Below, piece after piece: positions 1 to 64,000 of a stretch of 64,000 nt of DNA. The stretch comes from Jiangella endophytica. Its GTDB lineage: Bacteria; Actinomycetota; Actinomycetes; Jiangellales; Jiangellaceae. The position numbers were made by a program, and so were the translations under genes. Under the pieces are notes generated by a model. That model made no database searches. It saw only the letters and a program-made list of their open reading frames with translations, and had not been told where the DNA came from. The stretch lies in the NCBI RefSeq assembly GCF_003427025.1, contig NZ_QVAI01000011.1:62001-126000 (forward strand). Direction: 5' to 3'. Position 1 is the first letter of the stretch. Each line of letters opens with the position of its first letter.

Positions 1-458
1 TCGGCGGTGGCTACGCCCCCGACCCGGCGGCCGACTGGCACCTGCTCGCCGGCGACGACGCCGCCCTCCCGGCGATCGCCCGAGCCCTGGAGGCCATGCC
101 GCCCGACGCCCGCGGCGTCGCCCTCATCGAGGTCGACGGCGACGACGACCACGTCCCGCTGACCGCCCCGTCCGGCGTGGGCGTCGAGTGGCTGCACCGC
201 GACGGCGCCCACCCGGGCACCACGACGCTGCTGCCCGACGCCGTTCGCGGCCTCCCCTGGCGCGACGGCCACGTGCAGGTCTTCGCCCACGGCGAGCGCG
301 GCGCGATGAAGACCCTGCGTCCGTACCTGACGACCGAGCGCGGCCTCGACCGCTCGCAGCTCTCGCTGTCGGCGTACTGGGCGTACGGCCGCGCCGAGGA
401 CACCTTCCAGGCCGAGAAACGCCGGCCCGTCGGCCAGCTCTTCGACCCGGCCGGCTGA
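1..458 (+). CDS. Siderophore-interacting protein, C-terminal part
   Basis: The reading frame enters from the left edge (first full codon at 3) and stops with TGA at 456-458, so only the C-terminal ~151 residues are present. The visible part matches the NADPH-binding C-terminal domain of siderophore-interacting ferric-siderophore reductases (SIP family). It has a WHLLAGDDAALPAIARALE stretch, an acidic turn EVDGDDDH, a WLHRDGA strand and a family-like end with LSLSAYWAYGR. Members reduce Fe(III)-siderophores in the cytoplasm with a flavin cofactor. The N-terminal FAD-binding domain lies outside the window. The family call rests on motif memory and is fairly secure; the substrate is unknown. Confidence 0.85.
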   Translation, partial: GGGYAPDPAADWHLLAGDDAALPAIARALEAMPPDARGVALIEVDGDDDHVPLTAPSGVGVEWLHRDGAHPGTTTLLPDAVRGLPWRDGHVQVFAHGERGAMKTLRPYLTTERGLDRSQLSLSAYWAYGRAEDTFQAEKRRPVGQLFDPAG

Positions 459-588
459 CGGCCGACGCGCGACGGATCGGCGTGGTTGAGCGTTTGGTGT
501 CGCCCTGGCAGCACCGAACCCTCACCCATCGAAGCGAACCGCCGAGGCGGCCGGAGATCCGTCCGCGCCATGGCAGATACTGAGGGCC

Positions 589-1338
589 ATGCGGTTGGTC
601 TCCATCGGCGACAGCTTCACCGAAGGCGTGGGCGACGAACTCCCCGACGGGACGTCGCGGGGCTGGGCCGACCTGCTGGCGAGTGGGCTCGCCCGCGACA
701 GCGGCGTGCCGGTCGAGTACGCGAACCTCGCCATCCGCGGCCGGCTGGCCGGTCAGATCGTGGCCGAGCAGCTCGAGCCGGCGCTGGCGCTGGCGCCGAC
801 CGTCCTCACCTTCAACGGCGGCGGCAACGACCTCATGCGCCCGCGCGCCGACCTCGGCCGACTCCGCACCCTCACCGAGCACGTCATCCTGCGCTGCCTC
901 GAGACCGGCGTCCGGCCGGTCGTCCTCAGCGGCGGCAACCCCAGCGGCGGCCTGCCCATGGGCCGGCGCATTCAGCGGCTCGGCGACCTGCTGACGGCGG
1001 TGGCCGAGGAGCTCACGGCGAAGTACGACGTGCCGTTCGCGGACAACTGGAGCGACGCCGAGCTCGCGCGGGCCGACTACTGGTCGGAGGACCGGCTGCA
1101 CCTGAACAGCGCCGGCCACCACCGCGTCGCGGCCCGCGTGCTGGCGACGCTGGGCGCCTCTTCACCGCCGGAGTGGACGGCCCCGATCGCGTCGGGCCGG
1201 CCGGCGCCGACCGTGCGCGAGAACGTCGTCTTCTACCGCCAGTACGTGGCGCCGTGGGTCCGCCGGCGCCTCACCGGGCGCTCGTCCGGCGACGACCGCA
1301 CCGCGAAGTACCTCGACTGGACCGTCGTCGGACCCTGA
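589..1338 (+). CDS. SGNH/GDSL-family hydrolase
   Basis: A 249-residue protein starting with a GDS block (SIGDSFTEG, residues 5-13) that carries the catalytic serine. A GGGND block near 80-84 supplies the oxyanion Asn, and a DRLHLNSAGH block near 167-176 supplies the catalytic Asp/His. This is the complete SGNH esterase/lipase signature. No signal peptide is seen, so a cytoplasmic esterase or acylhydrolase is likely. It stands alone between the SIP gene and the convergent CoA-binding protein gene. There is no Shine-Dalgarno sequence at usual spacing; GATACT ends 7 bases before the ATG, which suggests a leaderless mRNA. The substrate cannot be inferred. Confidence 0.88.
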   Translation: MRLVSIGDSFTEGVGDELPDGTSRGWADLLASGLARDSGVPVEYANLAIRGRLAGQIVAEQLEPALALAPTVLTFNGGGNDLMRPRADLGRLRTLTEHVILRCLETGVRPVVLSGGNPSGGLPMGRRIQRLGDLLTAVAEELTAKYDVPFADNWSDAELARADYWSEDRLHLNSAGHHRVAARVLATLGASSPPEWTAPIASGRPAPTVRENVVFYRQYVAPWVRRRLTGRSSGDDRTAKYLDWTVVGP

Positions 1339-1343
1339 GGCGG

Positions 1344-1826
1344 CTACTGCAGACCGGCGCGGACCGAGGTGATGCGCCGGGTGTTGAACCCGAGCCAGTG
1401 CATGCGGCCGACGTAGCGGGCGTGCTCGACCTTGAGGCAGCGGTCCATGACGACCGTGACGCCGCCGTCCTCGGCGATGCGCGCGCCCTCGTCGTTGACG
1501 ACACCGAACTGGGCCCACAGCGCCTTCGCCCCGATCGCGACGGCGTCGCGGGCGATGGCGGGCAGCGCGTCGGGCGCGCGGAAGACGTTGACGATGTCGA
1601 CCGGCTCGGGGACGTCGAGCAGGCTCGGGTGGCTGACCTCGCCGAGGATCGACGTCTCACGCGGGTTGACCGGGATGACGCGGTAGCCGTGGCGCCGCAG
1701 GTAGTAGCCGACGAAATGACTGGCCCGCAGCTCGTTGCCGGACAGGCCGACGATCGCGATGGTCGTCGCGCCGTGCAGCACGCGCTGGATCGTCAGCGGG
1801 TCCTGGTATCGGGTGAGATCGCTCAT
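1344..1826 (-). CDS. CoA-binding domain protein (YccU-like)
   Basis: A 160-residue single-domain Rossmann protein of the CoA_binding_2 family. The nucleotide loop IVGLSGNELRASH lies near residues 25-37, followed by RVIPVNPRE, a hallmark of the family. Its ATG overlaps the stop of metY (ATGA, 1823-1826), so it is the last gene of the metX-metY operon and probably translationally coupled. Such proteins often sit beside sulfhydrylase genes, but their biochemical role is not established. The C-terminal VVMDRCLKVEHAR block contains the conserved Cys of the family. Confidence 0.85.
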   Translation of the reverse strand: MSDLTRYQDPLTIQRVLHGATTIAIVGLSGNELRASHFVGYYLRRHGYRVIPVNPRETSILGEVSHPSLLDVPEPVDIVNVFRAPDALPAIARDAVAIGAKALWAQFGVVNDEGARIAEDGGVTVVMDRCLKVEHARYVGRMHWLGFNTRRITSVRAGLQ

Positions 1827-3127
1827 CTCGTCGCCACCTTCGCGAAGCCCTGCTCGAGGTCCCAGATCAGGTCGGCCACCGACTCGGTGCCGACGGACAG
1901 CCGCACGGTCCCGGGCGACACGCCGGCCGCCGCCAGTTCGTCGTCGCCGAGCTGGCGGTGGGTGGTGCTGGCCGGGTGGATGATGAGGCTCTTCGCGTCG
2001 CCCACGTTGGCCAGGTGCGACCACAGCGACACCCCGCGGATGAGCGTCTGCCCGCCCTCGCGGCCGCCGGCGCAGTCGAACGAGAACACCGCGCCCGCGC
2101 CGCCGGGCAGGTACTTCTGCGCCAGCGGACGGTAGCGGCTGCCCGGCAGCCCGGCGTAGCTGACGTTCGACGCCAGCTCGTGCGCGTCGAGGAACTCCGC
2201 GACCGCCCGCGCGTTGGCGACGTGCCGCTCCATCCGCAACGACAGCGTCTCCAGCCCTTGCAGGAACAGGAACGCGTTGAACGGGGACAGTGCCCCGCCG
2301 AGGTCGCGCAGCGTCTCGGTGCGCAGTTTCATCAGGTAGCCGTACATGCCGAACGTCTCGTGGAAGCGCAGCCCGTGGTAGGCGGGCGACGGATCGGCGA
2401 CCACCGGGAACCGGCCGTTCGACCAGTCGAACGTGCCGGCCTCGACGACCACCCCGCCGATGCTGGTGCCGTGGCCGCCGATGAACTTGGTGGCCGAGTG
2501 GACGACGATGTCGGCGCCCCACTCGATCGGGCGGCACAGGTACGGCGTCGCGAACGTGTTGTCGACGACCAGCGGCAGTTCGTGCTCGTGCGCGACCGCC
2601 GCGACGGCCTCGATGTCGAGCACGTTGCCGGCCGGGTTGCCGATGGTCTCGGCGAAGAACGCCTTCGTCGTGGGCCGGACGGCGCGCCGCCACGCGTCGA
2701 CGTCGTCCGGGTCGACCCAGGTCAGCTCGACGTTCATCTTGCGCAGCAGGTGCTTGAGCTGGTTGACCGTCCCGCCGTAGAGCGCCGACGACGAGACGAC
2801 GTGGTCGCCGGGCTGCAGCAGCGTGAACAGCGCGGCCGCCTGCGCGGCGATGCCGCTGGCGAAGGCCACCGCGCCGGCGCCGCCCTCGAGGTTGGCGACG
2901 CGCTCCTCGAACACCGCGACCGTCGGATTCATGATGCGTGAGTACGTGTTCCCGTACTCCTGCAGGTTGAAGTACGCCGCCGCGGACTCCGGGTCCTCGA
3001 ACACGTAGCTGGTGGTCTGGAAGATCGGCACCGCGCGGGCGCCGGTGTTCGGGTCGGGCCGCTGCCCCGCGTGCAGCTGCCGGGTCTCGAACCCGAAGGC
3101 TCGATCCTGTTCGACGCGGTCGGTCAC
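1823..3127 (-). CDS. metY: O-acetylhomoserine aminocarboxypropyltransferase (sulfhydrylase)
   Basis: A 434-residue PLP enzyme of the Cys/Met metabolism family that makes homocysteine from O-acetylhomoserine and sulfide. The PLP-binding lysine is K214 in [10 protein letters not shown]. The SSALYGGT stretch and the VVDNTFATP motif that positions the cofactor are also present. Full length matches the 430-residue MetY class rather than the ~390-residue MetB/MetC enzymes, and the N-terminal [11 protein letters not shown] is typical. It overlaps metX upstream and the CoA-binding gene downstream by ATGA, giving a three-gene operon for direct sulfhydrylation in methionine synthesis. Confidence 0.95.
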
Positions 3128-4335
3128 GACGTCCTCCGAGAGTCCAGGAACCGGTGGATGATGGGCGTCTGCCGGGCCTCCTCGAGCAGGAAGCAGTCGT
3201 GGCCGTACGGCGCGTCGATGACGTGCAGCTCGACCGGCTTGCCCAGCTCGCGCAGTGCCGCGTCCACCTCACGCGACGCGACCGGCGGGTACAGCCAGTC
3301 GGAGCTGAACGCGATCAGCAGCGTACGCGCCTCGACGCCCGCGAGCGCGCGGGCCAGCGACCCGCCGCCGTGCTCGCGGGCGAGGTCGAAGTAGGTCAGC
3401 GCCCGCGACAGCGTCAGGTAGGTGTTGGCGTCGAACCGGCGCACGAACGACGCGGCCTGGTGGCGCAGGTAGTTCTCGACCTCGAACTCCGGCTCGGTGA
3501 GCGTGTACCGGACGTCGTCGGCGAACTGCAGCCGCCGGCCGAACTTCTCCTCCAGCGCCGGCGCGGACAGGTAGGTGACGTGGCCGACCATGCGCGCGAC
3601 GCCCATGCCGGCGTCGGGCGCGCGGCCGCTGCCGTAGTAGCGCCCGCCCTGCCAGTCAGGGTCGCGCAGGATCGCCTCACGCGCGATCGCGTTCCACGCG
3701 ACGCCCTGCGGGTGCAGCGCGTGCGTGGTGGCGATCGCCACGACGGCGTCGACCTGGTCCGGGTAGCGGACGGCCCACTCCAGCGCCTGCATGCCGCCGA
3801 GCGAGCCGCCGGCGACCGCCGCGAGCCGCTCGATGCCCAGTTCGTCGAGGAACGAGCGCTGGGTCCGCACCAGGTCGGCGACGGTGAGCACCGGGAAGTC
3901 CGGCCCGTACGGGCGGCCGGTCGCCGGATCCGCCGACGACGGCCCGGTGGTCCCCCGGCAGCCGCCGAGCAGGTTCGTGGACACGACGAACCACCGGTCG
4001 GTGTCGAACGCCTTGCCCGGGCCGATCATCCCGTCCCACCAGCCCAGGTTCCGGCCGGTGGCGCCGTCGCGGTCCTCGGCGCCGAACCCGTCGCGGGCGC
4101 TCGCCGCGGACGCCGTCGCCGAGACGCCGGCCGCGTGCGCGTCGCCGCTGAGCGCATGGCAGACCAGCACGACGTTGTCGCGGCCGGGCGCGAGCGTGCC
4201 GTAGGTCTCGTACGCGACGCGGACCCCGTGCAGCTCGCCGCCGGAGTCCAGGCGGACCGGGCCGGGCAGGTCGAGGTGACGCGTCTCGACGACGCCGGCC
4301 GACCCGGCCGCGGCCGATGCCGCGTGTGTGCTCAT
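3124..4335 (-). CDS. metX: Homoserine O-acetyltransferase
   Basis: A 403-residue alpha/beta hydrolase-fold acyltransferase that activates homoserine with acetyl-CoA. The nucleophile is S178 in AGGSLGGMQALEW. The catalytic Asp is in SSDWLYPP and the His in DAPYGHDCFLLEE. The CHALSGDAH block near 59-67 and NLLGGCRGTTGPSS near 121-134 are diagnostic for MetX. I chose the ATG at 4335 because GGGGG lies five bases upstream; a GTG two codons earlier (4341) is an alternative. It is the first gene of the metX-metY-CoA-binding operon and diverges from osmC across 76 bases. Confidence 0.95.
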   Translation of the reverse strand: MSTHAASAAAGSAGVVETRHLDLPGPVRLDSGGELHGVRVAYETYGTLAPGRDNVVLVCHALSGDAHAAGVSATASAASARDGFGAEDRDGATGRNLGWWDGMIGPGKAFDTDRWFVVSTNLLGGCRGTTGPSSADPATGRPYGPDFPVLTVADLVRTQRSFLDELGIERLAAVAGGSLGGMQALEWAVRYPDQVDAVVAIATTHALHPQGVAWNAIAREAILRDPDWQGGRYYGSGRAPDAGMGVARMVGHVTYLSAPALEEKFGRRLQFADDVRYTLTEPEFEVENYLRHQAASFVRRFDANTYLTLSRALTYFDLAREHGGGSLARALAGVEARTLLIAFSSDWLYPPVASREVDAALRELGKPVELHVIDAPYGHDCFLLEEARQTPIIHRFLDSRRTS

Positions 4336-4341
4336 GACCAC

Positions 4342-4416
4342 CCCCGGCCGCCCTCACTTTGTGTATTGTCCACTAATACCATAGGGAATACCGGTAACTG
4401 CGAGAGAGGCGACGGC
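4342..4416. promoter_or_regulatory. Divergent metX / osmC control region
   Basis: This short, locally AT-rich spacer separates the divergent metX and osmC genes. It holds a direct repeat ATACC...ATACC (in ACTAATACCATAGGGAATACC) and TTGTCC placed like a -35 for the rightward gene. A sulfur- or peroxide-responsive repressor could bind here, but I cannot assign the box to a known regulator. The space is too short for a SAM riboswitch ahead of metX. Confidence 0.35.
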
Positions 4417-4965
4417 ATGACGGCGATCGACAACGGGGTGAACGTCCAGGCACTGCTGGACGCGCGGGACGTGCTGAAGGGCACGCCCGAGGCGGCCCAG
4501 TTCACCTGGCGGGCGTCCTCGACGTGGCAGAACGGCGTGCACAGCACGACCCGGATCCAGAATTTCTACGGCCTCGGCGCCGAGCAGAACCACAAGAGCG
4601 AGACGGTGTTCGAGGCCGACCACCCGGAGGTGTTCGCGGCCCAGGACAACGGCATCACCCCGATCGAGTACCTGCTCGTCGGCCTGGCCAGCTGCCTGAC
4701 CGCCGGCGTGGCGTCGGTCGCGCAGAACCGCGGCATCCAGCTGCGCTCCGTCGAGGCGACGGTCGAGGGCAACCACGACATCCGCGGGATCCTCGGCGCC
4801 GACAGCGACGTCCGCAACGGCTACAACGACATCCGGGTGGCCTTCCGGATCGACGCCGACGCCTCCCAGGAGGAGATCGAGGCGCTGGTGGCGCAGTCGC
4901 AGAAGCGCTCGGCCGTCTTCGACGCGCTCACCAACCCCACGGACGTGTCCGTCTCGGTCTCCTGA
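4417..4965 (+). CDS. OsmC family peroxiredoxin-like protein
   Basis: A 182-residue OsmC/Ohr-fold protein. The second catalytic Cys sits in the conserved helix LLVGLASCLTAGVASVAQNRG (C near residue 93), as in the OsmC-like family. The usual first Cys position of true Ohr enzymes is not obvious, so it belongs to the broader OsmC group. It starts at an ATG preceded by GAGAGAGG. It diverges from metX and is followed without a gap by a flavin monooxygenase gene, a pairing that hints at thiol, sulfur-compound or xenobiotic oxidation rather than simple hydroperoxide reduction. Confidence 0.88.
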   Translation: MTAIDNGVNVQALLDARDVLKGTPEAAQFTWRASSTWQNGVHSTTRIQNFYGLGAEQNHKSETVFEADHPEVFAAQDNGITPIEYLLVGLASCLTAGVASVAQNRGIQLRSVEATVEGNHDIRGILGADSDVRNGYNDIRVAFRIDADASQEEIEALVAQSQKRSAVFDALTNPTDVSVSVS

Positions 4966-6206
4966 CGGGACGCGCCATCGTCACCGCGGTCGTCGTCGGG
5001 GCCGGCCACGCCGGCCTCGCCGCGAGTCACGTGCTCACCGAGCGCTCGATCGACCACGTCGTGCTCGAGCGCGGTGAGGTGGCCAACTCCTGGCGGCGCG
5101 AGCGCTGGGACTCGCTGCGGCTGCTCACGCCCAACTGGCAGACCGGGCTGCCGGGCCTGCGCTACGACGGCCCGGACCCGGACGGCTACCTGACGGCGAT
5201 CGAACTGGCGGGCTTCCTCGACCGGTACGCCGCGTTCTCCGGCGCCCCCGTCCGGACCGGCACGACGGTGACCTCGGTGCGCCGCACCGGCGACGGCTAC
5301 CGCGTGGCGACGGACCGGGGCGAGCTGGACTGCCGGGCCGTCGTCATCGCCAGCGGCGCCTGCAACCGGCCCTCGCTGCCGCCGTTCGCCGCCGCGGTGC
5401 CGCCGGAGATCGTGCAGGTCACGACGTTCGACTACCGGCGCCCCGACGACCTCCCGGACGGCGGCGTGCTGGTCGTGGGCGCGTCGGCCACCGGCGTGCA
5501 ACTGGCCGCCGAGCTGCGGCGGTCCGGCCGGCCGGTGACGCTGTCCGTCGGCGAGCACGTGCGGCTCCCCCGCACCTACCGCGGCCGCGACGTGCTCTGG
5601 TGGATGGACGCCTCAGGCGTCTGGGACCAGCGCCACGACGAGATCGACGACCTCGAGCGCGCCCGGCGGCTGCCGTCGCCGCAGCTCGTCGGCACCCCCG
5701 AACGGGCGACACTCGACCTCGGCACACTGGCCGCGATGGACGTGGAGCTGGTCGGCCGTTGGGCCGCGGTGCGCGACGGCCGGGCGTTGTTCTCCGGCGG
5801 TCTGCGCAACGTGGTCGCGCTCGCCGACCTCAAGCTGGACCGGCTGCTCGGCACGTTCGACGACTGGGCGCGTTCCAGCGGCCAGGAGTCCGCCACCCCG
5901 CCGCAGCGGCCCGCGCCGACCGCGGTGCCGCCGTCGCCGCGGCTGCGGCTGGACCTGTGCGGCGGCGAGATCCGCTCGATCGTCTGGGCGACCGGGTACC
6001 GCCCCGACTACTCCTGGCTCGACGTGCCCGTCGTCGATCCGAAGGGCCGGCTGCGCCACACCGCCGGCGTCGTCGACGGCCCCGGCCTGTACGCGCTCGG
6101 CCTGCCCGTCCTGCGGCGGCGCAGGTCCAGTTACATCCACGGCATAGAGGACGACGCCCGCGCGGTCGTCGCGCACCTCGCGGGCCACCTGGCCGCCGCG
6201 GCCTGA
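4962..6206 (+). CDS. Flavin-containing monooxygenase (CzcO-like)
   Basis: A protein of about 414 residues with an N-terminal FAD dinucleotide loop (VVVGAGHAGLAASHVL), an NSWRRERWDSLRLLTPNW block typical of the CzcO/YUCCA-like group, a second nucleotide loop (VLVVGASATGVQLAAEL) for NADPH, and the C-terminal WATGYRPDYSW motif. The start is a puzzle. No ATG, GTG or TTG exists in frame ahead of the FAD loop. The best candidates are a CTG overlapping the osmC stop (CTGA at 4962-4965) or an ATC at 4977. Coupling to osmC is therefore likely. The function is secure; the exact start is not. Confidence 0.82.
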   Translation: MTGRAIVTAVVVGAGHAGLAASHVLTERSIDHVVLERGEVANSWRRERWDSLRLLTPNWQTGLPGLRYDGPDPDGYLTAIELAGFLDRYAAFSGAPVRTGTTVTSVRRTGDGYRVATDRGELDCRAVVIASGACNRPSLPPFAAAVPPEIVQVTTFDYRRPDDLPDGGVLVVGASATGVQLAAELRRSGRPVTLSVGEHVRLPRTYRGRDVLWWMDASGVWDQRHDEIDDLERARRLPSPQLVGTPERATLDLGTLAAMDVELVGRWAAVRDGRALFSGGLRNVVALADLKLDRLLGTFDDWARSSGQESATPPQRPAPTAVPPSPRLRLDLCGGEIRSIVWATGYRPDYSWLDVPVVDPKGRLRHTAGVVDGPGLYALGLPVLRRRRSSYIHGIEDDARAVVAHLAGHLAAAA

Positions 6207-6233
6207 CGCCGCCCCGCTGCCGGGCCGGCCGGC

Positions 6234-6995
6234 TCAGCGGTGGGCGCGGACGACCCAGGCGCGGGCGTCGAACAGCACGCCGTCCGGGGTCACGTGAGCG
6301 GCGAGGTGCGCACGGAGGCGTTCCCTGGCGCGGATCAGCGCGGCCCCGGCGAACCGGCCCAGGGCGTCGCGCGGCTCCCTCAGCCGCAGCACCGCCTCCA
6401 ATGCGGCGTCGGCGTCGGTGCCGTACCAGACCGGCCGGGACACGTCGGAGAACTCGACGTCGCGGTAGCCGGCCGTCTCGAGCAGCTCCCTCGTCGGTTC
6501 CCGGCCGGCCAGCGAGAACGGGCCGTCGTCGCCGGCCACCCGTACGGCACCGCCCCCGACGGCGTCGATCAGCGGACCGGCCCACGCGTTGCCCGCCCGG
6601 CTCTGCCAGACGATCATCGCCCGGCGGCCGCCGGGCCGGGTCGCCCGCGCGAGGTTCGCGAACGCCGCCGCCGGGTCGGCGAAGAACATCGTCCCGAACC
6701 GGCTCATCACCAGGTCGAACCCCGCGTCGGGGAACGGGTGCGTCTGCGCGTCGGCGAGGTCGAACGCGACGTTGCTCAGCCCCTCGGCGGAGGCGCGTTC
6801 GCGCGCCCGGTCCAGTCGCGCCGCCGCGACGTCCACGCCGAGGACGTGTCCCTCGGCCGCGATGCCCGCCGCGTCGCACGTGGTGCGGCCCGCACCGCAC
6901 CCGACGTCGAGCACGCGGTCGCCGCGGCGGATGCCGAGCGAGGCCCGGAACGGCGGGTCGATGTAGCGCAGCTCGGCGTCGTAGTCGAAGGCCAC
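6234..6995 (-). CDS. Class I SAM-dependent methyltransferase
   Basis: A 253-residue protein with the SAM-binding glycine loop VLDVGCGAGRTT (motif I), an acidic GVDV strand end (motif II), and FDLVMSRFGTMFF as motif IV. The C-terminal half resembles the UbiE/ArsM-like small-molecule methyltransferases of actinomycetes. It starts at GTG 6995 with no Shine-Dalgarno; TAGCGT ends exactly seven bases upstream, so the mRNA is probably leaderless. It is convergent with the flavin monooxygenase gene and divergent from the alarmone synthetase. The substrate is unknown. Confidence 0.88.
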   Translation of the reverse strand: MAFDYDAELRYIDPPFRASLGIRRGDRVLDVGCGAGRTTCDAAGIAAEGHVLGVDVAAARLDRARERASAEGLSNVAFDLADAQTHPFPDAGFDLVMSRFGTMFFADPAAAFANLARATRPGGRRAMIVWQSRAGNAWAGPLIDAVGGGAVRVAGDDGPFSLAGREPTRELLETAGYRDVEFSDVSRPVWYGTDADAALEAVLRLREPRDALGRFAGAALIRARERLRAHLAAHVTPDGVLFDARAWVVRAHR

Positions 6996-7056
6996 GTCGC
7001 CGACGCTAGCGCGCCCGCCCCGGGACGGGCACCCGGCTCACATACGATCGAGAGCG

Positions 7057-7797
7057 ATGACTGAGGTCCCCGAGTTCCTGGCCGAGTTCCGGCAGCTGCG
7101 CGACGAGTTCTCGCGGTTCATGCTCTCGTACAAGTTCGGCATGGACGAGATCACCACGAAGGTGCGCATCCTGCAGGAGGAGTTCCGCACCGTCCACGTC
7201 TACAACCCGATCGAGCACGTCTCGGCGCGGTTGAAGTCGCCCGAGGGCGTGCTGGAGAAGGTGCGGCGCAAGGGCTGCGAGCCGACCTTCGACCGCATCC
7301 GCGAGCAGATCACCGACATCGCCGGCGTGCGCGTCACCTGCTCGTTCGTCTCCGACGCCTACCGCGTGTTCGACCTGCTGACCGGCCAGCGCGACATCGA
7401 CGTCGTGACGGTGAAGGACTACATCCGCCACCCCAAGCCCAACGGCTACCGCAGCCTGCACGCGATCGTCGAGGTGCCGGTGTTCCTCTCCGACGGCCCG
7501 ACGGCGGTGCCCGTCGAGGTGCAGTTCCGCACCATCGCGATGGACTTCTGGGCCAGTCTGGAACACAAGATCTACTACAAGTACGACAAGCAGGTGCCCG
7601 ACGCGCTGCTGCTCAGCCTGCACGAAGCCGCCACCACGGCGGCCAAGCTGGACGAGGACATGGAGCGCTTGCACAGCGAGGTCCACGGCGACGACCGGGA
7701 GCAGCCCCCGCTCGAGCCGTCGCCGGGTGGGCTGGAGCTGTCCGAACGCGTGGTGGCGCAGCTGATCCAGCAGCGCGCCGCGGTCCGCGGCCAGTAG
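7057..7797 (+). CDS. Small alarmone synthetase, GTP pyrophosphokinase family
   Basis: A 246-residue stand-alone RelA/SpoT synthetase domain without HD hydrolase, TGS or ACT domains. The synthetase signatures are visible: DIAGVRVTCSFVSDAYRV (GTP/ATP site), VKDYIRHPKPNGYRSLHAIV (the KPNGYRSLH core), and VEVQFRTIAMDFWASLEHKIYYK. It would make (p)ppGpp or a related alarmone from GTP/GDP and ATP in the cytoplasm. The acidic-Pro tail after residue 210 is not conserved. It starts just after TACGAT with an 8-base gap, so it is possibly leaderless. It diverges from the methyltransferase. Confidence 0.92.
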   Translation: MTEVPEFLAEFRQLRDEFSRFMLSYKFGMDEITTKVRILQEEFRTVHVYNPIEHVSARLKSPEGVLEKVRRKGCEPTFDRIREQITDIAGVRVTCSFVSDAYRVFDLLTGQRDIDVVTVKDYIRHPKPNGYRSLHAIVEVPVFLSDGPTAVPVEVQFRTIAMDFWASLEHKIYYKYDKQVPDALLLSLHEAATTAAKLDEDMERLHSEVHGDDREQPPLEPSPGGLELSERVVAQLIQQRAAVRGQ

Positions 7798-7909
7798 GGC
7801 GGGCACGGGAGGGCCGAAAGTCCCTCGGGACACGGACCGAACGCGGGTGGTGCCGCCATGCCCTTCGGCGGAGGCTCGAAGCAGGTAGAGAGCGCGGAAG
7901 GAGTCCATC

Positions 7910-8407
7910 ATGCGCGCACTCGTCGTCTTCGAGTCCATGTTCGGCAACACCCAGAAGGTCGCCGAGGCGATCGCGGACGGCCTGTCCATCACCATGACCG
8001 CCGACATCGTCGAGGTCGGCTCCGCGGGCACGTCCCTCGAGGGCATCGACCTGCTGGTGGCCGGCGGACCGACCCACGCGTTCGGCATGAGCCGGGTGTC
8101 GACCCGCGAGAGCGCGGCCGGGCAGGCCGCCGGCGGAGTGGTCTCCAAGAGCACCGGCCTGCGCGAGTGGCTGTCCGAGGTGCGGGCCGACGGCGCCGTC
8201 GTGGCGACGTTCGACACCAAGGCGATCAAGCCGCGGCTGCCCGGATCGGCGGCGCACGCCGCCCGCCGCATGCTGCGTCGCCGGGGCTTCCGGCCGGTGG
8301 CCGCGCCGGCCAGCTTCTACGTCACCGGCACGACGGGACCCCTGGCCGAGGGCGAGGAGGACCGTGCCCGCGCCTGGGGCGAACAGCTCGGCCTCGCCGT
8401 CACATGA
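7910..8407 (+). CDS. Flavodoxin-like protein
   Basis: A 165-residue flavodoxin-fold protein with the FMN phosphate loop ESMFGNTQKVAEAI (residues 8-21) and the second loop VAGGPTHAFGMS. These match flavodoxin/nitric oxide synthase-type FMN domains. It has a good ribosome site, GGAAGGAG, ahead of ATG. The middle insertion with STRESAAGQAAGG is found in the actinobacterial flavodoxin group whose partner is unknown. It is a single-gene unit, and the palindromic repeat element at 8407 begins directly at its stop codon. Confidence 0.88.
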   Translation: MRALVVFESMFGNTQKVAEAIADGLSITMTADIVEVGSAGTSLEGIDLLVAGGPTHAFGMSRVSTRESAAGQAAGGVVSKSTGLREWLSEVRADGAVVATFDTKAIKPRLPGSAAHAARRMLRRRGFRPVAAPASFYVTGTTGPLAEGEEDRARAWGEQLGLAVT

Positions 8408-8536
8408 GGCGTTCTGGTGCTCTACTAGGCATGCATGCCTGGTAGAGCGGGAGAACGCCTGGTGATGTACGCGATCATTGATGATCTTCGCTGTCCACAA
8501 GCACACTTCCGCCCCACCACCGACAATCGGCCTCAC
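8407..8536 (+). repeat. Palindromic intergenic repeat, copy A
   Basis: It begins with a 54-base near-perfect inverted repeat: AGGCGTTCT (8407-8415) pairs with AGAACGCCT (8452-8460), GCTCTAC with GTAGAGC, and the centre is the 14-base palindrome AGGCATGCATGCCT. A second conserved part follows (AGCACACT, then CCGCCCC, then ATCGG and CTCAC). The same parts recur in reverse orientation at 25248-25357. The left arm overlaps the flavodoxin stop, so the hairpin may also end that transcript. No coding potential was recognised. Confidence 0.8.
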
Positions 8537-8571
8537 CGTCACCTGGCGGCGAGGCGGGCAAGGGTCCGGGC

Positions 8572-9120
8572 ATGCGCATCGTGATCTCGGGCACGCACGG
8601 GAGCGGCAAGAGCACGCTGGTGTCCGACTTCGCCACCGCGCACCCCGGCTTCGAGGTGTTCGCCGACCCGTTCGAGCTGATCGACGCCGCGGGCGACGAG
8701 CCCGACGCGGAGACGTTCTTCGCGCAGTTGCTGCTCGCCGCCGAACGGCTGGGCGAGCTCTCGCCGGGCACGCGCGTGATCGCCGAGCGCGGGCCGCTGG
8801 ACTTCCTCGCCTACCTCGACGCACTCGAGGCGCTGGGACGCCCGACCCGGTCGCCCGGCCTGTTCCGGCGCGGCCTGGCGCGCACCGCCGAGGCCATGGC
8901 GCACGTCGACCTGCTGGTCCTGCTGCCCCTCGCGCCGCGCGACGGCATCGAGGTGCCCGCCGACGAGGACCTCGAACTGCGCGACGCGATGAACGACGCG
9001 CTCCTGGAGCTCGCCGACGACACCCAGCTCACCGGGGCCGCGGAGATCGTCGAGATCACCGGCGACCGGTCCGCCCGCCTCGCGCACCTCGACGACGCGG
9101 CCGACCGGCTCGGCCCGTGA
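8572..9120 (+). CDS. AAA/P-loop nucleotide kinase-like protein
   Basis: A 182-residue protein with a Walker A motif at the N-terminus (GTHGSGKST, residues 7-15) and a DRY-like ERGPLDFLAYLDALE segment near 64-78, which resembles the LID/substrate region of AAA_28 or thymidylate-kinase-like NTPases. It would bind ATP and possibly phosphorylate a small molecule; the substrate is not evident. It lies alone between repeat copy A and the RiPP cluster. I found no clear ribosome site (GGGCAAGGG lies upstream). Its relation to the cluster is unknown, and its orientation is opposite to it. Confidence 0.75.
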   Translation: MRIVISGTHGSGKSTLVSDFATAHPGFEVFADPFELIDAAGDEPDAETFFAQLLLAAERLGELSPGTRVIAERGPLDFLAYLDALEALGRPTRSPGLFRRGLARTAEAMAHVDLLVLLPLAPRDGIEVPADEDLELRDAMNDALLELADDTQLTGAAEIVEITGDRSARLAHLDDAADRLGP

Positions 9121-9296
9121 CGGCGAGCGCTGGCGACGGGTGGGACCAGCCGCGATCTGCTTGACGCCTACCCCCCAGCAGAGGGCCGCCTGAAACCCGG
9201 TCTCCCGCTCTTACCTCGCGACTCGGCCAGCGCTCGCTGACACCCCCACGACCGGACGCGGGCGCGATCCGTGGCAAGCACCGGTCGATCCGGGCA

Positions 9297-9548
9297 TCAG
9301 CCCAGCTCGCGCGGCGGCTCCTGGTCGGTGTGCCGCCGGACGGAGTCGAGGTAGATGCGGTCGGCCCGTTCCTGCAGACGGTCCTCGGCCTCGAGTCGCA
9401 GCCGCAGGCGTTCAGTCTCCTCCCGCTCGCGCGCGATGGCCAGCTCCCGGGCGCGCTGCCTGGTCTGGACGACGCCCCAGACGATCCAGCCGCCGCTGCT
9501 GAGCAGCACCACGAAGAGGATGCCGAGGATCATGCTCAGTGCGTCCAT
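9297..9548 (-). CDS. Small membrane protein with charged coiled coil, RiPP cluster
   Basis: An 83-residue protein: one N-terminal membrane helix (residues 5-26, MILGILFVVLLSSGGWIVW) followed by a highly charged helix from 27 to 70 rich in Arg/Glu that should form a coiled coil in the cytoplasm. The start at 9548 overlaps the stop of the M50 protease gene (TGATG), making it the last gene of the RiPP transcription unit. No family is recognised. A role as scaffold or immunity partner for the membrane protease is only a guess from position. Confidence 0.7.
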   Translation of the reverse strand: MDALSMILGILFVVLLSSGGWIVWGVVQTRQRARELAIAREREETERLRLRLEAEDRLQERADRIYLDSVRRHTDQEPPRELG

Positions 9549-10780
9549 CAGGTCTGCTCCGCCTTCCGCCGCCGCCAGACCACGGCCCACCGCAGCAGCG
9601 CGGCGACCACCAGGGCCTCACCGGCCAGGAACAGCACCGCCCACAGCGGGCCCCAGAAGCCGGCCAGGGTGAGATACCAGTACCGCACCGCGAGCACCAG
9701 GGCCGTCCCGAGGATGCCGACCGCGACCACCAGGTACGCCCCGTAGACGACCCGCAGCCGGGCCGGGTACTCCCCCGCTCCGCCGCGCACCGCCGCACCG
9801 GCGAACCGGAACGACTCCGACTGCAGGTGAAGGGTCGACGTCGCGTGCTCGAGCATGTGGTAGCCGTCGAGCTTGAGGACGGGGATCAGGTTGGCGATCG
9901 TGCTGACGGCCCCGAGCAGCAGCAGCCCGCCGGCCAGCCCGTGCCACCAGCCCGACGACGGGCCCCACCACCACAGCGCGGCGAACGGCAGCAACGCCAG
10001 CAGGTTGACGTACACGCCGGCGAACGACGTCATGACGCGCTGGGAGCGGCGCGGGAACGTGACGACGTCGTCGACCTTGCAGTAGGGCGCGATCAGCGGG
10101 AACCGCCACATCAGGCCGATCTCGGTGGGCACGCCGCCGTAGCGGTGGCACGCGACGCCGTGGCCGAACTCGTGCGCGCAGATCACCAGCCAGGTGACGA
10201 CGGCGGCGGCGACGGTGACCGTCCAGTCGCCGGTGAACGCCGCGTAGAGCTCACCCCACGACAGCAGCGAGGCGGCGACGACGGCGAAGCCGGCGAGGGT
10301 GAGCGGCGCCGCGGCCAGCGGATGCAGCAGCCGGCTGAACCACCGCGCCGCCGACGGGACCAGTGCGGCGGCGCCGCGCACCGGCAGCCGCCACAGCAGC
10401 GGCGACCGGCCCTCCGTGCGCCGGGCGACGGCGGCACGCTCGCGGACCTCGGCCAGCCGGGTGTCGTCGGCGGGCTCCATGAGGCCGCGACCGGCGAGCA
10501 GACCGAGCAGCTGCTGCCAGTGCGCGACGGCGAGCCGGCGGCCGAACGCGTCGGCATAGTCCTCGCCGATCTCGGCCAGGGTGCGGTGGCCGTCGAGACG
10601 GCTCATCAGGAACGCCTCGCGCGCGCCGACCCGGACGTACGCGCCGGTGGCACGGTCGCCGACGATGTGCACGTCGGCGCTGCCCTGCGCCAGCGCGGGG
10701 CCGACCCGGACGTCGTCGCGCAGGCGAGGGCGGGCCTGGCGCAGCCAGCCCGCGGCCGGGTCGCTCTCGACGGTGGTCAT
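9548..10780 (-). CDS. RiPP-associated M50-type membrane zinc metalloprotease
   Basis: A 410-residue protein in two parts. Residues 1-105 look like a PqqD-type winged-helix leader-recognition domain (AFLMSRLDGHRTLAEIGEDYADAFG). Residues 150-410 are a multi-pass membrane metalloprotease with the zinc motif HEFGH (203-207) and a second site NLIPVLKLDGY that supplies the third ligand. This matches the YydH/peptide zinc metalloprotease type found in peptide-natural-product clusters. It probably cuts the leader from modified precursor, or acts at export. Its start overlaps the stop of the elimination-domain gene by ATGA. Confidence 0.85.
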   Translation of the reverse strand: MTTVESDPAAGWLRQARPRLRDDVRVGPALAQGSADVHIVGDRATGAYVRVGAREAFLMSRLDGHRTLAEIGEDYADAFGRRLAVAHWQQLLGLLAGRGLMEPADDTRLAEVRERAAVARRTEGRSPLLWRLPVRGAAALVPSAARWFSRLLHPLAAAPLTLAGFAVVAASLLSWGELYAAFTGDWTVTVAAAVVTWLVICAHEFGHGVACHRYGGVPTEIGLMWRFPLIAPYCKVDDVVTFPRRSQRVMTSFAGVYVNLLALLPFAALWWWGPSSGWWHGLAGGLLLLGAVSTIANLIPVLKLDGYHMLEHATSTLHLQSESFRFAGAAVRGGAGEYPARLRVVYGAYLVVAVGILGTALVLAVRYWYLTLAGFWGPLWAVLFLAGEALVVAALLRWAVVWRRRKAEQT

Positions 10781-11802
10781 GCCGGCACCTGGTCGCGGTC
10801 GGGTGCCAGAGCCCGCTCGATCAGGTAGGACAGGTAGATCTCGTCGAGGATCGCCACGCCCAGCCGGTTGTTGGTCATGTGCACGTACGAGCTGAGCAGC
10901 ACGGTCGCGAGCGCGTCGGGGTCGTCGATCGGCGCCCGCCGTTCCAGCCGCTGCGACGGGAACACCAGCTCGCCGCGCCCGGCCGCGTCGGTCACACGGG
11001 CGTGCAGCTCACGGCAGTGGGTCAGCCAGGTCCGCTCGATGCCGGACAGCGCGGCGTCGTCCTCGGCGCCGGCGATGGCCCGGATGCGGCCGATCCGCTC
11101 GGTGAGGGTCGTCCGGGTCAGCTCGAAGCTCTTGTCGAACGAGCCGTGGTAGTCGTCCGACGGCTCCTGGTACGACGACTCCCAGAAGCCGCGGTAGCGC
11201 TGGAAGAACGTCCGGACCCGGTCGTCGTCGCGCAGGAACGTGTACGCCGTCATCAGCGACAGCTGGGTGGCCAGGCCGAGCAGCACCGGGCGGACGTGCG
11301 TGTTCGACGTCGCCAGCAGCGTCGCCACCAGGTCGCTGGACTGCTCGAAGTGCCACTCGGCGATCTCGATGCCGGCGGGGCCGCCGTAGCGGTCGTACTC
11401 GCGCTCGTACGGCAGCTCGGCGACGCTGTTGTTCGGCCGGAACGGCATCGCGCCGTCGCCGTACTCCGCGTCCCAACGCTCCTGCCCGTACTCGGCGAGG
11501 TACATCTTCTTGTAGAGGTCGCCGAGGCCGTCGATGTCGGTGTCGTAGAGCGCGGGGCGCCGGGCGAGGAACGCCTGCAGCGCGTCCGTCGCCCGGCGGC
11601 GGACGGTCTCCTCCAGCTCCGGGCGGGCGGGACGGAACCGCACCCGGACGTGCGGGCCCTCCATCCAGTACTTGATGAAGAACCAGCCGTCGATCAGCTC
11701 CTCGCGGCGCAGCTCCTCGACCAGCGGCCGCACCGCCTCGGCGATGACCGGGTTGGCGTCGCTGGCGTAGAAGACGTGCAGTGCGATCCAGTCACCGGAC
11801 AC
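10777..11802 (-). CDS. Thiopeptide-type LanB C-terminal (elimination) domain protein
   Basis: A 341-residue stand-alone SpaB_C-like protein. Typical landmarks are the N-terminal WFFIKYWMEGPHVRVRFR strand pair, EYDRYGGPAGIEIAEWHFEQSSDL in the middle, and the C-terminal HMTNNRLGV block. In split dehydratases this protein removes glutamate from glutamylated Ser/Thr to give dehydroalanine/dehydrobutyrine; a relative performs the thiopeptide [4+2] cyclisation. Only one such protein is present, beside a full LanB gene, so elimination is the more likely job. The start is GTG, overlapping the LanB gene by 11 bases. Confidence 0.85.
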   Translation of the reverse strand: MSGDWIALHVFYASDANPVIAEAVRPLVEELRREELIDGWFFIKYWMEGPHVRVRFRPARPELEETVRRRATDALQAFLARRPALYDTDIDGLGDLYKKMYLAEYGQERWDAEYGDGAMPFRPNNSVAELPYEREYDRYGGPAGIEIAEWHFEQSSDLVATLLATSNTHVRPVLLGLATQLSLMTAYTFLRDDDRVRTFFQRYRGFWESSYQEPSDDYHGSFDKSFELTRTTLTERIGRIRAIAGAEDDAALSGIERTWLTHCRELHARVTDAAGRGELVFPSQRLERRAPIDDPDALATVLLSSYVHMTNNRLGVAILDEIYLSYLIERALAPDRDQVPA

Positions 11803-14599
11803 GGGTGCTCCCTTCGTCGTAGCGTTCCGGCTGGTCGTAGAGCTCGACCAGGAACTCGCTCACGTACCGGCGGCCGTCCGGATCGGCCAGCCACAGCTCG
11901 TCGGTGCCGGGCAGCGCCTCGGTGAGCACGATCCGCGCCGACGCGCCCTGGGCGAGCTGGTCGAGCAGCTGCAGCGAGAGCCAGCTGTCGAAGTCGACGG
12001 GCAGCGGTTTGCGGCCCGCCTTCCGGCCGCCGCCTCCGTCGTCGCCGGACCCGGTCTCGGTGTCGACGGCGCTCCGGACGCCGGCCGCGTCGGTCTGCGC
12101 GAACAGCCGCCGCGGCAAGCCGTGCTCGCGCCGCCAGCGCCGCACGCGCAGCAGGTGTTCGGCGTCGGTGTGCGCAGGGTCGCGGACGGGGAACGCGGCG
12201 ACGTCGAGCTTCCACATCCGCCGTTGCAGCACGAGGTCGCCGAGCACCAGGCGCGGGTAGCAGGTGATCCCCGTCTCCGGCACCGGGTCGCCGGTGCCCG
12301 CCCAGAGGTCGATCTGCGCCATCCCGCTGGGCGAGAAGCACAGCAGCACCTGCTGGACCTCCGGCAGCGCCATCGGCATGAGGAAGCCGAGGTAGACGGG
12401 GACGACCTCACGGCCGAGCCGGGCGGACACCAGCCGGACGCGGTCGGTGGCCTCGTCGTGCACCAGGGACAGCTCCTCCAGCCGGATCTGCTCCGACGGC
12501 GGCCGGGTGCTGGCGTCGCCCGGGCAGACGATCTCGTAGTCGGTGACGACCGGGTGGACGTTGAGGTTGGTGGTCTCGTAGCCGCCGCGCAGTTCGGCCA
12601 GCACCGCGTCGCCGGCGGCGTAGGACCGCAGCGTCCGCCGGATCAGCCCGGTCGCGTCCGCGCCGCCGGCGTCGAGGCTGTGCGCGAACCGCGAGAACAT
12701 CAGCGTCATGCCGGCGTAGGCCTGGTTGAGCACCAGCCGGCCCGGCTCCTCGCCGGCCCCGGCGGCCAGCTGCAGGAAGAACGACCACGGCTGGCGCAGC
12801 CGCGCGGCGTCGGGCAGGTGCCGGCGGACGGCGTCGGCGAAGTCCGGGCCGAGCCGCAGCTCCTCCGTCTCCGCCGACGACGCCGCCATCACCTCGCGCA
12901 GGTGCGCCGACGCCGCAGCCCGGGCGTCGTCGAGCGCCTCGAGGTCGGCCAGCTTGAACCAGTTCTCCTGCCGGACCAGCGCGTTGTCGTCGTCGAACGA
13001 GCGCCGCCGCATCGAGCGCTGCAGGTACGGCCCGAAGAAGTCGCGCTGGAACTCGTGGCAGAACCGCACGACGTCGTCGCAGCGGCCGCCGGCGCCGTAG
13101 CGGGCCCGGAAGAAGCCGGTGGCGGTCAGCCGCCTGGACAGGTTGAGGTCGAACGCCGGCAGCACGTCGGCGAGCGCGGCGAGGTCGGGGCGGAACCCGT
13201 CGTCCCACGCGCTGCGCGCCGCCGCCAGACCGTCGCTGCCGACGGTGGTGTCCTCGTAGACCAGGGTCCGCGGCACCAGCGACTCAGGCGCGCCGACGAC
13301 GTCGAAGGCGGCCCGCACGTGCCCGCGCACCCCGGCCAGCACCCGGGCCCGTTCGCGGGCGGGCGTCGCCGGGTAGCGGCCGACCAGCTCGCCGGCCGCC
13401 GCCAGTTCCGCGGCCACGGCGCCCAGCACCGGGTGCGCGTGCCCGGCGAGTGCCGCGGTGAACACCGCCGCCGGGTCGGCCGCCCGCAGGTCGACCTGCA
13501 GCTCCGGAGCGAGCAGGAACCCCAGCCGCAGCAGGTGCCCGGCCAGTTGGTCCGCCTCGGCCCGGCCGGCGACGTCGTGGCCCTGCGCCAGCGCGTCGAC
13601 CAGCTCGCGCAGCACCAGCCGCTGGTCGCGGGTGAGCTCGGCCACCCGCGCCAGGGCCGGTCCGCTGGGCAGCAGGAACAGGTCCTCGTGCACGTTGTCG
13701 ATGGCGACGACGGCGTCCGGATCGGCGCTCGTGGCGGTGCGGCGGCGCACGTAGCGGACGGAGTCGCCGTCGAGGCTCGCGCCCGGCGCCAGCGTGACCC
13801 GCACGCCGTCGCGCAGCTCCGGCACCGCGAGGATCACCGCCGCCAGCCGGGACAGGACGGCGACGTTCAGCCGCGCGGACGGGAGCTGGGACAGCGACGA
13901 CGGCTCCGGCAGCGGATCCGCGCCGTCGAACCGCCCCAGGCCGACCGCCGTCAGCGTGCTGAACGGGCTGGTCTTCAGCGCCGCGCGGTAGAGCAGCTCG
14001 AGCAGCGTCCGCTCGATCTGCCGGGCGGTCTTGTCCAGCTTGCGTGCCGGATCGAGGTAGCGGTCCATGGTCCGCTCCAGCACCTCGGACTGCAGCAGGA
14101 CGGCGCTGCGCAGGTCGTCGTCGGCGAGCAGCCGGCGAGCACGGCCGCGGGCGGCGGCGAGGTCGTCGGCCAGGACGGCGGCGCCCCGGTCCAGCTCGGC
14201 GGCGACGGCGCCGACGGCGTCCCGCCAGCGCTGCAGTGTCTCCCGGCCGGACGCGGTGAGGCCCGGCGCGGCCCGGTCCAGGGTCGCGGGACGCGGCCGG
14301 CGGGCGTTGAACACGTCGCGGCGCAGGTTGATCAACGCGATCCGGTGCGCCGCGCCGTCCGGTGCGGCCGCGACCGCCGCTTCCAGGACGGCGCGCAGTT
14401 CCTCGCCGGCGGCGTCGCGGGCGGCCTCCAGGTCGAGGACGCGGTCGGCCCAGGCGGCTGCGGCCGGCGTGCGCAGCTCGGCGACGGCGGCGGCGGGCTG
14501 GCCCGCGACGCGGAGCAGGAAGCCGTCACCGAAGCGCCAGCCGGCCCGTCCCGTGGCCGGGGCGGCGTGGGCGGGTGCGTGGTCGACGAGGTCGGTCAT
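11792..14599 (-). CDS. Lantibiotic-dehydratase-like (LanB, glutamylation) protein
   Basis: A 935-residue protein of the lantibiotic dehydratase N-terminal family. It would use glutamyl-tRNA to activate Ser/Thr of the precursor core. Family features are ALKTSPFSTLTAVGLGRF near residues 210-227, NLNVHPVVTDYEIVCPGD near 640, and SEQIRLEELSLVHDEATDRVRLVS. Unlike class I LanB it lacks the C-terminal elimination domain, which is the separate next gene; this split arrangement is known from thiopeptide and goadsporin pathways. The ATG at 14599 overlaps the dehydrogenase stop (ATGA). The open frame runs much farther upstream, but that part is a shadow of the dehydrogenase gene. Confidence 0.9.
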   Translation of the reverse strand: MTDLVDHAPAHAAPATGRAGWRFGDGFLLRVAGQPAAAVAELRTPAAAAWADRVLDLEAARDAAGEELRAVLEAAVAAAPDGAAHRIALINLRRDVFNARRPRPATLDRAAPGLTASGRETLQRWRDAVGAVAAELDRGAAVLADDLAAARGRARRLLADDDLRSAVLLQSEVLERTMDRYLDPARKLDKTARQIERTLLELLYRAALKTSPFSTLTAVGLGRFDGADPLPEPSSLSQLPSARLNVAVLSRLAAVILAVPELRDGVRVTLAPGASLDGDSVRYVRRRTATSADPDAVVAIDNVHEDLFLLPSGPALARVAELTRDQRLVLRELVDALAQGHDVAGRAEADQLAGHLLRLGFLLAPELQVDLRAADPAAVFTAALAGHAHPVLGAVAAELAAAGELVGRYPATPARERARVLAGVRGHVRAAFDVVGAPESLVPRTLVYEDTTVGSDGLAAARSAWDDGFRPDLAALADVLPAFDLNLSRRLTATGFFRARYGAGGRCDDVVRFCHEFQRDFFGPYLQRSMRRRSFDDDNALVRQENWFKLADLEALDDARAAASAHLREVMAASSAETEELRLGPDFADAVRRHLPDAARLRQPWSFFLQLAAGAGEEPGRLVLNQAYAGMTLMFSRFAHSLDAGGADATGLIRRTLRSYAAGDAVLAELRGGYETTNLNVHPVVTDYEIVCPGDASTRPPSEQIRLEELSLVHDEATDRVRLVSARLGREVVPVYLGFLMPMALPEVQQVLLCFSPSGMAQIDLWAGTGDPVPETGITCYPRLVLGDLVLQRRMWKLDVAAFPVRDPAHTDAEHLLRVRRWRREHGLPRRLFAQTDAAGVRSAVDTETGSGDDGGGGRKAGRKPLPVDFDSWLSLQLLDQLAQGASARIVLTEALPGTDELWLADPDGRRYVSEFLVELYDQPERYDEGSTRVR

Positions 14600-16152
14600 C
14601 GTGGCGTCCCCTCCTGGTGCGGTGCGCGCGGCGGCCGGCGCAGCGCGTGGTCGTAGCCGGGGCGCCCGGCGCGTTCGTGCCCGAGAAGGACGAAGAGCAT
14701 GCTGCGCTCGTCGGTCTCCTCGATGCCGAGCAGTTCGTCGGCGGCGAGGTTGTCGATGCCCAGCACCGCGCCGACGCCGAGACCGCGTGCCGTCGCCGCG
14801 AGGTATGCCGCCTGCGCCGCCTGGCCGACCTCGATGGACAGCATCCGGTAGCCGCGCGCGCCGTAGGCGTCCACCAGCGCCGGCAGCCGCCCGGTGAACA
14901 CGAGGACCGCGGCCACCTCGCGCAGGTTGTAGTTGGTCAGCGCGTAGTACCGCTGCAGCGCGCCGACGTCGAGCGGCGCCCCGGCGACCAGCCGGTGCCG
15001 CTCGTAGGCGTAGGCGCGCGGTTCCAGCCCGTCGACGGCGTTCGCGAGCACCCACTGCCGGATCCACGCCGGCCGCGGCGACGGCGCCACATCGGTGCCG
15101 GTGAGCGCGGCGTCGTCGACGGCGGCCAGGACCCGGCCGAGATCGGCGGTGGTCAGCGCCGGGTGGGCGGCGAACTCGCCGAAGCTGGAGCGCCGGCGCA
15201 GCAGGCTCGTGGTCAGGTCGAGATCGCCGGGCCGCGCTTGCGGCGCGGGCAGCTCGACGACGTCGCCGGTCACCGGCTCGAGTGCGACGACGGCGTCCGG
15301 CCGCGGCTCGTCGCCCACCAGCGCGGCGGCGTGCACGCGTTCGACCAGGTCGAACGTCCGCGCGCGCTCGGAGCGCTCCCAGACCGGGTGCCGCTGCACC
15401 GGCGCGGCCGGTGCCACGTCGACGGCCACCTCCCCGGCGGGACCGAGCGGGACGACCGCGAACGGCGCCTCCGTGTGCCCGTCGAGGTCGAGGGCTGCGG
15501 CGACCGCGGCGTCGTCGAACCACAGCACCGGCCGGACGTCGACGCCGGCCGCGGCCAGCACGGACCGCCAGGAGCCCAGCAGCGCGCCGGTGTCCTGCGT
15601 GACGACGTGGTAGCAGAACGAGTTGTACTTGAACGCGTTCTTCCAGAACCGCACGGCCGCCACCAGGTAGAGGCCGGTGGCCGTGCCGGTGGCGCCCCCG
15701 AGCGCGGCCGTCCGGTCGGCCACCGACAGCCGGTCCAGCGCGTGGTGGGCGGTGTCGTAGTGGTAGACGCCGGGCGGCAGCGGCGCCCCCGCACCCGCCA
15801 CGACGTAGCTCTCGACCGGGTACATGCCGCCGCCCGACGCGGTCGGGCGGGACCACACGGCCTGGTGCGCGCGCACCTTGCGGGAGCTGTCCTCGTTCCA
15901 GTTGGGCGTCACCCGCCGGTCGGCCAGGCCGTAGCAGGCCAGCACACTGGCGAGCAGCGCGAGATCGAGGTCCGGGCCGGGCGGTGCGAACGGCTCCGGC
16001 AGCGCCACCTTGACGGTGTCGAGGTACAGCTTGTGCCGCGACGGCTGGTCCGCCCAGTCGACCCGGAAGCCCAGCGGCGGCAGCGGCACCCGCTGCCGCT
16101 CGAACATGCGGCGGGCGTAGTCCAGTGCGACGGCGTCGGTCGTGGTGGTCAC
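14596..16152 (-). CDS. SagB-type azoline dehydrogenase
   Basis: A 518-residue protein of the SagB/McbC family, an FMN-dependent nitroreductase fold that oxidises thiazolines/oxazolines to thiazoles/oxazoles. It is about double the size of minimal SagB. The N-terminal half has SRPTASGGGMYPVESYVV (FMN-site GGxYP motif), and the C-terminal half has a second nitroreductase-like set (LLRRRSSFGEF, YRMLSIEVGQAAQAAYLAATARGLG). The latter segment is the canonical GQAxQNLxLxAxxxGLG-like motif. It lies between the YcaO and LanB genes, as expected for one maturation pathway. The start overlaps no other gene; 13 bases separate it from the YcaO stop. Confidence 0.92.
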   Translation of the reverse strand: MTTTTDAVALDYARRMFERQRVPLPPLGFRVDWADQPSRHKLYLDTVKVALPEPFAPPGPDLDLALLASVLACYGLADRRVTPNWNEDSSRKVRAHQAVWSRPTASGGGMYPVESYVVAGAGAPLPPGVYHYDTAHHALDRLSVADRTAALGGATGTATGLYLVAAVRFWKNAFKYNSFCYHVVTQDTGALLGSWRSVLAAAGVDVRPVLWFDDAAVAAALDLDGHTEAPFAVVPLGPAGEVAVDVAPAAPVQRHPVWERSERARTFDLVERVHAAALVGDEPRPDAVVALEPVTGDVVELPAPQARPGDLDLTTSLLRRRSSFGEFAAHPALTTADLGRVLAAVDDAALTGTDVAPSPRPAWIRQWVLANAVDGLEPRAYAYERHRLVAGAPLDVGALQRYYALTNYNLREVAAVLVFTGRLPALVDAYGARGYRMLSIEVGQAAQAAYLAATARGLGVGAVLGIDNLAADELLGIEETDERSMLFVLLGHERAGRPGYDHALRRPPRAPHQEGTPR

Positions 16153-16165
16153 GGTGCGGCCCTCC

Positions 16166-18094
16166 TCACGGGAACGGGTGCGGGACGAGGTGCAGCTGGT
16201 CCGGGCGCAGGGGCCGCGCGACGTGTCCGGCGCGGTAGGGCGCCCAGAGCGTGCGCGGCATCGTCAGCACCCGCTGCCGGTGCCAGCCGAAGTCGATCGG
16301 GATCAGGCCCGGCACGATCGTCGCCACGGTGGACAGCCCCAGGGCCCGCTGCTCGGGCGTCGTCTGGTCGACGACGACGGTGTCCATGCCGCGGTCGGCG
16401 AACATCGCCGTGAGCTCCGCGACGGGGTCGCGCAGGTCGGTGACCGGCGGCCGGCCGGTGGTCCAGTCGGCGTAGACGTCGGCCAGCGGCGTCCGCTCGC
16501 TCTGGCGCAGCCAGTGGTCGGCGTGCGGGGCCATCTGCGGCATCCCGAACAGCAGGGCGTGGTGCTCCAACTCGGTGACGTGCCGGTAGTCGGACACCAT
16601 CAGCTCGGTGTGCTCGATCGACGCCTGGACCCGCTCGTCGAAACCGGTGACGTAGGACGCGACCTCGCAGACGGCGGCGCGGACGGCGTCGGCCGGGTCC
16701 AGCGAGGCGCCGCCGGCGAAGCACAGCGTGCCGAGCCCGCCGTCGCGCCGCACCGCCACCGCGCCGACCGCGGGCACCGCCAGGTCGGTGCGGATGTCGA
16801 AGCAGCGCAGGTCGTAGCCGAGCAGGTCGACGTGCGCCCGCATCTGCTGCACCAGCGGATGGGCGACGGTGTCGAGGTCGATCTCCACCGGCGTCCGCCC
16901 GGTGTACCAGCTGAGGAGGAACGCGTCGCGCTCGATCAGCTCGAGCAGGCCGTGCAGCACGGCCTCGGTGACCGAGCTGCCGGAGGCGCAGCCGTTGGAG
17001 CACTCCTGGACGGTGTTGCGGTGGTCCTCGCGGTGGTCGAGGTAGTAGACGATCTGCTCCGGGACCAGCAGCGCGCGGTCGTCGCGCAGGGACCAGCCCC
17101 ACACCCACGGAATCCGCGGGTTCTGCTCCCACGGCACGTACTTCTCGGTGTGCCGCTCGTAGAACTCCGGCTCGTACAGCCCGCACTGCTCCATCTCGAC
17201 GTAGGGCTCGTCGAGCTCGGTGACCCGGGCGCGACGCGCGACGTCGAGGCGCCGCGGCCGCTGGCCGGCGTCGCGCTCCAGGCCCTCCAGCGCGCCGAGC
17301 AGTTCGCTGCGCTGGTAGCTCTCGGCGTGCCCGCTCCACCACATCTCGTGCAGGCCGTACTTGCTGCGCACCTCGAAGTGGCCGCTGACCGGCGCCGTCG
17401 CCGTCGCGTGGTAAGCGCGCAGGGCCGGCCCGCCGAGCATCCCGCAGACCGGGTTGGCCAGCGCGTCCATGGGCAGGCCGAGGTCCTCCGGCGCCAGCGA
17501 CCGGGTGCCGCCGGGCCTGGCCGGCGGGGTCGGCGCCGGCGTGACGCGGGCGCCCTCGGCGGTGTCCGGCGCCGGCGCCGAGCACTGGCAGCCGGAGTCG
17601 CGCAGCAGCCCGTACCGGCGTACCGCCGTCGTCGTGAGGTCGAGCTCCCAGACCGGGTGACCCGGGCCGCTCACCGAAGCCGACGCCGCGGCGACGAGCA
17701 TCGCGGCGACGGTGACGGCGTGCGCGGGCAGCGGCGCGGCCGGGGTGACGAGCACGCCGTGCGGCTCGTCGAGGATGCGCCGCTCGGTGACCGGGCGGCA
17801 GACGGTCCAGCGCCGGTCGAGGCACTGGGGGCACGGGCCGGGGGCGCCGGGCGTCGCGGCGACGACGAGCGTGTGCGCGTAGCGGCGCACCGCCACCCGC
17901 GCAGCGCCGTCGCCGACCCGCGCCGTGTGCCGCTGTTCCGCTCCGGGTATCCCCAGGACGGCGACGTCGATGGCCGCGACCCGGGCGGCGGCGCCGGGTG
18001 GCAGGGCGCCGGCCAGCTGCCGGGCCAGCGCCGCGGCGGCCGGCTCGGCGTCACCCGGCGGTGCGGCCTGACGGTTCTCCTGCATGGTGGTCAC
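16166..18094 (-). CDS. YcaO cyclodehydratase with N-terminal E1-like zinc segment
   Basis: A 642-residue protein. Residues 1-200 hold a cysteine tetrad C88-x2-C91 and C169-x-C171 like the structural zinc site of E1/ThiF-like partner proteins. Residues 230-642 are a YcaO domain that uses ATP to turn Cys (and Ser/Thr) into azolines. The domain carries LLGALEGLERDAG, SGSSVTEAVLHGLLELIERDA (ATP/Mg site Glu residues), and ends exactly in PHPFP, the proline-rich C-terminus important in azole-forming YcaO enzymes. The GTG start at 18094 is preceded by AGGAAGG; an ATG three codons later is possible. It lies just downstream of precursor gene 1 and its hairpin. Confidence 0.93.
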   Translation of the reverse strand: MTTMQENRQAAPPGDAEPAAAALARQLAGALPPGAAARVAAIDVAVLGIPGAEQRHTARVGDGAARVAVRRYAHTLVVAATPGAPGPCPQCLDRRWTVCRPVTERRILDEPHGVLVTPAAPLPAHAVTVAAMLVAAASASVSGPGHPVWELDLTTTAVRRYGLLRDSGCQCSAPAPDTAEGARVTPAPTPPARPGGTRSLAPEDLGLPMDALANPVCGMLGGPALRAYHATATAPVSGHFEVRSKYGLHEMWWSGHAESYQRSELLGALEGLERDAGQRPRRLDVARRARVTELDEPYVEMEQCGLYEPEFYERHTEKYVPWEQNPRIPWVWGWSLRDDRALLVPEQIVYYLDHREDHRNTVQECSNGCASGSSVTEAVLHGLLELIERDAFLLSWYTGRTPVEIDLDTVAHPLVQQMRAHVDLLGYDLRCFDIRTDLAVPAVGAVAVRRDGGLGTLCFAGGASLDPADAVRAAVCEVASYVTGFDERVQASIEHTELMVSDYRHVTELEHHALLFGMPQMAPHADHWLRQSERTPLADVYADWTTGRPPVTDLRDPVAELTAMFADRGMDTVVVDQTTPEQRALGLSTVATIVPGLIPIDFGWHRQRVLTMPRTLWAPYRAGHVARPLRPDQLHLVPHPFP

Positions 18095-18151
18095 GAGGGC
18101 GGCACCTTCCTGGGTCGTCGGACGCAGACGCGGACGTAGGCTCGGGGTGGG

Positions 18152-18184
18152 GCGCTGCGGGCCAGTGCGAGTGGCCCGCAGCAC
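18152..18184 (-). terminator. Hairpin after precursor gene 1 (attenuator-like)
   Basis: A 13-base-pair stem with a 7-base loop between the precursor 1 stop and the YcaO ribosome site. The arms are GCGCTGCGGGCCA and TGGCCCGCAGCAC on the plus strand. The one mismatch becomes a G-U pair in the minus-strand transcript. There is no U tract, so partial termination or 3-prime mRNA protection is more likely than full termination. Confidence 0.6.
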
Positions 18185-18198
18185 CCCGTCTCAGGGCG

Positions 18199-18384
18199 TC
18201 AGCCGCAGCTGGACGTGCTGGTGCTCGTCGAGCAGCAGCTCGACGTGCTGCACGAGCTGCAGCTGGAACAGCTGCAGGACGAGCTGGTGGCGGCCATCTC
18301 CAGCGACGGGTCGCTGATCTCGCCGATCTCGAAGGTCACGGCCTCGAGCTCGAGCAGCTCCAGGCCCAGGGTCTCGTTCGACAT
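18199..18384 (-). CDS. RiPP precursor peptide 1, Cys/Ser/Thr-rich core
   Basis: A 61-residue peptide. The leader (residues 1-32) is acidic and hydrophobic, with LGLELLELEAVTFEIGEISD as the likely recognition helix/strand, ending near EMAA. The core (about 33-61) contains only Ser, Thr, Cys and a final Gly, with seven Cys arranged as CSC, SSCSSC, and a CC pair, then an STSTST block. This matches substrates of the neighbouring YcaO and LanB enzymes: Cys to thiazole, Ser/Thr to dehydroamino acids or oxazoles. The start ATG has GAGAGA close upstream, in AAGGAGAGATCC. The exact leader cleavage site is not visible. Confidence 0.88.
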   Translation of the reverse strand: MSNETLGLELLELEAVTFEIGEISDPSLEMAATSSSCSCSSCSSCSTSSCCSTSTSTSSCG

Positions 18385-18427
18385 GGATCTCTCCTTCGCG
18401 GTGGACGCGGACGTACGCTCGGGTGAG

Positions 18428-18460
18428 GTGCTGCGGGCCAGTGCGAGTGGCCCGCAGCAC
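18428..18460 (-). terminator. Hairpin after precursor gene 2 (attenuator-like)
   Basis: A perfect 13-base-pair inverted repeat, GTGCTGCGGGCCA with TGGCCCGCAGCAC, around a 7-base loop. It lies between the precursor 2 stop and the precursor 1 ribosome site. It is the second copy of the hairpin at 18152. It lacks a U tract, so it probably tunes relative transcript amounts or stabilises the upstream precursor mRNA. Confidence 0.62.
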
Positions 18461-18474
18461 CCCGTCTCAGGGCG

Positions 18475-18660
18475 TCAGCCGCAGCTGGACGTGCTGGTGC
18501 TGCACGAGCAGCAGCTCGACGTGCTGCACGAGCTGCAGCTGGAACAGCTGCAGGACGAGCTGGTGGCGGCCAACTCGACCGACGGGTCGGTGAGCTCGTC
18601 GATCTCGAAGGTCACGGCCTCGAGCTCGAGCAGCTCCAGGCCCAGGGTGGCGTTCGACAT
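18475..18660 (-). CDS. RiPP precursor peptide 2, Cys/Ser/Thr-rich core
   Basis: A 61-residue paralogue of precursor 1, about 85-90% identical. The leader keeps LGLELLELEAVTFEI, then DELTDPSVELAA. The core again contains only Ser, Thr, Cys and a terminal Gly, but has eight Cys: the first Thr of the STSTST block is replaced, giving CCSC instead of CCST. The start at 18660 has AAGGAGAGAACC upstream. Both flanks are shared with precursor 1 through the tandem duplication. It is presumably modified by the same enzymes; the two products should differ by one azole. Confidence 0.88.
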   Translation of the reverse strand: MSNATLGLELLELEAVTFEIDELTDPSVELAATSSSCSCSSCSSCSTSSCCSCSTSTSSCG

Positions 18661-18730
18661 GGTTCTCTCCTTCGCGGTTGTCGATGCGGTGGTCGTCACG
18701 TGGACGCGGACCTGGCGTGTGGGCAGCGGA

Positions 18731-18913
18731 TCAGCCGCCGCCGCAGCCCGTGCTGGTGCTCGTCGAGCAGCAGCTCGACGTGCTGCAGGAGGAGCAGCTC
18801 GAGCAGGAGCAGCTCGAGCTGCACCAGCCGGCGGCGTCCTGCCCGACGTCGGTGATGTCCTCGACCTCGAAGGTGGCCGTCTCGAGCACGAGGAGCTCGT
18901 CACGCAGAGCCAT
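18731..18913 (-). CDS. RiPP precursor peptide 3, Cys/Ser/Thr-rich core
   Basis: A 60-residue peptide from the ATG at 18913, eight bases after AAGGGGG; a GTG three codons upstream (18922) is the alternative. The leader has LVLETATFEVEDITDVGQDAAG, clearly related to precursor 4. The core starts around W-C: after Trp it contains only Cys, Ser, Thr and Gly, with eight Cys and a C-terminal GCGGG tail. It shares the central SSCSSCSTSSCC block with all four precursors. The Trp just before the first Cys is a likely mark of the leader/core border in this subtype. Confidence 0.87.
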   Translation of the reverse strand: MALRDELLVLETATFEVEDITDVGQDAAGWCSSSCSCSSCSSCSTSSCCSTSTSTGCGGG

Positions 18914-18947
18914 CTGTGTCACCCCCTTCCCCTGTGTGAGCGGTCCG

Positions 18948-18967
18948 CCGCCCGGGTCCGGGGGCGG
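18948..18967 (-). terminator. GC-rich hairpin between precursor genes 4 and 3
   Basis: A 6-base-pair stem CCGCCC/GGGCGG with an 8-base loop sits between the precursor 4 stop and the precursor 3 ribosome site. It occupies the same relative place as the two strong hairpins downstream but has an unrelated sequence. It has no U tract, and its effect is uncertain. Confidence 0.35.
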
Positions 18968-18982
18968 AGACCGGGGTCCGAG

Positions 18983-19168
18983 TCAGCTCGTGCTGCTGCA
19001 GCTGCAGCTGGAGCAGCCGCAGCAGCTGGACGTGCTGCACGACGAGCAGCTCGACGTGCTGGTGCTGGAGCTGCACCAGCCGGCGGCGTCCTGAGCGACG
19101 TCGGAGATCTCCTCCACCTCGAAGGTGGCGGTCTCCAGGGCGAGCAGTTCGGTGGTGAGTGCGGTCAC
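18983..19168 (-). CDS. RiPP precursor peptide 4, rearranged Cys/Ser/Thr core
   Basis: A 61-residue peptide with a GTG start overlapping the stop of the leader-binding protein gene (GTGA, 19165-19168), so the first precursor is translationally coupled to it. The leader LLALETATFEVEEISDVAQDAAGW matches precursor 3. The 30-residue core after Trp contains only Cys, Ser, Thr and one Gly, with eight Cys. Relative to the others, the STSTSS block lies at the N-terminal side and CSC at the C-terminal side, so the Cys-rich and Thr-rich flanks are exchanged around the shared centre SSCSSCSTSSCC. Confidence 0.87.
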   Translation of the reverse strand: MTALTTELLALETATFEVEEISDVAQDAAGWCSSSTSTSSCSSCSTSSCCGCSSCSCSSTS

Positions 19169-21201
19169 GGCGTCTCCTCCGGTGTGCGAGCGGTGAACAG
19201 CAGAACGCGAGCGACGGTGGTCACGCCGGCGAGGTCCGGCGGCGTGAGGTCGACGGCGGCTGCTCGGTGCCCGGTCGAGGCGAGCGCGGCGAGGACGTCC
19301 TCGGTGCCGACCTCGCGGTGCAGCCGGTCCGCGTCGGTGACGGCGGCGCCGGGAGCGGTGGCGGCGAGGTCGGCCTCGACGCCGTGCGGCACGGCCGGAC
19401 GCTCCAGCGGCGTGCCGCTGACCTGTCGCTCCCCCAGCACCTCGAGCAGCGCGTCGCGGACTGCGTCGCCCCAGGAGGCGCCGGCCCGGGCGACGACGCG
19501 GCCCGCGCCACCGCGGACGTGGACGACGGCGACCGGGACCGCCCCGGCCTCGGCCACGTAGAGGTCGGCCCGGGCGCCGGCGGCGGCCAGCTCGCCCAGC
19601 AGCATCGCGACGTGGCCGCGCCGGTCGGCGTCGGGGTCGGCCGCCGCGAGCGTGGCCGGCACCGGGTGCAGCGTGAGCCCACCCCGGGCCACCGAGGTGA
19701 GGCACAGTGCCCCGGCGGCGTCGAGCAGCGCACGCCATCGGGCCTCGCCGGCGTCCGGCGCGGCGGCGAGGCCGGTGAGCGCCGGCTCGAACACGGCCGC
19801 CGTGCGGTCCCACGGCCCGGCGAGGACGGCCGACCGCTCGATCGCGAGGGCCGCGCCGCCGTCCAGGTCGGCCGCGGCGACCGAGCGGGGGGCGGGTACC
19901 GGGGCGCCGAGCCAGCCGGCCAGCCGCTCGGCGGGCACCGCCTCGGCGCCGGGCGCGGGGTCCGGCAGGTGCCCGGTCCGGCGGTGCAGGTGCAGCGCAT
20001 AGCGAGCGGCGGTCGTCTCCAGCGCGATCAGCCGGGCCTGCAGAGTGGACTGGGCGCCGAAGGCGACGACCGGCTCCGGGTCGACGGCCGGGGCCACGAG
20101 GCCGGCCACCTTGACCGGGATCTGCACCGCGGCGTCGTCGTCGAACCGGCGGGCCAGGCCGACGGTGTCGGCGACGACCGGCTCGAACCGCCGGTACGCC
20201 CGCTCGTCGGCCGGCTGGTCCGCGTCGTCGCCGTCGTCCGCCGCGGCCGGGGCCGCCGGGACCGCCAGCGGTGAGCCCGGGTGCGGCACCAGCCGCTCGC
20301 GGGTGACGGTGAGCCGGTGCGGGTCGACGATCACGACGGCGTCGTCCAGGTCGCTGGGCACCGTGCCGGAGAGCGCCTTGAACACCTCGAAGCCGGCCAG
20401 GCCGACGGCCATCGGCACCGCGGTGCCGGGCAGCGGCGGCCAGGCCGGCGCACCGGCCGGACCGGCGATCGCGGCCTGCCAGAGCGCCGCGGCGCTGTCG
20501 ACGCCGTTGTCGCTCATCCGCAGCGCGGCGGAGTGCAGGTCGGCGCCGCCGGCGTCCTGCCATGGGCCGAGGACGAGCCGCTCGCCCACCCGCAGCAGCG
20601 GCAGGAACGCGACGCCACGGGCCCGGCAGGCCGCGGCCAGCGCGAACAACCGGTGATGCGGCCGGCCGAGGGCGACCAGGCAGAGCGCGTCGGCGCCGTC
20701 GAGATCCGTGTCGGCGACGTCGCCGACGACGCGTACCGAGCCGCCGGCGCTGCCGGCGCCATTGGCCGTCAGCGCGTCGGCCAGCCCGGCCGGGTCGTCA
20801 CCGGTCACGACGATCCGCGCGGCCGCCACCCGGGCGAAGCCGGTGCCGTCGTCGCCGAGGTGGTCCAGCAGCGCGAGCTGGCCGCCGAACCGCGCGACGG
20901 TGCCGGCGTCGTGGCCGGCCAGCGGATCCGGGCCGTCGACGACCACCCCGCGGCCGGCCAGCGTGCCCAGCAGCGACCGCACCGCGTCGGCGTGCGCCGG
21001 CGGCAGCCCGGCGACCAGGTCGGCGAGCGGCGTGCTGCCGTTCAGGTGCGGCAGCAGCGCCGACAGGTACCGGTAGGCGCCCGCGCCGCGGATGAGGAAC
21101 GCGTCGTCGTGCCCGCGCACGTAGACTCCGTCGAGCGTCTCGAGGAACGCGACGTCGCGGCGCATACGGGGCCGGACGAGCTCAGGCGTGTCGGTGGTCA
21201 A
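19165..21201 (-). CDS. Leader-binding ThiF/ocin-like cyclodehydratase partner
   Basis: A protein of 678 residues from a TTG at 21201 preceded by AGGAG at five bases; a GTG two codons earlier overlaps that ribosome site and is less likely. Residues 1-95 form a winged-helix leader-recognition domain (DVAFLETLDGVYVRGHDDAFLIRG...LPHLNGSTPLADLVAGL). The middle is a degenerate Rossmann/ThiF-like region (RIVVTGDDPAGLADAL, ALCLVALGRPHHRLF), without a clear catalytic Cys or ATP site. This is the TOMM leader-binding protein type that delivers precursor to YcaO. It is the gene just upstream of the four precursors. Confidence 0.82.
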   Translation of the reverse strand: MTTDTPELVRPRMRRDVAFLETLDGVYVRGHDDAFLIRGAGAYRYLSALLPHLNGSTPLADLVAGLPPAHADAVRSLLGTLAGRGVVVDGPDPLAGHDAGTVARFGGQLALLDHLGDDGTGFARVAAARIVVTGDDPAGLADALTANGAGSAGGSVRVVGDVADTDLDGADALCLVALGRPHHRLFALAAACRARGVAFLPLLRVGERLVLGPWQDAGGADLHSAALRMSDNGVDSAAALWQAAIAGPAGAPAWPPLPGTAVPMAVGLAGFEVFKALSGTVPSDLDDAVVIVDPHRLTVTRERLVPHPGSPLAVPAAPAAADDGDDADQPADERAYRRFEPVVADTVGLARRFDDDAAVQIPVKVAGLVAPAVDPEPVVAFGAQSTLQARLIALETTAARYALHLHRRTGHLPDPAPGAEAVPAERLAGWLGAPVPAPRSVAAADLDGGAALAIERSAVLAGPWDRTAAVFEPALTGLAAAPDAGEARWRALLDAAGALCLTSVARGGLTLHPVPATLAAADPDADRRGHVAMLLGELAAAGARADLYVAEAGAVPVAVVHVRGGAGRVVARAGASWGDAVRDALLEVLGERQVSGTPLERPAVPHGVEADLAATAPGAAVTDADRLHREVGTEDVLAALASTGHRAAAVDLTPPDLAGVTTVARVLLFTARTPEETP

Positions 21202-21254
21202 GGTCACTCCTGTCGTCTGCGGTCGGCTGGAGCAGGCTGGGAGGGCCGCTCGGG

Positions 21255-22094
21255 TCAGGTGACGTCGCGGCGCCGCGTCAGAACCACCGCGACGGTGGCG
21301 CTGACGGCGATGTAGGCGGCGAGGACGAGGCAGGCGGCCGGCACGCCGAGGTGGTCGACGACGCCCGGAGTGCCGCCGGCGCCTTGAGTGGGCGCGCCGA
21401 GACCGGCGACGAGGGACCCGCTGGCCGAGCTGAGCAGGACCGCCCGGACCGGCTCGAGCGCACCGATCACCGAGGCCAGCCCGGCGACGGCGTTCTCGAG
21501 GCCCAGGGTCCACACCAGGCCCACCGCCAGGGCCACGCTGGTGCCGCGGAACACGACGGCCAGCGCGGCGCCGAGGCTCAGGAACGCGGTCGAGATCAGC
21601 AGTGCGGCGCCGAGCGACGCGAGCAGGTCAGGCACCGGCGGCAGGCCGCCGGACTGCCCCTCGACCGCGGCGATGACCAGCGACGCGAGCACCGACGCGA
21701 CGGCGGCGGCCAGCGCGATCGCCGCGACCGCGAGCACACCGGCGCCGAGCTTGGCCAGCACCACCGTGGACCGGCTCGGCCCCTGCGACAGCCGCGCGCC
21801 CCAGGTCCCCCAGCGGTACTCCGAGCCGGTGATCAGCACGCCGAGGATCAGCATGATCGCGCCGCCGAACAGCGGGTAGCTGCTCACCGACGTGCTGTCG
21901 ACGGCGGACGGCACGAGGACGGCCAGCAGATCGGCACGGTCGCCGGCGCCGTCGGCGGGGTCGAGGGTGCTGTAGACGATGTAGGGCACGCCGAAGGCGA
22001 AGATCAGCACCAGCAGCACCCAGGTGCCCCCGATGACGGCCGGGGCGAGCCGCTTGCGCAGCAGCAGGGTCTCGGCGGCGAAGGCGTCGCTCAT
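21255..22094 (-). CDS. ABC-2 type transporter permease
   Basis: A 279-residue integral membrane protein with about six hydrophobic helices (first GGTWVLLVLIFAFGVPYIVY near 20-39) and the TGSEYRWGTWGARLSQGPSR loop typical of ABC-2 permeases of the NatB/bacitracin-resistance type. The start overlaps the ATPase stop by ATGA, so the two form one exporter. Within the RiPP cluster it is the probable export or self-protection system for the mature peptide. There are 53 bases between its stop and the leader-binding protein start. Confidence 0.88.
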   Translation of the reverse strand: MSDAFAAETLLLRKRLAPAVIGGTWVLLVLIFAFGVPYIVYSTLDPADGAGDRADLLAVLVPSAVDSTSVSSYPLFGGAIMLILGVLITGSEYRWGTWGARLSQGPSRSTVVLAKLGAGVLAVAAIALAAAVASVLASLVIAAVEGQSGGLPPVPDLLASLGAALLISTAFLSLGAALAVVFRGTSVALAVGLVWTLGLENAVAGLASVIGALEPVRAVLLSSASGSLVAGLGAPTQGAGGTPGVVDHLGVPAACLVLAAYIAVSATVAVVLTRRRDVT

Positions 22095-23074
22095 GCGGAC
22101 TCCCCCTCGGCGTCGCGGGTCAGGGCGAAGAACACGTCCTCGAGCGATCGGCGCTCGCGGCGCAGCTCGTGCACGTCGACGCCGGCCTCGACCAGCGCGC
22201 GGACCAGGCGCGGCACGTCCTCGGGCTCGACCGGCAGCTGCCAGCCCGGCCCGCCGCCGCCGTCGTCGTCGTCCACGGGCGTCACCGCATCGGCGCCGGC
22301 GAACTCGGCGAGGACGGCCCGGGCGCGATCGGCGGGCCCGGCGTCGACCCGCAGGACGGTGCCGCCGGCGCGCAGCCGCAGCTCGTCGACCGCGTCCTCG
22401 GCGATGACCCGGCCGCGGTCGAGGACGACGACCCGTTCGCAGACCTGCTGCACCTCGCTGAGCAGGTGCGACGAGAGCAGCACCGTGGTGCCGTCGGAGC
22501 CGAGCCGGCGAACCAGCGCCCGCATGGACGCCACGCCCTCGGGGTCCAGGCCGTTCGTCGGCTCGTCGAGGATGAGCAGCCGCGGGTCGCCCAGCAGCGC
22601 CGCCGCCACGCCGAGCCGCTGGCCCATGCCCAGCGAGTACCCGCTGTAGCGGTCGTCGGCGCGACCGGTGAGCTCGACGACGCCGAGCACCCGATCGGCC
22701 TCGTCGTCCCGCAGCCCGCGGGCCCGGCTGAGCACGCGCAGGTTGGTGCGCCCGGACAGGTGCGGCACGAACGCGGGCCGCTCGATGAGCGCGCCGATCG
22801 AGCGCAGCGCGGCGGGCGCGCCCGGAGGCCGGCCCAGCACGGTGACCGCGCCGTCGTCGGGGCGGACCAGGCCGAGCAGCACCCGCATCAGCGTCGTCTT
22901 CCCCGCGCCGTTCGGGCCGAGCAGCCCGTACACCTCGCCGCCGCCGACCTCCAGATCAACGCCGGCGAGCGCCGTGACGGCGTCGTACGCCTTCGTGACA
23001 CCCCGGACGCGCACGACCGGGACACTGGAGACGGTGCGGTCGGACCGGGCGCCGGCGTCGGCATCGAGGGTCAT
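22091..23074 (-). CDS. ABC transporter ATP-binding protein
   Basis: A 327-residue ATPase with Walker A GPNGAGKTT, Q-loop region GALIERPAF, signature YSLGMGQRLGVAAALL, Walker B RLLILDEPTNGLDPEG and the H-loop SSHLL. A C-terminal ~90-residue domain ends in SLEDVFFALT, as in multidrug/antibiotic ABC-2 systems. I place the start at the ATG 23074, with AGAGG seven bases upstream; the frame is open ten codons farther. It is the first gene of the RiPP operon, so the cluster promoter should lie in the spacer beyond 23074. Confidence 0.93.
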   Translation of the reverse strand: MTLDADAGARSDRTVSSVPVVRVRGVTKAYDAVTALAGVDLEVGGGEVYGLLGPNGAGKTTLMRVLLGLVRPDDGAVTVLGRPPGAPAALRSIGALIERPAFVPHLSGRTNLRVLSRARGLRDDEADRVLGVVELTGRADDRYSGYSLGMGQRLGVAAALLGDPRLLILDEPTNGLDPEGVASMRALVRRLGSDGTTVLLSSHLLSEVQQVCERVVVLDRGRVIAEDAVDELRLRAGGTVLRVDAGPADRARAVLAEFAGADAVTPVDDDDGGGGPGWQLPVEPEDVPRLVRALVEAGVDVHELRRERRSLEDVFFALTRDAEGESA

Positions 23075-23104
23075 GGCGGTGCCTCTCGCGTCGATGTTTC
23101 GCAA

Positions 23105-23476
23105 GGCGCGCTACGCCGTCACATCACCCACGGCACTGACGTCGGACACACCCCTTGCCCAATGTCACCCGGCTGGTCGTGCCCGACCAAGAACCCCCAC
23201 GACCTTTCATGACAAAGAGGTCATCTGGGACCAGCGGGAGATTGTGAACTGAACGTAACGGACCGCAACGGGGCAGACAACCCCTGGAATGAGAATTCTT
23301 CGTAGCCGGGGTGACTCGCACGGAGGATCTGTTCTTCACCTGCCATTTCCTCGCAATTTCCACCCCAGACCCCGAGCGCGGATACAGAGCCGACGACATC
23401 ATGTTCACTATAAGGAGAGTTAACAGTAAGGATGGATGCCGGGAATTCAACCGACAATATCGGTCGATTTAGACGG
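23105..23476. promoter_or_regulatory. AT-richer spacer upstream of the RiPP operon
   Basis: A gene-free stretch of about 370 bases, visibly less GC-rich than its surroundings. It should contain the cluster promoter reading left. It holds a short hairpin, TGGTCG-TGCC-CGACCA (23174-23189), a palindrome-like ACCGACAATATCGGT near 23447-23461, and AAGGAGAG at about 23414 facing right, with no convincing gene after it. Short frames on both strands show no family resemblance. I cannot place a -10/-35 pair with confidence. Confidence 0.4.
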
Positions 23477-23824
23477 TCAAGCGCGGCGGGCGTCGGCGGC
23501 GGTGATGATCTCGTCGAGGCGGCCGAGGGCGGCGTGCAGTTCGGCGATGCGGCCGGCGATGCGGGCGCGCTCGTCGTCGAGCATGGCGCGCTGTTCGGCG
23601 GTGGTGGTGCCGGTGTCGACGCACGGCAGCAGCTCGGCGATGCGGCGGCTGGACAACCCGGCCGCGTAAAGCTGCTGGAAGAACCGGACCCGCCCGACGG
23701 CGTCGTCGTCGTAGTCGCGCTGACCGCCGGACGTCCGGCCGGAGGCGAGCAGGCCCTGCTGCTCGTAGTAGCGCAGCGCACGCACACTCACCCCGGACCG
23801 CCTCGCGACCTCACCGATGCGCAC
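23477..23824 (-). CDS. MerR family transcriptional regulator
   Basis: A 115-residue regulator. The N-terminal winged helix begins MRIGEVARRSGVSVRALRYYEQQGLL, the canonical MerR start. The wing region GGQRDYDDDAVGRVRFFQQL is followed by a coiled-coil dimer helix to the end. No cluster of metal-binding Cys is present (a single Cys near 69), so a drug, aldehyde or redox signal is more likely than a metal. It diverges from a short-chain dehydrogenase gene with a MerR-type promoter between them, so that gene is the likely target. Confidence 0.93.
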   Translation of the reverse strand: MRIGEVARRSGVSVRALRYYEQQGLLASGRTSGGQRDYDDDAVGRVRFFQQLYAAGLSSRRIAELLPCVDTGTTTAEQRAMLDDERARIAGRIAELHAALGRLDEIITAADARRA

Positions 23825-23840
23825 GCGCCCTCCTCAGGAC

Positions 23841-23872
23841 TTGACTCTCACGTCAGCGTCAGGTTCTAGCTT
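23841..23872 (+). promoter_or_regulatory. MerR-type promoter with 20-base spacer
   Basis: TTGACT (23841-23846) and TAGCTT (23867-23872) are separated by 20 bases. This long spacer is the hallmark of MerR-activated promoters. The spacer holds a partly symmetric CTCACGTCAGCGTCAGG for the regulator. The expected transcription start falls on or next to the ATG at 23879, so the dehydrogenase mRNA would be leaderless. Confidence 0.65.
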
Positions 23873-23878
23873 CCACAC

Positions 23879-24604
23879 ATGACGCAGACCTTCCCCCTCC
23901 ACGGTGCGGTCGCGCTGGTCACCGGCGCCAACCGCGGCCTGGGCCGGCACTTCGCCGGCCAGCTCCTCCGGCGCGGCGCGGCCCGCGTGTACGCCGCCGC
24001 CCGCCGCCCCGAGACCATCGATCTCCCGGGCGTCGTCCCGCTGCCGCTCGACATCACCGACGACACGGCGGTGCGGGCCGCGGCGGCGCGGGCCGGCGAT
24101 GTGACGCTGCTGGTGAACAACGCCGGCATCAGCCGCTGGACCAGCCTGCTGACCAGCGACGTCGCCGACATCCGCGCGGAGCTGGAGACCAACTTCTGGG
24201 GCACGCTCGCCATGGTCAGGGCGTTCGCCCCGGCGCTCGCCGCGAACGGTGGCGGCGCGGTCCTCAACGTCCTGTCGGCGCAGTCCTGGTTCGCCTACCC
24301 CAGCACGAACGGCTACCACGCGGCGAAGGCGGCGCAGTGGGCGCTCACCAACGGTGTCCGGCTGGAGCTGGCCGATCAGGGCACGCTGGTGACAGGGCTG
24401 CACCTCGGCGCCGTCGACACCGAGTTCAGCGCCGGCTACGACGGCCCCAAGGGCGACCCCGCCGACGCCGTCCGAGCCGGCTTGGACGGTCTCGAGGCCG
24501 GCGCTGCCGAGGTGCTGGCCGACGATTGGAGCGCCCACGTCAAGCGGTCGCTCGCCGGCGATCCCGCCGTCCTGTACGACGAGATCCGCGCGGGCGTCGT
24601 CTGA
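23879..24604 (+). CDS. Short-chain dehydrogenase/reductase
   Basis: A 241-residue classical SDR with TGANRGLG for NAD(P) binding (residues 16-23), the NNAG motif (81-84) and the catalytic YHAAK, where Tyr and Lys are spaced as in YxxxK; the catalytic Ser is in LSAQSW. The Asn-Arg after the glycine motif suggests NADPH. It probably reduces an aldehyde or ketone when the divergent MerR protein is activated. It starts right after the MerR-type promoter with no ribosome site. The substrate is unknown. Confidence 0.92.
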   Translation: MTQTFPLHGAVALVTGANRGLGRHFAGQLLRRGAARVYAAARRPETIDLPGVVPLPLDITDDTAVRAAAARAGDVTLLVNNAGISRWTSLLTSDVADIRAELETNFWGTLAMVRAFAPALAANGGGAVLNVLSAQSWFAYPSTNGYHAAKAAQWALTNGVRLELADQGTLVTGLHLGAVDTEFSAGYDGPKGDPADAVRAGLDGLEAGAAEVLADDWSAHVKRSLAGDPAVLYDEIRAGVV

Positions 24605-24832
24605 GCGCCCCCGCAGTATCCGCATGCTCAGAGTGGGCCCAGGTCGTGCGTGTCATTCCTGACGTCCGCGCCGCGGGCGGCGCTGGTCACGCGGAGCCGT
24701 CACCGGTAGCTCGAAGGTCGCCGCCGCCCGGCCGGACCCTCGCAGCCGGACCGGCCTTCACCCGGTTGGGGTGAGGGCACGACCGGCCGCGGCCGCCACG
24801 ATGGCCGGCGTCGGGGACTCCGAGGAGGCGTC

Positions 24833-25243
24833 ATGGCATCGCAGGAGGCGGACCGCCAGACCGTGACCGGATGGGTGGGCTGGGTCTGGTTCGGCGGCAT
24901 CATGCTCGTCACCCTGGGACTGTTCCAGGGGTTCCAGGGCCTGGTGGCACTGATCGACGACGAGTTCACCACCGCCATCGGCGATCGGCTGATCGTCGTC
25001 GACCTCACCACCTGGGGCTGGGTCCACGTGGCCATGGGCGCGCTGCTGGTGATCGCCGGCGCCGGCGTGCTCGCCGGAGCGCTCTGGGGCCGGATACTCG
25101 GCTCTGCGATCGCCGCCCTGAGCATCCTGGCCCAGCTGCCGATCCTGCCGGTGTACCCGATCTGGGCGCTGGTCGTGATCGCGCTGGACGCCATCGTGAT
25201 CTACGCCCTGATCGTGCACGGTGCGGAGGCGAGCGCCGTCTAG
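24833..25243 (+). CDS. Four-helix membrane protein (DUF7144-like)
   Basis: A 136-residue protein with four hydrophobic helices: GWVGWVWFGGIMLVTLGLFQ, WGWVHVAMGALLVIAGAGVL, RILGSAIAALSILAQLPILP and WALVVIALDAIVIYALIVHG. It matches small actinobacterial membrane proteins now grouped as DUF7144; the function is unknown. It has a strong ribosome site, GAGGAGG. It stands alone, and repeat copy B begins five bases after its stop. Confidence 0.85.
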   Translation: MASQEADRQTVTGWVGWVWFGGIMLVTLGLFQGFQGLVALIDDEFTTAIGDRLIVVDLTTWGWVHVAMGALLVIAGAGVLAGALWGRILGSAIAALSILAQLPILPVYPIWALVVIALDAIVIYALIVHGAEASAV

Positions 25244-25247
25244 TCGA

Positions 25248-25357
25248 GTGAGTCCGATCGTCCGTGGCGGGGCGGCAGTGTGCTCGGAATCGCATACAAC
25301 ACCAGGCGTTCTCCCGCTCCACCAGGCATGCATGCCTCGTGAGGCACCAGAAGGCCT
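25248..25357 (-). repeat. Palindromic intergenic repeat, copy B
   Basis: An inverted-orientation copy of the 8407-8536 element. Read on the minus strand it starts with the hairpin (AGGCCTTCT ... AGAACGCCT, centred on AGGCATGCATGCCT), then GGTGTTGTATGCGAT, AGCACACT, CCGCCCC and GGACTCAC. It lacks about two dozen bases found in the middle of copy A. The two copies face each other around the segment with the RiPP cluster. Confidence 0.78.
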
Positions 25358-25389
25358 CACGATGGCCCGCCTCCCTGAGGGTATCGATA

Positions 25390-25404
25390 TAGTAATCGTT
25401 ATCA
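25390..25404 (+). promoter_or_regulatory. Fur/Zur-like operator at the MFS promoter
   Basis: The 15-mer TAGTAATCGTTATCA (reverse TGATAACGATTACTA) matches 10 of 15 positions of the streptomycete Zur box TGAAAATGATTTTCA as I recall it. It overlaps TATAGT (25388-25393), a good -10 for the MFS gene, so bound repressor would block it. Zur rather than an iron regulator is favoured by the neighbouring operon. Confidence 0.55.
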
Positions 25405-25431
25405 TTCGTCTGGCGCCGGAGGAGGCGACCG

Positions 25432-26607
25432 GTGCTGCGCGACCGCGCGTTCGTCCGGCTATGGGTCGGCGCCACCGCATCAGGCCTGGCCACGTGGGCG
25501 CTGCCGTTCGTGCTCGCGCTGGCCGTCCTCGACCGCGCGCTGACCGGCACCGAGCTCGGCCTGGCCCTCGGCGCCCGGACCGTGGGATTCCTCGCCGCGG
25601 TGCCGGCCGGCGGTGTGCTGGCCGACCGGCACTCGCGCCGCGGCGTCGTGCTCTGGTCCGGGCTGGCCGCCGCGGCAGCGGGCCCCGTGATGGCGGCGGG
25701 GCTGGGCCGGTCGCTCGTCCTGCTGCTGGCCGGGGCGGCCGTCGCCGGCGCCGGGCAGGGTGCCTGCCGGCCGGCCTTCCAGGCGCTCACCGCCGAGGTC
25801 GTGGCGCCCGAGCGGCGGCAGCGGGCGAACGCGGCGATGAGCCTCGCGGTGCGGGTCACGACGTTGGTGGCGCCCGGGCTGACGGCGCTCGCGGCGGTCG
25901 TCACCGGGACGAGCGGGCTGCTGCTGGTCGTCGGCGGGCTCTGGCTGGTGGCTGCGCTGCTGCCGCCCCGCGGTGCCGGCGCGCCCGTTCGCGGCCCGCG
26001 GCACACCTCGGTGCTGTACGAGTTCGCCGACGGCGTCCGCGAGGCGCGGCGGCACCCCTGGTTCGTCGCCGGACTGGCCGCGCTGACCATCGTCATCGCC
26101 ACCGGATACTCGGCGACGGCGGTCGCGTTACCGCTGGTCAGCCGGGACCGCTACGACACCGAAGCGGTGCTGGCCGCGGCGCTGACGGCATACACCGCCG
26201 GGGCGCTGGCCGGTGCGGTGCTGATCGCGCGCTGGCGGCCGCGGGCACCCGGCTGGACCGCGCTGGCGGCGCTGGCCTGCTACGGCTTCGCTCCCCTGTG
26301 CCTGCTCGGGCCGGTCCCGGCGGCCGGGGTCGTCGCGGCGTACGTCCTCGCCGGCCTGGGCATCGAGGTGTTCAACGTGCTGTGGTTCACCGCGACCCAG
26401 CGCGAGGTCGAGCCGTCACGGCTGGCCCGGGTGTCGTCGCTGGACTTCCTCGCCTCGTACGGCCTGGCGCCGATGGGACTGGCGCTGTTCGCCCCGGCCA
26501 TGGACGCGGCCGGGGCGACGGTCGTGCTGGCGGTCTGCGCCGCCGCCTGCTTCATGGCGCCGGCGCTCGCGGCCCTGGTCCCGACGACGCGGAACCTGGC
26601 CCGCTGA
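25432..26607 (+). CDS. MFS transporter (EntS/metallophore exporter-like)
   Basis: A 391-residue major facilitator with about twelve helices. LADRHSRRGVVLWSG after helix 2 is the MFS motif A region, and the fold resembles the EntS-type exporters (DUF894/MFS_3). The GTG start is preceded by GGAGGAGG. It is convergent with the zinc-type ABC operon, with stops three bases apart, and carries a Fur/Zur-like box. The combined picture suggests export of a metal chelator or of a metal under zinc or iron control. The substrate is inference only. Confidence 0.85.
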   Translation: MLRDRAFVRLWVGATASGLATWALPFVLALAVLDRALTGTELGLALGARTVGFLAAVPAGGVLADRHSRRGVVLWSGLAAAAAGPVMAAGLGRSLVLLLAGAAVAGAGQGACRPAFQALTAEVVAPERRQRANAAMSLAVRVTTLVAPGLTALAAVVTGTSGLLLVVGGLWLVAALLPPRGAGAPVRGPRHTSVLYEFADGVREARRHPWFVAGLAALTIVIATGYSATAVALPLVSRDRYDTEAVLAAALTAYTAGALAGAVLIARWRPRAPGWTALAALACYGFAPLCLLGPVPAAGVVAAYVLAGLGIEVFNVLWFTATQREVEPSRLARVSSLDFLASYGLAPMGLALFAPAMDAAGATVVLAVCAAACFMAPALAALVPTTRNLAR

Positions 26608-26610
26608 CCC

Positions 26611-27597
26611 TCAGAGCCGCAGCGTCCGCAGATACGCGGCGAAGCCCTCCAGGCCGTCGATGTTGCGCGGCCCGCTGATGCCCTCGTTGTAGTCGAGCAC
26701 GTAGAAGCGGTCGGCGACGACGGCCGGCAGCCCGCTGGTGATCGGCGACGTCTTCAGGAAGTCGATCTTCTCCTGGGCCGGCTGGTCGCCGTAGTCGAGG
26801 ATGATGACGACCTCGGGCGCGGCCTGGACGACGGCCTCCCAGCTCACCTGGGTCCAGCGGGCCTCGAGGTCGGCGAAGACGTTGCGGCCGCCGGCGTACT
26901 CGATGATCTGGTTCGGCGGCACCTGGCTGCCCGCGGTGAACGGCTGGTCGGTGCCGGAGTCGTAGAGGAACACCGGCACCGGCCCGCCCTCGGGGGCGTT
27001 CGCTCGCACCGCGTCGACCCGGCCGCGGTACTCGGTGACGAGCTCGGTGGCGCGGTCCTGCACGCCGAAGATCGCGCCGAGCCGCTCGAGGTCGGCGTAG
27101 AGCGCGTCGAACGGCTCGACGCGCTCCGGGAAGCCCGGGTAGTTGAAGCAGGACTCGGTGTGCATGAAGCTCTGGATGCCCAGGCCGTCGAGGATTTCCG
27201 GGGTGATGCCCCGCTGGTCGCTGAAGCCGGAGTTCCAGCCGGCCACGACGAAGTCCGCCTCGGCGTCGACGACCAGCTCGCGGTTGAGCAGGTCGTCGCT
27301 GAGGAACTCGACCGCGGCGTAGTCCGACGCCCACGGCGACTCCTCGACCGGTGGGTTCGCCGGCGGCATGACGTAGCCGTGCACGTGGTCGGCCAGCCCG
27401 AGCGCGAACAGCTTGTCGGCGCTGCCGGCCTCGTAGACGACGGCGCGCTCCGGCGTCGTGTACTCGACCGGCTCACCACAGCGGTCGACGGTCACCGTCC
27501 GGTCGCCGGAGGACGTCTCCACCTCGGCGCCGCACGCGGCGAGGGTCAGGGCGCCGGCGGCGAGCGCGATCAGGGGGCGTCGGTGCGGGGTCGTCAT
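26611..27597 (-). CDS. FecB/BtuF-type ABC substrate-binding lipoprotein, Zur operon
   Basis: A 328-residue lipoprotein. The signal peptide with lipobox LAAC places the anchoring Cys near residue 22. The mature protein is a class III (periplasmic_binding_2) receptor with VVYEAGSADKLFALGLADHVHG, FVVAGWNSGFSDQRGITPE and SYEGI-like YNEGISGPRNIDGLEGFA. This clade is often annotated as a coenzyme F420-0 receptor. Here it ends a zinc-starvation operon, so zinc or a zinc chelate is a better guess. Its ATG overlaps the ATPase stop by ATGA. Confidence 0.85.
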   Translation of the reverse strand: MTTPHRRPLIALAAGALTLAACGAEVETSSGDRTVTVDRCGEPVEYTTPERAVVYEAGSADKLFALGLADHVHGYVMPPANPPVEESPWASDYAAVEFLSDDLLNRELVVDAEADFVVAGWNSGFSDQRGITPEILDGLGIQSFMHTESCFNYPGFPERVEPFDALYADLERLGAIFGVQDRATELVTEYRGRVDAVRANAPEGGPVPVFLYDSGTDQPFTAGSQVPPNQIIEYAGGRNVFADLEARWTQVSWEAVVQAAPEVVIILDYGDQPAQEKIDFLKTSPITSGLPAVVADRFYVLDYNEGISGPRNIDGLEGFAAYLRTLRL

Positions 27598-28385
27598 GTC
27601 GGGGTTCCCTCCGAAGTGGTGGCGGTGACGGTGTAGAGCAGTTGCGGCGCGCCGGTCAGCGGGTGCGGGACGACGGTCGCGGCGACACCGAACACGTCGC
27701 GGACCAGCGCCTCGGTGAGCACTCCGGCCGGGTCGCCCGCGGCGACCAGCCGGCCGCCGTCGAGCACGCCGATGCGGTCGCACACGGCGGCGGCGAGGTT
27801 GAGGTCGTGCAGGACGACGAGCACGGTCAGGCCGGCGCCGCGGAGCATGCCCAGCAGCTCGATCTGGTGCCGGACGTCCAGGTGGTTGGTCGGCTCGTCC
27901 AGCACCAGCACCCGGGGCTCCTGGACCAGTGCCCGCGCGACGAGCACGCGCTGGCGCTCGCCGCCGGAGAGCGAGAGGACGCCACGTCCGGCGAGGTGCA
28001 GCAGGTCCAGCCGACGCATCGCCGTCCGGCACAGCTCCCGCTCGCGGGCGGTGAGCGGCTGGTTGCCGCGCTGATGCGGGGCCCGCCCGAGCGCCACGAC
28101 CTCCTCGACGGTGAAGTCGAGGTCGCTGCCGCCCTGCTGGGTGAGCGCGGCGATGCGGCGGGCGCCGTCGCGGCGGCCCAGCCCGGCGAGGTCGTCGCCG
28201 CCGATCCAGACGGTGCCCCGGGTCGGCCGGAGCGCGCGGTACACGCAGCGCAGCGCCGTCGACTTGCCGCTGCCGTTCGGGCCGATCAGCCCGACGACCG
28301 TGCCGTCGGCGACGTCGAGGCTGAGGTCGCGCACCAGGTCGGCGCCGTCGATGGTGACGGTGAGGCGGTCCAGCCGCAGGTCCAT
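27594..28385 (-). CDS. FecE-type ABC transporter ATPase
   Basis: A 263-residue ATPase with Walker A GPNGSGKST, Q-loop ALTQQGGSDLDF, signature LSLSGGERQRVLVARAL, Walker B RVLVLDEPTNHLD and HDLN as the switch. It belongs to the siderophore/cobalamin class of importers. It lies between permease (1-base gap) and binding protein (ATGA overlap), giving a complete FecBCD-like importer. No second permease gene is present, so the permease should act as a homodimer. Confidence 0.94.
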   Translation of the reverse strand: MDLRLDRLTVTIDGADLVRDLSLDVADGTVVGLIGPNGSGKSTALRCVYRALRPTRGTVWIGGDDLAGLGRRDGARRIAALTQQGGSDLDFTVEEVVALGRAPHQRGNQPLTARERELCRTAMRRLDLLHLAGRGVLSLSGGERQRVLVARALVQEPRVLVLDEPTNHLDVRHQIELLGMLRGAGLTVLVVLHDLNLAAAVCDRIGVLDGGRLVAAGDPAGVLTEALVRDVFGVAATVVPHPLTGAPQLLYTVTATTSEGTPT

Positions 28386-28386
28386 G

Positions 28387-29457
28387 TCAGCGTCCCCCGA
28401 ACAGGTAGCCGCGGCGGCGCAGCAGCGCCACGAACACGGGCACGCCGACCAGCGCGGTGATGGCGCCCAGCGGCAGCTCGCGCGGCGCGACGACCGTTCG
28501 CGCGGCGACGTCGACCCACACCATGAAGATCGCCCCGCCCAGCGGCGCGACCGCGAACACCCGGGTGTGCCCGGCGCCGACGACCATGCGCACCAGGTGC
28601 GGCAGGATCAGGCCGACGAAGCCGATCGCGCCGCTGACCGCGACCATCGCCCCGGTCACGACCGACGACAGCAGGAACAGCCCGCGCCGCACCCGGCCCG
28701 CGTCGACGCCCAGGCTGGCGGCGGTCTCGTCGCCGAGAGCGAGCACGTCGAGCAGCCGCCCGGACCGGCGCAGCGCGACGACCGCGACGGCCACCGCCGC
28801 GGCGACCACCGGCAGCGAGCCCCAGGTGGCCGCGCCGAAGCTGCCCATCGTCCAGAACAGCACCGTGCTGGTGGCCTCGCCGTCCGGAGCGAAGTAGACG
28901 ATCACGCTCATCACGGCCTGGAAGCCGAACGACATCGCGACGCCGGTGAGCACCAGCCGCAGCGGGCTCATCCCCGCCCGCCCGGTGGCCGCGGCGTAGA
29001 CGAGGACCGACGCCAGCAGCGCGCCGGCGAACGCGCCGGCCGACACCGCGTAGATGCCGAGGGCGGCCAGCCCGCCGGTGACGATCACGGCGACCGCGCC
29101 GACCGACGCGCCGGAGGAGACGCCGAGCACGAACGGGTCGGCCAGCGCGTTGCGGACCATCGCCTGCACGGCGACGCCGACCAGGGCGAGTCCGGCCCCG
29201 ACGACGGCCGCCAGCAGCACGCGCGGGGTCCGGATCTGCCAGACGATCTGGTACGCCGTGGCCTCGTCCGCTCCGATCGAGCCGCCGGTCACCGCCGCCC
29301 ACAGATACCGGGCGGTGTCCGCCGGCGCGATGCTCGCCGCCCCGATGCCGATCGCGACCAGCACCGAGACCAGCAGCACCGCCGTCAGCCCGGCGGCCGC
29401 GAGCAGCAGCCCGCGGTCCGCGGCGACGCGGCCGGACGGCGGCGCCTCGGCCGTCAC
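28387..29457 (-). CDS. FecCD-family ABC transporter permease
   Basis: A 356-residue polytopic protein of the FecCD/BtuC family with about ten helices. Family landmarks are TPRVLLAAVVGAGLALVGVAVQAMVRNALADPFVLGVSSGAS, the classic N-P/ADP-LGV-SGAS box, and the C-terminal GLILPHLVRMVVGAGH. The GTG start at 29457 overlaps the methyltransferase stop (GTGA). Together with the next two genes it forms an importer placed at the end of the Zur-type operon. Confidence 0.94.
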   Translation of the reverse strand: MTAEAPPSGRVAADRGLLLAAAGLTAVLLVSVLVAIGIGAASIAPADTARYLWAAVTGGSIGADEATAYQIVWQIRTPRVLLAAVVGAGLALVGVAVQAMVRNALADPFVLGVSSGASVGAVAVIVTGGLAALGIYAVSAGAFAGALLASVLVYAAATGRAGMSPLRLVLTGVAMSFGFQAVMSVIVYFAPDGEATSTVLFWTMGSFGAATWGSLPVVAAAVAVAVVALRRSGRLLDVLALGDETAASLGVDAGRVRRGLFLLSSVVTGAMVAVSGAIGFVGLILPHLVRMVVGAGHTRVFAVAPLGGAIFMVWVDVAARTVVAPRELPLGAITALVGVPVFVALLRRRGYLFGGR

Positions 29458-30029
29458 GCGGCGGCCCGCCGGACCAGCGCCACACCGTCGCCGGCCGGCT
29501 CCAGTGCGAGCGTGGCCGGCAGGTCGGCGGCGATGTCCTGGGCGGTGAGGACGCGCCAGTCGCCGGTGAACCGGTACGAGCGGACCAGCCGGTCGCCCTG
29601 CCGGACCTCGTACAGGCTGGTGTACTCGTGCCGGGCGCCGGCGGCCAGGTGGTGCGCCCGGTACTCGTAGTCGCCGAGCCGCCGGGTCTCGACCACCTCC
29701 GCCCGCCCGGTCTCCGGGCGCTGCGTCGTGACCAGGCCGGCGCCGCCGGCGCACAGCCGCGACCCGAGCCACGCGAACAGCCCGCGCCGGTCGGCCCGGC
29801 CGAGATGGCCCAGCACGTGCGCGCAGACGAAGCCGTCGACGCGCTCGGGCAGCAGGCCGAGATCGGCCGGCGCCGCACCGGCGACGACCTCGACGACCTC
29901 GACGACGACCGCGCCGTCGCCGAATTGGGCGAAGGCGGCGCGGACGTGCGGGCCCAGCCGCTCCCACGGCTCGGTCATGAACAGGTCGTGGAACTCGGCG
30001 AGCCGCTCGTAGCTCGTCTCCGTCGACAT
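29454..30029 (-). CDS. Small methyltransferase-like protein, Zur operon
   Basis: A 191-residue protein resembling a class I SAM-dependent methyltransferase, but with a weak core. The usual glycine loop is replaced by VVEVVEVVAGAAPADLG. A motif IV-like VDGFVCAHVLGHLGR and GAGLVTTQRPE, in place of the usual post-I/motif VI strands, are visible. It may be a reduced or non-canonical enzyme. It lies eight bases after the S14 gene and overlaps the permease, so it is tightly tied to zinc starvation. A chelator-modifying or metal-sensing role is speculation. Confidence 0.7.
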   Translation of the reverse strand: MSTETSYERLAEFHDLFMTEPWERLGPHVRAAFAQFGDGAVVVEVVEVVAGAAPADLGLLPERVDGFVCAHVLGHLGRADRRGLFAWLGSRLCAGGAGLVTTQRPETGRAEVVETRRLGDYEYRAHHLAAGARHEYTSLYEVRQGDRLVRSYRFTGDWRVLTAQDIAADLPATLALEPAGDGVALVRRAAA

Positions 30030-30037
30030 CGGCGGGG

Positions 30038-30343
30038 CTACCAGCTGGACTTCGTGACGCCGGGCAGCTCGCCTCGGTGCGCCAGCTCGCGCAGGCGGAT
30101 CCGGGACAGGCCGAACGCGCGGTAGACGGCGCGCGGCCGGCCGTCGATCTGGTCGCGGTTGCGCAGCCGGGTGGGGCTGGCGTCGCGCGGCTGCCGCGAC
30201 AGCGCCCGGCGCGCGGCCGCCCGCTCGTCGTCCGTGCTGGCGGGGTCGGCGAGGACGCGCTTCAGCGCGGCCCGGCGCTCGGCGTAGCGGGCGACGATCT
30301 CGCGACGGCGGGCATCCTTGGCGATCTTGCTGCGCTTGGCCAT
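30038..30343 (-). CDS. rpsN: 30S ribosomal protein S14, zinc-independent paralogue
   Basis: A 101-residue S14 of the long type, beginning [28 protein letters not shown] and ending [18 protein letters not shown]. It contains no Cys, so it lacks the CxxC-CxxC zinc ribbon of the housekeeping short S14. Such Cys-free copies replace the zinc form when zinc is scarce and are repressed by Zur in actinobacteria. The start codon directly follows the L28 stop (TAG then ATG), and the operon context fits. Confidence 0.96.
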
Positions 30344-30580
30344 CTAGATCCGCTCCCCGCGGGCACGGAGACCGGCGACGACGGCCTCGATGCCGCGCTT
30401 GTCGATGGTCTTGATGCCACGCGCGCTGACGGTGAGCGTGACGGTGCGGCCCAGCGACGGCACCCAGTAGCGCTTGCGCTGGATGTTGGGGTCGAACCGG
30501 CGCTTGGTGCGCCGGTGGGAGTGCGAGATCGAGTGGCCGAAGCCCGGCTGGGCGCCGGTGACCTGGCAGCGTGCGGACAT
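30344..30580 (-). CDS. rpmB: 50S ribosomal protein L28, zinc-independent paralogue
   Basis: A 78-residue L28, starting [32 protein letters not shown]. It has only one Cys (residue 5), so the paired CxxC zinc motifs of the zinc-binding form are absent. I chose the ATG at 30580, with GGAAGG seven bases upstream, rather than the longer open frame. It is co-transcribed with the Cys-free S14 and the COG0523-like gene, the standard set of a Zur-controlled ribosome remodelling operon. Confidence 0.95.
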
Positions 30581-30611
30581 GGTGGTGCCTTCCTGTGCGG
30601 AGCTGACGGGG

Positions 30612-31733
30612 TCAGAGCGGGCTGTGGATGTCGCCCAGCCAGGCCTCGAAGCCGTCACCGGCGGCCTCCCAGCAGGAGCCGCGCCGGCGCACCTCGGCGT
30701 CGTCGAGGAGACAGCGATCGAACGCTGCGGCCAGCTCGTCGCGGCCGTCGTCCATGCCGGTGACGACGATGCGCGTGAACGGCCGGCGACGGCCCCACGG
30801 CTCGGCGACGCCGATGCTCAGCTGGCCTCCGGCGCCGTCCCACGCACAGGCGACCGCCGACCGCGTCGGCAGCCAGAAGCAGCCGCGCGAGCGCCGCAAC
30901 CCACCCCCGAGGGCGGCGATGTCCGCGTACAGGCGGTCCGGGTGGAAGGGCCGGTCCGAGTGCAGGTCCAGCCGCCAGGGCCAGCCGGCCGCGCCTGCCG
31001 TCGGACCCTGCGGCCGGCCACCACCGTCCGCTCCGGCGTGGGCCGGCAGCGGTCCCGGCCGCACCTGCGCGGCCCAGGCCTCGGCGGCCGCGTGGTCGTG
31101 GATGCCGGCCAGCAGCCGGGCGGTGTCGAGCCCGCCGTCGCCCTCCGGGACGACCGCGCCCGGGCGGGCCAGCGTGCGAACCAGCTCCAGCTCCGCCGCA
31201 CCGGCCGCCCCGACGACGGTGACGGCGTCGGCGTACTCCACCTGCGCCGCGCCGACCTCGGCCACGCCGCGGCGGTCGTCGGCGGACGTGTGCACGCCGC
31301 GTTCGCACAGCAGCTCGTCACCGAGTAGGTCGTCGACCAGCCGGTCGCCGTCGACGGCGCACAGCACACCGGCGATGCGCACGCGCCGCAGCCGTGGGTC
31401 GCCGGCGGCGACCCGGCACACCTGCTGCCCCTCGGCACCGGCCGGCAACTGCGCGACGACGGCGCCCCAGCGGCCGCCCTCGGCCAGCCGCGCCAGCGTC
31501 GGCGCGACGTCCTCGCGGACGGCACAGCTGACGCAGGCGTGCTCGAGGTCGATCTCCTCGCTCTCGAGCACGCCGGTGACGTCGCTGACCGTCCGCAGCA
31601 GCACGCCGCGGCCCACGTCGATGCGGTGGTGCGCGACGACCGCGTCCGGGAGGTCCCACTGCAGCGCGATGGTCGCCGACGCCATCGCGTCGGGCGCGAC
31701 ACCGGTCACCAGGACGACGGGAGTGGTGTGCAT
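30612..31733 (-). CDS. COG0523/CobW-like protein with degenerate P-loop
   Basis: A 373-residue protein with the overall COG0523 plan: an N-terminal GTPase-like half with [12 protein letters not shown] (in place of the usual CxCC metal site), [16 protein letters not shown], and a C-terminal CobW_C-like domain ([13 protein letters not shown]...[11 protein letters not shown]). The expected Walker A GxxxxGKT is replaced by [11 protein letters not shown], so GTP binding is doubtful. Such proteins are induced under zinc limitation and may act as zinc chaperones. It is the first gene after the Zur-like box, with GGAAGAG before the ATG. Confidence 0.88.
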
Positions 31734-31746
31734 GGGCGGCTCTTCC

Positions 31747-31767
31747 TAACGAGAATCAAACTCATTA
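31747..31767 (-). promoter_or_regulatory. Zur-type operator for the zinc-starvation operon
   Basis: A 21-base imperfect palindrome with arms TAACGAG and CTCATTA (6 of 7 positions symmetric) around AATCAAA. Read on the minus strand, the core TGAGTTTGATTCTCG matches the recalled Zur consensus TGAAAATGATTTTCA at 10 of 15 positions. It lies 14 bases upstream of the COG0523-like start, which places it over the promoter of the operon. Confidence 0.65.
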
Positions 31768-31831
31768 GGGCCAGACCCTAGCACCCCGCCGTCCCGGGGG
31801 CGCGTCACGTGGGCGGCGATTGGGTCACGGC

Positions 31832-32105
31832 ATGACCGTGCTCACCGGTGCGCAGGTGACGTTGCGGCCGGCCGGGCCCGCCGACGCCGGCCGGCTGGCA
31901 GACATCCGCGCAACTCCACGACCACGGGCACCACCGGCTGGTCATCGACCCCGCGGCGGACAACGCGGCGGCCATCGCCTGCTACGCCAAGGCCGGCTTC
32001 CGCCCGGTCGGCGTGATGCGCCAGTACGAGCGCGGCCCGGACGGCTCCTGGCACGACGGCCTGCTCATGGACCTCCTGGCGGCCGAGCTCGTCGACCGGC
32101 CCTGA
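31832..32105 (+). pseudogene. GNAT acetyltransferase remnant (AAC(6')-like)
   Basis: The first 27 codons read MTVLTGAQVTLRPAGPADAGRLADIR, a normal start of an aminoglycoside-6'-acetyltransferase-like GNAT protein. The frame is then broken, and about half the protein (the central part with most of the acetyl-CoA site) is missing. In another frame the typical C-terminal part continues: HRLVIDPAADNAAAIACYAKAGFRPVGVMRQYE and ends at TGA 32103-32105. An internal deletion with frameshift explains both halves, so the gene is not functional. Confidence 0.75.
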
Positions 32106-32128
32106 CGGCGCCGGCCGCCGTCGAGAGG

Positions 32129-32536
32129 TCACGGCGTCACCGTCACCTCCGCGGCGGTGCCGCGTCCGACCGTGATGGTCGCGGCACCGGGCGCGGCGTC
32201 CGCGGGCACGCTGACCGCGACCTCGACCCGGCCGCTCGGGGGCTCCGCGTCGACGACGGCGAGCTCGATCTCGGCGGCGCCCTGCCGCCAGATGACGGCC
32301 TGGTCGTCCAGCGGCTCCGCCACGAGCCCTTCGCCCAGGTCGTAGCACGCGTCAACGAGGTGGTCGGCCGTCACCCGCAGGACGTCAGCCGGCCGGACGG
32401 TCGGCTCGGCGACCTGCGTCAACGGTGCCGCGCAGACCGGTTCGGCGGCACCGCCCGGCGTGCGGCCCCCGCCGCCACATCCGGCGGCGAGCATCGCCAT
32501 GGCGAGAAGGCTCGGCACGATCCGTCCGGCCACCAT
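32129..32536 (-). CDS. Small secreted lipoprotein, unknown function
   Basis: A 135-residue protein with a signal peptide and lipobox LAAGC (Cys near residue 20), then a glycine-rich linker and a ~90-residue domain with two Cys (in EPVCAAP and DACYDLG) that may form a disulfide. The C-terminal part has regular beta-strand patterning (AEIELAVVDAEPPSGRVEVAVSVPAD). I do not recognise a family. It lies alone between the acetyltransferase remnant and a reductase gene and is expected on the outer face of the membrane. Confidence 0.7.
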   Translation of the reverse strand: MVAGRIVPSLLAMAMLAAGCGGGGRTPGGAAEPVCAAPLTQVAEPTVRPADVLRVTADHLVDACYDLGEGLVAEPLDDQAVIWRQGAAEIELAVVDAEPPSGRVEVAVSVPADAAPGAATITVGRGTAAEVTVTP

Positions 32537-32617
32537 GTGCCCCCTCGCCCGGCGACTCCCCGTCCTGCGTCCGACGCCGTGAGCGCGGCGGCGGTTCCCT
32601 CGTCCGCTACCGGGCGC

Positions 32618-33172
32618 TCATGCGCTCTCAGGGCGGTACCGCAGCCACACGACGCCGGAGCGGTATGGCGTCGCCGAGACGAGACGCAACCGGACCGGGC
32701 CGACGCCGTCGAAGATGCGGGGGCCGGTGGGCCAGAGGTGCGGCTGCACCCAGAACCAGAACTCGTCGACGAGGCCGAGCCGGGTCAGCGTGTGGGCGAA
32801 CTCGCCGCACCCGGTGACCATGAGCCGCCCCGAGTGCCGCTCCTTCAGCTCCGGCACGGCCTGTTCCAGCTCGCCCTCGATCAGCGTCGCGTTCCACTCC
32901 AGCGGCCCGGTGAGCGTCCGCGACGCGACGTACTTCGGCATCGCGTTGATCCGGCCCGCGGACCTGCCCATGGCGGGGTCGTCGCCCAGGTGCGGCCAGA
33001 CGGCCGCCAGGCCTTCGTAGACCGGCCGGCCCATGAGCAGCGCGTCGGCGAGGACGAGCTGGTCGAGGCCGTCGTCAGAGCTGTCGTTGTCCAGCTCCAG
33101 CCAGGCCTCCGGCGCCGGAGACTCGAAGGCGCCGTTCACGGTGAGCATGTTGTGCACGATGAGTTTTCCCAC
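32618..33172 (-). CDS. Dihydrofolate reductase-like (RibD C-terminal) protein
   Basis: A 184-residue protein of the RibD_C/YwjB-type reductase family. The N-terminal block KLIVHNMLTVNGAFESP, ALLMGRPVYEGLAAVWP and KYVASRTLTGPLEWN are the usual signatures of these NADPH-binding proteins. LMVTGCGEFAHTL replaces the GGG motif of the family and may alter cofactor binding. The GTG start at 33172 has no ribosome site; TAGCGT ends seven bases upstream, which suggests a leaderless mRNA. The physiological substrate is unknown. Confidence 0.88.
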   Translation of the reverse strand: MGKLIVHNMLTVNGAFESPAPEAWLELDNDSSDDGLDQLVLADALLMGRPVYEGLAAVWPHLGDDPAMGRSAGRINAMPKYVASRTLTGPLEWNATLIEGELEQAVPELKERHSGRLMVTGCGEFAHTLTRLGLVDEFWFWVQPHLWPTGPRIFDGVGPVRLRLVSATPYRSGVVWLRYRPESA

Positions 33173-33270
33173 GCCTGCGACGCTAGGAAGCGCGGCCGAC
33201 CGGCCGCATCTGTCGAACGACCGGCGTCGCGATGCGCACCGACGCCGCATTGCAGCTGAAGGAGACCACC

Positions 33271-33318
33271 ATGGCCAGGTCGCCGGGCCTCCCCGACTCC
33301 CCTCCGCCGGCCCGCTGA
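33271..33318 (+). CDS. 15-codon upstream ORF before the GH114-like gene
   Basis: The ATG at 33271 has AAGGAG six bases upstream, a better site than most genes here. It encodes MARSPGLPDSPPPAR and stops with TGA at 33316-33318, one base before the GTG of the following lipoprotein gene. The placement suggests a translated leader that feeds ribosomes into the main gene. The Pro-Pro-Pro run could slow ribosomes. Expression is unproven. Confidence 0.5.
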   Translation: MARSPGLPDSPPPAR

Positions 33319-33319
33319 C

Positions 33320-34135
33320 GTGCTCAGACTCCGTGCGGCAGTGGTCCTGCTCGCGCTGCTCGCCGGGTGCGGGAGCGACGACGACGGCGACGGCGACCAC
33401 GACGGCGTGCGGCTCCCGCCGGCCGGCGCCCGGGTCGACTACCAGCTCGGCGGGGCCTATCCCCCGTCCGGCGACGCCGAGGTCGTGATCCGCGACGTCA
33501 CCGCGGAACCGGCGCCGGACCGTTACGGCGTCTGCTACGTCAACGCGTTCCAGACCCAGCCCGGCACGCTGCGGTGGTGGCAGGACGAGAACGACGACCT
33601 GCTGCTGAGCGACGACGGCGAGCTGGTCACCGACCCCGACTGGCCGGACGAGGCGCTGCTGGACACCTCGACCGAGGCGAACCGGGCCGCGCTCGCCGAG
33701 ATCGTCGGCACCGACCTCGAACGCTGCGCAGAGGCCGGCTTCGCCGCCGTCGAGCCGGACAACCTCGACTCGTGGACCCGCTCGCACGACCTGCTGAACG
33801 ACGCGGACAACCTCGCGTTCGCCGCGCTGCTGGCCGAGCGGGCGCACGAGCTGGGCCTGGCGATCGCCCAGAAGAACGCCCCGGAACTGGGCGACGCCGG
33901 CCGCGACACCGCCCACCTGGACTTCGCGATCGCCGAGGAGTGCGAGGTCCACGACGAGTGCGCCGCCTACACCGACGTGTACGGGCGCCACGTCATCGAG
34001 ATCGAGTACACCGACAACGGCCGCGACGCGTTCGCCGCGGCCTGCGCCGCACGCGGCGACCGCGTCTCGGTGCTGCTGCGCGACCGCGACGTCGTCCCCG
34101 CCGGCGCCACCGGCTACGTCTCGGAGTGGTGCTAG
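33320..34135 (+). CDS. Secreted GH114-like (endo-alpha-1,4-polygalactosaminidase) lipoprotein
   Basis: A 271-residue protein with signal peptide and lipobox LLAGC (Cys near 17), an Asp-rich linker, then a TIM-barrel of the glycoside hydrolase 114/TM1410-like family: GARVDYQLGG, RYGVCYVNAFQTQPG, CAEAGFAAVEPDNLDSW (the candidate catalytic Asp/Glu region) and LGLAIAQKNAPEL. Members attack galactosamine-containing polysaccharides, but few are characterised. It starts at GTG, coupled to a 15-codon upstream reading frame. It is anchored outside the cell and not obviously linked to its neighbours. Confidence 0.85.
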   Translation: MLRLRAAVVLLALLAGCGSDDDGDGDHDGVRLPPAGARVDYQLGGAYPPSGDAEVVIRDVTAEPAPDRYGVCYVNAFQTQPGTLRWWQDENDDLLLSDDGELVTDPDWPDEALLDTSTEANRAALAEIVGTDLERCAEAGFAAVEPDNLDSWTRSHDLLNDADNLAFAALLAERAHELGLAIAQKNAPELGDAGRDTAHLDFAIAEECEVHDECAAYTDVYGRHVIEIEYTDNGRDAFAAACAARGDRVSVLLRDRDVVPAGATGYVSEWC

Positions 34136-34159
34136 GAAGCGCACCCGGAGACCTTGACG

Positions 34160-34174
34160 TGGAACGGCGTTTCA
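34160..34174 (+). promoter_or_regulatory. IclR-type operator upstream of the enolase-family gene
   Basis: TGGAACGGCGTTTCA is an imperfect 15-base palindrome (TGGAAC against TGAAAC in reverse, 5 of 6 positions) similar to the TGGAAAT-n-ATTTCCA type bound by some IclR proteins. It directly follows TTGACG (34154-34159), a fair -35, so binding would block the promoter of the 34189-36424 pair. The IclR gene lies 1.0 kb beyond that pair. Confidence 0.45.
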
Positions 34175-34188
34175 CAAACGATGACGTC

Positions 34189-35409
34189 ATGCGGATCACC
34201 GACGTCACGGCCGTGCTGCTGACCGGCCCGTCCAGCAACGACCCGTACATCACCTTCGCCAAGAAGCTGCGTACGGCGGCCTTCGTCGAGGTGCGGACCG
34301 ACGCCGGGCTGGTCGGGGTCGGCGAGACCTACCTGGGCTACTTCTTCCCCGAGATGGTCCCCCACGTCGTCGACTACGTGCGGCCGATCCTCGTCGACGG
34401 CGGCACCACCGACCCCGCCGTGCTGAGCACGCGGATGCGCCGCTGCCTCGGCTTCTGGGCCCGGGTCGGCGCCGGGTCGGCAGTGCTGTCCGGCGTCGAG
34501 GCCGCGCTGTGGGACCTGGCCGGGAAGGCGGCCGGCGTTCCGGTGCACCAGCTGCTCGGCGGCCGCAGGCACGACCGGCTGCGGGCGTACGCGACCGGCG
34601 GTCCGTCGCCCTGGCCGCCGGACGAGCTGAAGCGCAAGCTGGACCGGTACGCGGAGCTGGGCTTCACCGCGCTCAAGGTGGCCACCGGCTACCTGGAGAC
34701 GTCCGGCCGCAGAGAGATCCTCCCGGCGCCGGGCCCGCAGGCCGCGGCCGAGTTCGAGGCGGAGAAGCTGGCGCTGATGCGTGGCCATCTGGGGCGGGAC
34801 TTCGCGATCATGCTCGACGGCCACATGGGACACCGCGACGGCGTGCACCGCTGGGACCTCGACACCGCGCGGGCGGTCATGACGGCAGCGGCGCCGTACC
34901 GGCCGGCCTTCTTCGAGGAGCCGCTGGCGTACGAGGATCCGGACGAGTACGCGGCGCTGACCCGCGAGTCCCCGGTGCCGATCGCCGGCGGCGAGCAGTT
35001 GTTCTCCTACGACGAGTTCCGGCTCTGGATGAGCCGTGGCGCGTTCGCCATCGCCCAGCCCGACGCCGCGCTGCTGAGCATGACCGACTTCGTGAAGGTG
35101 GGCGAGCTGGCCGCGGCGCAGGGCCGGAACGTCGTGTCGCACGCCTGGAGTGCCGGCGGCGGCTTCCTGCAGAACGTCCACGCCGCCTTCGCGTCGCCGT
35201 CGACGCTGATGGTCGAGATGGCGCCCGACCCGGGCGAACTGCACACCGCGCTGTGGGGCGAGAACCTGGTCATCGAGGACGGCTACGTGCTGCCACCGGC
35301 CGCGCCGGGACTCGGCGTCACGCTGACCGACGAGGTCAAGCGGCGGTTCCCGTTCCGGCCGGGCATGGAGGAGTTCGCCGGCGTCCCCGGCAAGGAACTG
35401 CGCAGCTGA
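34189..35409 (+). CDS. Mandelate racemase/muconate lactonizing enzyme family protein
   Basis: A 406-residue enolase-superfamily enzyme. The N-terminal capping domain (RITDVTAVLLTG...VEVRTDAGLVGVGETYLGYF) is followed by the barrel with LKVATGYLE, the metal ligands Asp in IMLDGHMGHRDG, Glu in FFEEPLAYED and Glu in IAGGEQLFSYDEF, and a catalytic-side His in VVSHAWSAGGGF. This suits a sugar-acid or related dehydratase/racemase. It is followed one base later by a hydroxyacid dehydrogenase gene, and the set is probably under an IclR repressor. The substrate is not identifiable. Confidence 0.92.
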   Translation: MRITDVTAVLLTGPSSNDPYITFAKKLRTAAFVEVRTDAGLVGVGETYLGYFFPEMVPHVVDYVRPILVDGGTTDPAVLSTRMRRCLGFWARVGAGSAVLSGVEAALWDLAGKAAGVPVHQLLGGRRHDRLRAYATGGPSPWPPDELKRKLDRYAELGFTALKVATGYLETSGRREILPAPGPQAAAEFEAEKLALMRGHLGRDFAIMLDGHMGHRDGVHRWDLDTARAVMTAAAPYRPAFFEEPLAYEDPDEYAALTRESPVPIAGGEQLFSYDEFRLWMSRGAFAIAQPDAALLSMTDFVKVGELAAAQGRNVVSHAWSAGGGFLQNVHAAFASPSTLMVEMAPDPGELHTALWGENLVIEDGYVLPPAAPGLGVTLTDEVKRRFPFRPGMEEFAGVPGKELRS

Positions 35410-35410
35410 C

Positions 35411-36424
35411 ATGGCCGAGCGCATCCTGGTGGCCCAGCCCGTGCACGAGGCCGGCCTGGACCGTGTCCGCCGGCTCGCGCCGGACGCCGTCGTCGAGGTG
35501 ATCGAGCCGTTCGGGCCGGGCGCCATCCTGCCCGAGCCGCTCGTCCGCGACGTGACCGTGCTGTTCTCCGACCTGTGCCCGGCCAACCTCGACGCGATGC
35601 CGCGGCTGCGCTGGGTGCAGCTCGGCTCGCACGGCTACTCGCAGCTCAACGGCCTGAGCCTGCCTCCTGCGACGACGGTGGCCAACGCGAGCGGCGTCAA
35701 CGACATCCCGATCGCGGAGTGGTGCCTGTTGATGATGCTGGCGCTCGGCCGCGACCTGCCCGGCATGCTGGCCGCGCAGCGTGAGCACCGGTGGGACCGC
35801 GACGCCCGGTTCCAGGCGGAGCTGCGCGGGCGCCGGGTGGGCATCTTCGGCTACGGCAACATCGGGCGCGAGCTGGCCCGGTCGTGTCGTGCGCTGGGAC
35901 TGGAGGTCTGGGCGCTGTCCCGGTTCCGTCCCGGCGGGCGGGAGCTGCGCTACGACCCGCTGGACCGGCCCACGCGGACCGTGCCGGTGCCGGACCGCCG
36001 CTTCGCTCCGGAGCAGCGCGACGAGTTCCTCGCCGGGCTGGACCACCTGGTCGTCACGACGCCGGTGACCAGTGCCACCCGCGGCTGGGTCGACGCCGCG
36101 GCGCTGCGCCTGCTGCCGCCGCACGCCGTGCTGCTCAACCCCGCCCGCGCGGGCGTGGTCGACGAGGCCGCGCTCCTGGCCGCACTGCGGGACGGCACCA
36201 TCGCCGGCGCCGCGCTCGACGACCACTACCGCCAGCCGATGCCGCCGGACGACCCGTTCTTCGACCTGCCCAACGTCATCGTGACGTCGCACATCTCCGG
36301 TTCCAGCTCCAGCACCTGGTTCACCGAGCGCGTCTGGGACCTGTTCGCCCGCAACCTCGAGCGCCACCTCGCCGGTGACCGGCTGCTGAACGTCATCGCC
36401 CGCGACGACCTCGAGCTGGCCTGA
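35411..36424 (+). CDS. D-isomer-specific 2-hydroxyacid dehydrogenase
   Basis: A 337-residue NAD(P)-dependent dehydrogenase with the glycine motif VGIFGYGNIGREL near residues 142-154, catalytic Arg in LLNPARAGVVDEAALL, Glu/Asp region ALDDHYRQPMPPDDPFFDLPN and catalytic His in VIVTSHISGSS. It starts one base after the enolase-family stop, so the two are co-transcribed and may act in sequence on a sugar acid. The gene end overlaps the convergent alcohol dehydrogenase gene by 32 bases. Confidence 0.93.
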   Translation: MAERILVAQPVHEAGLDRVRRLAPDAVVEVIEPFGPGAILPEPLVRDVTVLFSDLCPANLDAMPRLRWVQLGSHGYSQLNGLSLPPATTVANASGVNDIPIAEWCLLMMLALGRDLPGMLAAQREHRWDRDARFQAELRGRRVGIFGYGNIGRELARSCRALGLEVWALSRFRPGGRELRYDPLDRPTRTVPVPDRRFAPEQRDEFLAGLDHLVVTTPVTSATRGWVDAAALRLLPPHAVLLNPARAGVVDEAALLAALRDGTIAGAALDDHYRQPMPPDDPFFDLPNVIVTSHISGSSSSTWFTERVWDLFARNLERHLAGDRLLNVIARDDLELA

Positions 36425-37457
36425 CCCGGGCCGCGGAGCGCCGCGGGTCGACGTGGACCTTGGGCGCGGGCCCGGCCGGGTACGTCCCGGCCAGCACGGC
36501 GGCGACGTCGTCGAGGCCGACGGTGGCGCCGACCAGCGGCCGCGGGTCGACCGTCCCGGCGGCGTACGCCTCGATGGTCGCGGCCAGGCCGGGCGACGCG
36601 GACAGGATGCCGACCGCCGTCACGTCGTCGAGCACCAGCGTCCGGGTGTCGAGGGTGCTCGGCGTGGCGGACAGCCCGATGTAGACGACCCGCCCGCCGG
36701 GCTCGACCAGCTCGACGGCCCGGGACGGCAGGTGGGCGGCGTTGGTGGCGTCGACGACGGCGTCGAACGGCAGGTCGGGCGGCTCGTCCTCGGTCCAGGT
36801 GTGCGGGAAGCCGAGCTCGCGGGCGAAGTGCAGCGACTCCTCGGTGCGGCCCAGGAGGTGCACCTCGGCGCCGTCGGCGCGGGCGAACATCGCCGCCATC
36901 AACCCGATGGTGCCCGGCCCGAACACGAGCAGCCGGTCGCCGTCGCCCACCGCCGCGGCCCGGGCCGCGCGCAGCGCGTTGCCGCCCGGCTCGACCAGCG
37001 CCCCCAGCACGGCGTCGACGGAATCGGGCAGCGCGTGCAGCGACGACACCGGGACGGCCAGCTGCTCGGCCAGCGCGCCGGGCCGGCCGTCGCGCACGCC
37101 GACCTCCTGCCGCGCCTCGCACACGTGCTGACGGCCCCGGCGGCAGCGACGGCAGACACCGTCGCCGATCATGGTGTCGCCCATGACCCGCCGGCCCAGC
37201 CAGGCGCGGTCGACGCCGGCGCCGATCGCGCTGACGACGCCGGCCCACTCGTGCCCGGGCCGCAGCGGGTAGGTCGTGTGGCCGGAGCGCAGGTAGGCCA
37301 TGTCGCCGCTGTAGAACTCCGCGTCGGTGCCGCAGACACCGGCCCGCTCGACGTCGACCACGACCTCGCCCGGCACGGCGACCGGACGCGGCACGTCCAG
37401 CACCGCTCCCGCCCCGGGGCCGGTGAGTACGAACGCGCGCATGGTGGCGCCGCTCAT
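36393..37457 (-). CDS. Zinc-dependent medium-chain alcohol/polyol dehydrogenase
   Basis: A 354-residue MDR enzyme. The catalytic zinc site is visible as AGVCGTDAEFYSG and RPGHEWAGVV. A structural zinc loop contains C-x2-C and a further Cys (GDGVCRRCRRGRQHVCEA), although one of the usual four Cys positions is altered. The Rossmann domain has LLVFGPGTIGLMAAMFAR. It resembles threonine/sorbitol dehydrogenase-type enzymes acting on polyols or sugar acids. The ATG overlaps the IclR stop, so regulator and enzyme are co-transcribed. The C-terminal tail of Arg residues is unusual. Confidence 0.9.
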   Translation of the reverse strand: MSGATMRAFVLTGPGAGAVLDVPRPVAVPGEVVVDVERAGVCGTDAEFYSGDMAYLRSGHTTYPLRPGHEWAGVVSAIGAGVDRAWLGRRVMGDTMIGDGVCRRCRRGRQHVCEARQEVGVRDGRPGALAEQLAVPVSSLHALPDSVDAVLGALVEPGGNALRAARAAAVGDGDRLLVFGPGTIGLMAAMFARADGAEVHLLGRTEESLHFARELGFPHTWTEDEPPDLPFDAVVDATNAAHLPSRAVELVEPGGRVVYIGLSATPSTLDTRTLVLDDVTAVGILSASPGLAATIEAYAAGTVDPRPLVGATVGLDDVAAVLAGTYPAGPAPKVHVDPRRSAARVRPARGRRGR

Positions 37458-38257
37458 CCGCTCTCCCCCAGCCGGCCGAGCACGCCCCGGATCTCGTCGA
37501 CGGCCTCGACGAGCGTGGCCAGCGGGGTGCGGTAGGTGAGCGCGCTGACGCTGAGCGCGCCCGACGGCGTGCCCGGCGCCAGCGCGTACACCGGCAGCGC
37601 CAGGCAGGCGACGCCGGCCTCGTTCTCCTCGTCGTCGAGCGCGTAGCCGCGCCGCCAGACCGCCGCCAGCTCCGCCTGCAGCTCCGCGAGGGTGCTGCGG
37701 GTGCGCTCGGTGCGACGCTCCAGTGACCGGCCGCCGACCCAGGCGGCGACGGCGTCGGGTGTGGTCAGGCGGTGCGCGAGCAGCAACTTGCCGACACCGG
37801 TCGAGTGCGCCGGGTTGCGCCTGCCGATGGTCGACGTGAGCACCGCGGCGCCGCTGGGCGGATCGACCTTGGCGCGATAGACGACCTCGCGGCCGTCGAG
37901 CACCGCGTAGTGCGTGGTCTCGCCGAACCGGGCCGCCAGCGCCTCCAGCACCGGCTGCAGACGGACGTGCTCGGGCCGGGCCTCGTGGTGCGCGAACGCC
38001 AGCCGCAGGAACTCGTCGCCCAGCAGGTAGTGCCCGCGCGCGTCCTGAGCGGCCAAGCGGGCCCGGCGCAGCGACCGCAGCGCGCGGTGCACCGTCGGCT
38101 TCGGGCTGCCCACGAGGCGGGTCAGCTCGTCCAGTCCGACGCCGCCGGGGTGGCCGGCCAACTCCTTGAGCACGACCAGCACGCGATCGGATCCGACGAC
38201 CCGGTCGCCCTCTTGACCGGGACGGTCGTCGCCCGCCACGATGCCTGGGTCCCGCAT
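37454..38257 (-). CDS. IclR family transcriptional regulator
   Basis: A 267-residue regulator: an N-terminal winged helix (VLVVLKELAGHPGGVGLDELTRLVGSPKPTVHRALRSL) and a C-terminal GAF-like effector domain with RNPAHSTGVGKLLLAH, the family signature. The effector is probably the substrate of the neighbouring sugar-acid enzymes. The ATG follows TACTAT (38265-38270) by seven bases without a ribosome site, suggesting a leaderless autoregulated mRNA. It overlaps the alcohol dehydrogenase gene by ATGA. Confidence 0.93.
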   Translation of the reverse strand: MRDPGIVAGDDRPGQEGDRVVGSDRVLVVLKELAGHPGGVGLDELTRLVGSPKPTVHRALRSLRRARLAAQDARGHYLLGDEFLRLAFAHHEARPEHVRLQPVLEALAARFGETTHYAVLDGREVVYRAKVDPPSGAAVLTSTIGRRNPAHSTGVGKLLLAHRLTTPDAVAAWVGGRSLERRTERTRSTLAELQAELAAVWRRGYALDDEENEAGVACLALPVYALAPGTPSGALSVSALTYRTPLATLVEAVDEIRGVLGRLGESG

Positions 38258-38356
38258 GTTCCAGATAGTAGATTGCCGTGTCGATTATCGGAAGGCACGT
38301 CGTGGTGTAGGCCGACCTGGACGTCCTGATCGGCTCCAGCGGATCGGAGGTCAGTC

Positions 38357-38735
38357 GTGCATCGCACTGAAAGCAGGACCGCGCTCGTCACCGGCGGCGG
38401 CAGCGGGCTCGGCGCCGCCGCGGCGGACCGGCTGCGTTCGTCCCCGCCATGCGCGAACGCGGCTGGGGCCGGGTCGTCAACATCGCCAGCATGGCAGGCA
38501 AGGACGGCAACCCGAACCTGTCCGCCCATCGCGCCGGCCGTCATCGCCACTCCCATGAACGACGACACCGCGCCCGACGTGCTCGCCCACATCGCCGGCC
38601 TCATCCCGATGAAGCGGGTCGGCCGGCCGGGGGAGGTGGCCGAGCTGATCGCGTTCCTCTGCTCCGACCGGGTCAGCTTCTCGACCGGCGCCGTCTACGG
38701 CATCAGCGGCGGCCGCGCCACCTCCTGGACGCCGC
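38357..38735 (+). pseudogene. Short-chain dehydrogenase remnant
   Basis: Three SDR pieces lie in order but in different frames. The first is the start with [19 protein letters not shown]. The second, in another frame, is [27 protein letters not shown]. The third, back in the first frame, is [50 protein letters not shown] and GISGGRAT. The cofactor-site middle and the catalytic YxxxK segment are missing. At least two deletions have inactivated the gene. The end near 38735 is where homology stops, not a true stop codon. It sits next to the IclR module and may once have belonged to it. Confidence 0.78.
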
Positions 38736-38742
38736 CCCGGCG

Positions 38743-39066
38743 TCAGCCCGTGACGAGCGAGGCCTCCGCCTCGGCGGCGGCGCGCTCGCGCAGGACGCGG
38801 CGCTCGAACCAGACCGTCATGAACGGCGGGATCGCGGACGCGAGGCCGAGGATCGTGGTCGTGAAGGACCAGCGCTCGGCGCGCCAGGCGGCGATCACGG
38901 TGACGAGGTAGACCAGGAAGATGCCGCCGTGGATCGGGCCGAAGATCTGCACGCCGATCTCGTTCTCGACGACGACGTACTTGAAGAACATCCCTAGCAG
39001 CAGGCCGGCCCAGGAGATGCCCTCGGCGACGGCCGCGATGCGGAACCAGCGAAGCGCAGCACTCAC
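38743..39066 (-). CDS. DUF3817 integral membrane protein
   Basis: A 107-residue protein with three membrane helices and the family hallmarks [21 protein letters not shown], a conserved [23 protein letters not shown] segment (here [19 protein letters not shown]), and [15 protein letters not shown] at the end. DUF3817 proteins are common in actinobacteria; the function is unknown. It lies nine bases after the PrsW-like gene in the same direction, so the three genes 40904-38743 may form an operon. Confidence 0.92.
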
Positions 39067-39075
39067 GCGGTCACC

Positions 39076-40281
39076 CTACGGGCCGCCCGGCGGCGCCGGT
39101 GCGGCGGCCCCACGCAGCCGGACGATCTCCGCGCGCGAGTGCGCCACCGCGGCGGACGTCTCGCCGCCCGCGGCGGCGAGGTCGTGGCCGAGGTCGCGAG
39201 CCGCCCGGACGACGTGCTTCTCCGCGCGCCGGCCGGTGCCCCGGGGCCGCTGCCGCAGGGCTGCTCGGCGCTGCCTGCGGTAGCCGGTCGCGGCGGCGAA
39301 CTCGGCCTCGGTGAGCACACCGTCGCTGACCTCGGGTCGCAGGATGGCCGCCAGGTAGACCCGCTCGCGCCGTCCGGCCCACCGGATCGCGACGGCCAGC
39401 GCGACCAGGCTGAAGATCACCGTGGCGGCCATGATGACCAGCGAGAGCACCGTGCCACCGCCGAGCGCGAACGCGGAGTCCCAGACGCCGTGCACCACCA
39501 GCGCCGCGAGTACGAGCAGGACGCCCCGCCCGGCCCGCAGCGGCTGCGCCACCGTCCCGATGAGATAGACCAGGCCGGCCGAGAACAGCGCCGTGTACAG
39601 CGCGTGCGACGAGACGCCGGTGGCCATGCGGGCGGCGTAGGTGCTCAGCACGCTGCCGACCTGGTCGGCGCCGAAGTGCTCGGCCGCCGCGTTGCCGCCG
39701 TAGAGCACGTCCTCGAGCACCTGGAAGCCGAGCCCGACGTAGGCGCCGACGATCAGGCCGTCGGCCACCGTCCGGATGACGACCGGCGCGAGGCCGAGCA
39801 GCAGCAGGAACCCGATGCCCTTGGCGGTCTCCTCGACGAACGGCGCGGTCAGGCCCGCCTTCCAGTCCTCCGCCCAGCCCTGCCCGAAGATCTTCGCGTA
39901 CAGCGACATCATCGCCGCGTTGGCCGGCAGCGCGATGGCGTACGTCGCCGCGAAGCCACCGAACACGAACGCCGCGGCGGCCAGTCCGGCGGGTGTGCGC
40001 TCCCATCGGTCGGCCCAGCGCAGGAACAGTACGAAGACCCCGGTGAACGCGGCCGCGCCCAGCAGAGCCGCGGTGTAGGCGTCGCCGTAGGCCGGCACCG
40101 AGCCGGCCGCCAGCCGCCAGGTGTGCCACAGGCCGCTGGCGACCAGCGCGACGTACACCCACCAGCAGGCGTTGTGCGGTTGCCAGAACACGAACCGCGC
40201 ACCCCAGCCGGACTCCTCGATGGCGACCCGGCGCTGGTCGAGCACCTCACCGCGGGAGGCGCCGGCCGCCGTCGCCGTCAC
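39076..40281 (-). CDS. PrsW-family intramembrane metalloprotease
   Basis: A 401-residue polytopic protein with the PrsW/CPBP-like motifs FVEETAKGIGF (the EExxx motif), HALYTALFSAG and VVHGVWDSAFALGGG, whose Glu and His residues form the putative metal/catalytic site. The ~100-residue C-terminal tail is cytoplasmic, with a charged helical region. PrsW proteins cleave anti-sigma factors or other membrane proteins in some bacteria. The GTG start overlaps the stop of a membrane-anchored protein gene (GTGA), which could be its partner or substrate. Confidence 0.88.
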   Translation of the reverse strand: MTATAAGASRGEVLDQRRVAIEESGWGARFVFWQPHNACWWVYVALVASGLWHTWRLAAGSVPAYGDAYTAALLGAAAFTGVFVLFLRWADRWERTPAGLAAAAFVFGGFAATYAIALPANAAMMSLYAKIFGQGWAEDWKAGLTAPFVEETAKGIGFLLLLGLAPVVIRTVADGLIVGAYVGLGFQVLEDVLYGGNAAAEHFGADQVGSVLSTYAARMATGVSSHALYTALFSAGLVYLIGTVAQPLRAGRGVLLVLAALVVHGVWDSAFALGGGTVLSLVIMAATVIFSLVALAVAIRWAGRRERVYLAAILRPEVSDGVLTEAEFAAATGYRRQRRAALRQRPRGTGRRAEKHVVRAARDLGHDLAAAGGETSAAVAHSRAEIVRLRGAAAPAPPGGP

Positions 40282-40904
40282 GAGGCGCTCCCGGCCGCGG
40301 AGAGGCTCTCGATCATGCCGGTGATCTCGTCGGAGCGCTGCGAGACCTGGTCCAGCGGACCGGCCACCTGGACCTCGACGCCGTCGCCGCCGAACACGAA
40401 CGCGGCCAGCAGGCCGGTGACCCGCGGCGAGGTGAAGCCCTCCGTGGCCCCGGTGACGCCCTGGTCGGTGCGGATGGTGCCGGCCGGACCGGTGACGTGG
40501 AAGGCGTCGCCGCCCTCGGTCGTGGTGGTGATCGCGGTGATCTGCCGCAACAGCTCGCGCGGCGTGCCGTCCCATGGCCCGGCCCGCACGACCAGCGTGA
40601 CGGAGCCGTCGGTGAGCACGACGTCGGGCGGCGACTGGTCGCCGGTGACGGAGTCGTCGCCGACCCGGATGCCGCTGGTGACGTCCCAGCCGACGGCCGG
40701 TGTGAACGTGACGTCGGGCGTCACCAGCATGACGTCGCCGGCCTCGATGCGGTCGTCCCACGCCACCTGGTCGTCGATCCACGGGATCAGGACGACCCAG
40801 AAGGCCCAGACGGCCAGCGCCACCAGAGCGAACGGGAACGTGCGGCGGTCGAGGCCGAGGAGCCGGTGCTCCGCCGGGACCCTGACCGCGGGTGTCTCGA
40901 TCAT
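40278..40904 (-). CDS. Membrane-anchored extracytoplasmic protein, unknown
   Basis: A 208-residue protein. A ~25-residue N-terminal cytoplasmic part precedes one helix (FPFALVALAVWAFWVVLIPWI). A beta-rich extracytoplasmic region follows (VMLVTPDVTFTPAVGWDV, SVTLVVRAGPWDG). A weak hydrophobic segment TGLLAAFVFGGDG lies near the end. No family is recognised. The start is the ATG at 40904 with GGAGG five bases upstream, not the GTG four codons earlier. Overlap with the PrsW gene makes it a candidate substrate or adaptor of that protease. Confidence 0.72.
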   Translation of the reverse strand: MIETPAVRVPAEHRLLGLDRRTFPFALVALAVWAFWVVLIPWIDDQVAWDDRIEAGDVMLVTPDVTFTPAVGWDVTSGIRVGDDSVTGDQSPPDVVLTDGSVTLVVRAGPWDGTPRELLRQITAITTTTEGGDAFHVTGPAGTIRTDQGVTGATEGFTSPRVTGLLAAFVFGGDGVEVQVAGPLDQVSQRSDEITGMIESLSAAGSAS

Positions 40905-41012
40905 CAGGACCTCCACCCAGAGTCACTGCTGATCAGAGCCATCAAACACCCTGCGGTCAGGGCCGGCAAGCGGTTCCGTCCGGCGGGCGGGCCGGACGGA
41001 ACCGGTCCGGGG

Positions 41013-42335
41013 TCAGGACCCGGCGGCCGCCGCGAACGTGAGGCGGTGGATCTCACCGGCGCCCGGAGCGACGGCGTCGGTGACGAAGTAGACCTCGCCC
41101 TCGTCGTCCGTGCCGAACGAGGTGATCCGCGGCGGCAGCATGCCGACCGCGTCGTTCGCGACGTGCCCGCCGCGGCGCTGTTCCTGGATGGCGAACGCCT
41201 GCCCGGTGCAGTAGTCGGCCGCGACGTAGATGCCGTCGGCGACGTCCTCGAACTCCTCGCCGCGGTAGACGACGCCGCCCATCACGGCGCACCGGTCGTT
41301 GCCGGACAGGCCGTAGGAGAAGACCGGGTCGGTGTAGTCGGCGCGCGGGTTGCAGCGGATGTCGAGGAACGGGTCGGGGGCCTCGCCGGCCGACTCCGGA
41401 ACGCGGTGCAGGTCCGTGCCCTCGCGGCAGGACCAGCCGAAGTTCCAGCCGTCGCGCGGCAGGTCGCCCTTGTCGATGGAGACGTGGTTGATCTCCTCCC
41501 AGCGGTTCTGCCCGACGTCGCCGATCCAGATCGAGTCGCTCTGCGCGTCGATGGAGAACCGCCACGGGTTGCGCAGGCCCCAGGCCCAGATCTCCGGCCG
41601 CGCGATCAAGCTGCGGGCGAACGGGTTGTCCTTCGGGATGCAGTAGAGGTGGCCGTCGCACCCGCGCATGACGTCGATCCGGACGATCTTGCCGAGCAGC
41701 GTGCTGAGGTTCTGCGCGCCGTAGAGCGGGTCGTCCGCGCTGCCGCCGTCGCCGGTGCTCCAGTACAGGTAGCCGTCGGGACCGAACATCAGGTCGCCGC
41801 CGTTGTGGTTGCCGTTGAGGTTGTGCTGCTGACGCAGTACGCGCTCCTCGGTGGCCGGGTCGACGACGGCCTGGGCGGCGCTGTCGAGCACGAACCGCGA
41901 GACGGTCAGCGCGCCGTTCTCGACGCCGGTCCCCAGGGCGGTGTACGAGACGAACAGCGTGTGGGTGCGGTCGAAGTCCGGCGACGGCGCGACGCCGAGC
42001 AGTCCGCGCTCGTTTCCGGCGGTGCTGACCCGGCTGGTGAGGTCGAGCAGCGGCTGGGGGTCGACGGTGCCGGTGTCCGGGTGGAAGACGAGGATTCGGC
42101 CGCCCTTGTCGACGACGAACAGCCGGCCGCTGCCGTCGTCGGGCGTGCCGATCGCGGAGAGCCGGAGCCCGGTCGTCGCGACGACCTCACTGCCGACCTG
42201 GAGCTCGGAGACGGGAAGGGGGCGGTCGCGGTCGGCCTGCGCCGCGGCCGTCGTCGCCACGGTGGCGACGAGGAGGAGCGGAAGCACGAGGGCGACCCGC
42301 AGTTTCCGGGCGAGGGGGACGGGTGTAGCGGACAT
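41013..42335 (-). CDS. Secreted PQQ-dependent sugar dehydrogenase-like (GSDH family) protein
   Basis: A 440-residue protein with a signal peptide (KLRVALVLPLLLVATVATTAAAQA) and a six-bladed propeller of the glucose/sorbosone dehydrogenase family: ERGLLGVAPSPDF, NHNGGDLMFGPDGYLYWSTGDGG (the motif holding the catalytic His in the HNGG context), LRNPWRFSID and GDVGQNRWEEIN. It would oxidise sugars outside the cell if PQQ is available; many actinobacterial members have unproven activity. No heme domain is present. It lies tail-to-tail with nothing and upstream of a GntR-TetR regulator gene. Confidence 0.88.
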   Translation of the reverse strand: MSATPVPLARKLRVALVLPLLLVATVATTAAAQADRDRPLPVSELQVGSEVVATTGLRLSAIGTPDDGSGRLFVVDKGGRILVFHPDTGTVDPQPLLDLTSRVSTAGNERGLLGVAPSPDFDRTHTLFVSYTALGTGVENGALTVSRFVLDSAAQAVVDPATEERVLRQQHNLNGNHNGGDLMFGPDGYLYWSTGDGGSADDPLYGAQNLSTLLGKIVRIDVMRGCDGHLYCIPKDNPFARSLIARPEIWAWGLRNPWRFSIDAQSDSIWIGDVGQNRWEEINHVSIDKGDLPRDGWNFGWSCREGTDLHRVPESAGEAPDPFLDIRCNPRADYTDPVFSYGLSGNDRCAVMGGVVYRGEEFEDVADGIYVAADYCTGQAFAIQEQRRGGHVANDAVGMLPPRITSFGTDDEGEVYFVTDAVAPGAGEIHRLTFAAAAGS

Positions 42336-42417
42336 GACATCTCCTCATGGACGATGAGTGTTCGCGCGCGGTGATACGTGACACGGCGCCGAATGGATTG
42401 CGCCGCGGGCGCGACTC

Positions 42418-43347
42418 TCAGGTCCGCGCGTCCTCGAGCAGCACGGCGAAGCCGTCGAGATGCCGGGCGAGACCGTATTCGAACAAGCCGTCCAGGTCGG
42501 CCGCGACGTCGCCGGGCGCGGCCGCCAGCAGCGGGAACCGGCCGTCGAGCAGCTCGCCGGTGCGCTCGCGCTGCGTCTGGCGCCACCGGTCCAGGGTCAC
42601 GCCGGTCTCCTGCTCGGCCTCGACCTCGTCGGCGAGCGACAGCGCCACGGTGACGACCAGCGCGTGCAGCGTCAGCGCCTCGCGCATGCGGGTCCTCGGG
42701 GACAGCCCGAGCCCGTCGAGCGCCCGCAGCGTCCACTCGGTGTAGGCGGCCAGCCCGGGCACCAGCAACGGCCGGGTGAACGAGATCGCCCGCGCCAGCC
42801 ACAGGTGCCGGCGCGACAGCGCCCACTGCCGTCGCGCCACCAGCTCGAGCTTGGCCCGCCAGCCGTCCGGCCCTGGGTCGGGCAGCTCGGCGGCGCGGAC
42901 GACGTCGTCGACCATCTGCCGCACGAGATCGTCCTTCGTGGCCACGTGCCGGTACAGCGACATCGGCCCGGTGCCCAGCTCGGCGGCCAGCCGGCGCATG
43001 GTGACGGCGTCGAGGCCCTCGCGGTCGGCGATGGCGACGGCGGCGCGCAGGACGTCGGCACGGGTCAGCGACGGCGGCAGCGGACCGGTCGGCCGAGCGG
43101 ACCGCCGCGCCGTGACCACGGGCCGGACGGCACGAGCGACGACGGCGCCGGAGCCGACCCGGGTCTCGGCCAGGCCCTCGTCGCGCAGGGTCGCCATGAC
43201 CCGGGTCGCGGTGGCCAGGGCGACGCCCCACCGCTGCGCGATCTGCCGCACCGACGGCAGCCGCTCCCCCGGCCGCAGCTCACCGGCCAGGATGCCGGCG
43301 CGCAGCTCGGCGGCGATGCGCCGGTACGGCGGCTCGGCCGGTGTCAT
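42418..43347 (-). CDS. Two-headed GntR-TetR transcriptional regulator
   Basis: A 309-residue regulator with two DNA-binding modules. Residues 1-75 are a GntR winged helix (YRRIAAELRAGILAGELRPGERLPSVRQIAQRWGVALATATRVMATLRDEGL). Residues 90-300 are a TetR-type protein (LTRADVLRAAVAIADREGLDAVTMRRLAAELGTGPMSLYRHVATKDDLVRQM) with its C-terminal ligand domain. A weakly symmetric site around ACTAGT (43357-43370) lies directly before the ATG. It diverges from the acetyltransferase-hydrolase pair, which may be its target. The architecture is known in actinobacteria. Confidence 0.92.
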   Translation of the reverse strand: MTPAEPPYRRIAAELRAGILAGELRPGERLPSVRQIAQRWGVALATATRVMATLRDEGLAETRVGSGAVVARAVRPVVTARRSARPTGPLPPSLTRADVLRAAVAIADREGLDAVTMRRLAAELGTGPMSLYRHVATKDDLVRQMVDDVVRAAELPDPGPDGWRAKLELVARRQWALSRRHLWLARAISFTRPLLVPGLAAYTEWTLRALDGLGLSPRTRMREALTLHALVVTVALSLADEVEAEQETGVTLDRWRQTQRERTGELLDGRFPLLAAAPGDVAADLDGLFEYGLARHLDGFAVLLEDART

Positions 43348-43442
43348 GGTCGCCAAGTGTACTAGTTCGCTGACTCGGGCGTCAGGACACTTCACCGTCG
43401 CTAACTGCACGTTTGTTGCTGTGGCGTTCCTACGCTGGAGGC

Positions 43443-44090
43443 ATGCGAACCGATACACCGTACGCACCGATTCGCCGGATCGGTGCCGAAGAGCACGAGA
43501 CCGTCGTGGGCGTCCTCGTCGAGGCGTTCCGCGACGATCCGTTCGTCGAGTGGCTGTTCCCGGAGCCGGCGGGACGGTCCGAGCGGCAGGCGGGGTACTA
43601 CCACTCGCTGCTCGCCCACCCCGCCGCCGAGGCCTACCTGTCCGGCCGCGACGGCGTCGCCGTCTGGATCGGGTCGGCCGGCGGCCCCGAGCCGTCCGGT
43701 GCGCCGTCCGGTGCGCCGGACGCCGAGGTGGACGCCGGGCCCGAGCCCGCCGACCGGCTGCGGGCCGTCGGTGCCGCCCTGGCCGGGCGGCACCCCGCCG
43801 ACCGGCCACACCTGTACCTCGCGGTCATGGGCGTCGTCGCCCGGCGGCGCGGCGGCGGGCTCGGCTCGGAACTGTTGCGACACCGGCTGCGGCGGGCCGG
43901 CTACGACGCCGTCGGCGCCTACCTGGAGGCCGCCTCGCCACGCAGCCGTGCCCTCTACCTGCGGCATGGCTTCGAGGACTTCGGCCCGCCGGTCCAGCTC
44001 CGCCGGGGCCCGGCGCTGTTCCCGATGTGGCGCCCGCCGACCGCCCGCACGACGTCCGTCCCCACCCTGCAGAGGAGCACCCGGCCATGA
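43443..44090 (+). CDS. GNAT family N-acetyltransferase
   Basis: A 215-residue acetyltransferase. The acetyl-CoA pyrophosphate loop is VVARRRGGGLGSELLRHRLRRA (R/Q-x2-G-x-G/A pattern), preceded by HLYLAVMGV and followed by YLEAASPRSRALYLRHGFEDFG, the usual C-terminal GNAT block. The substrate is unknown. GGAGG lies only one base before the ATG, and TACGCT ends six bases before it, so the mRNA may be leaderless. Its stop overlaps the hydrolase start (ATGA). Confidence 0.88.
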   Translation: MRTDTPYAPIRRIGAEEHETVVGVLVEAFRDDPFVEWLFPEPAGRSERQAGYYHSLLAHPAAEAYLSGRDGVAVWIGSAGGPEPSGAPSGAPDAEVDAGPEPADRLRAVGAALAGRHPADRPHLYLAVMGVVARRRGGGLGSELLRHRLRRAGYDAVGAYLEAASPRSRALYLRHGFEDFGPPVQLRRGPALFPMWRPPTARTTSVPTLQRSTRP

Positions 44091-44977
44091 CCACGCCCAC
44101 CCTGATCTTCGTCCACGGCACGCACTCGGCGGCGCACAGCTGGTCCGGGCTCGTCGGCGAGCTCGCGTTGCGCGGCCACCGCGCGATGGCCGTCGACCTG
44201 CCCGGCCACGGCATCGACGGGTTCTTCCCGCTCGCGTACCAGGCGCCGCAGGATCTCGCCGCGCTGGCGGCGGAGAAGTCGCCGCTGGCCGGCTACACGC
44301 TGGTCGACTATGCCGCGCGCGTCGTCGACGTGGTGCGCCGGGCCCGCGAGCACGGCCCGGTGATCCTGACCGGCGCCAGCCAGGGCGGCGTCACCGTCAG
44401 CCGGGTCGGCGAGGCCGTCCCGGAGCTGCTCGACCGCGTCGTCTACGTCTCCGCCTACTGCCCGGTCGAGCTGCCCAGCATGGCCGCGTACTTCGCGACG
44501 CCGGAGAACGCGGACAGCCTGGTCGGCCTCGTCACCGCGGCCGTCGTCGGCGACCCGGCGCAGCTGGGCGTGGCCCGGGTCAACTGGCGCACGGCCGACC
44601 CGGAGCTGATCCGCGGCATCCGCGAGTGCCTGGCCGGCGGCTTCACCGACGAGGAGACGACCCGCCTGCTGAGCCAGTTCCAGCCGGACGAGCCGGTCGC
44701 GATCCCACCGGCCGAGACCCGCGTCGGCGCGCAACGCTGGGGCCGGATCCCGCGGACCTACGTCCGGTTCACCGAGGACCGGCTGATCCCGCCGGCGCTG
44801 CAGGACCGGTTCATCGCCGAGGCCGACCGTCTCACCCCGGACAACCCCACCGACGTCCGCAGCGTCGCCGCCCCGCACGTCGGCCCACCGCACCGTCCCG
44901 AGCTGGTGGAGATCTTCGCCGGACTCGCCGGCGGGTCGGCCGTGCCGCCTGCGCGGCCGGCCGGCGGAGGGCGATAA
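44087..44977 (+). CDS. Alpha/beta hydrolase
   Basis: A 296-residue alpha/beta hydrolase with the oxyanion segment LIFVHGTHSAAHSW, the nucleophile Ser in TGASQGGVTVSRVGE (GxSxG), and a late His in VAAPHVGPPHRPELV. It resembles the MenH/esterase-like proteins of streptomycetes that act on small esters. It is translationally coupled to the acetyltransferase; the pair diverges from the GntR-TetR regulator, so both may serve detoxification of the compound that regulator senses. There are seven bases to the next gene (DyP). Confidence 0.87.
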   Translation: MTTPTLIFVHGTHSAAHSWSGLVGELALRGHRAMAVDLPGHGIDGFFPLAYQAPQDLAALAAEKSPLAGYTLVDYAARVVDVVRRAREHGPVILTGASQGGVTVSRVGEAVPELLDRVVYVSAYCPVELPSMAAYFATPENADSLVGLVTAAVVGDPAQLGVARVNWRTADPELIRGIRECLAGGFTDEETTRLLSQFQPDEPVAIPPAETRVGAQRWGRIPRTYVRFTEDRLIPPALQDRFIAEADRLTPDNPTDVRSVAAPHVGPPHRPELVEIFAGLAGGSAVPPARPAGGGR

Positions 44978-44984
44978 TGCGACG

Positions 44985-45980
44985 GTGACCGATCCCGCGA
45001 CGCCGCAGGCCGTGCTGGGGCCGCTGACCGAGGCAGCGATCTTCCTCGTGGTCACGGTCGACGACGGCGGCGAGCAGGCCGCGCGCGACCTGCTCGCCGA
45101 CCTGTCCGGGCTGACCAGGGCGGTCGGCTTCCGCAGCGTCGACGACGGCCTGACCTGCGTCGCGGGCATCGGCGCCGGCGCCTGGCCGCGGCTCGTCGGC
45201 GGCGACCCGCCGTCCGGGCTGCACCCGTTCCGGGCCATCGCGGGCAGCCGGCACACCGCCGTCGCCACCCCTGGCGACCTGCTGTTCCACCTCCGGGCCC
45301 GGCGCATGGACCTGTGCTTCGAGCTGGCGACGCTCATCACCGGGCGGCTGGCCGGCGCCGCCACCGTCGTCGACGAGGTGCAGGGCTTCCGCTACTTCGA
45401 CCAGCGCGACCTGCTGGGCTTCGTCGACGGCACGGAGAACCCGACCGGCGCCGCCGCGGCCGCCGCCGTCCTCTCCGACGAGCCGGGCTTCGTGGGCGGC
45501 AGCTACGTCGTCGTGCAGAAGTACCTGCACGACATGGACGCCTGGAACGCGCTGCCGGTCGAGGAGCAGGAACGGGTCATCGGCCGCCGCAAGCTCTCCG
45601 ACGTCGAGCTGTCCGACACCGAGCAGCCGAGCAACTCGCACGTCGCGCTGACCACCATCGTCGACGACGACGGCGAGGAGCGCGAGATCCTGCGCGACAA
45701 CATGCCGTTCGGGCGGCCGGGCGCCGCCGAGTTCGGCACCTACTTCATCGGCTACGCCGCCCACCCCGACGTCATCGAGCAGATGCTGGACAACATGTTC
45801 GTCGGCCGGCCGCCGGGTCACCACGACCGCATCCTCGACTTCTCCGTCGCGGTCACCGGCGGACTGTTCGCCGTGCCCACCGTCGACGCCCTCGACGACC
45901 TCGCCGACCCCCCGAGCCCGACGCCCGCGTCCGACGGCAGCCTGAACGTCGGCAGTCTCAAGAGGAGCGACGCCTCATGA
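44985..45980 (+). CDS. DyP-type peroxidase with encapsulin-targeting tail
   Basis: A 331-residue type B dye-decolorizing peroxidase. The heme-pocket motif LLGFVDGTENPTG contains the catalytic Asp (GxxDG). HVALTTIVDDDGEEREILRDNMPFG carries the distal Arg and VGGSYVVVQKYLHD is typical. The last residues DGSLNVGSLKRSD match the cargo-loading peptide consensus (DGSLGIGSLKG-like), which directs the enzyme into the encapsulin shell. The start is GTG. The stop overlaps the encapsulin ATG by four bases, as in other actinobacterial pairs. Confidence 0.96.
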   Translation: MTDPATPQAVLGPLTEAAIFLVVTVDDGGEQAARDLLADLSGLTRAVGFRSVDDGLTCVAGIGAGAWPRLVGGDPPSGLHPFRAIAGSRHTAVATPGDLLFHLRARRMDLCFELATLITGRLAGAATVVDEVQGFRYFDQRDLLGFVDGTENPTGAAAAAAVLSDEPGFVGGSYVVVQKYLHDMDAWNALPVEEQERVIGRRKLSDVELSDTEQPSNSHVALTTIVDDDGEEREILRDNMPFGRPGAAEFGTYFIGYAAHPDVIEQMLDNMFVGRPPGHHDRILDFSVAVTGGLFAVPTVDALDDLADPPSPTPASDGSLNVGSLKRSDAS

Positions 45981-46777
45981 ACAACCTGCACCGGGAACTG
46001 GCACCCATCTCGGCCGCCGCCTGGACCGACATCGAGGCGGAGGCGCGGCGCACGTTCGTCCAATACGTCGCCGCCCGCCGTGTCGTCGACGTCATCGGCC
46101 CCGGCGACGGCGTCCTGCACGGGGTCGGCACGGGTCACCTGCGCACGCTCGACGCGCCCGGCGACGGCGTGCTGGCGCGCAGCCGCGAGGTGAAGCCGGT
46201 GGTCGAGCTGCGCGTCCCGTTCACCGTCGACCGCCAGGCCGTCGACGACGTCGAGCGCGGCGCCAAGGACGCCGACTGGCAGCCGGTGAAGGACGCCGCG
46301 AAGCGCATCGCGTACGCCGAGGACCGCGCCATCGTGGCCGGCTTCGCGGCGGCCGGCATCGAGGGCATCGTCGCCGGCACCACCAACGCGCCGATCGCCC
46401 TCCCCGACGACGTCCGCGACCTCCCCGACGTCGCCGCCCGGGCCCTCACCACCCTCCGCCTGGCCGGCGTCGGCGGCCCGTACAGCCTGCTGCTGTCCGC
46501 CGAGGTCTACACCGCGGTCGAGGAGACCACCGACCACGGCTACCCGATCCGCGGGCACGTCGCCCGCGTCCTTCACGACGGCGACATCGTCTTCGCCCCC
46601 GCCATCGACGGCGGCCTGCTGCTGTCCGCCCGCGGCGGCGACTACGAACTGCACCTCGCCCAGGACCTCTCGATCGGCTACCTCTCCCACGACGCCGACA
46701 CCGTCGAGCTGTACTTCGAGGAGGCCTTCACCTTCCTCGTCCAGACCGGCGAATCCGGCGTCGCCCTCGGTTCCTGA
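45977..46777 (+). CDS. Encapsulin shell protein (family 1)
   Basis: A 266-residue HK97-fold protein that self-assembles into a protein nanocompartment. It begins MNNLHRELAPISAAAWTDIEAEARRTF, the standard family 1 start, and contains SREVKPVVELRVPFTV, DRAIVAGFAAAGIEGIV and YELHLAQDLSIGYLSHDADTVELYFEEAFTFLV. The cargo is the DyP peroxidase encoded just upstream. The compartment is thought to protect against oxidative stress, though the natural substrate is uncertain. Confidence 0.97.
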   Translation: MNNLHRELAPISAAAWTDIEAEARRTFVQYVAARRVVDVIGPGDGVLHGVGTGHLRTLDAPGDGVLARSREVKPVVELRVPFTVDRQAVDDVERGAKDADWQPVKDAAKRIAYAEDRAIVAGFAAAGIEGIVAGTTNAPIALPDDVRDLPDVAARALTTLRLAGVGGPYSLLLSAEVYTAVEETTDHGYPIRGHVARVLHDGDIVFAPAIDGGLLLSARGGDYELHLAQDLSIGYLSHDADTVELYFEEAFTFLVQTGESGVALGS

Positions 46778-46790
46778 CGAGGCGGCGGCG

Positions 46791-46991
46791 GTGCGTATCG
46801 AGGACGCGGCCACGGGCGCGAGCATCGCGGCGGCCGGGCTGGAGCTCACTCCGGACGAGGCCAGGGAGCTGGTGGACAGCCTCGCGGCGCTGCTCGCCGG
46901 GCCGGCCGGGCGGCACGAGCACGTCGCCGACGCCGACTTCCGCACCGAGCTGACCGTCTGGATCGCCGCCTCCTCGCCACCGGGCGAGTGA
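46791..46991 (+). CDS. Small conserved actinobacterial-type protein
   Basis: A 66-residue acidic protein starting at GTG, 13 bases after the encapsulin stop, with GAGG upstream. LTPDEARELVDSLAALL is a helix, and HEHVADADFRTELTVWIA a following strand region. I recall similar short proteins in many actinomycetes with an HHEHVSSDDF-like motif but know no function. It probably belongs to the DyP-encapsulin transcript. Codon use fits a real gene. Confidence 0.65.
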   Translation: MRIEDAATGASIAAAGLELTPDEARELVDSLAALLAGPAGRHEHVADADFRTELTVWIAASSPPGE

Positions 46992-47113
46992 ACCCGGGGC
47001 ACCGGCGGTAGCGGCCGGCCGAGCACCCAGGAATCGGGCCGGGAGTACCAGGATTCCGGCCGGTGGGCAGGCCAGTGCTCGGCAACCGGCGCGGGGTGGT
47101 GCATCGTCGGTTC

Positions 47114-48619
47114 ATGGAGCACTCCGGCCACCACCACGAGCACACCGGCGCACCCGCCGCCCCGCCGTTCCCGGCCGATCCGGCCGGCCTGCCCGAGGCG
47201 ACCGCCCCGGCGACGCTCGAACCCGGCGACGGAGGCACGGTCGCGCTGACGGTCGCGCCGGTCGCGAAGCGGATCGGCGGCACCACCGTGCGCATGCTCG
47301 CCTACAACGGCTCCGTCCCCGGCCCGGCGTTGGTCGTGCGGCAAGGCACCGAGCTGACCGTCGACGTCACGAACCGCGGCGACCTGGACACCACGGTGCA
47401 CTGGCACGGCCTGCGGCTGGACAACAGCAGCGACGGCGTCCCGCACGACACCCAGGCGCCGATCGCCGTCGGCGGCGAGCACACGTACCGGCTGCGCTTC
47501 CCCGACCCCGGCCTGTACTGGTACCACCCGCATCTGCGCGAGGACTACACCCAGGAGCTCGGCCTCTACGGCACCATCCTGGTCCTCCCCGCCGACGACG
47601 ACTACTGGCCGCGGGCCCACCGCGACGTCGTCATGACGCTGGACGACCTGCTGATCGAGGACGGCCGCATCGCGCCGTTCAGCCCGGCCGAGACGACGCA
47701 CGCGGCGATGGGCCGGTTCGGCAACGTCTTCCTCACCGGCGGTGACCCGGCGCCGGAGCTGACGGCGGACGCCGGCGAGGTGGTGCGGTTCTGGCTGGTC
47801 GACACCGCCAACACGCGGGTGTTCAACGTCCGGATCCCGGGCGCGCGGCTGAAGCGGGTCGGCGGCGACTCCGGCCGCGTCGAGCACGACGAGTTCGTCG
47901 ACGAGGTGCTGATCGCGCCGTCAGAGCGGGCCGTCGTCGACGTGCTGTTCCCGGCGCCGGGCGAGTACGCGCTGGAGCACCACACCCCCGCCGGCACGCA
48001 CCGGCTGGCGACCGTGACCGTGGCCGTCACACCGGCCGCGCCCGCTCTCACGGAGGCGTTCGAGACGCTCGGCGGCGCGCCCGACCTCGCCGCCGAGCGC
48101 GCCGGGCTGGACGCCTGGCTCGCGGCCGCGCCGGACGAGGTCATCTCGCTGGTCGCCGAGATGACCATGGACCACGGCGACCACCATCACGGGCACCACG
48201 AGCACCACGGCCACGCGACCGCCGACGGCATCGAGTGGGAGGACGAGATGGCGGAGATGAACCGCGTCTCGACCCCCGCCACGATCCGGTGGCGCTTCGT
48301 CGACCCGGCGACCGGCGACGAGCCGGACTGGCGCTTCAGCGTCGGCCAGCGGGTGAAGATCCGGCTGGTCAACGAGCTGGAGTCGGACCACCCGATGCAC
48401 CACCCGTTCCATCTGCACGGCGCCGGCCGGTTCCTCGTCCTCGCGCGCGACGGCGCCGCCGAGCCGAACCTGGTGTGGAAGGACACCGTGCTCATCCGCA
48501 CCGGCGAGACCGTCGACATCCTGTTCGACGTCACCAACCCGGGCCGCTGGATGGCGCACTGCCACATCGCCGAGCACCTCGAGAGCGGCATGATGTTCGG
48601 CTTCACCGTCACCGCCTGA
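47114..48619 (+). CDS. Multicopper oxidase
   Basis: A 501-residue copper oxidase of the three-domain type. Copper ligands are visible as TVHWHG, WYHPH, HPFHLHG and AHCHIAEH, giving the type 1, 2 and 3 sites. The N-terminus MEHSGHHHEHTG and a linker DHGDHHHGHHEHHGH near residues 355-369 are His-rich and may bind extra copper. No Sec or Tat signal is seen from the ATG at 47114, so it may be cytoplasmic or the true N-terminus may differ (upstream in-frame ATG at 47063). It probably oxidises Cu(I) or phenols. Confidence 0.93.
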   Translation: MEHSGHHHEHTGAPAAPPFPADPAGLPEATAPATLEPGDGGTVALTVAPVAKRIGGTTVRMLAYNGSVPGPALVVRQGTELTVDVTNRGDLDTTVHWHGLRLDNSSDGVPHDTQAPIAVGGEHTYRLRFPDPGLYWYHPHLREDYTQELGLYGTILVLPADDDYWPRAHRDVVMTLDDLLIEDGRIAPFSPAETTHAAMGRFGNVFLTGGDPAPELTADAGEVVRFWLVDTANTRVFNVRIPGARLKRVGGDSGRVEHDEFVDEVLIAPSERAVVDVLFPAPGEYALEHHTPAGTHRLATVTVAVTPAAPALTEAFETLGGAPDLAAERAGLDAWLAAAPDEVISLVAEMTMDHGDHHHGHHEHHGHATADGIEWEDEMAEMNRVSTPATIRWRFVDPATGDEPDWRFSVGQRVKIRLVNELESDHPMHHPFHLHGAGRFLVLARDGAAEPNLVWKDTVLIRTGETVDILFDVTNPGRWMAHCHIAEHLESGMMFGFTVTA

Positions 48620-48649
48620 GCCCGCCGGCACCGCGATCGCGGCGGGTCG

Positions 48650-49558
48650 CTAGCGCGGCACCGTGAAGGCGTCGACCAGATCGCCGGACTGGTCGATCGC
48701 CCGGCCGACCAGGCGGTCGGCGTAGACCAGCAGGTCGACGTAGTGCAGCGTGGAGCTGCTGACGGCGGTGAAGTCCGCCTGGCCGGTGGGCCGCAGCTTC
48801 GCGCCCGCGCCGGACACCACGTAGACCACGCCGTCGAGCACCTTCGACCGCTGGTAGTCGTGGTCGTGCCCGGCCAGCACCAGCGGCACGTCGTACTCCT
48901 CGAACAACGGCACCCAGCGGGCCTGGACCTGCGGGTCGGAGCCGTGCTGGCCGGCCGAGTAGGGCGGCTTGTGCAGTGCGACGACGGTCCAGGTGCCGGC
49001 CGGCTGCCGTGCGGCCAGCCGCTCCTCCAGCCACGCTGTCTGCGCCGCGTCGCCGGTGCGCTCGGTGTCCAGCACGATCACCCGCACCGGGCCGACGCGC
49101 TGCTCGTACCAGGTGTCGTCGCGGCCGAGCGCGGCCATGATGCGGTCCTGCTCACCGCTCCCGTAGTCGTGGTTGCCGAGCACCGGCAGCAACGGCACCC
49201 CATTGTCCAGCAACGGCGCGAACGGCTCCGTGACCGCGTCGTCGACCCGCTCGGCGTCTCCGTCCTCGTAGACGAGGTCGCCGAGCAGCAGCACCGCGTC
49301 GTACGTGCCGCCACCGTCGCCGGACCGGCCGGCCATCTCGGCGACGGTGGCTCGCTCGGCCGCGTCTGCCGTCCCGGTGTCGCCGGCGACGGCGATCCGC
49401 GCGAGCGGGTCGTCGGTCACCGGCGGCGCCGGCTCCCCCGCGACGGCGGCCGGCGCCGGATCGTCGGGCGGACCCAGCGCCAGGCGCGCCCCGGCCACAC
49501 CCGCCGCCACGATCAGCGTCGCGGCGACGGCGTAGCTCAGCAGCCTGCGGCCGTTCAG
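48650..49558 (-). CDS. Secreted/membrane-anchored metallophosphoesterase
   Basis: A protein of about 302 residues: an N-terminal helix (LLSYAVAATLIVAAGVAGARLAL) anchors or exports a calcineurin-like phosphoesterase domain. The metal ligands are in AVAGDTG, LLLGDLVYEDGD, VLGNHDYGSGE, VALHKPPYSAGQHG and LAGHDHDYQRSK, all five motifs in order (purple acid phosphatase-like). No ATG, GTG or TTG exists ahead of the helix. The best start is a CTG overlapping the HxlR stop (CTGA, 49555-49558), with GGAGG ten bases upstream. The function is secure, the start less so. Confidence 0.83.
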   Translation of the reverse strand: MNGRRLLSYAVAATLIVAAGVAGARLALGPPDDPAPAAVAGEPAPPVTDDPLARIAVAGDTGTADAAERATVAEMAGRSGDGGGTYDAVLLLGDLVYEDGDAERVDDAVTEPFAPLLDNGVPLLPVLGNHDYGSGEQDRIMAALGRDDTWYEQRVGPVRVIVLDTERTGDAAQTAWLEERLAARQPAGTWTVVALHKPPYSAGQHGSDPQVQARWVPLFEEYDVPLVLAGHDHDYQRSKVLDGVVYVVSGAGAKLRPTGQADFTAVSSSTLHYVDLLVYADRLVGRAIDQSGDLVDAFTVPR

Positions 49559-50052
49559 GTGGACGTCGCCTCCGCCCGCGCGACGGCGTCGGCGAACCGC
49601 TCGGCGACCGTCGGGCCGTCCGAGGGCGGCCGCGGGGCGCCCAGGTGGACCGCACGCAGCTCGTCCATGAACTCCCGCCACAGCGCCGGTCCGCCGTCGC
49701 GCAGCAGCTCCGCGCGCACCCGCAGCCGCAAGGTCGTCTCGCGGTGCCGCACGCCCCACGCGCCCAGCTCGGCCATGATGGGAACCAGGTCGATGGCCGC
49801 CTCGGTGAGGCTGTAGGCGGCCCGCTGCCCCTGGCGTGCGTCGTCGCGGGTGAGCAGCCCGGCCTCGACCAGCCGCTTGAGCCGGTCGGCCAGGATGTTC
49901 GACGCGATGCCCTCCTCGGAGCCGGTCAGCAGCTCGCGGAAGTACCGCCGGTTGCCGAACATCACGTCGCGCAGCACCAGCAGCGTCCACCGGTCGCCGA
50001 ACGCCTCGACGGTCAGGTTGATCGGGCACCCGGACCGGGCCGGCTCACGCAT
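49555..50052 (-). CDS. HxlR family transcriptional regulator
   Basis: A 165-residue regulator. The N-terminal Cys-containing SGCPINLTVEAFGDRWTLLVLRDVMFGNRRYFRELL and EEGIASNILADRLKRLVEAGLL are the HxlR winged-helix signature; GVRHRET is also typical. The C-terminal extension of ~60 residues has no known domain. Start ATG 50052 has GGAGGAG upstream. It diverges from the sugar ABC/acyl-CoA operon and overlaps the phosphoesterase gene downstream. Its targets are unknown; C12 may sense redox or electrophiles. Confidence 0.9.
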   Translation of the reverse strand: MREPARSGCPINLTVEAFGDRWTLLVLRDVMFGNRRYFRELLTGSEEGIASNILADRLKRLVEAGLLTRDDARQGQRAAYSLTEAAIDLVPIMAELGAWGVRHRETTLRLRVRAELLRDGGPALWREFMDELRAVHLGAPRPPSDGPTVAERFADAVARAEATST

Positions 50053-50163
50053 ACGTCTCCTCCCGGCAAGTGGTTGCACTTTACTATCACCACCCACGGG
50101 CCCGGCGGCAGCCCCGTCGGGAAAGCGCTCGCCGCTCCGACCTGGGTATGTCGTGACGAGGTG

Positions 50164-50193
50164 TTGACAGCGACGGAAACCGGTGTCCATCAT
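50164..50193 (+). promoter_or_regulatory. Promoter of the ABC/acyl-CoA operon
   Basis: A perfect -35 TTGACA (50164-50169) and a fair -10 CATCAT (50188-50193) are 18 bases apart. The first LacI-type operator fills the space between them and the second lies just downstream, so the promoter is placed for tight repression. The distance to the first ATG (50258) leaves a ~57-base leader. Confidence 0.6.
50175..50188 (+). promoter_or_regulatory. LacI-type operator 1
   Basis: GGAAACCGGTGTCC is a near-palindrome around ACCGGT, the central CG typical of LacI/GalR operators. It sits between the -35 and -10 elements and shares its plan with operator 2, 25 bases farther. The regulator is probably the LacI protein encoded at the end of the operon. 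Confidence 0.65.
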
Positions 50194-50199
50194 GGCGTC

Positions 50200-50213
50200 G
50201 GATACCGGTTTCC
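50200..50213 (+). promoter_or_regulatory. LacI-type operator 2
   Basis: GGATACCGGTTTCC is the second copy, symmetric around ACCGGT except for one outer pair, placed just after the -10. The two operators together fit cooperative repression of the downstream operon. They are identical at 11 of 14 positions when one is read on the opposite strand or allowing the variable A/T positions. Confidence 0.65.
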
Positions 50214-50257
50214 ATCCGTCCGTACCCACACCGCACGATGTCGCCAAAGGAGGCCAC

Positions 50258-51628
50258 ATGCGCGCGAAGGGCCGATGCACCACCCTGGCCGTCGCTGCCA
50301 CCGCCGCGTCGCTGGCGCTGGCGCTGGCCGGCTGCGGCGGTGACTCGACCACCGGCGACGGCCAGGTCGAGATCACCGTCTGGCACACCGAGTCGACGCC
50401 GACGACCGTCGCCGCGATGGACGAGATCATCGCCGAGTACGAGGCCGCCAACCCGGGCGTGACGGTCGATCAGGAGTCGGTCGGCTGGGGCGATCTGCAG
50501 GTGAAGTTCCAGGCGGCGCTGGCCGCCGGCGACCTGCCGGAGATCACCCAGGTCGAGCCGATGTTCGTCCGCACGCTCTACTCGCAGGACCTGCTCGTGC
50601 CACTGGACGACGTGGTCGACTCGCTCGGCGACGACTACCTGCCGCAGCTGCGCGACATGTTCGCGCTGCCCGACGGCCACGACTACGGGGTGGTGCACGC
50701 GTGGGGCACCGACTCCGTCGTCTACCGCGCCGACCTGTACGCGAACGCGCCCGGCGCCGGCACCCCGGAGGACCTGGAGACCTGGGACGACTCCGTCGAA
50801 CAGTGGCGGGCGGTGTCCGAGGCGAACGACGACGCCTACGGGCTGATGCTGGCCGGCGACGCGGCGCACAACGTCAACGAGGAGGTGTACCTCTGGCTCG
50901 GCTCCAACGGCGGGCGCCTGTTCGACGAGAACGGGCACGTCACCATCGACACGCAGGAGATGCGTGAGGTGCTGGAGTACTGGGTCGAGCTGCGTGACAG
51001 CGGCGCGCTGTCGCCGGCGTGGTCGTCGCAGACGTACGCGGACAGCCTCAGCTCGCTGGCGCTGGGCGAGGCCGCGACGATCTTCTCCTTCGGCCGCGCG
51101 ACGTACACGTTCGAGGACCAGGCGCCGGACCTCGTGCCGGGTGAGGACATCAAGGTCGCGCCGAACCGGCCGGTCGGCCCGTCCGGCGACGACTGGATCA
51201 CCCAGCTCGACGCCGAGCCATGGGTCGTGTTCAAGGACTCCCCCGATGCCGAGGCGGCCGCGGACTTCCTCGAGTTCTTCTTCGAGAAGCAGAACTACCT
51301 GCGCTGGATCGGCTCCGTCCCCACCCAGCTGCTGCCGGTGCGCGCGTCGACGTTCGACGACCCCGACTACCAGGCACTGCCGGAGGTGCGGGACTGGGGA
51401 TTCTGGATCGACCAGCAGCGCCAGATGCTCGAGTCCGGCCAGGCGTACCCGCTGATGGTCACCCAGTGGTCCGACCTGGAACTGCCCTACCTGAGCGACC
51501 TCTACGGCTCGGAGATCCTCGTCGACATGGTCATGGACGTCGTCGAGAACGGCAAGGACATCGACGAGGCGCTGTCCGACGCCCAGGCCCGGGCCGACGA
51601 GCTGCTCTCCCCGCTCTACGCCGACTGA
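50258..51628 (+). CDS. Sugar-type ABC transporter substrate-binding lipoprotein
   Basis: A 456-residue extracellular solute-binding protein of family 1. It has a signal peptide and lipobox LALAGC (Cys near 27), EITVWHTESTPTTVAAMDEIIAEYEAANPGVTV at the start of the mature part, and alternating ligand-binding strands such as EITQVEPMF and YGLMLAGDAAHNVNEEVYLWL. The start ATG is preceded by AAAGGAGG. It is the first gene of the operon with two permeases, but no ATPase gene, so a shared MsiK-type ATPase elsewhere is likely. The ligand is unknown and need not be a sugar. Confidence 0.93.
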   Translation: MRAKGRCTTLAVAATAASLALALAGCGGDSTTGDGQVEITVWHTESTPTTVAAMDEIIAEYEAANPGVTVDQESVGWGDLQVKFQAALAAGDLPEITQVEPMFVRTLYSQDLLVPLDDVVDSLGDDYLPQLRDMFALPDGHDYGVVHAWGTDSVVYRADLYANAPGAGTPEDLETWDDSVEQWRAVSEANDDAYGLMLAGDAAHNVNEEVYLWLGSNGGRLFDENGHVTIDTQEMREVLEYWVELRDSGALSPAWSSQTYADSLSSLALGEAATIFSFGRATYTFEDQAPDLVPGEDIKVAPNRPVGPSGDDWITQLDAEPWVVFKDSPDAEAAADFLEFFFEKQNYLRWIGSVPTQLLPVRASTFDDPDYQALPEVRDWGFWIDQQRQMLESGQAYPLMVTQWSDLELPYLSDLYGSEILVDMVMDVVENGKDIDEALSDAQARADELLSPLYAD

Positions 51629-51659
51629 CGACCCGACTGACCGCGCGAAGGGAACGACG

Positions 51660-52610
51660 ATGTCTCTGACGCGAACGACGACGACCGGGCCGCCCCGCAC
51701 CGGTGGCGCCGGCCGGACCGCGACCCCTCGGCGAGGCCGCCGAATGCCCGGCTGGTTCTGGGGCGCGCTGCTGCTCAGCCCGGCGTTCCTCCTGGTGGCC
51801 GGCGTCATCGCGGCGCCGATCGCCTACCTGGTGCGACTCAGCTTCACCGACGCTCACGCCTACCTGCCGAGGTTCGGCTCGGTCGGGTTCGACAACTACG
51901 CCGCGCTGCTGCGCGCGCCGCATTTCTGGGACAGCGTCCGCACGACGGTCTGGTACGCGGGCCTGACGGTGGGCCTGCAGCTGGTGCTCGGCGTGCTGAT
52001 CGCGCTGCTGCTGCACCAGCGGTTCCGCGGCCGCGGCGTCGTCCGGCTGGTCGCGCTGGCGCCGTACATGGTGCCGTCGATCGTGGTGGCCCTGGTGTGG
52101 CGCTGGCTGCTCGACCCCACCACCGGCGCCTACTCGTGGTTCATCGACAAGGTGTGGCCGGGCTCGGAGCCGCCGAACCTGCTCAGCCCCAACCTGATCT
52201 TCTGGTCGCTGATCGCGGTGTCGGTGTGGATGTTCACCCCGTTCATCGTCATCAGCGTGCTGGCCCGGCTGCAGACCATCGACCCGTCGGTGGTCGAGGC
52301 GGCGACGGTCGACGGCGCGGGCGCGTGGCGGCGGTTCTGGCACATCGTGCTGCCCGAGCTGAAGCCGGTGCTCTACACGCTCATCCTGCTGCGCTTCATG
52401 TTCATGTTCACCAAGTTCGACGTGGTGTACCTGTTCGCCGGGACGGGCACCGAGGTGCGCACCCTGCCCGTGCTGACCTTCCAGCGGATCTTCGGCGAGG
52501 CCCGGCTGGGCTCCGGCGCCGCCGTCGCGATGATCCTGTTCGTCCTGCTGATGATCTTCACGACGGTCTACCTGCGCACTCTCTACCGCGAGCGGGAGGA
52601 GACGGCATGA
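51660..52610 (+). CDS. ABC transporter permease (MalF/UgpA type)
   Basis: A 316-residue permease with six helices, the first being WGALLLSPAFLLVAGVIAAPIAYLV. The EAA loop is VVEAATVDGAGAWRRFWHIVLPELKP, which contacts the ATPase. A Thr/Arg-rich N-terminal tail of ~30 residues is cytoplasmic. It is coupled to the second permease by ATGA at 52607-52610, and the pair forms the membrane channel for the binding protein encoded upstream. Confidence 0.94.
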   Translation: MSLTRTTTTGPPRTGGAGRTATPRRGRRMPGWFWGALLLSPAFLLVAGVIAAPIAYLVRLSFTDAHAYLPRFGSVGFDNYAALLRAPHFWDSVRTTVWYAGLTVGLQLVLGVLIALLLHQRFRGRGVVRLVALAPYMVPSIVVALVWRWLLDPTTGAYSWFIDKVWPGSEPPNLLSPNLIFWSLIAVSVWMFTPFIVISVLARLQTIDPSVVEAATVDGAGAWRRFWHIVLPELKPVLYTLILLRFMFMFTKFDVVYLFAGTGTEVRTLPVLTFQRIFGEARLGSGAAVAMILFVLLMIFTTVYLRTLYREREETA

Positions 52611-53446
52611 CCACCGCACTGCACCGGCTGTCGAGGGTCCGCTGGTACCTGGTGATCGGCGTCGTCCTGCTGGTCGCGATCAACGGGTTCCCGTTCTACT
52701 GGATGGCGCTGACCTCGGTGAAGCCGGGGACCGAGCTGTTCTCCTACCCGCCGGCGTTCTTCACGACGGCGCCGGACTTCGGCGGCTTCCAGCGGCTGTT
52801 CGAGACCACGAACTTCCTCACCTACGCCAAGAACAGCCTGATCATCGCGACCGGCGCGACGGCGCTGTCGGTGGTGGTGTCGGCGCTGGCGGCGTACGGG
52901 CTGACGCGGTTCCCGTTCCCGGGCAGCCGCGCGTTCAGCACGGCGATCCTCTACGCGTACACGTTCGCGCCGATCGTCATCGTCGTGCCGCTGTACGGGA
53001 TGTTCCGCGAGGCCGGGCTGATCAACAGCCACCTCGGCATGATCCTCGCGTACGCCTCGTTCGGCGTGCCGTTCAGCCTGTGGCTGCTGCAGCCGTTCTT
53101 CCGGGCGATCCCGGCCGAGCTGGAGGAGGCCGCGTTCGTCGACGGCGCCAACCGGGTGAAGAGCGCGTGGTACGTCGTGTTCCCGCAGGCCGCGCCGGGG
53201 CTGATCGCCGTCTCGGTGTTCACCTTCCTGCTGGCCTGGGAGGACTACCTCTTCGCCCGGGTGCTGATCACCCAGGACGACCTGAAGACGCTGCCGATCG
53301 CGCTGCACGACCTCTACAACGCCAGTCTGCAGGACTGGCCGCTGCTGATGGCCGCCGCCGTCCTCATCAACCTGCCCGTGCTCATCGCGTTCCTGTTCGT
53401 CCAGAAGTACCTGGTCGCGGGCTGGGGCGCGGGAGCGATCAAGTAG
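52607..53446 (+). CDS. ABC transporter permease (MalG/UgpE type)
   Basis: A 279-residue permease of the carbohydrate-uptake-1 class with six helices and EAA loop ELEEAAFVDGANRVKSAWYVVFPQAAPGL. FYWMALTSVKPGTELFSYPPAFF after the first helix is a family hallmark. It pairs with the MalF-type protein. It is followed, 26 bases after its stop, by the enoyl-CoA hydratase gene, so import and catabolic genes share one transcript. Confidence 0.94.
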   Translation: MTTALHRLSRVRWYLVIGVVLLVAINGFPFYWMALTSVKPGTELFSYPPAFFTTAPDFGGFQRLFETTNFLTYAKNSLIIATGATALSVVVSALAAYGLTRFPFPGSRAFSTAILYAYTFAPIVIVVPLYGMFREAGLINSHLGMILAYASFGVPFSLWLLQPFFRAIPAELEEAAFVDGANRVKSAWYVVFPQAAPGLIAVSVFTFLLAWEDYLFARVLITQDDLKTLPIALHDLYNASLQDWPLLMAAAVLINLPVLIAFLFVQKYLVAGWGAGAIK

Positions 53447-53472
53447 CCCGGCCCGCCGCAGAGAGGGGACGC

Positions 53473-54246
53473 ATGTACGTCGGTTACGAGGTCCGCGAAG
53501 GGACCGCCTGGATCCGGATCGAGCGCCCGGAGAAACTGAACGCGCTCGACCTGTCCGGCTGGCACCACATCACCGAGCACCTGGCGCGGGCGGCCGACGA
53601 GGCGCCCGGCCCGGTGGTGCTGACCGGGACGGGGCGGGCGTTCTGCGCCGGCGACGACATCGCCACGTTCCAGGAGCACGCCACCCCCGAGCAGGGCATG
53701 GACTTCTTCATCGGCGGGCTCTACCGCACCATCGAGGCGATCGCCACGCACCCGTACCCGGTGGTCGCCGCGGTCAACGGGCTCGCCTACGGCGGCGGCT
53801 GCGAACTCGTGCTGGTCAGCGACCTCGCCATCGCCTCCGCCGACGCGACGTTCAGCCTCCCGGAGGGACGCATCGGCGCCTGGCCGACGGTCGCCGTCGC
53901 CGTCGCGCCGCACGTCAGCGGCCGCAAGCTCGCCGGCGAACTGTCCTACGAGATGCCCGCGCTGGACGCCGCCGAGGCGCGCCGGTTCGGCATCGTCAAC
54001 CGGGTCGTCCCGCCGATGGGTCTGGAGGACGAGGTGCGGGCCACCGTCGCGCGGATCCGGGCGGCGTCGCCGCACGCGATCCGTCAGACCAAACGGTTCC
54101 TGACCGAGGAACTGGTGAGCGTCGGCCTGCCGAAGGTGCGCCGGGCGCTGACGGCGCTGGTCGAGGAGACGCTGCCCACGCACGACCTGCGGGAGGGCAC
54201 CGCCGCCTTCCTGGAGAAGCGCGCGCCGGTCTTCGACGGGAAGTGA
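53473..54246 (+). CDS. Enoyl-CoA hydratase/isomerase family protein
   Basis: A 257-residue crotonase-fold protein. The oxyanion-hole segments are FCAGDDIATF and VNGLAYGGGCELVLVSDLAIAS. The first catalytic Glu position is uncertain, as the segment has ELVLVSD, while EGRIGAWPTVAVA carries a Glu at the place of the second catalytic residue. It would hydrate or isomerise a 2-enoyl-CoA. It starts with the ATG after GAGAGGGGAC and overlaps the next gene by GTGA. The acyl chain is unknown. Confidence 0.9.
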   Translation: MYVGYEVREGTAWIRIERPEKLNALDLSGWHHITEHLARAADEAPGPVVLTGTGRAFCAGDDIATFQEHATPEQGMDFFIGGLYRTIEAIATHPYPVVAAVNGLAYGGGCELVLVSDLAIASADATFSLPEGRIGAWPTVAVAVAPHVSGRKLAGELSYEMPALDAAEARRFGIVNRVVPPMGLEDEVRATVARIRAASPHAIRQTKRFLTEELVSVGLPKVRRALTALVEETLPTHDLREGTAAFLEKRAPVFDGK

Positions 54247-55436
54247 GCACCATGCCGAATCTCCCCCTGGACGGCGTCCGCGTCCTGGACTTCGCCCACA
54301 TGATGCAGGGACCGTGGGCCGCCGAGATGCTCGCCGACCTCGGCGCCGACGTGATCAAGGTCGAGGTCGTGGGCACCGGCGAGCGCGGCCGGCAGTCCGG
54401 CACGACGTTCCTCAACGGGGTCAGCGCGCAGTTCCTCGCGATGAACCGGAACAAGCGCTCGCTTGCCGTCGACCTCAAGACGCCGGCCGGGCTGCACGTC
54501 GCCGAGGCGCTGATCGGCACCGCCGACGTGCTGATCCAGAACTTCCGGCCGGGCGTCATGGAGCGGCTCGGCCTCGGCTGGGAGCAGGCCCGGGACCTGA
54601 ACCCGTCGCTCGTCTACTGCACGGCCAGCGGGTACGGCGCCGACGTGCCGGACCCGCGTAAACCCGGCCAGGATCTGCTCGCCCAGGCCCGCACCGGCGC
54701 GCTCTGGCTCACCGGCACCGCCGGCGCCGCCCCCACTCCGGCCGGGCCGTTCGTCGCCGACGTCCACGCCGCGACGATGCTGGCGCTGGGCGCGACGGCG
54801 GCGCTGCTGGAGCGCGCACGCACCGGCCGCGGCCGCCTCGTCGAGGTCGACCTCGTCGGCGCGATGCTGCACCAGACCGTGCAGGAGGTGGTCTCGACGG
54901 TGAACTCCGGCGAGCCGCCGCGCCGCCCGTCCGTTCCCGGCAGCGCGTACCTCGAGGCGCCGTACGGCGTGCACGCGACGGCCGACGGGTTCGTCGCGAT
55001 CTCGCTGACGACGATGGAGGCGCTGGCCGCCGGGCTGGACGCGCCGGAGCTGCTCGAGCGGTTCCCGTCCAAGGAGGCCGCCACCACCGGGCGGGACGAG
55101 CTGAACGCGCTGGTCGGCCGGCTGGTCGCGACGCGGCCCGCCCGGGAGGTGCTCGACGCGCTCGACGCGGCGGGCGTGTGGTGCGCGCCGGTCAACGACC
55201 ACCGCGAGATGACCACCGACCCGTACGTGCGCTGGGACCGGCGCCGGCTCGAGGTGAAGCACCCGGTCGCGGGCACCGTCGAGCTGGTCGGCAACCCGAT
55301 CACGCTGGACGGCGAGCAGCTGCCGGCCAGGCGCCCCGCTCCCCTGCTCGGCGAGCACACCGCCGAGCTGCTGTCCGAGCTGGGCCTCGACACCGCCGCG
55401 CTACTGGCGGACGGCGTCGTGGAGGTGCCCCGATGA
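54243..55436 (+). CDS. CaiB/BaiF-family CoA transferase (type III)
   Basis: A 397-residue class III CoA transferase with GVRVLDFAHMMQGPWAAEMLADLGADVIKVE, RNKRSLAVDLKTPAG, NFRPGVMERLGLGWEQ and the conserved Asp in GPFVADVHAATMLALG that forms the acyl-enzyme/CoA intermediate. The start is the GTG overlapping the hydratase stop; an ATG three codons later is possible. It probably activates the imported acid by CoA transfer, the first committed step of the pathway. Confidence 0.93.
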   Translation: MSTMPNLPLDGVRVLDFAHMMQGPWAAEMLADLGADVIKVEVVGTGERGRQSGTTFLNGVSAQFLAMNRNKRSLAVDLKTPAGLHVAEALIGTADVLIQNFRPGVMERLGLGWEQARDLNPSLVYCTASGYGADVPDPRKPGQDLLAQARTGALWLTGTAGAAPTPAGPFVADVHAATMLALGATAALLERARTGRGRLVEVDLVGAMLHQTVQEVVSTVNSGEPPRRPSVPGSAYLEAPYGVHATADGFVAISLTTMEALAAGLDAPELLERFPSKEAATTGRDELNALVGRLVATRPAREVLDALDAAGVWCAPVNDHREMTTDPYVRWDRRRLEVKHPVAGTVELVGNPITLDGEQLPARRPAPLLGEHTAELLSELGLDTAALLADGVVEVPR

Positions 55437-55873
55437 CGGCCGGCGCTCCCTGGTTCCCGCCGGTCGGCGCGCGCAGCGTGTTCCGCAAGACCGTCACCGA
55501 GTCCGACGTCGGTCTGTTCGCCGGCATCACCGGCGACTTCGCGCCGCAGCACGTCGACGACGAGTACATGCGGTCCCGGCCGCAGGGTCGCCGCATCGCG
55601 CACGGGGTGCTGACGCTGGGGCTGACGTCGACCGCGGCGGCCCGGCTGTGCGAGGCGCACGGCGTGACGGCGGTGTCGTACGGCTACGACCGCGTCCGGT
55701 TCCTCCGCCCGGTCTACCTGGGCGAGACCGTCACGGTCGACTACGTGATCGAGCGGCTCGACCTCGCCGCCCGCAAGGCGTTCGCGGCGATGACGGCGAC
55801 CACGCAGGACGGCGAGCGCTGCCTCGTCGGGACGCACGTCCTCTACTGCTACCCGCCGGAAGGAGACGCGTGA
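55433..55873 (+). CDS. MaoC-like (R)-hydratase
   Basis: A 146-residue hot-dog-fold protein. The catalytic Asp/His pair of MaoC hydratases lies in TGDFAPQHVDDEYM, and RRIAHGVLTLGLTSTAAARL follows. It would hydrate an enoyl-CoA to an (R)-3-hydroxyacyl-CoA, or act on a methyl-branched or dicarboxylic CoA thioester. It overlaps both neighbours (ATGA with the CaiB gene, TGATG with the dehydrogenase gene). A second hydratase in one operon, beside the crotonase, suggests a branched pathway. Confidence 0.9.
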   Translation: MTAGAPWFPPVGARSVFRKTVTESDVGLFAGITGDFAPQHVDDEYMRSRPQGRRIAHGVLTLGLTSTAAARLCEAHGVTAVSYGYDRVRFLRPVYLGETVTVDYVIERLDLAARKAFAAMTATTQDGERCLVGTHVLYCYPPEGDA

Positions 55874-57039
55874 TGCTGGCCGAGGTCGACCACTTCATCG
55901 AGACGCGGGTCGCGCCGGCGGCGCGGGCCATCGACGCCGAGGCCGCGTTCTTCCCGGATCTGCTCGGGGACGCGGCGGCGCTCGGCCTGCAGGGGCTCGT
56001 GCACGACGACGCCGGCGGGCTGGACGTCGCGCGGATGGACCTCGCCCGCGAGGTCACCGAGCGCCTCGCGACGCACAGCCCGGCGGTCGCGCTGGGCGTC
56101 GCCGGGGCGCGGCTGTCGGCCTACCTGCTGGCCAAGTACGCGCCCGAGCACCTGCGCGAGCGCTGGGTGGCGTCGACGCTGGCGGCGCGGACGTACGGGT
56201 CGTTCGCGATCACCGAGCCCGACGCCGGCACCGACATCCGCGCGCTGAGCACCGTCGCCGTGCCCGACGGCGACCACTACCGGCTGACCGGGCACAAGTG
56301 CTGGGTCGGTTTCGCGCCGGTCGCGCACGTCGCGATCGTGCTGGCCAAGGTCGGGAGCACGGAGCGGGACGCGCCCATGGTCGCGCTCGTCGTCGACATG
56401 GCCTCCCCCGGCGCCACCGGCCGGCCCGGTCCGGAGCTGTCCGGGTTCCGCGGCATGCCCAACGGCGAGCTGCTCTTCGACGGCGTCCGGGTGCCGCGCG
56501 GCGACCGGCTGGGCGTCGAGGGGTTCGCCGGGATGATGGACGGTCTCAACATGGCTCGCATCGACGCCGCCGCGTACGCGTGCGGCCTGCTGCGCGGCGC
56601 GCTGCTGGCCGGGCTCGCCCGGGCCGGCGGCAGGCAGGCGTTCGGGCGGCCGATCGGCGACCTCGCGATCATCCAGCGCAAGCTCGGCCGGATGGCCGCC
56701 GACTACCGTGCGGCACGGGAGCTGACCCGGCGGGCGGCCGAGTCGTTCGCCCGCGGTGGCGGCGGCGACCAGGACGTCGTGTCGATGGCGAAGCTGTTCG
56801 CCTCCGACGCCGCCCGCCGGCACACCGACGAGGCCATGCAGATCCACGGCGCGCTCGGCGTCGTCGTCGACGAGGACGTGAACCGCATGCATCGCGACGC
56901 GAAGGTGACGCAGATCTTCGACGGCACCAGCGAGATCCACGAGACGATGCTCGGCCGGCGGGCGCTGCGGATGCTGGCCCGCGGCGAGCCGCTGACCGCG
57001 TTCCTCGACGCCGACGCCGTGGCGGGAGCGGGCGCATGA
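55873..57039 (+). CDS. Acyl-CoA dehydrogenase
   Basis: A 388-residue flavoprotein with TYGSFAITEPDAGTDIRALSTVAV (FAD-loop signature), GHKCWVGFAPVAHVAIVLAK, RQAFGRPIGDLAIIQRKLGRMA and QIFDGTSEIHETMLGRRALR, the C-terminal block with the typical catalytic region. It would introduce a 2,3-double bond into an acyl-CoA and pass electrons to ETF. N-terminal helices are shorter than usual for the family. It is coupled at both ends in the operon. Confidence 0.93.
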   Translation: MLAEVDHFIETRVAPAARAIDAEAAFFPDLLGDAAALGLQGLVHDDAGGLDVARMDLAREVTERLATHSPAVALGVAGARLSAYLLAKYAPEHLRERWVASTLAARTYGSFAITEPDAGTDIRALSTVAVPDGDHYRLTGHKCWVGFAPVAHVAIVLAKVGSTERDAPMVALVVDMASPGATGRPGPELSGFRGMPNGELLFDGVRVPRGDRLGVEGFAGMMDGLNMARIDAAAYACGLLRGALLAGLARAGGRQAFGRPIGDLAIIQRKLGRMAADYRAARELTRRAAESFARGGGGDQDVVSMAKLFASDAARRHTDEAMQIHGALGVVVDEDVNRMHRDAKVTQIFDGTSEIHETMLGRRALRMLARGEPLTAFLDADAVAGAGA

Positions 57040-57785
57040 GCGGGCCGCTGACCGGCGAGGTCGCGCTGGTGACCGGGGCGACCGGCGCCCTGGGCGCGGC
57101 GATCTGCCGCGATCTCGCCCGCGCCGGCGCCGACGTCGCCGTCCACCACCTCGACGAGCCCGAGGCCGCCGGGGCGCTGGCGGACGAGCTGGCGTCGTTC
57201 GGTGTGCGGACGACGACGGTGGCGGCCGACGTGACGTCGTGGGACCAGGTGGCCGCGGCGGTCTCGGCCGTCGCGCGGGCACTGGGGACCATCACCGTGC
57301 TGGTGAACAACGCCGGGTTCATGGAGCCGGTGCGCATCGTCGACTCCGGGCTGGCCGACTGGCGGCGCACGCTGGGCGTCGACCTCGACGGTGTCTTCGT
57401 CGTCACCCGGCACGTGCTGCCCGGGATGCTCGAGACGCACGGCCGCATCGTCAACGTGTCGTCGCAGCTGGCCTTCAAGGGCGCCGTCGACTACGTCGCG
57501 TACGCCACCGCGAAGGCCGGCGTGCTCGGCTTCACGAAGGCGCTGGCCCGCGAGGTCGGGCCGCGGGTGCGCGTCAACGCCATCGCGCCGGGCCCGATCG
57601 ACACGCCGATGGTGCGGCCGTACGCGACGCCGGACTGGGTGCACGCGCGCACCCGCGACTCCGTCACCGCGCGGCTCGGCTCGCCGGAGGAGATCGGCCC
57701 GGCCGTGGTGTTCCTCGCCGGGCCGGGCGCGGAGCTGATGCACGGGCAGACGCTGCACCTCAACGGCGGCGGGGTGATGACGTGA
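57036..57785 (+). CDS. Short-chain dehydrogenase/reductase (FabG-like)
   Basis: A 249-residue SDR with TGATGALGAAI (cofactor loop), VNNAGFMEP (NNAG), VSSQLAFKGAVDYVAYATAKAG (catalytic Ser and YxxxK) and NAIAPGPIDTPMV. It would oxidise a 3-hydroxyacyl-CoA to the 3-oxo form or act on a related hydroxy acid. It overlaps the CoA dehydrogenase gene (ATGA) and the fused CoA transferase gene (GTGA), so it fits between the hydratases and the CoA transferase. Confidence 0.93.
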   Translation: MSGPLTGEVALVTGATGALGAAICRDLARAGADVAVHHLDEPEAAGALADELASFGVRTTTVAADVTSWDQVAAAVSAVARALGTITVLVNNAGFMEPVRIVDSGLADWRRTLGVDLDGVFVVTRHVLPGMLETHGRIVNVSSQLAFKGAVDYVAYATAKAGVLGFTKALAREVGPRVRVNAIAPGPIDTPMVRPYATPDWVHARTRDSVTARLGSPEEIGPAVVFLAGPGAELMHGQTLHLNGGGVMT

Positions 57786-59308
57786 GGGGACGGGTCCGGT
57801 TCCTGACCGCCGAGGCCGCCGCGGACCTCGTCCAGGACGGGCAGACGCTGGCGATCGGCGGCTCCGGCGGCGGGCTGCTGGAGCCGGACGCCCTGCTGGC
57901 GGCGCTCGGCCGCCGGTTCCGCGCGACCGGGTCGCCGCGCGGGCTGGACCTCGTCCACACCACCGGGATCGGCGACCGGCAGGGCGGCGGCATGGACCAC
58001 CTCGCGCAGCGCGGGCTGGTGCGCTCCGTCGTCGCCGGCAACTGGGGCATGGCACCGGCGATGAGCGCGATGGCCGTCGCCGGCGAGTTCGAGGCGTACA
58101 ACTTCCCGCAGGGCGTGATGAGCCAGCTGTTCCGCGAGATCGCCGCCGGCCGGCCGGGGGTCGTCACGCACGTCGGGCTCGGCACGTTCTGCGACCCGCG
58201 GGTCGAGGCCGGCCGGCTCAACGACGTCAGCCCGCAGACCCGGGTCGAGGTGGTGGAGCTGGCCGGGCGCGAGTGGCTGTTCTACCCGGGGTTCGACCTG
58301 GACGTCTGCTTCATCCGCGGCACGACCGCCGACGAGCGCGGCAACCTCTCCTTCGAGCAGGAGGGTGCGCGACTGGAGATGCTGGCGATCGCGCAGGCCA
58401 CCCGCAACCGTGGCGGCCTCGTCATCGCGCAGGTCAAGCAAGTCGCGAAGGCCGGCACCCTGGACCCGCGCCTGGTCGCCGTCCCCGGCATCTGCGTCGA
58501 CGTCGTCGTGCACCATCCCGCGCAGAAGCAGGTGGTGACGCACGTGTACAACCCGGCGTTCTCCGGCGAGCTGCGGGCCGCCGCGTCGACGCTGCCGCCG
58601 TTCCCGCTGGACGCGCGGAAGGTGGTGGCGCGGCGGGCCCTGTCGGAGATCGAGGCGGGCGACGTCGTCAACCTGGGCGTCGGGATCGCCGACGGCATCG
58701 CCTCGGTGGCGGCCGAGGACGGCCGGCTGGACGAGTTCACGACGACGATCGAGCAGGGCGCCGTCGGCGGGATCCCGGCCCGTGGCGTGATCTTCGGCGT
58801 CGCGACGAACCCGGAGGCGATCCTGGACCAGCCGGCCCAGTTCGACTTCTACGACGGCGGCGGGCTGGACATCGCGTTCCTCGGGTTCGCCCAGGTCGAC
58901 GCCGTGGGGAACGTCAACGTGTCGAAGTTCGGCTCGCGCGTCGTCGGGACCGGCGGGTTCGTCGACATCAGCCAGAACGCCGGCACCGTCGTGTTCTGCG
59001 GGACGTTCACCGCCGGCGGCCTGGACGTCCGCGTCGGCGGCGGCGAGCTGCGCGTCGTCACGGAGGGCGAGCACCCGAAGTTCGTCCCCGCCGTCGCCCA
59101 GGTGACGTTCAGCGCGCGCGAGTCCGTGGCCCGTGGGCAGCGGGTCCGCTACGTCACCGAGCGGGCGGTGTTCGACCTGACGGCTCGCGGGTTGCGCCTC
59201 CTCGAGGTGGCGCCCGGGGTCGACGTGCGCCGCGACGTCCTCGACCGGATCCCGTTCGACGTGCTCGTCGAGGACGTCAGGACGATGGAGCCCGAGTACT
59301 TTCAGTAG
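57782..59308 (+). CDS. Fused alpha-beta type I CoA transferase
   Basis: A 508-residue protein joining both subunits of a 3-oxoacid/acetate CoA transferase in one chain. The alpha half (1-265) has LAIGGSGGGLLEPDALLAAL and FRGTTAD-like CFIRGTTADERGNLSFE; the beta half has VNLGVGIADGIASVAAE and TTIEQGAVGGIPA, where the Glu is the CoA-accepting catalytic residue. It could move CoA between a 3-oxo acid and acetate or succinate. The GTG start overlaps the SDR stop. Confidence 0.93.
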   Translation: MRGRVRFLTAEAAADLVQDGQTLAIGGSGGGLLEPDALLAALGRRFRATGSPRGLDLVHTTGIGDRQGGGMDHLAQRGLVRSVVAGNWGMAPAMSAMAVAGEFEAYNFPQGVMSQLFREIAAGRPGVVTHVGLGTFCDPRVEAGRLNDVSPQTRVEVVELAGREWLFYPGFDLDVCFIRGTTADERGNLSFEQEGARLEMLAIAQATRNRGGLVIAQVKQVAKAGTLDPRLVAVPGICVDVVVHHPAQKQVVTHVYNPAFSGELRAAASTLPPFPLDARKVVARRALSEIEAGDVVNLGVGIADGIASVAAEDGRLDEFTTTIEQGAVGGIPARGVIFGVATNPEAILDQPAQFDFYDGGGLDIAFLGFAQVDAVGNVNVSKFGSRVVGTGGFVDISQNAGTVVFCGTFTAGGLDVRVGGGELRVVTEGEHPKFVPAVAQVTFSARESVARGQRVRYVTERAVFDLTARGLRLLEVAPGVDVRRDVLDRIPFDVLVEDVRTMEPEYFQ

Positions 59309-60358
59309 GTGCAGACGATGCAGGACGACGCTACGCCGGAGCACACCCGGCGGCCGACCATCAAGGACGTTGCGGAACGTGCGGGCGTCACCAAGGCCAC
59401 CGTCTCGAAGTACCTCAACCGGGCGCACGGCTACGCGATGGCGGCGTCGACGCGCGAGCGGATCCGGGCCGCGATCCAGGAGCTGGACTTCCAGCCCAGC
59501 CCGCTGGCCCGCGGCCTCAGCCGCAGCGCGACGTCGACCATCGGGCTGGTGGTCGCCGACATCCGCAGCCAGTTCTACCCCGACCTCGTCGCCAGCATCC
59601 AGACCGCGGCCGAGGCGGCCGGCTACACGCTGGTCCTCGGCAGCTCCGGCGACGACCCGGGCCGCGAGCTGGACATCATCCGCTCCATGGCCCACCGCCG
59701 CGTCGACGGCGTCGTGCTGGTGGCGGTCCGCTCCGAGAGCGACCACATCCATTACCTGCGCCGGCGCGGCATCCAGATCGTGCTGGCCAGCCGCGACCTG
59801 CCCGAGCTCGTCGCCGACACCGTCGTGGTCGACAGCCTGGCCGGGGCGCGGTCGGCGGTGCGGCACCTGCGTTCGCTCGGCCACCGGCGGCTGGCCCACG
59901 TCGCCGGCGAGGCGACCGTCAAGCCGTTCGCCGACCGGCGGCGCGGCTTCTCGCTGGAGACCGCCGACCTCGCCGGCCTCCCCGTCGAGGTCGCGGCCTC
60001 GACCATCGAAGGCGGACGGGCGGCCGCGCGTGCCCTCCTCGACGTCGCCTCGCCGCCGACGGGCATCTTCTTCGCCAGCGACACCATGGCTCTCGGCGGC
60101 CTCATGGCCTGCGCCGACCTCGGCCTGCGCGTCCCCGACGACGTGTCCATCGTCGGCTTCGACAACGTGACGGTCGGCCAGCTGCCCGGCATCGGCCTCA
60201 CCACCGTCGACTCCGACGCCGCCCGGGTCGGCGAGGAGGCGACGGAGCTGCTGCTCAAACGCATCCTCGCCCCCGCCGACGCCGCCGCCGACCCCGTCCT
60301 CGTCACCCGCCCCGCCGAACTCGTCGTCCGCACCTCCGCCGACTCGCCCCGCGCCTAG
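59309..60358 (+). CDS. LacI family transcriptional regulator
   Basis: A 349-residue regulator: N-terminal helix-turn-helix TIKDVAERAGVTKATVSKYLNRAHGY (residues 17-42) and a periplasmic-binding-like effector domain with GLVVADIRSQFYPDLVASIQTAAEAAGYTLVLGSS and DVSIVGFDN. The last gene of the operon, it starts at a GTG directly after the preceding TAG, so it is made with the enzymes. It probably binds the two ACCGGT-centred operators at the operon promoter and is released by the imported compound or a CoA-pathway intermediate. Confidence 0.93.
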   Translation: MQTMQDDATPEHTRRPTIKDVAERAGVTKATVSKYLNRAHGYAMAASTRERIRAAIQELDFQPSPLARGLSRSATSTIGLVVADIRSQFYPDLVASIQTAAEAAGYTLVLGSSGDDPGRELDIIRSMAHRRVDGVVLVAVRSESDHIHYLRRRGIQIVLASRDLPELVADTVVVDSLAGARSAVRHLRSLGHRRLAHVAGEATVKPFADRRRGFSLETADLAGLPVEVAASTIEGGRAAARALLDVASPPTGIFFASDTMALGGLMACADLGLRVPDDVSIVGFDNVTVGQLPGIGLTTVDSDAARVGEEATELLLKRILAPADAAADPVLVTRPAELVVRTSADSPRA

Positions 60359-60834
60359 GTGTACCCGGCCATCGGGGTGGTGTGAGGCGGCTTGTGGTTG
60401 GGAGCCCGCCGAGTGCGCTGTGGCGTCGTCGAGTGTGGCGGTAGCCCAGGCGTTGTCGGTCATCGGCCGTTCGATCCGGCTGATGCCGTGCTCGGCGACA
60501 TGGGCTTGGGGCTGGCCGCCCCCTCCGGATGGGTCGTGCAGCCTTCGACAAGCCACACCCCGCCCGGGGGCTCTCACCCGTTCGACCCGACACACCCGCC
60601 ACCCACCTCGCGGCCGGATACAGCGAGGGGGTTCGTCTCCCTGCCCAGGGCCTAGGACGTTCCGGACCTGTAGACGCACACGCCAACAGTGGGCGCCGGT
60701 GTCGACACCCTGGGAGAGGACCGCCGACCCGACCGCCTCGACAGCGTCTGTTCCGCCGATCACACCGGGGCCGGAAACTGTCACGAACCACCCTTCTGCT
60801 CCGTCGTCTGGGTGAGAGCACGAGGAGGCAGCAG
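60359..60834 (+). other. Gene-free spacer between LacI and NDH-2 genes
   Basis: About 475 bases with no convincing gene on either strand; short frames here lack family resemblance and ribosome sites. It contains the 12-base palindrome GGTGTCGACACC (60698-60709), which could be a regulator site for the downstream gene, and GC-rich inverted stretches near 60509-60575. The NDH-2 promoter should be toward its right end; I could not assign elements. Confidence 0.5.
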
Positions 60835-62172
60835 ATGCGCAGGATCCTGATCGTCGGCGGCGGCTACGCCGGGTTCTACACCGCGTGGAAGCTGGAGAAG
60901 AAGCTGCGCCCGCACGAGGCGGACGTCACGATCGTCGACCCGCGGCCGTACATGACGTACCAGCCCTTCCTGCCCGAAGTGACCGCCGGTTCGGTCGAGG
61001 CCCGGCACGTCGCGGTGTCGCTGCGGCGGCACCTGCGCCGCACGCACATCATCGCCGGGCGGGTCGTGAACATCGACCACGCGCACCGGACGGCCACCGT
61101 CAGCACGGCCGACGCGGCGGACCGGGAGGTGGGGTACGACGTCATCGTGGTGACGGCGGGCGCCGTCACGCGGACGTTCCCGATCCCGGGGGTGGCGGAC
61201 GAGGCGATCGGCCTCAAGCACGTCGAGGAGGCGGTCGCCATCCGGGACCGGCTGCTGACGGCGTTCGAGCGGGCGGCCGCGCTGCCGCCCGGCCGGGAGC
61301 GGCGGCGGCTGCTGACGGTGACGGTGGTCGGCGGCGGGTTCACCGGCGTCGAGGGGTTCGGCGAGCTGCTGTCGCTGGCCACCGCGCTGCTGAAGCACTA
61401 CCCGGAGCTCAGCGCCGACGACCTCGCGTTCCACCTGGTGGAGGTGCGCGACCGCATCCTGCCGGAGGTCACCGACCAGCCGGGCGCCTGGGTCGTCCGG
61501 CACCTGGAGCGGCGTGGCGCGCACGTCCACCTCGGCACCAAGCTGGTGTCGGCGCGGGACGGGCACATCGTGCTGTCGGACGGCGCGGAGTACGACAACC
61601 ACCTGCTCGTCTGGACCGCCGGCAACCAGAGCAACCCGGTCGTCGCGCGGCACACGGACCTGCCGGTCGACCAGCAGGGGCTGTTCCGGGTCCGGGTCGA
61701 CCTGCGCCTGGGCACCGACGACGCGCCGGTGCCGGACGCGTGGGCGGCCGGCGACAACGCGGCCGTCCCCGACCTCACGTCGGACCTGCCCGACGCACAC
61801 GTCGTGCCCAACGCGCAGAACGCCGTCCGGCAGGGCAAGCGCCTGGCCAAGAACATCGTCGCCGACCTCCGCGGCCGCAGGACGAAGCCGTACGCACACC
61901 ACAGCCTCGGCACCGTCGCGACGCTCGGCCTGGGCAAGGGCATCTTCCAGTACCGCCGCATCGTCATCACCGGCCTGCTCGCCTGGCTCATGCACCGCGG
62001 CTACCACGTACTGGCGGTCCCGACGTGGGAGCGCAAGGTCCGCGTGTTCCTCGTCTGGGCGGCGGCACTGTTCTACGGACGCGACATCGTGTCGCTGCTG
62101 TCGGTGCAGCACCCACGGGCCGCGTTCCTCGACGCGACGCTGGGCGCCCGCGACCGCGACCGCGACGAGTAG
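60835..62172 (+). CDS. ndh: Type II NADH dehydrogenase
   Basis: A 445-residue FAD enzyme that passes electrons from NADH to menaquinone without proton pumping. FAD motif LIVGGGYAGFYTAWKLEKKL (residues 4-23), second nucleotide motif TVTVVGGGFTGVEGFGEL for NADH, and PDAWAAGDNAAVPDL near the C-terminus for FAD. The C-terminal amphipathic region (RRIVITGLLAWLMHRGYHVLAVP) anchors it to the membrane. GAGGAGG precedes the ATG. The variant GFGEL in the second motif is unusual but fits the family. Confidence 0.92.
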   Translation: MRRILIVGGGYAGFYTAWKLEKKLRPHEADVTIVDPRPYMTYQPFLPEVTAGSVEARHVAVSLRRHLRRTHIIAGRVVNIDHAHRTATVSTADAADREVGYDVIVVTAGAVTRTFPIPGVADEAIGLKHVEEAVAIRDRLLTAFERAAALPPGRERRRLLTVTVVGGGFTGVEGFGELLSLATALLKHYPELSADDLAFHLVEVRDRILPEVTDQPGAWVVRHLERRGAHVHLGTKLVSARDGHIVLSDGAEYDNHLLVWTAGNQSNPVVARHTDLPVDQQGLFRVRVDLRLGTDDAPVPDAWAAGDNAAVPDLTSDLPDAHVVPNAQNAVRQGKRLAKNIVADLRGRRTKPYAHHSLGTVATLGLGKGIFQYRRIVITGLLAWLMHRGYHVLAVPTWERKVRVFLVWAAALFYGRDIVSLLSVQHPRAAFLDATLGARDRDRDE

Positions 62173-62256
62173 CGCGAGGTCATCCGGAGCGGAGGAGGCG
62201 GCCGCACCGCGCACCGCGAGAAGGTGGGGGGTAGCCGACCCGCGGTGGAGGTGGTC

Positions 62257-63654
62257 ATGACGACGACAGGTGCGAACCCGGCCGACGTCCTCGTGGTCTT
62301 CGGGATCACGGGCGATCTCGCGCGGGTGATGACGTTCCGCTCGCTGTACCGGCTCGAGGCGCGGGGCCTGCTCCAGTGCCCGATCGTCGGGGTCGCTGCC
62401 GACGACTGGACGGTGGACCGCCTGGTGCAGCGGGCCCGCGCGTCGATCGAGGGGACCGGCGAGCAGCTGGACCCGCAGGTGTTCGACCGGTTCGCCGCCC
62501 GTCTGTCGTACGTGAGCGGCGACTTCGCCGACGCCGCGACGTACGGGAGGGTCGGTGACGCGATCAAGGGCGCGGAGTCGCCGGTCTTCTACCTGGAGAT
62601 CCCGCCGTCCCTGTTCGCCACCGTCGTGAAAGGGCTGGCGGACGCGAGCCTGACGGCGTCGGCCCGGATCGTCGTGGAGAAGCCGTTCGGCCACGACCTC
62701 GCCTCGGCGCACGCCCTGGCCGAGGAACTGCACCAGTACGTCGACGAGTCGCAACTGTTCCGCATCGACCACTACCTCGGGAAGATGGGGATCGAGGAGA
62801 TCCTGTACCTGCGCTTCGCCAACTCGATCCTGGAACCGGTCTGGAACCGCGACCACGTGCGCTGCGTGCAGATCACCATGGCCGAGAGCTTCGGCGTCGA
62901 CGACCGCGGGCACTTCTACGACCCCGTCGGCGCGCTCCGCGACGTCGTCGTGAACCACCTGATGCAGGTGGTCGCCGCGGCGGCCATGGAGGCCCCGGCG
63001 CGCGGTGACGTCCGGACGATCAAGGAGTCCCAGCTCGCGCTGTTCCGGGCCGTCGCCGAGGCCGACCCGGCCCACTACGTGCGCGGCCAGTACGAGGGCT
63101 ACCTGGGCATCGACGGCGTCGCGGCCGACTCCGCGACCGAGACGTACGCCGCCCTGCGGCTGGAGATCGAGAACTGGCGCTGGTCCGGCGTCCCGTTCTT
63201 CATCCGGACCGGCAAGCGGCTGGCCGCGACGCAGACCGAGCTGCGGCTGGTCTTCAAGCACCCGCCGCGGCTGGGCTTCTGGCCGGAGGCGCAGCGCCCC
63301 CGCGCCGACCAGCTCGTGGTGCGGCTGGACCCGTCGACCGGGATCCGCATCGCGCTCGACGCCCGGCGGGCCGACCGCACCGGCGCCGCTCCCATCGACC
63401 TGGACATGGAGTTCGCCACCGAGGGCGGCGAGGGTCCGACCCCGTACGAGGTGCTGCTGCTCGCGGCCATGCAGGGCCGGTCCACCCGGTTCGCCCGGCA
63501 GGACGGCATCGAGGAGACCTGGCGGGTCATGCAGCCGCTGCTCGACTCCCCACCTCCGGTGCACCTCTACACGCCGGGAACATGGGGTCCGCAGGCGGCG
63601 GACGCGCTGACCGCGGGCGAGGGCGGCTGGCAGGACCCGTGGGTCGCGTCGTGA
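62257..63654 (+). CDS. zwf: Glucose-6-phosphate dehydrogenase
   Basis: A 465-residue enzyme of the oxidative pentose phosphate pathway. The cofactor loop is VVFGITGDLARVMTFRSLYRL (residues 13-33) and the substrate motifs are EKPFGHD (141-147) and RIDHYLGK (169-176), with the catalytic His in the latter. FFIRTGKRL is also typical. The glycine loop (GITGDLAR) deviates from the usual GASGDLAK. It lies 84 bases after ndh, in the same direction. It is not beside the usual tal-opcA-pgl genes, so it is probably a second, accessory copy. Confidence 0.93.
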   Translation: MTTTGANPADVLVVFGITGDLARVMTFRSLYRLEARGLLQCPIVGVAADDWTVDRLVQRARASIEGTGEQLDPQVFDRFAARLSYVSGDFADAATYGRVGDAIKGAESPVFYLEIPPSLFATVVKGLADASLTASARIVVEKPFGHDLASAHALAEELHQYVDESQLFRIDHYLGKMGIEEILYLRFANSILEPVWNRDHVRCVQITMAESFGVDDRGHFYDPVGALRDVVVNHLMQVVAAAAMEAPARGDVRTIKESQLALFRAVAEADPAHYVRGQYEGYLGIDGVAADSATETYAALRLEIENWRWSGVPFFIRTGKRLAATQTELRLVFKHPPRLGFWPEAQRPRADQLVVRLDPSTGIRIALDARRADRTGAAPIDLDMEFATEGGEGPTPYEVLLLAAMQGRSTRFARQDGIEETWRVMQPLLDSPPPVHLYTPGTWGPQAADALTAGEGGWQDPWVAS

Positions 63655-63679
63655 CGGCGGGCGGAGGGTAGGCGTCCGC

Positions 63680-64000
63680 ATGGGCGCGACGGCACGCACG
63701 CCGCAGCGGCCCGCGCTGGTCCTCACGGCGCTGATCCTGGTCGCGGCGGTGGCGAACCTCAATCTCGCGGTGGCCAACGTCGCGCTGCCCGACATCGGGA
63801 AGGCGTTCGACTCGTCGCAGACCACGCTGGACCTGATCGCCGTCGGCTACTCGCTCGGGCTGGCCGCGTCGGTGCTGTACCTCGGCGGGATCGGCGACCG
63901 CTACGGCCGCAAGCTCCTGCTGATCCTCGGCGTCACGCTGTCGGTACCCATTTGCCTGCTCGCGGCCTACGCCCCCTCCGACACCGTGCTGATCATCGCG
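63680..64000 (+). CDS. MFS transporter, DHA2-type, N-terminal part
   Basis: The ATG is at 63680, and the frame continues past the window edge, giving 107 residues. The visible part has the first helix (ALVLTALILVAAVANLNLAVANVALPDIGKAF), the DHA2-family VALPDIG motif, helix 2 and motif A GGIGDRYGRKLLLILG, then helix 3. This is the 12/14-helix EmrB/QacA-type drug exporter family. It starts 25 bases after zwf. The substrate cannot be told. Confidence 0.88.
   Translation, partial: MGATARTPQRPALVLTALILVAAVANLNLAVANVALPDIGKAFDSSQTTLDLIAVGYSLGLAASVLYLGGIGDRYGRKLLLILGVTLSVPICLLAAYAPSDTVLIIA

Follow-up and report, generated by a model that had tools for sequence, protein, structure and literature searches.

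The window, the whole stretch of 64,000 nucleotides of Jiangella endophytica DNA that was analysed, carries on its reverse strand an operon in the order F-protein, precursors, YcaO, SagB, LanB-N, LanB-C and M50 protease. This order is complete in 22 of the 25 loci of the family; in L030, L033 and L045 the operon is incomplete, cut by contig ends. On the F-protein side lie genes for an ABC-2 type permease (21255..22094, reverse strand) and an ABC ATPase conserved in many loci and predicted to act in export or self-protection (22091..23074, reverse strand). On the protease side is a small conserved protein of 97 aa (9297..9590, reverse strand), with matches in L024-L027 and a Pfam match below cut-off. 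Conserved-gene lists, available for 9 of the 24 sequences compared and built from ORFs of at least 90 aa, show no further widely shared family beyond the operon; the ABC pair occurs in many, and other neighbors are common to three Kribbella-like loci, or to L026, L029 and L043. Elsewhere in the window, an ABC ATPase (27594-28385) and a CobW_C protein (30612-31733) are surrounded by ORFs that by eye resemble a binding protein, a permease and small ribosomal proteins, and 26611-31733 has the look of a gene group for metal uptake or for the response to zinc; a RelA/SpoT-domain protein of 246 aa is encoded on the forward strand at 7057-7797.

The four precursor genes, all on the reverse strand, fall into three types. 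The gamma precursor (18983..19168, 61 aa) begins with a GTG that overlaps the F-protein stop; its core codons (18986-19075) encode CSSSTSTSSCSSCSTSSCCGCSSCSCSSTS, 30 aa with 8 Cys. The beta precursor (18731..18913) has 60 aa from its ATG and a core (codons 18734-18823) reading CSSSCSCSSCSSCSTSSCCSTSTSTGCGGG, again 30 aa with 8 Cys; a GTG at 18922 opens the listed ORF, but the ATG is favored because homologs such as P0003 and P0004 begin MAL. Two alpha precursors of 61 aa follow: that at 18475..18660 has the core TSSSCSCSSCSSCSTSSCCSCSTSTSSCG (18478-18564; 29 aa, 8 Cys), that at 18199..18384 the core TSSSCSCSSCSSCSTSSCCSTSTSTSSCG (18202-18288; 29 aa, 7 Cys). The window, part of a 7.85 Mb genome, thus has two alpha cores and one each of beta and gamma. 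The leaders are acidic, with the motif LExxTFE[VI]; GGAG precedes three of the four starts, and a G-rich stretch precedes that of beta. The preliminary description had reported four precursors with cores built only from Cys, Ser, Thr and Gly and seven or eight Cys apiece, and this is confirmed, with cores of 29-30 aa whose borders were set by composition, so that the true cleavage sites may differ. In all six frames of the window, these four cores are the only C/S/T/G runs of at least 26 residues with at least six Cys, and 60 Markov-3 sequences simulated from the window (3.84 Mb) contained no C/S/T/G run of even 20 residues.

Family models recognize the precursors unevenly. The NCBIfam model TIGR03892 (‘thiazolylpeptide-type bacteriocin’, cut-off 25 bits) is passed by one of the four, gamma, at 27.8 bits; the alpha precursors fall below it (20.3 bits for the 8-Cys and 20.8 for the 7-Cys form), and beta matches no NCBIfam model at E 0.1 or better. 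A Pfam search of the precursors gave no match, and a PF19409 tag from the homolog search was not reproduced. NCBIfam thiazolylpeptide-type bacteriocin models match part of the family, and no characterized product was found in the sources open to search; nor did the open-access literature yield any account of TIGR03892.

A precursor profile search gave 231 protein matches among 7965 candidates scored. Among the 120 of these matches that were listed, 108 terminate in 22 or more consecutive C/S/T/G/A residues, and terminal stretches of pure C/S/T/G have a median length of 29; of the 12 exceptions among the 120, P0074 lacks the tail, P0119 has one 18 long, and in the other 10 the run is interrupted or followed by at least one, and at most a few, different residues. 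Codons were compared between same-type orthologs across loci (135 alpha, 120 beta and 91 gamma pairs), the precursors of L043 and L046, alpha by regular expression, being set aside for unequal length. In the cores, residue-changing differences amount to 5-6% and silent ones to 24-29%; in the last 26 leader codons the figures are 32-36% and 15-17%. Residue changes are few relative to silent ones in the cores; these are therefore coding frames, and selection acts on the core. The precursors are real genes whose peptide sequence is maintained, more strictly in the core than in the leader. An origin of the cores by chance or in a wrong frame was considered and rejected, on the simulations together with the codon differences. 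In RiPPs, leaders are usually conserved and cores variable; here the relation is reversed, which points to a fixed target or to three products that fit one another in a fixed way.

Core types were assigned by regular expressions in 27 loci, L030 and L033 ending before the precursor stretch and so lying outside the typing. All three types are present in 14 of the 27 (the window, L024-L029, L031, L032 and L034-L038), with a fourth precursor besides in L026. In L060 and L065 the types present are alpha and beta; a single core of 26 residues is what six loci of Streptomyces type have (L039-L042, L044 and L045); L043, L046, L047 and L112 have other C/S/T/G/A cores; and no precursor was found in L105, a shorter stretch of the L112 cluster. 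L065 is a second Micromonospora tarensis copy in which LanB-N and LanB-C are split over several frames, by decay or assembly error. When the window and L024-L029 were compared, without gaps, with seven Micromonospora loci (14 loci and 43 precursors in all), same-type cores were 92% identical and their leaders 46%, against 68% for cores and 19% for leaders of different types. Cores of the same type are far closer than those of different types; the types are therefore of old origin and have been maintained separately, and where all three are present the cluster most probably supplies a matched set, whose members may act jointly. A stronger proposal goes beyond this: that three C/S/T/G cores, separate since before two actinobacterial groups split, are converted by one enzyme set to three hypermodified polyazole-polydehydro chains that cooperate, perhaps by forming a complex or by hitting the same target. 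This is a tentative idea, possible but on balance doubtful.

The enzymes beside the precursors are of recognizable kinds. The F-protein (19165..21207, reverse strand; start codon inferred, as is that of YcaO) is the predicted ocin-ThiF-like, leader-binding partner of the cyclodehydratase; it scores 30.5 bits with TIGR03882 and 26.1 with TIGR03693, both below cut-off, has no Pfam match, and is matched in 22 of 23 related loci. The YcaO cyclodehydratase (16166..18085, reverse strand) exceeds the cut-offs of TIGR03604 (294.8 bits; 219.25) and TIGR03882 (56.6; 36.9) and scores 255 with Pfam YcaO; the SagB-type azoline dehydrogenase (14596..16152, reverse strand) scores 124.2 bits with TIGR03605 (cut-off 78.4). 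With the YcaO query taken from the window and the SagB query from L025, both were matched in all 23 other loci compared. The LanB-N glutamylation enzyme (11792..14599, reverse strand; Lant_dehydr_N 116.3 bits) has as its best solved match PDB 6ec7 (E=5.8e-24), which we take to be TbtB, and also matches 9jhq (E=2.7e-8), a goadsporin protein, presumably GodF. The motif RxxxKTSPFS is present in it and in 27 of 28 aligned rows drawn from 30 loci (L053 differs; L048 and L049 gave no row), and a strict form of the pattern matched 8 of 31 sequences scanned. The profile scores and PDB matches bear out the earlier observation of YcaO, SagB-type and split LanB enzymes next to the precursors, and azoles and dehydroamino acids are therefore to be expected.

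One might suppose instead that Cys thiols add to Dha and Dhb to give thioether rings, with few azoles, as in lanthipeptides. Each core does offer 7-8 Cys and many Ser/Thr, and the genome has two LanC-like matches. These lie elsewhere, on contigs C45 and C8, whereas the window is on C3, where no LanC was found; on this ground a LanC-type lanthipeptide was rejected. The constancy of YcaO and SagB in the 23 loci also weighs against such rings, as does the finding, in the available part of the goadsporin study, that GodF without the azole-forming enzymes gave no glutamylated product that could be seen (PMC5303826). Such a product is highly improbable.

The LanB-C protein (10777..11802, reverse strand; Lant_dehydr_C 164.7 bits) bears on the choice between a linear product and a thiopeptide, in which it would be the [4+2] aza-cyclase that makes a pyridine macrocycle, elimination falling to another protein. 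Its overall fold is indeed nearest to TbtD/PbtD, it matches the TbtD/PbtD model NF045556 at 108.5 bits, and NCBIfam names such precursors thiazolylpeptide-type. That score compares with a cut-off of 325 bits, however, and the match ends at profile position 273 of 354; matches of adjacent TbtC-type proteins end at 173-286, whereas the nine matches above cut-off reach 350-353. In the LanB-C tree, a branch with support 100/99 sets all nine pyridine synthases, with two divergent rows, apart from the query side, which comprises the window protein, its family and all nine adjacent TbtC-type enzymes; the fragments L061 and L064 and the broken L065 were left out. One alignment column has His (His308) in the query, in 25 of 25 family rows and in 9 of 9 TbtC-type rows, and Tyr in all nine synthases; by structure titles and alignment, the PbtD structures Y293F and F293A carry their change at that Tyr. 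Where the query has Arg55, the synthases have Asn (6), His (2) or Val (1). In both MibB and NisB, a His aligns with His308, in stretches that are weak alone (1-2 bits); the NisB change H961A, according to the part of that study available, abolishes dehydration (PMC4341554).

Nor was a second enzyme of this kind found. Each of the 25 family loci has one LanB-C ORF in the DNA examined (L066 gave no ORF match), whereas the same profile, built by iteration over the same set, detected the two enzymes in every one of 9 thiopeptide loci. The window genome has one Lant_dehydr_C protein, and its one TbtD-family match is the query itself; no second Lant_dehydr_C was found there or in four of eight relatives’ genomes. 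Altogether, no [4+2] pyridine synthase was found by profile search of the window genome, in the family loci, by tree or by key residues. With the elimination His present and no second Lant_dehydr_C, a thiopeptide is therefore unlikely, indeed highly improbable, and this assignment was rejected. Two records in the tree deserve mention for their own sake. L048, a Nakamurella MAG, has one LanB-C on the query side and another protein that joins the pyridine-synthase side by a long branch; it is perhaps a thiopeptide locus using this type of eliminator. L026, though labeled Streptomyces sp. SID13031, falls with a pair of Kribbella records, a possible mislabel or transfer.

The last gene of the operon encodes an M50 membrane metalloprotease, the probable leader peptidase (9548..10780, reverse strand; Peptidase_M50 35.9 bits). 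H203, E204, H207, D305 and G306, that is HExxH and DG, are invariant in 18 of 18 rows of an alignment without eight of the 25 family loci (L029, L030, L033, L036, L038, L045, L047 and L060). The predicted model (pLDDT 88.2) has at its N-terminus three strands followed by helices, an RRE-like domain. In Foldseek, the three best matches are all to TbiB1 chains, TbiB1 being a lasso-peptide RRE (probability 1.00, E 0.034-0.052; no match lay below E 0.001), and RRE-type RiPP proteins (6jx3, SuiB) occur among unrelated ones lower down. An RRE joined to a membrane protease would account for the targeting of leader removal. For epipeptides and pearlins, M50 proteases have been reported, in the available text of one source (PMC10885120). 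The model suggests that the RRE-like M50 protein serves as leader peptidase for this group of clusters.

A related LanB-C (E≤1e-40) occurs in 18 of 393 genomes of the class searched, counting the window genome and clusters with two YcaO genes. L024 is Haloactinopolyspora alba, also of the Jiangellaceae. The two-YcaO sister clusters, L112 (in G004, of the window’s genus), L113-L116, L118 and L120, have F-protein, SagB, LanB-N, LanB-C, a full or partial M50 match, and cores rich in C/S/T/G/A. The precursor filter found no precursor in L119, with two YcaO genes, or L117, with one, and none like the window’s in L048, L049 and L063. The same operon is present in the Chloroflexota genome L047 (Ktedonosporobacter rubrisoli), which suggests horizontal transfer. 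A Streptomyces plasmid, L121, bears the operon too; there, at 8355-8683, a reverse-strand hypothetical gene is annotated over the precursor and no precursor is listed; that gene table is incomplete.

From the genes observed, their order, homology, catalytic residues and conservation, a route can be inferred. The F-protein would hold the acidic leader while YcaO converts Cys and some Ser/Thr to azolines, which SagB would oxidize to azoles; LanB-N would then glutamylate Ser/Thr through Glu-tRNA, probably beside finished azoles, and LanB-C would eliminate glutamate to leave Dha or Dhb. The M50 protease, guided by its RRE-like domain, would cut off the leader, the ABC pair would export the product or protect the cell, and no pyridine macrocycle would be made. 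The products are quite probably a few linear peptides, freed of their leaders and with many thiazoles and dehydroalanines.

How far modification would go can be judged from relatives. The preliminary description had supposed that almost every residue might be modified, giving a nearly continuous chain of azoles and dehydroamino acids; all core residues but Gly are modifiable in principle. Monoisotopic masses calculated for the cores as bounded by composition, first unmodified, then with every Cys as thiazole, then with Dha/Dhb before each thiazole as well, are 2782.841, 2622.631 and 2532.578 for gamma, 2692.809, 2532.599 and 2442.546 for beta, 2695.809, 2535.599 and 2409.525 for the 8-Cys alpha core, and 2693.847, 2553.664 and 2445.600 for the 7-Cys one; true cleavage sites may alter these values, and an N-terminal Cys needs its preceding residue to form an azole. 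Carnazolamide, one of the dehydrazoles (a sub-clade of proteusins), also has a 30-residue core and dense modification. In the available account, its core has 20 Ser/Thr/Cys, of which 8 become azoles and 8 Ser become Dha, each Dha directly before an azole, and Ser8, Thr13 and Ser30 stay intact; no antibacterial or cytotoxic activity appeared against the targets tried (PMC10676384). Goadsporin, by the available text, has 6 azoles and 2 Dha in 19 residues (PMC5303826). A fully modified chain is therefore an upper bound at most, and an improbable outcome here. The dehydrazole route differs, in the same partial account, by LanMbC dehydration, an rSAM epimerase, an S-methyltransferase and a core with Ala and Pro (PMC10676384); no DUF4135 LanMbC was found among the conserved operon families in the nine gene lists. 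The window’s cores present a clean substrate for asking how YcaO and LanB share out Ser, Thr and Cys when nearly all are eligible.

Other known systems share parts of this set. The thiopeptides thiomuracin and GE2270 have F-protein, fused YcaO, SagB and split LanB, but also the pyridine synthase that the window cluster lacks; a search of the open-access literature for Kribbella and thiopeptides found none. The cores of nosiheptide, berninamycin and telomestatin are also nearly all C/S/T, though shorter. Spongiicolazolicins A and B, with 29 and 28 residues, are linear azole peptides (PMC8838263, as available), grouped with goadsporin for having dehydroamino acids and azoles (PMC10676384, in part), but built, as far as the available text describes, of tripeptide blocks with an unmodified residue after every azole (PMC11583998); compared by description only, their precursor may be identical to the short Streptomyces cores. 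A survey of TfuA-linked clusters, selected for TfuA-YcaO thioamidation pairs, includes in its available text fused YcaO-cyclodehydratases with split lanthipeptide dehydratases, likened to goadsporin, and precursors annotated thiazolylpeptide-type bacteriocin (PMC8120280); some of these clusters may belong to the family described here.

The preliminary description could name no described class of this kind, which holds to the extent that no characterized family with the same core set and enzymes was found in open-access PMC full texts, subscription papers lying mostly outside; near-complete C/S/T cores, on the other hand, were described in 2015 for the coryneazolisins. These are a predicted class whose cores, in the part of the source available, have 10 C/S/T residues, one Ile and then 5-7 C/S/T, with split LanB and no [4+2] enzyme (PMC4603692). 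They have two YcaO proteins and one shorter, Ile-bearing core, whereas the window operon has one YcaO and three core types; a second YcaO of the genome lies far away on contig C5 (G000:C5:73447-74490). L053 (Corynebacterium silvaticum), with two YcaO matches and the core CSSTTSSSSCISTSSS, was taken as a coryneazolisin locus on both grounds; its precursor is above the cut-offs of both thiazolylpeptide NCBIfam models, and its LanB-C is the outermost row of the query clade (99/88, on a long branch, so that placement is unsure). The goadsporin-type enzyme set, YcaO, dehydrogenase and split LanB beside a precursor with no pyridine synthase, is present in the window. Goadsporin itself, in the available text, uses YcaO, a dehydrogenase and split LanB (GodF/GodG) to place azoles and Dha in a linear peptide, and has as its own features a 19-aa core, acetylation by GodH and a putative processing transporter, GodB (PMC5303826); the window cluster has instead pure C/S/T/G cores of 29-30 aa, an F-protein and an M50 protease, and no GodH-like acetyltransferase family was seen as conserved in the nine loci with gene lists. 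The best reading is a product close to goadsporin and to the predicted coryneazolisins: the chemistry is of a known kind, and the unusual part is the trio of strongly conserved, pure C/S/T/G cores.
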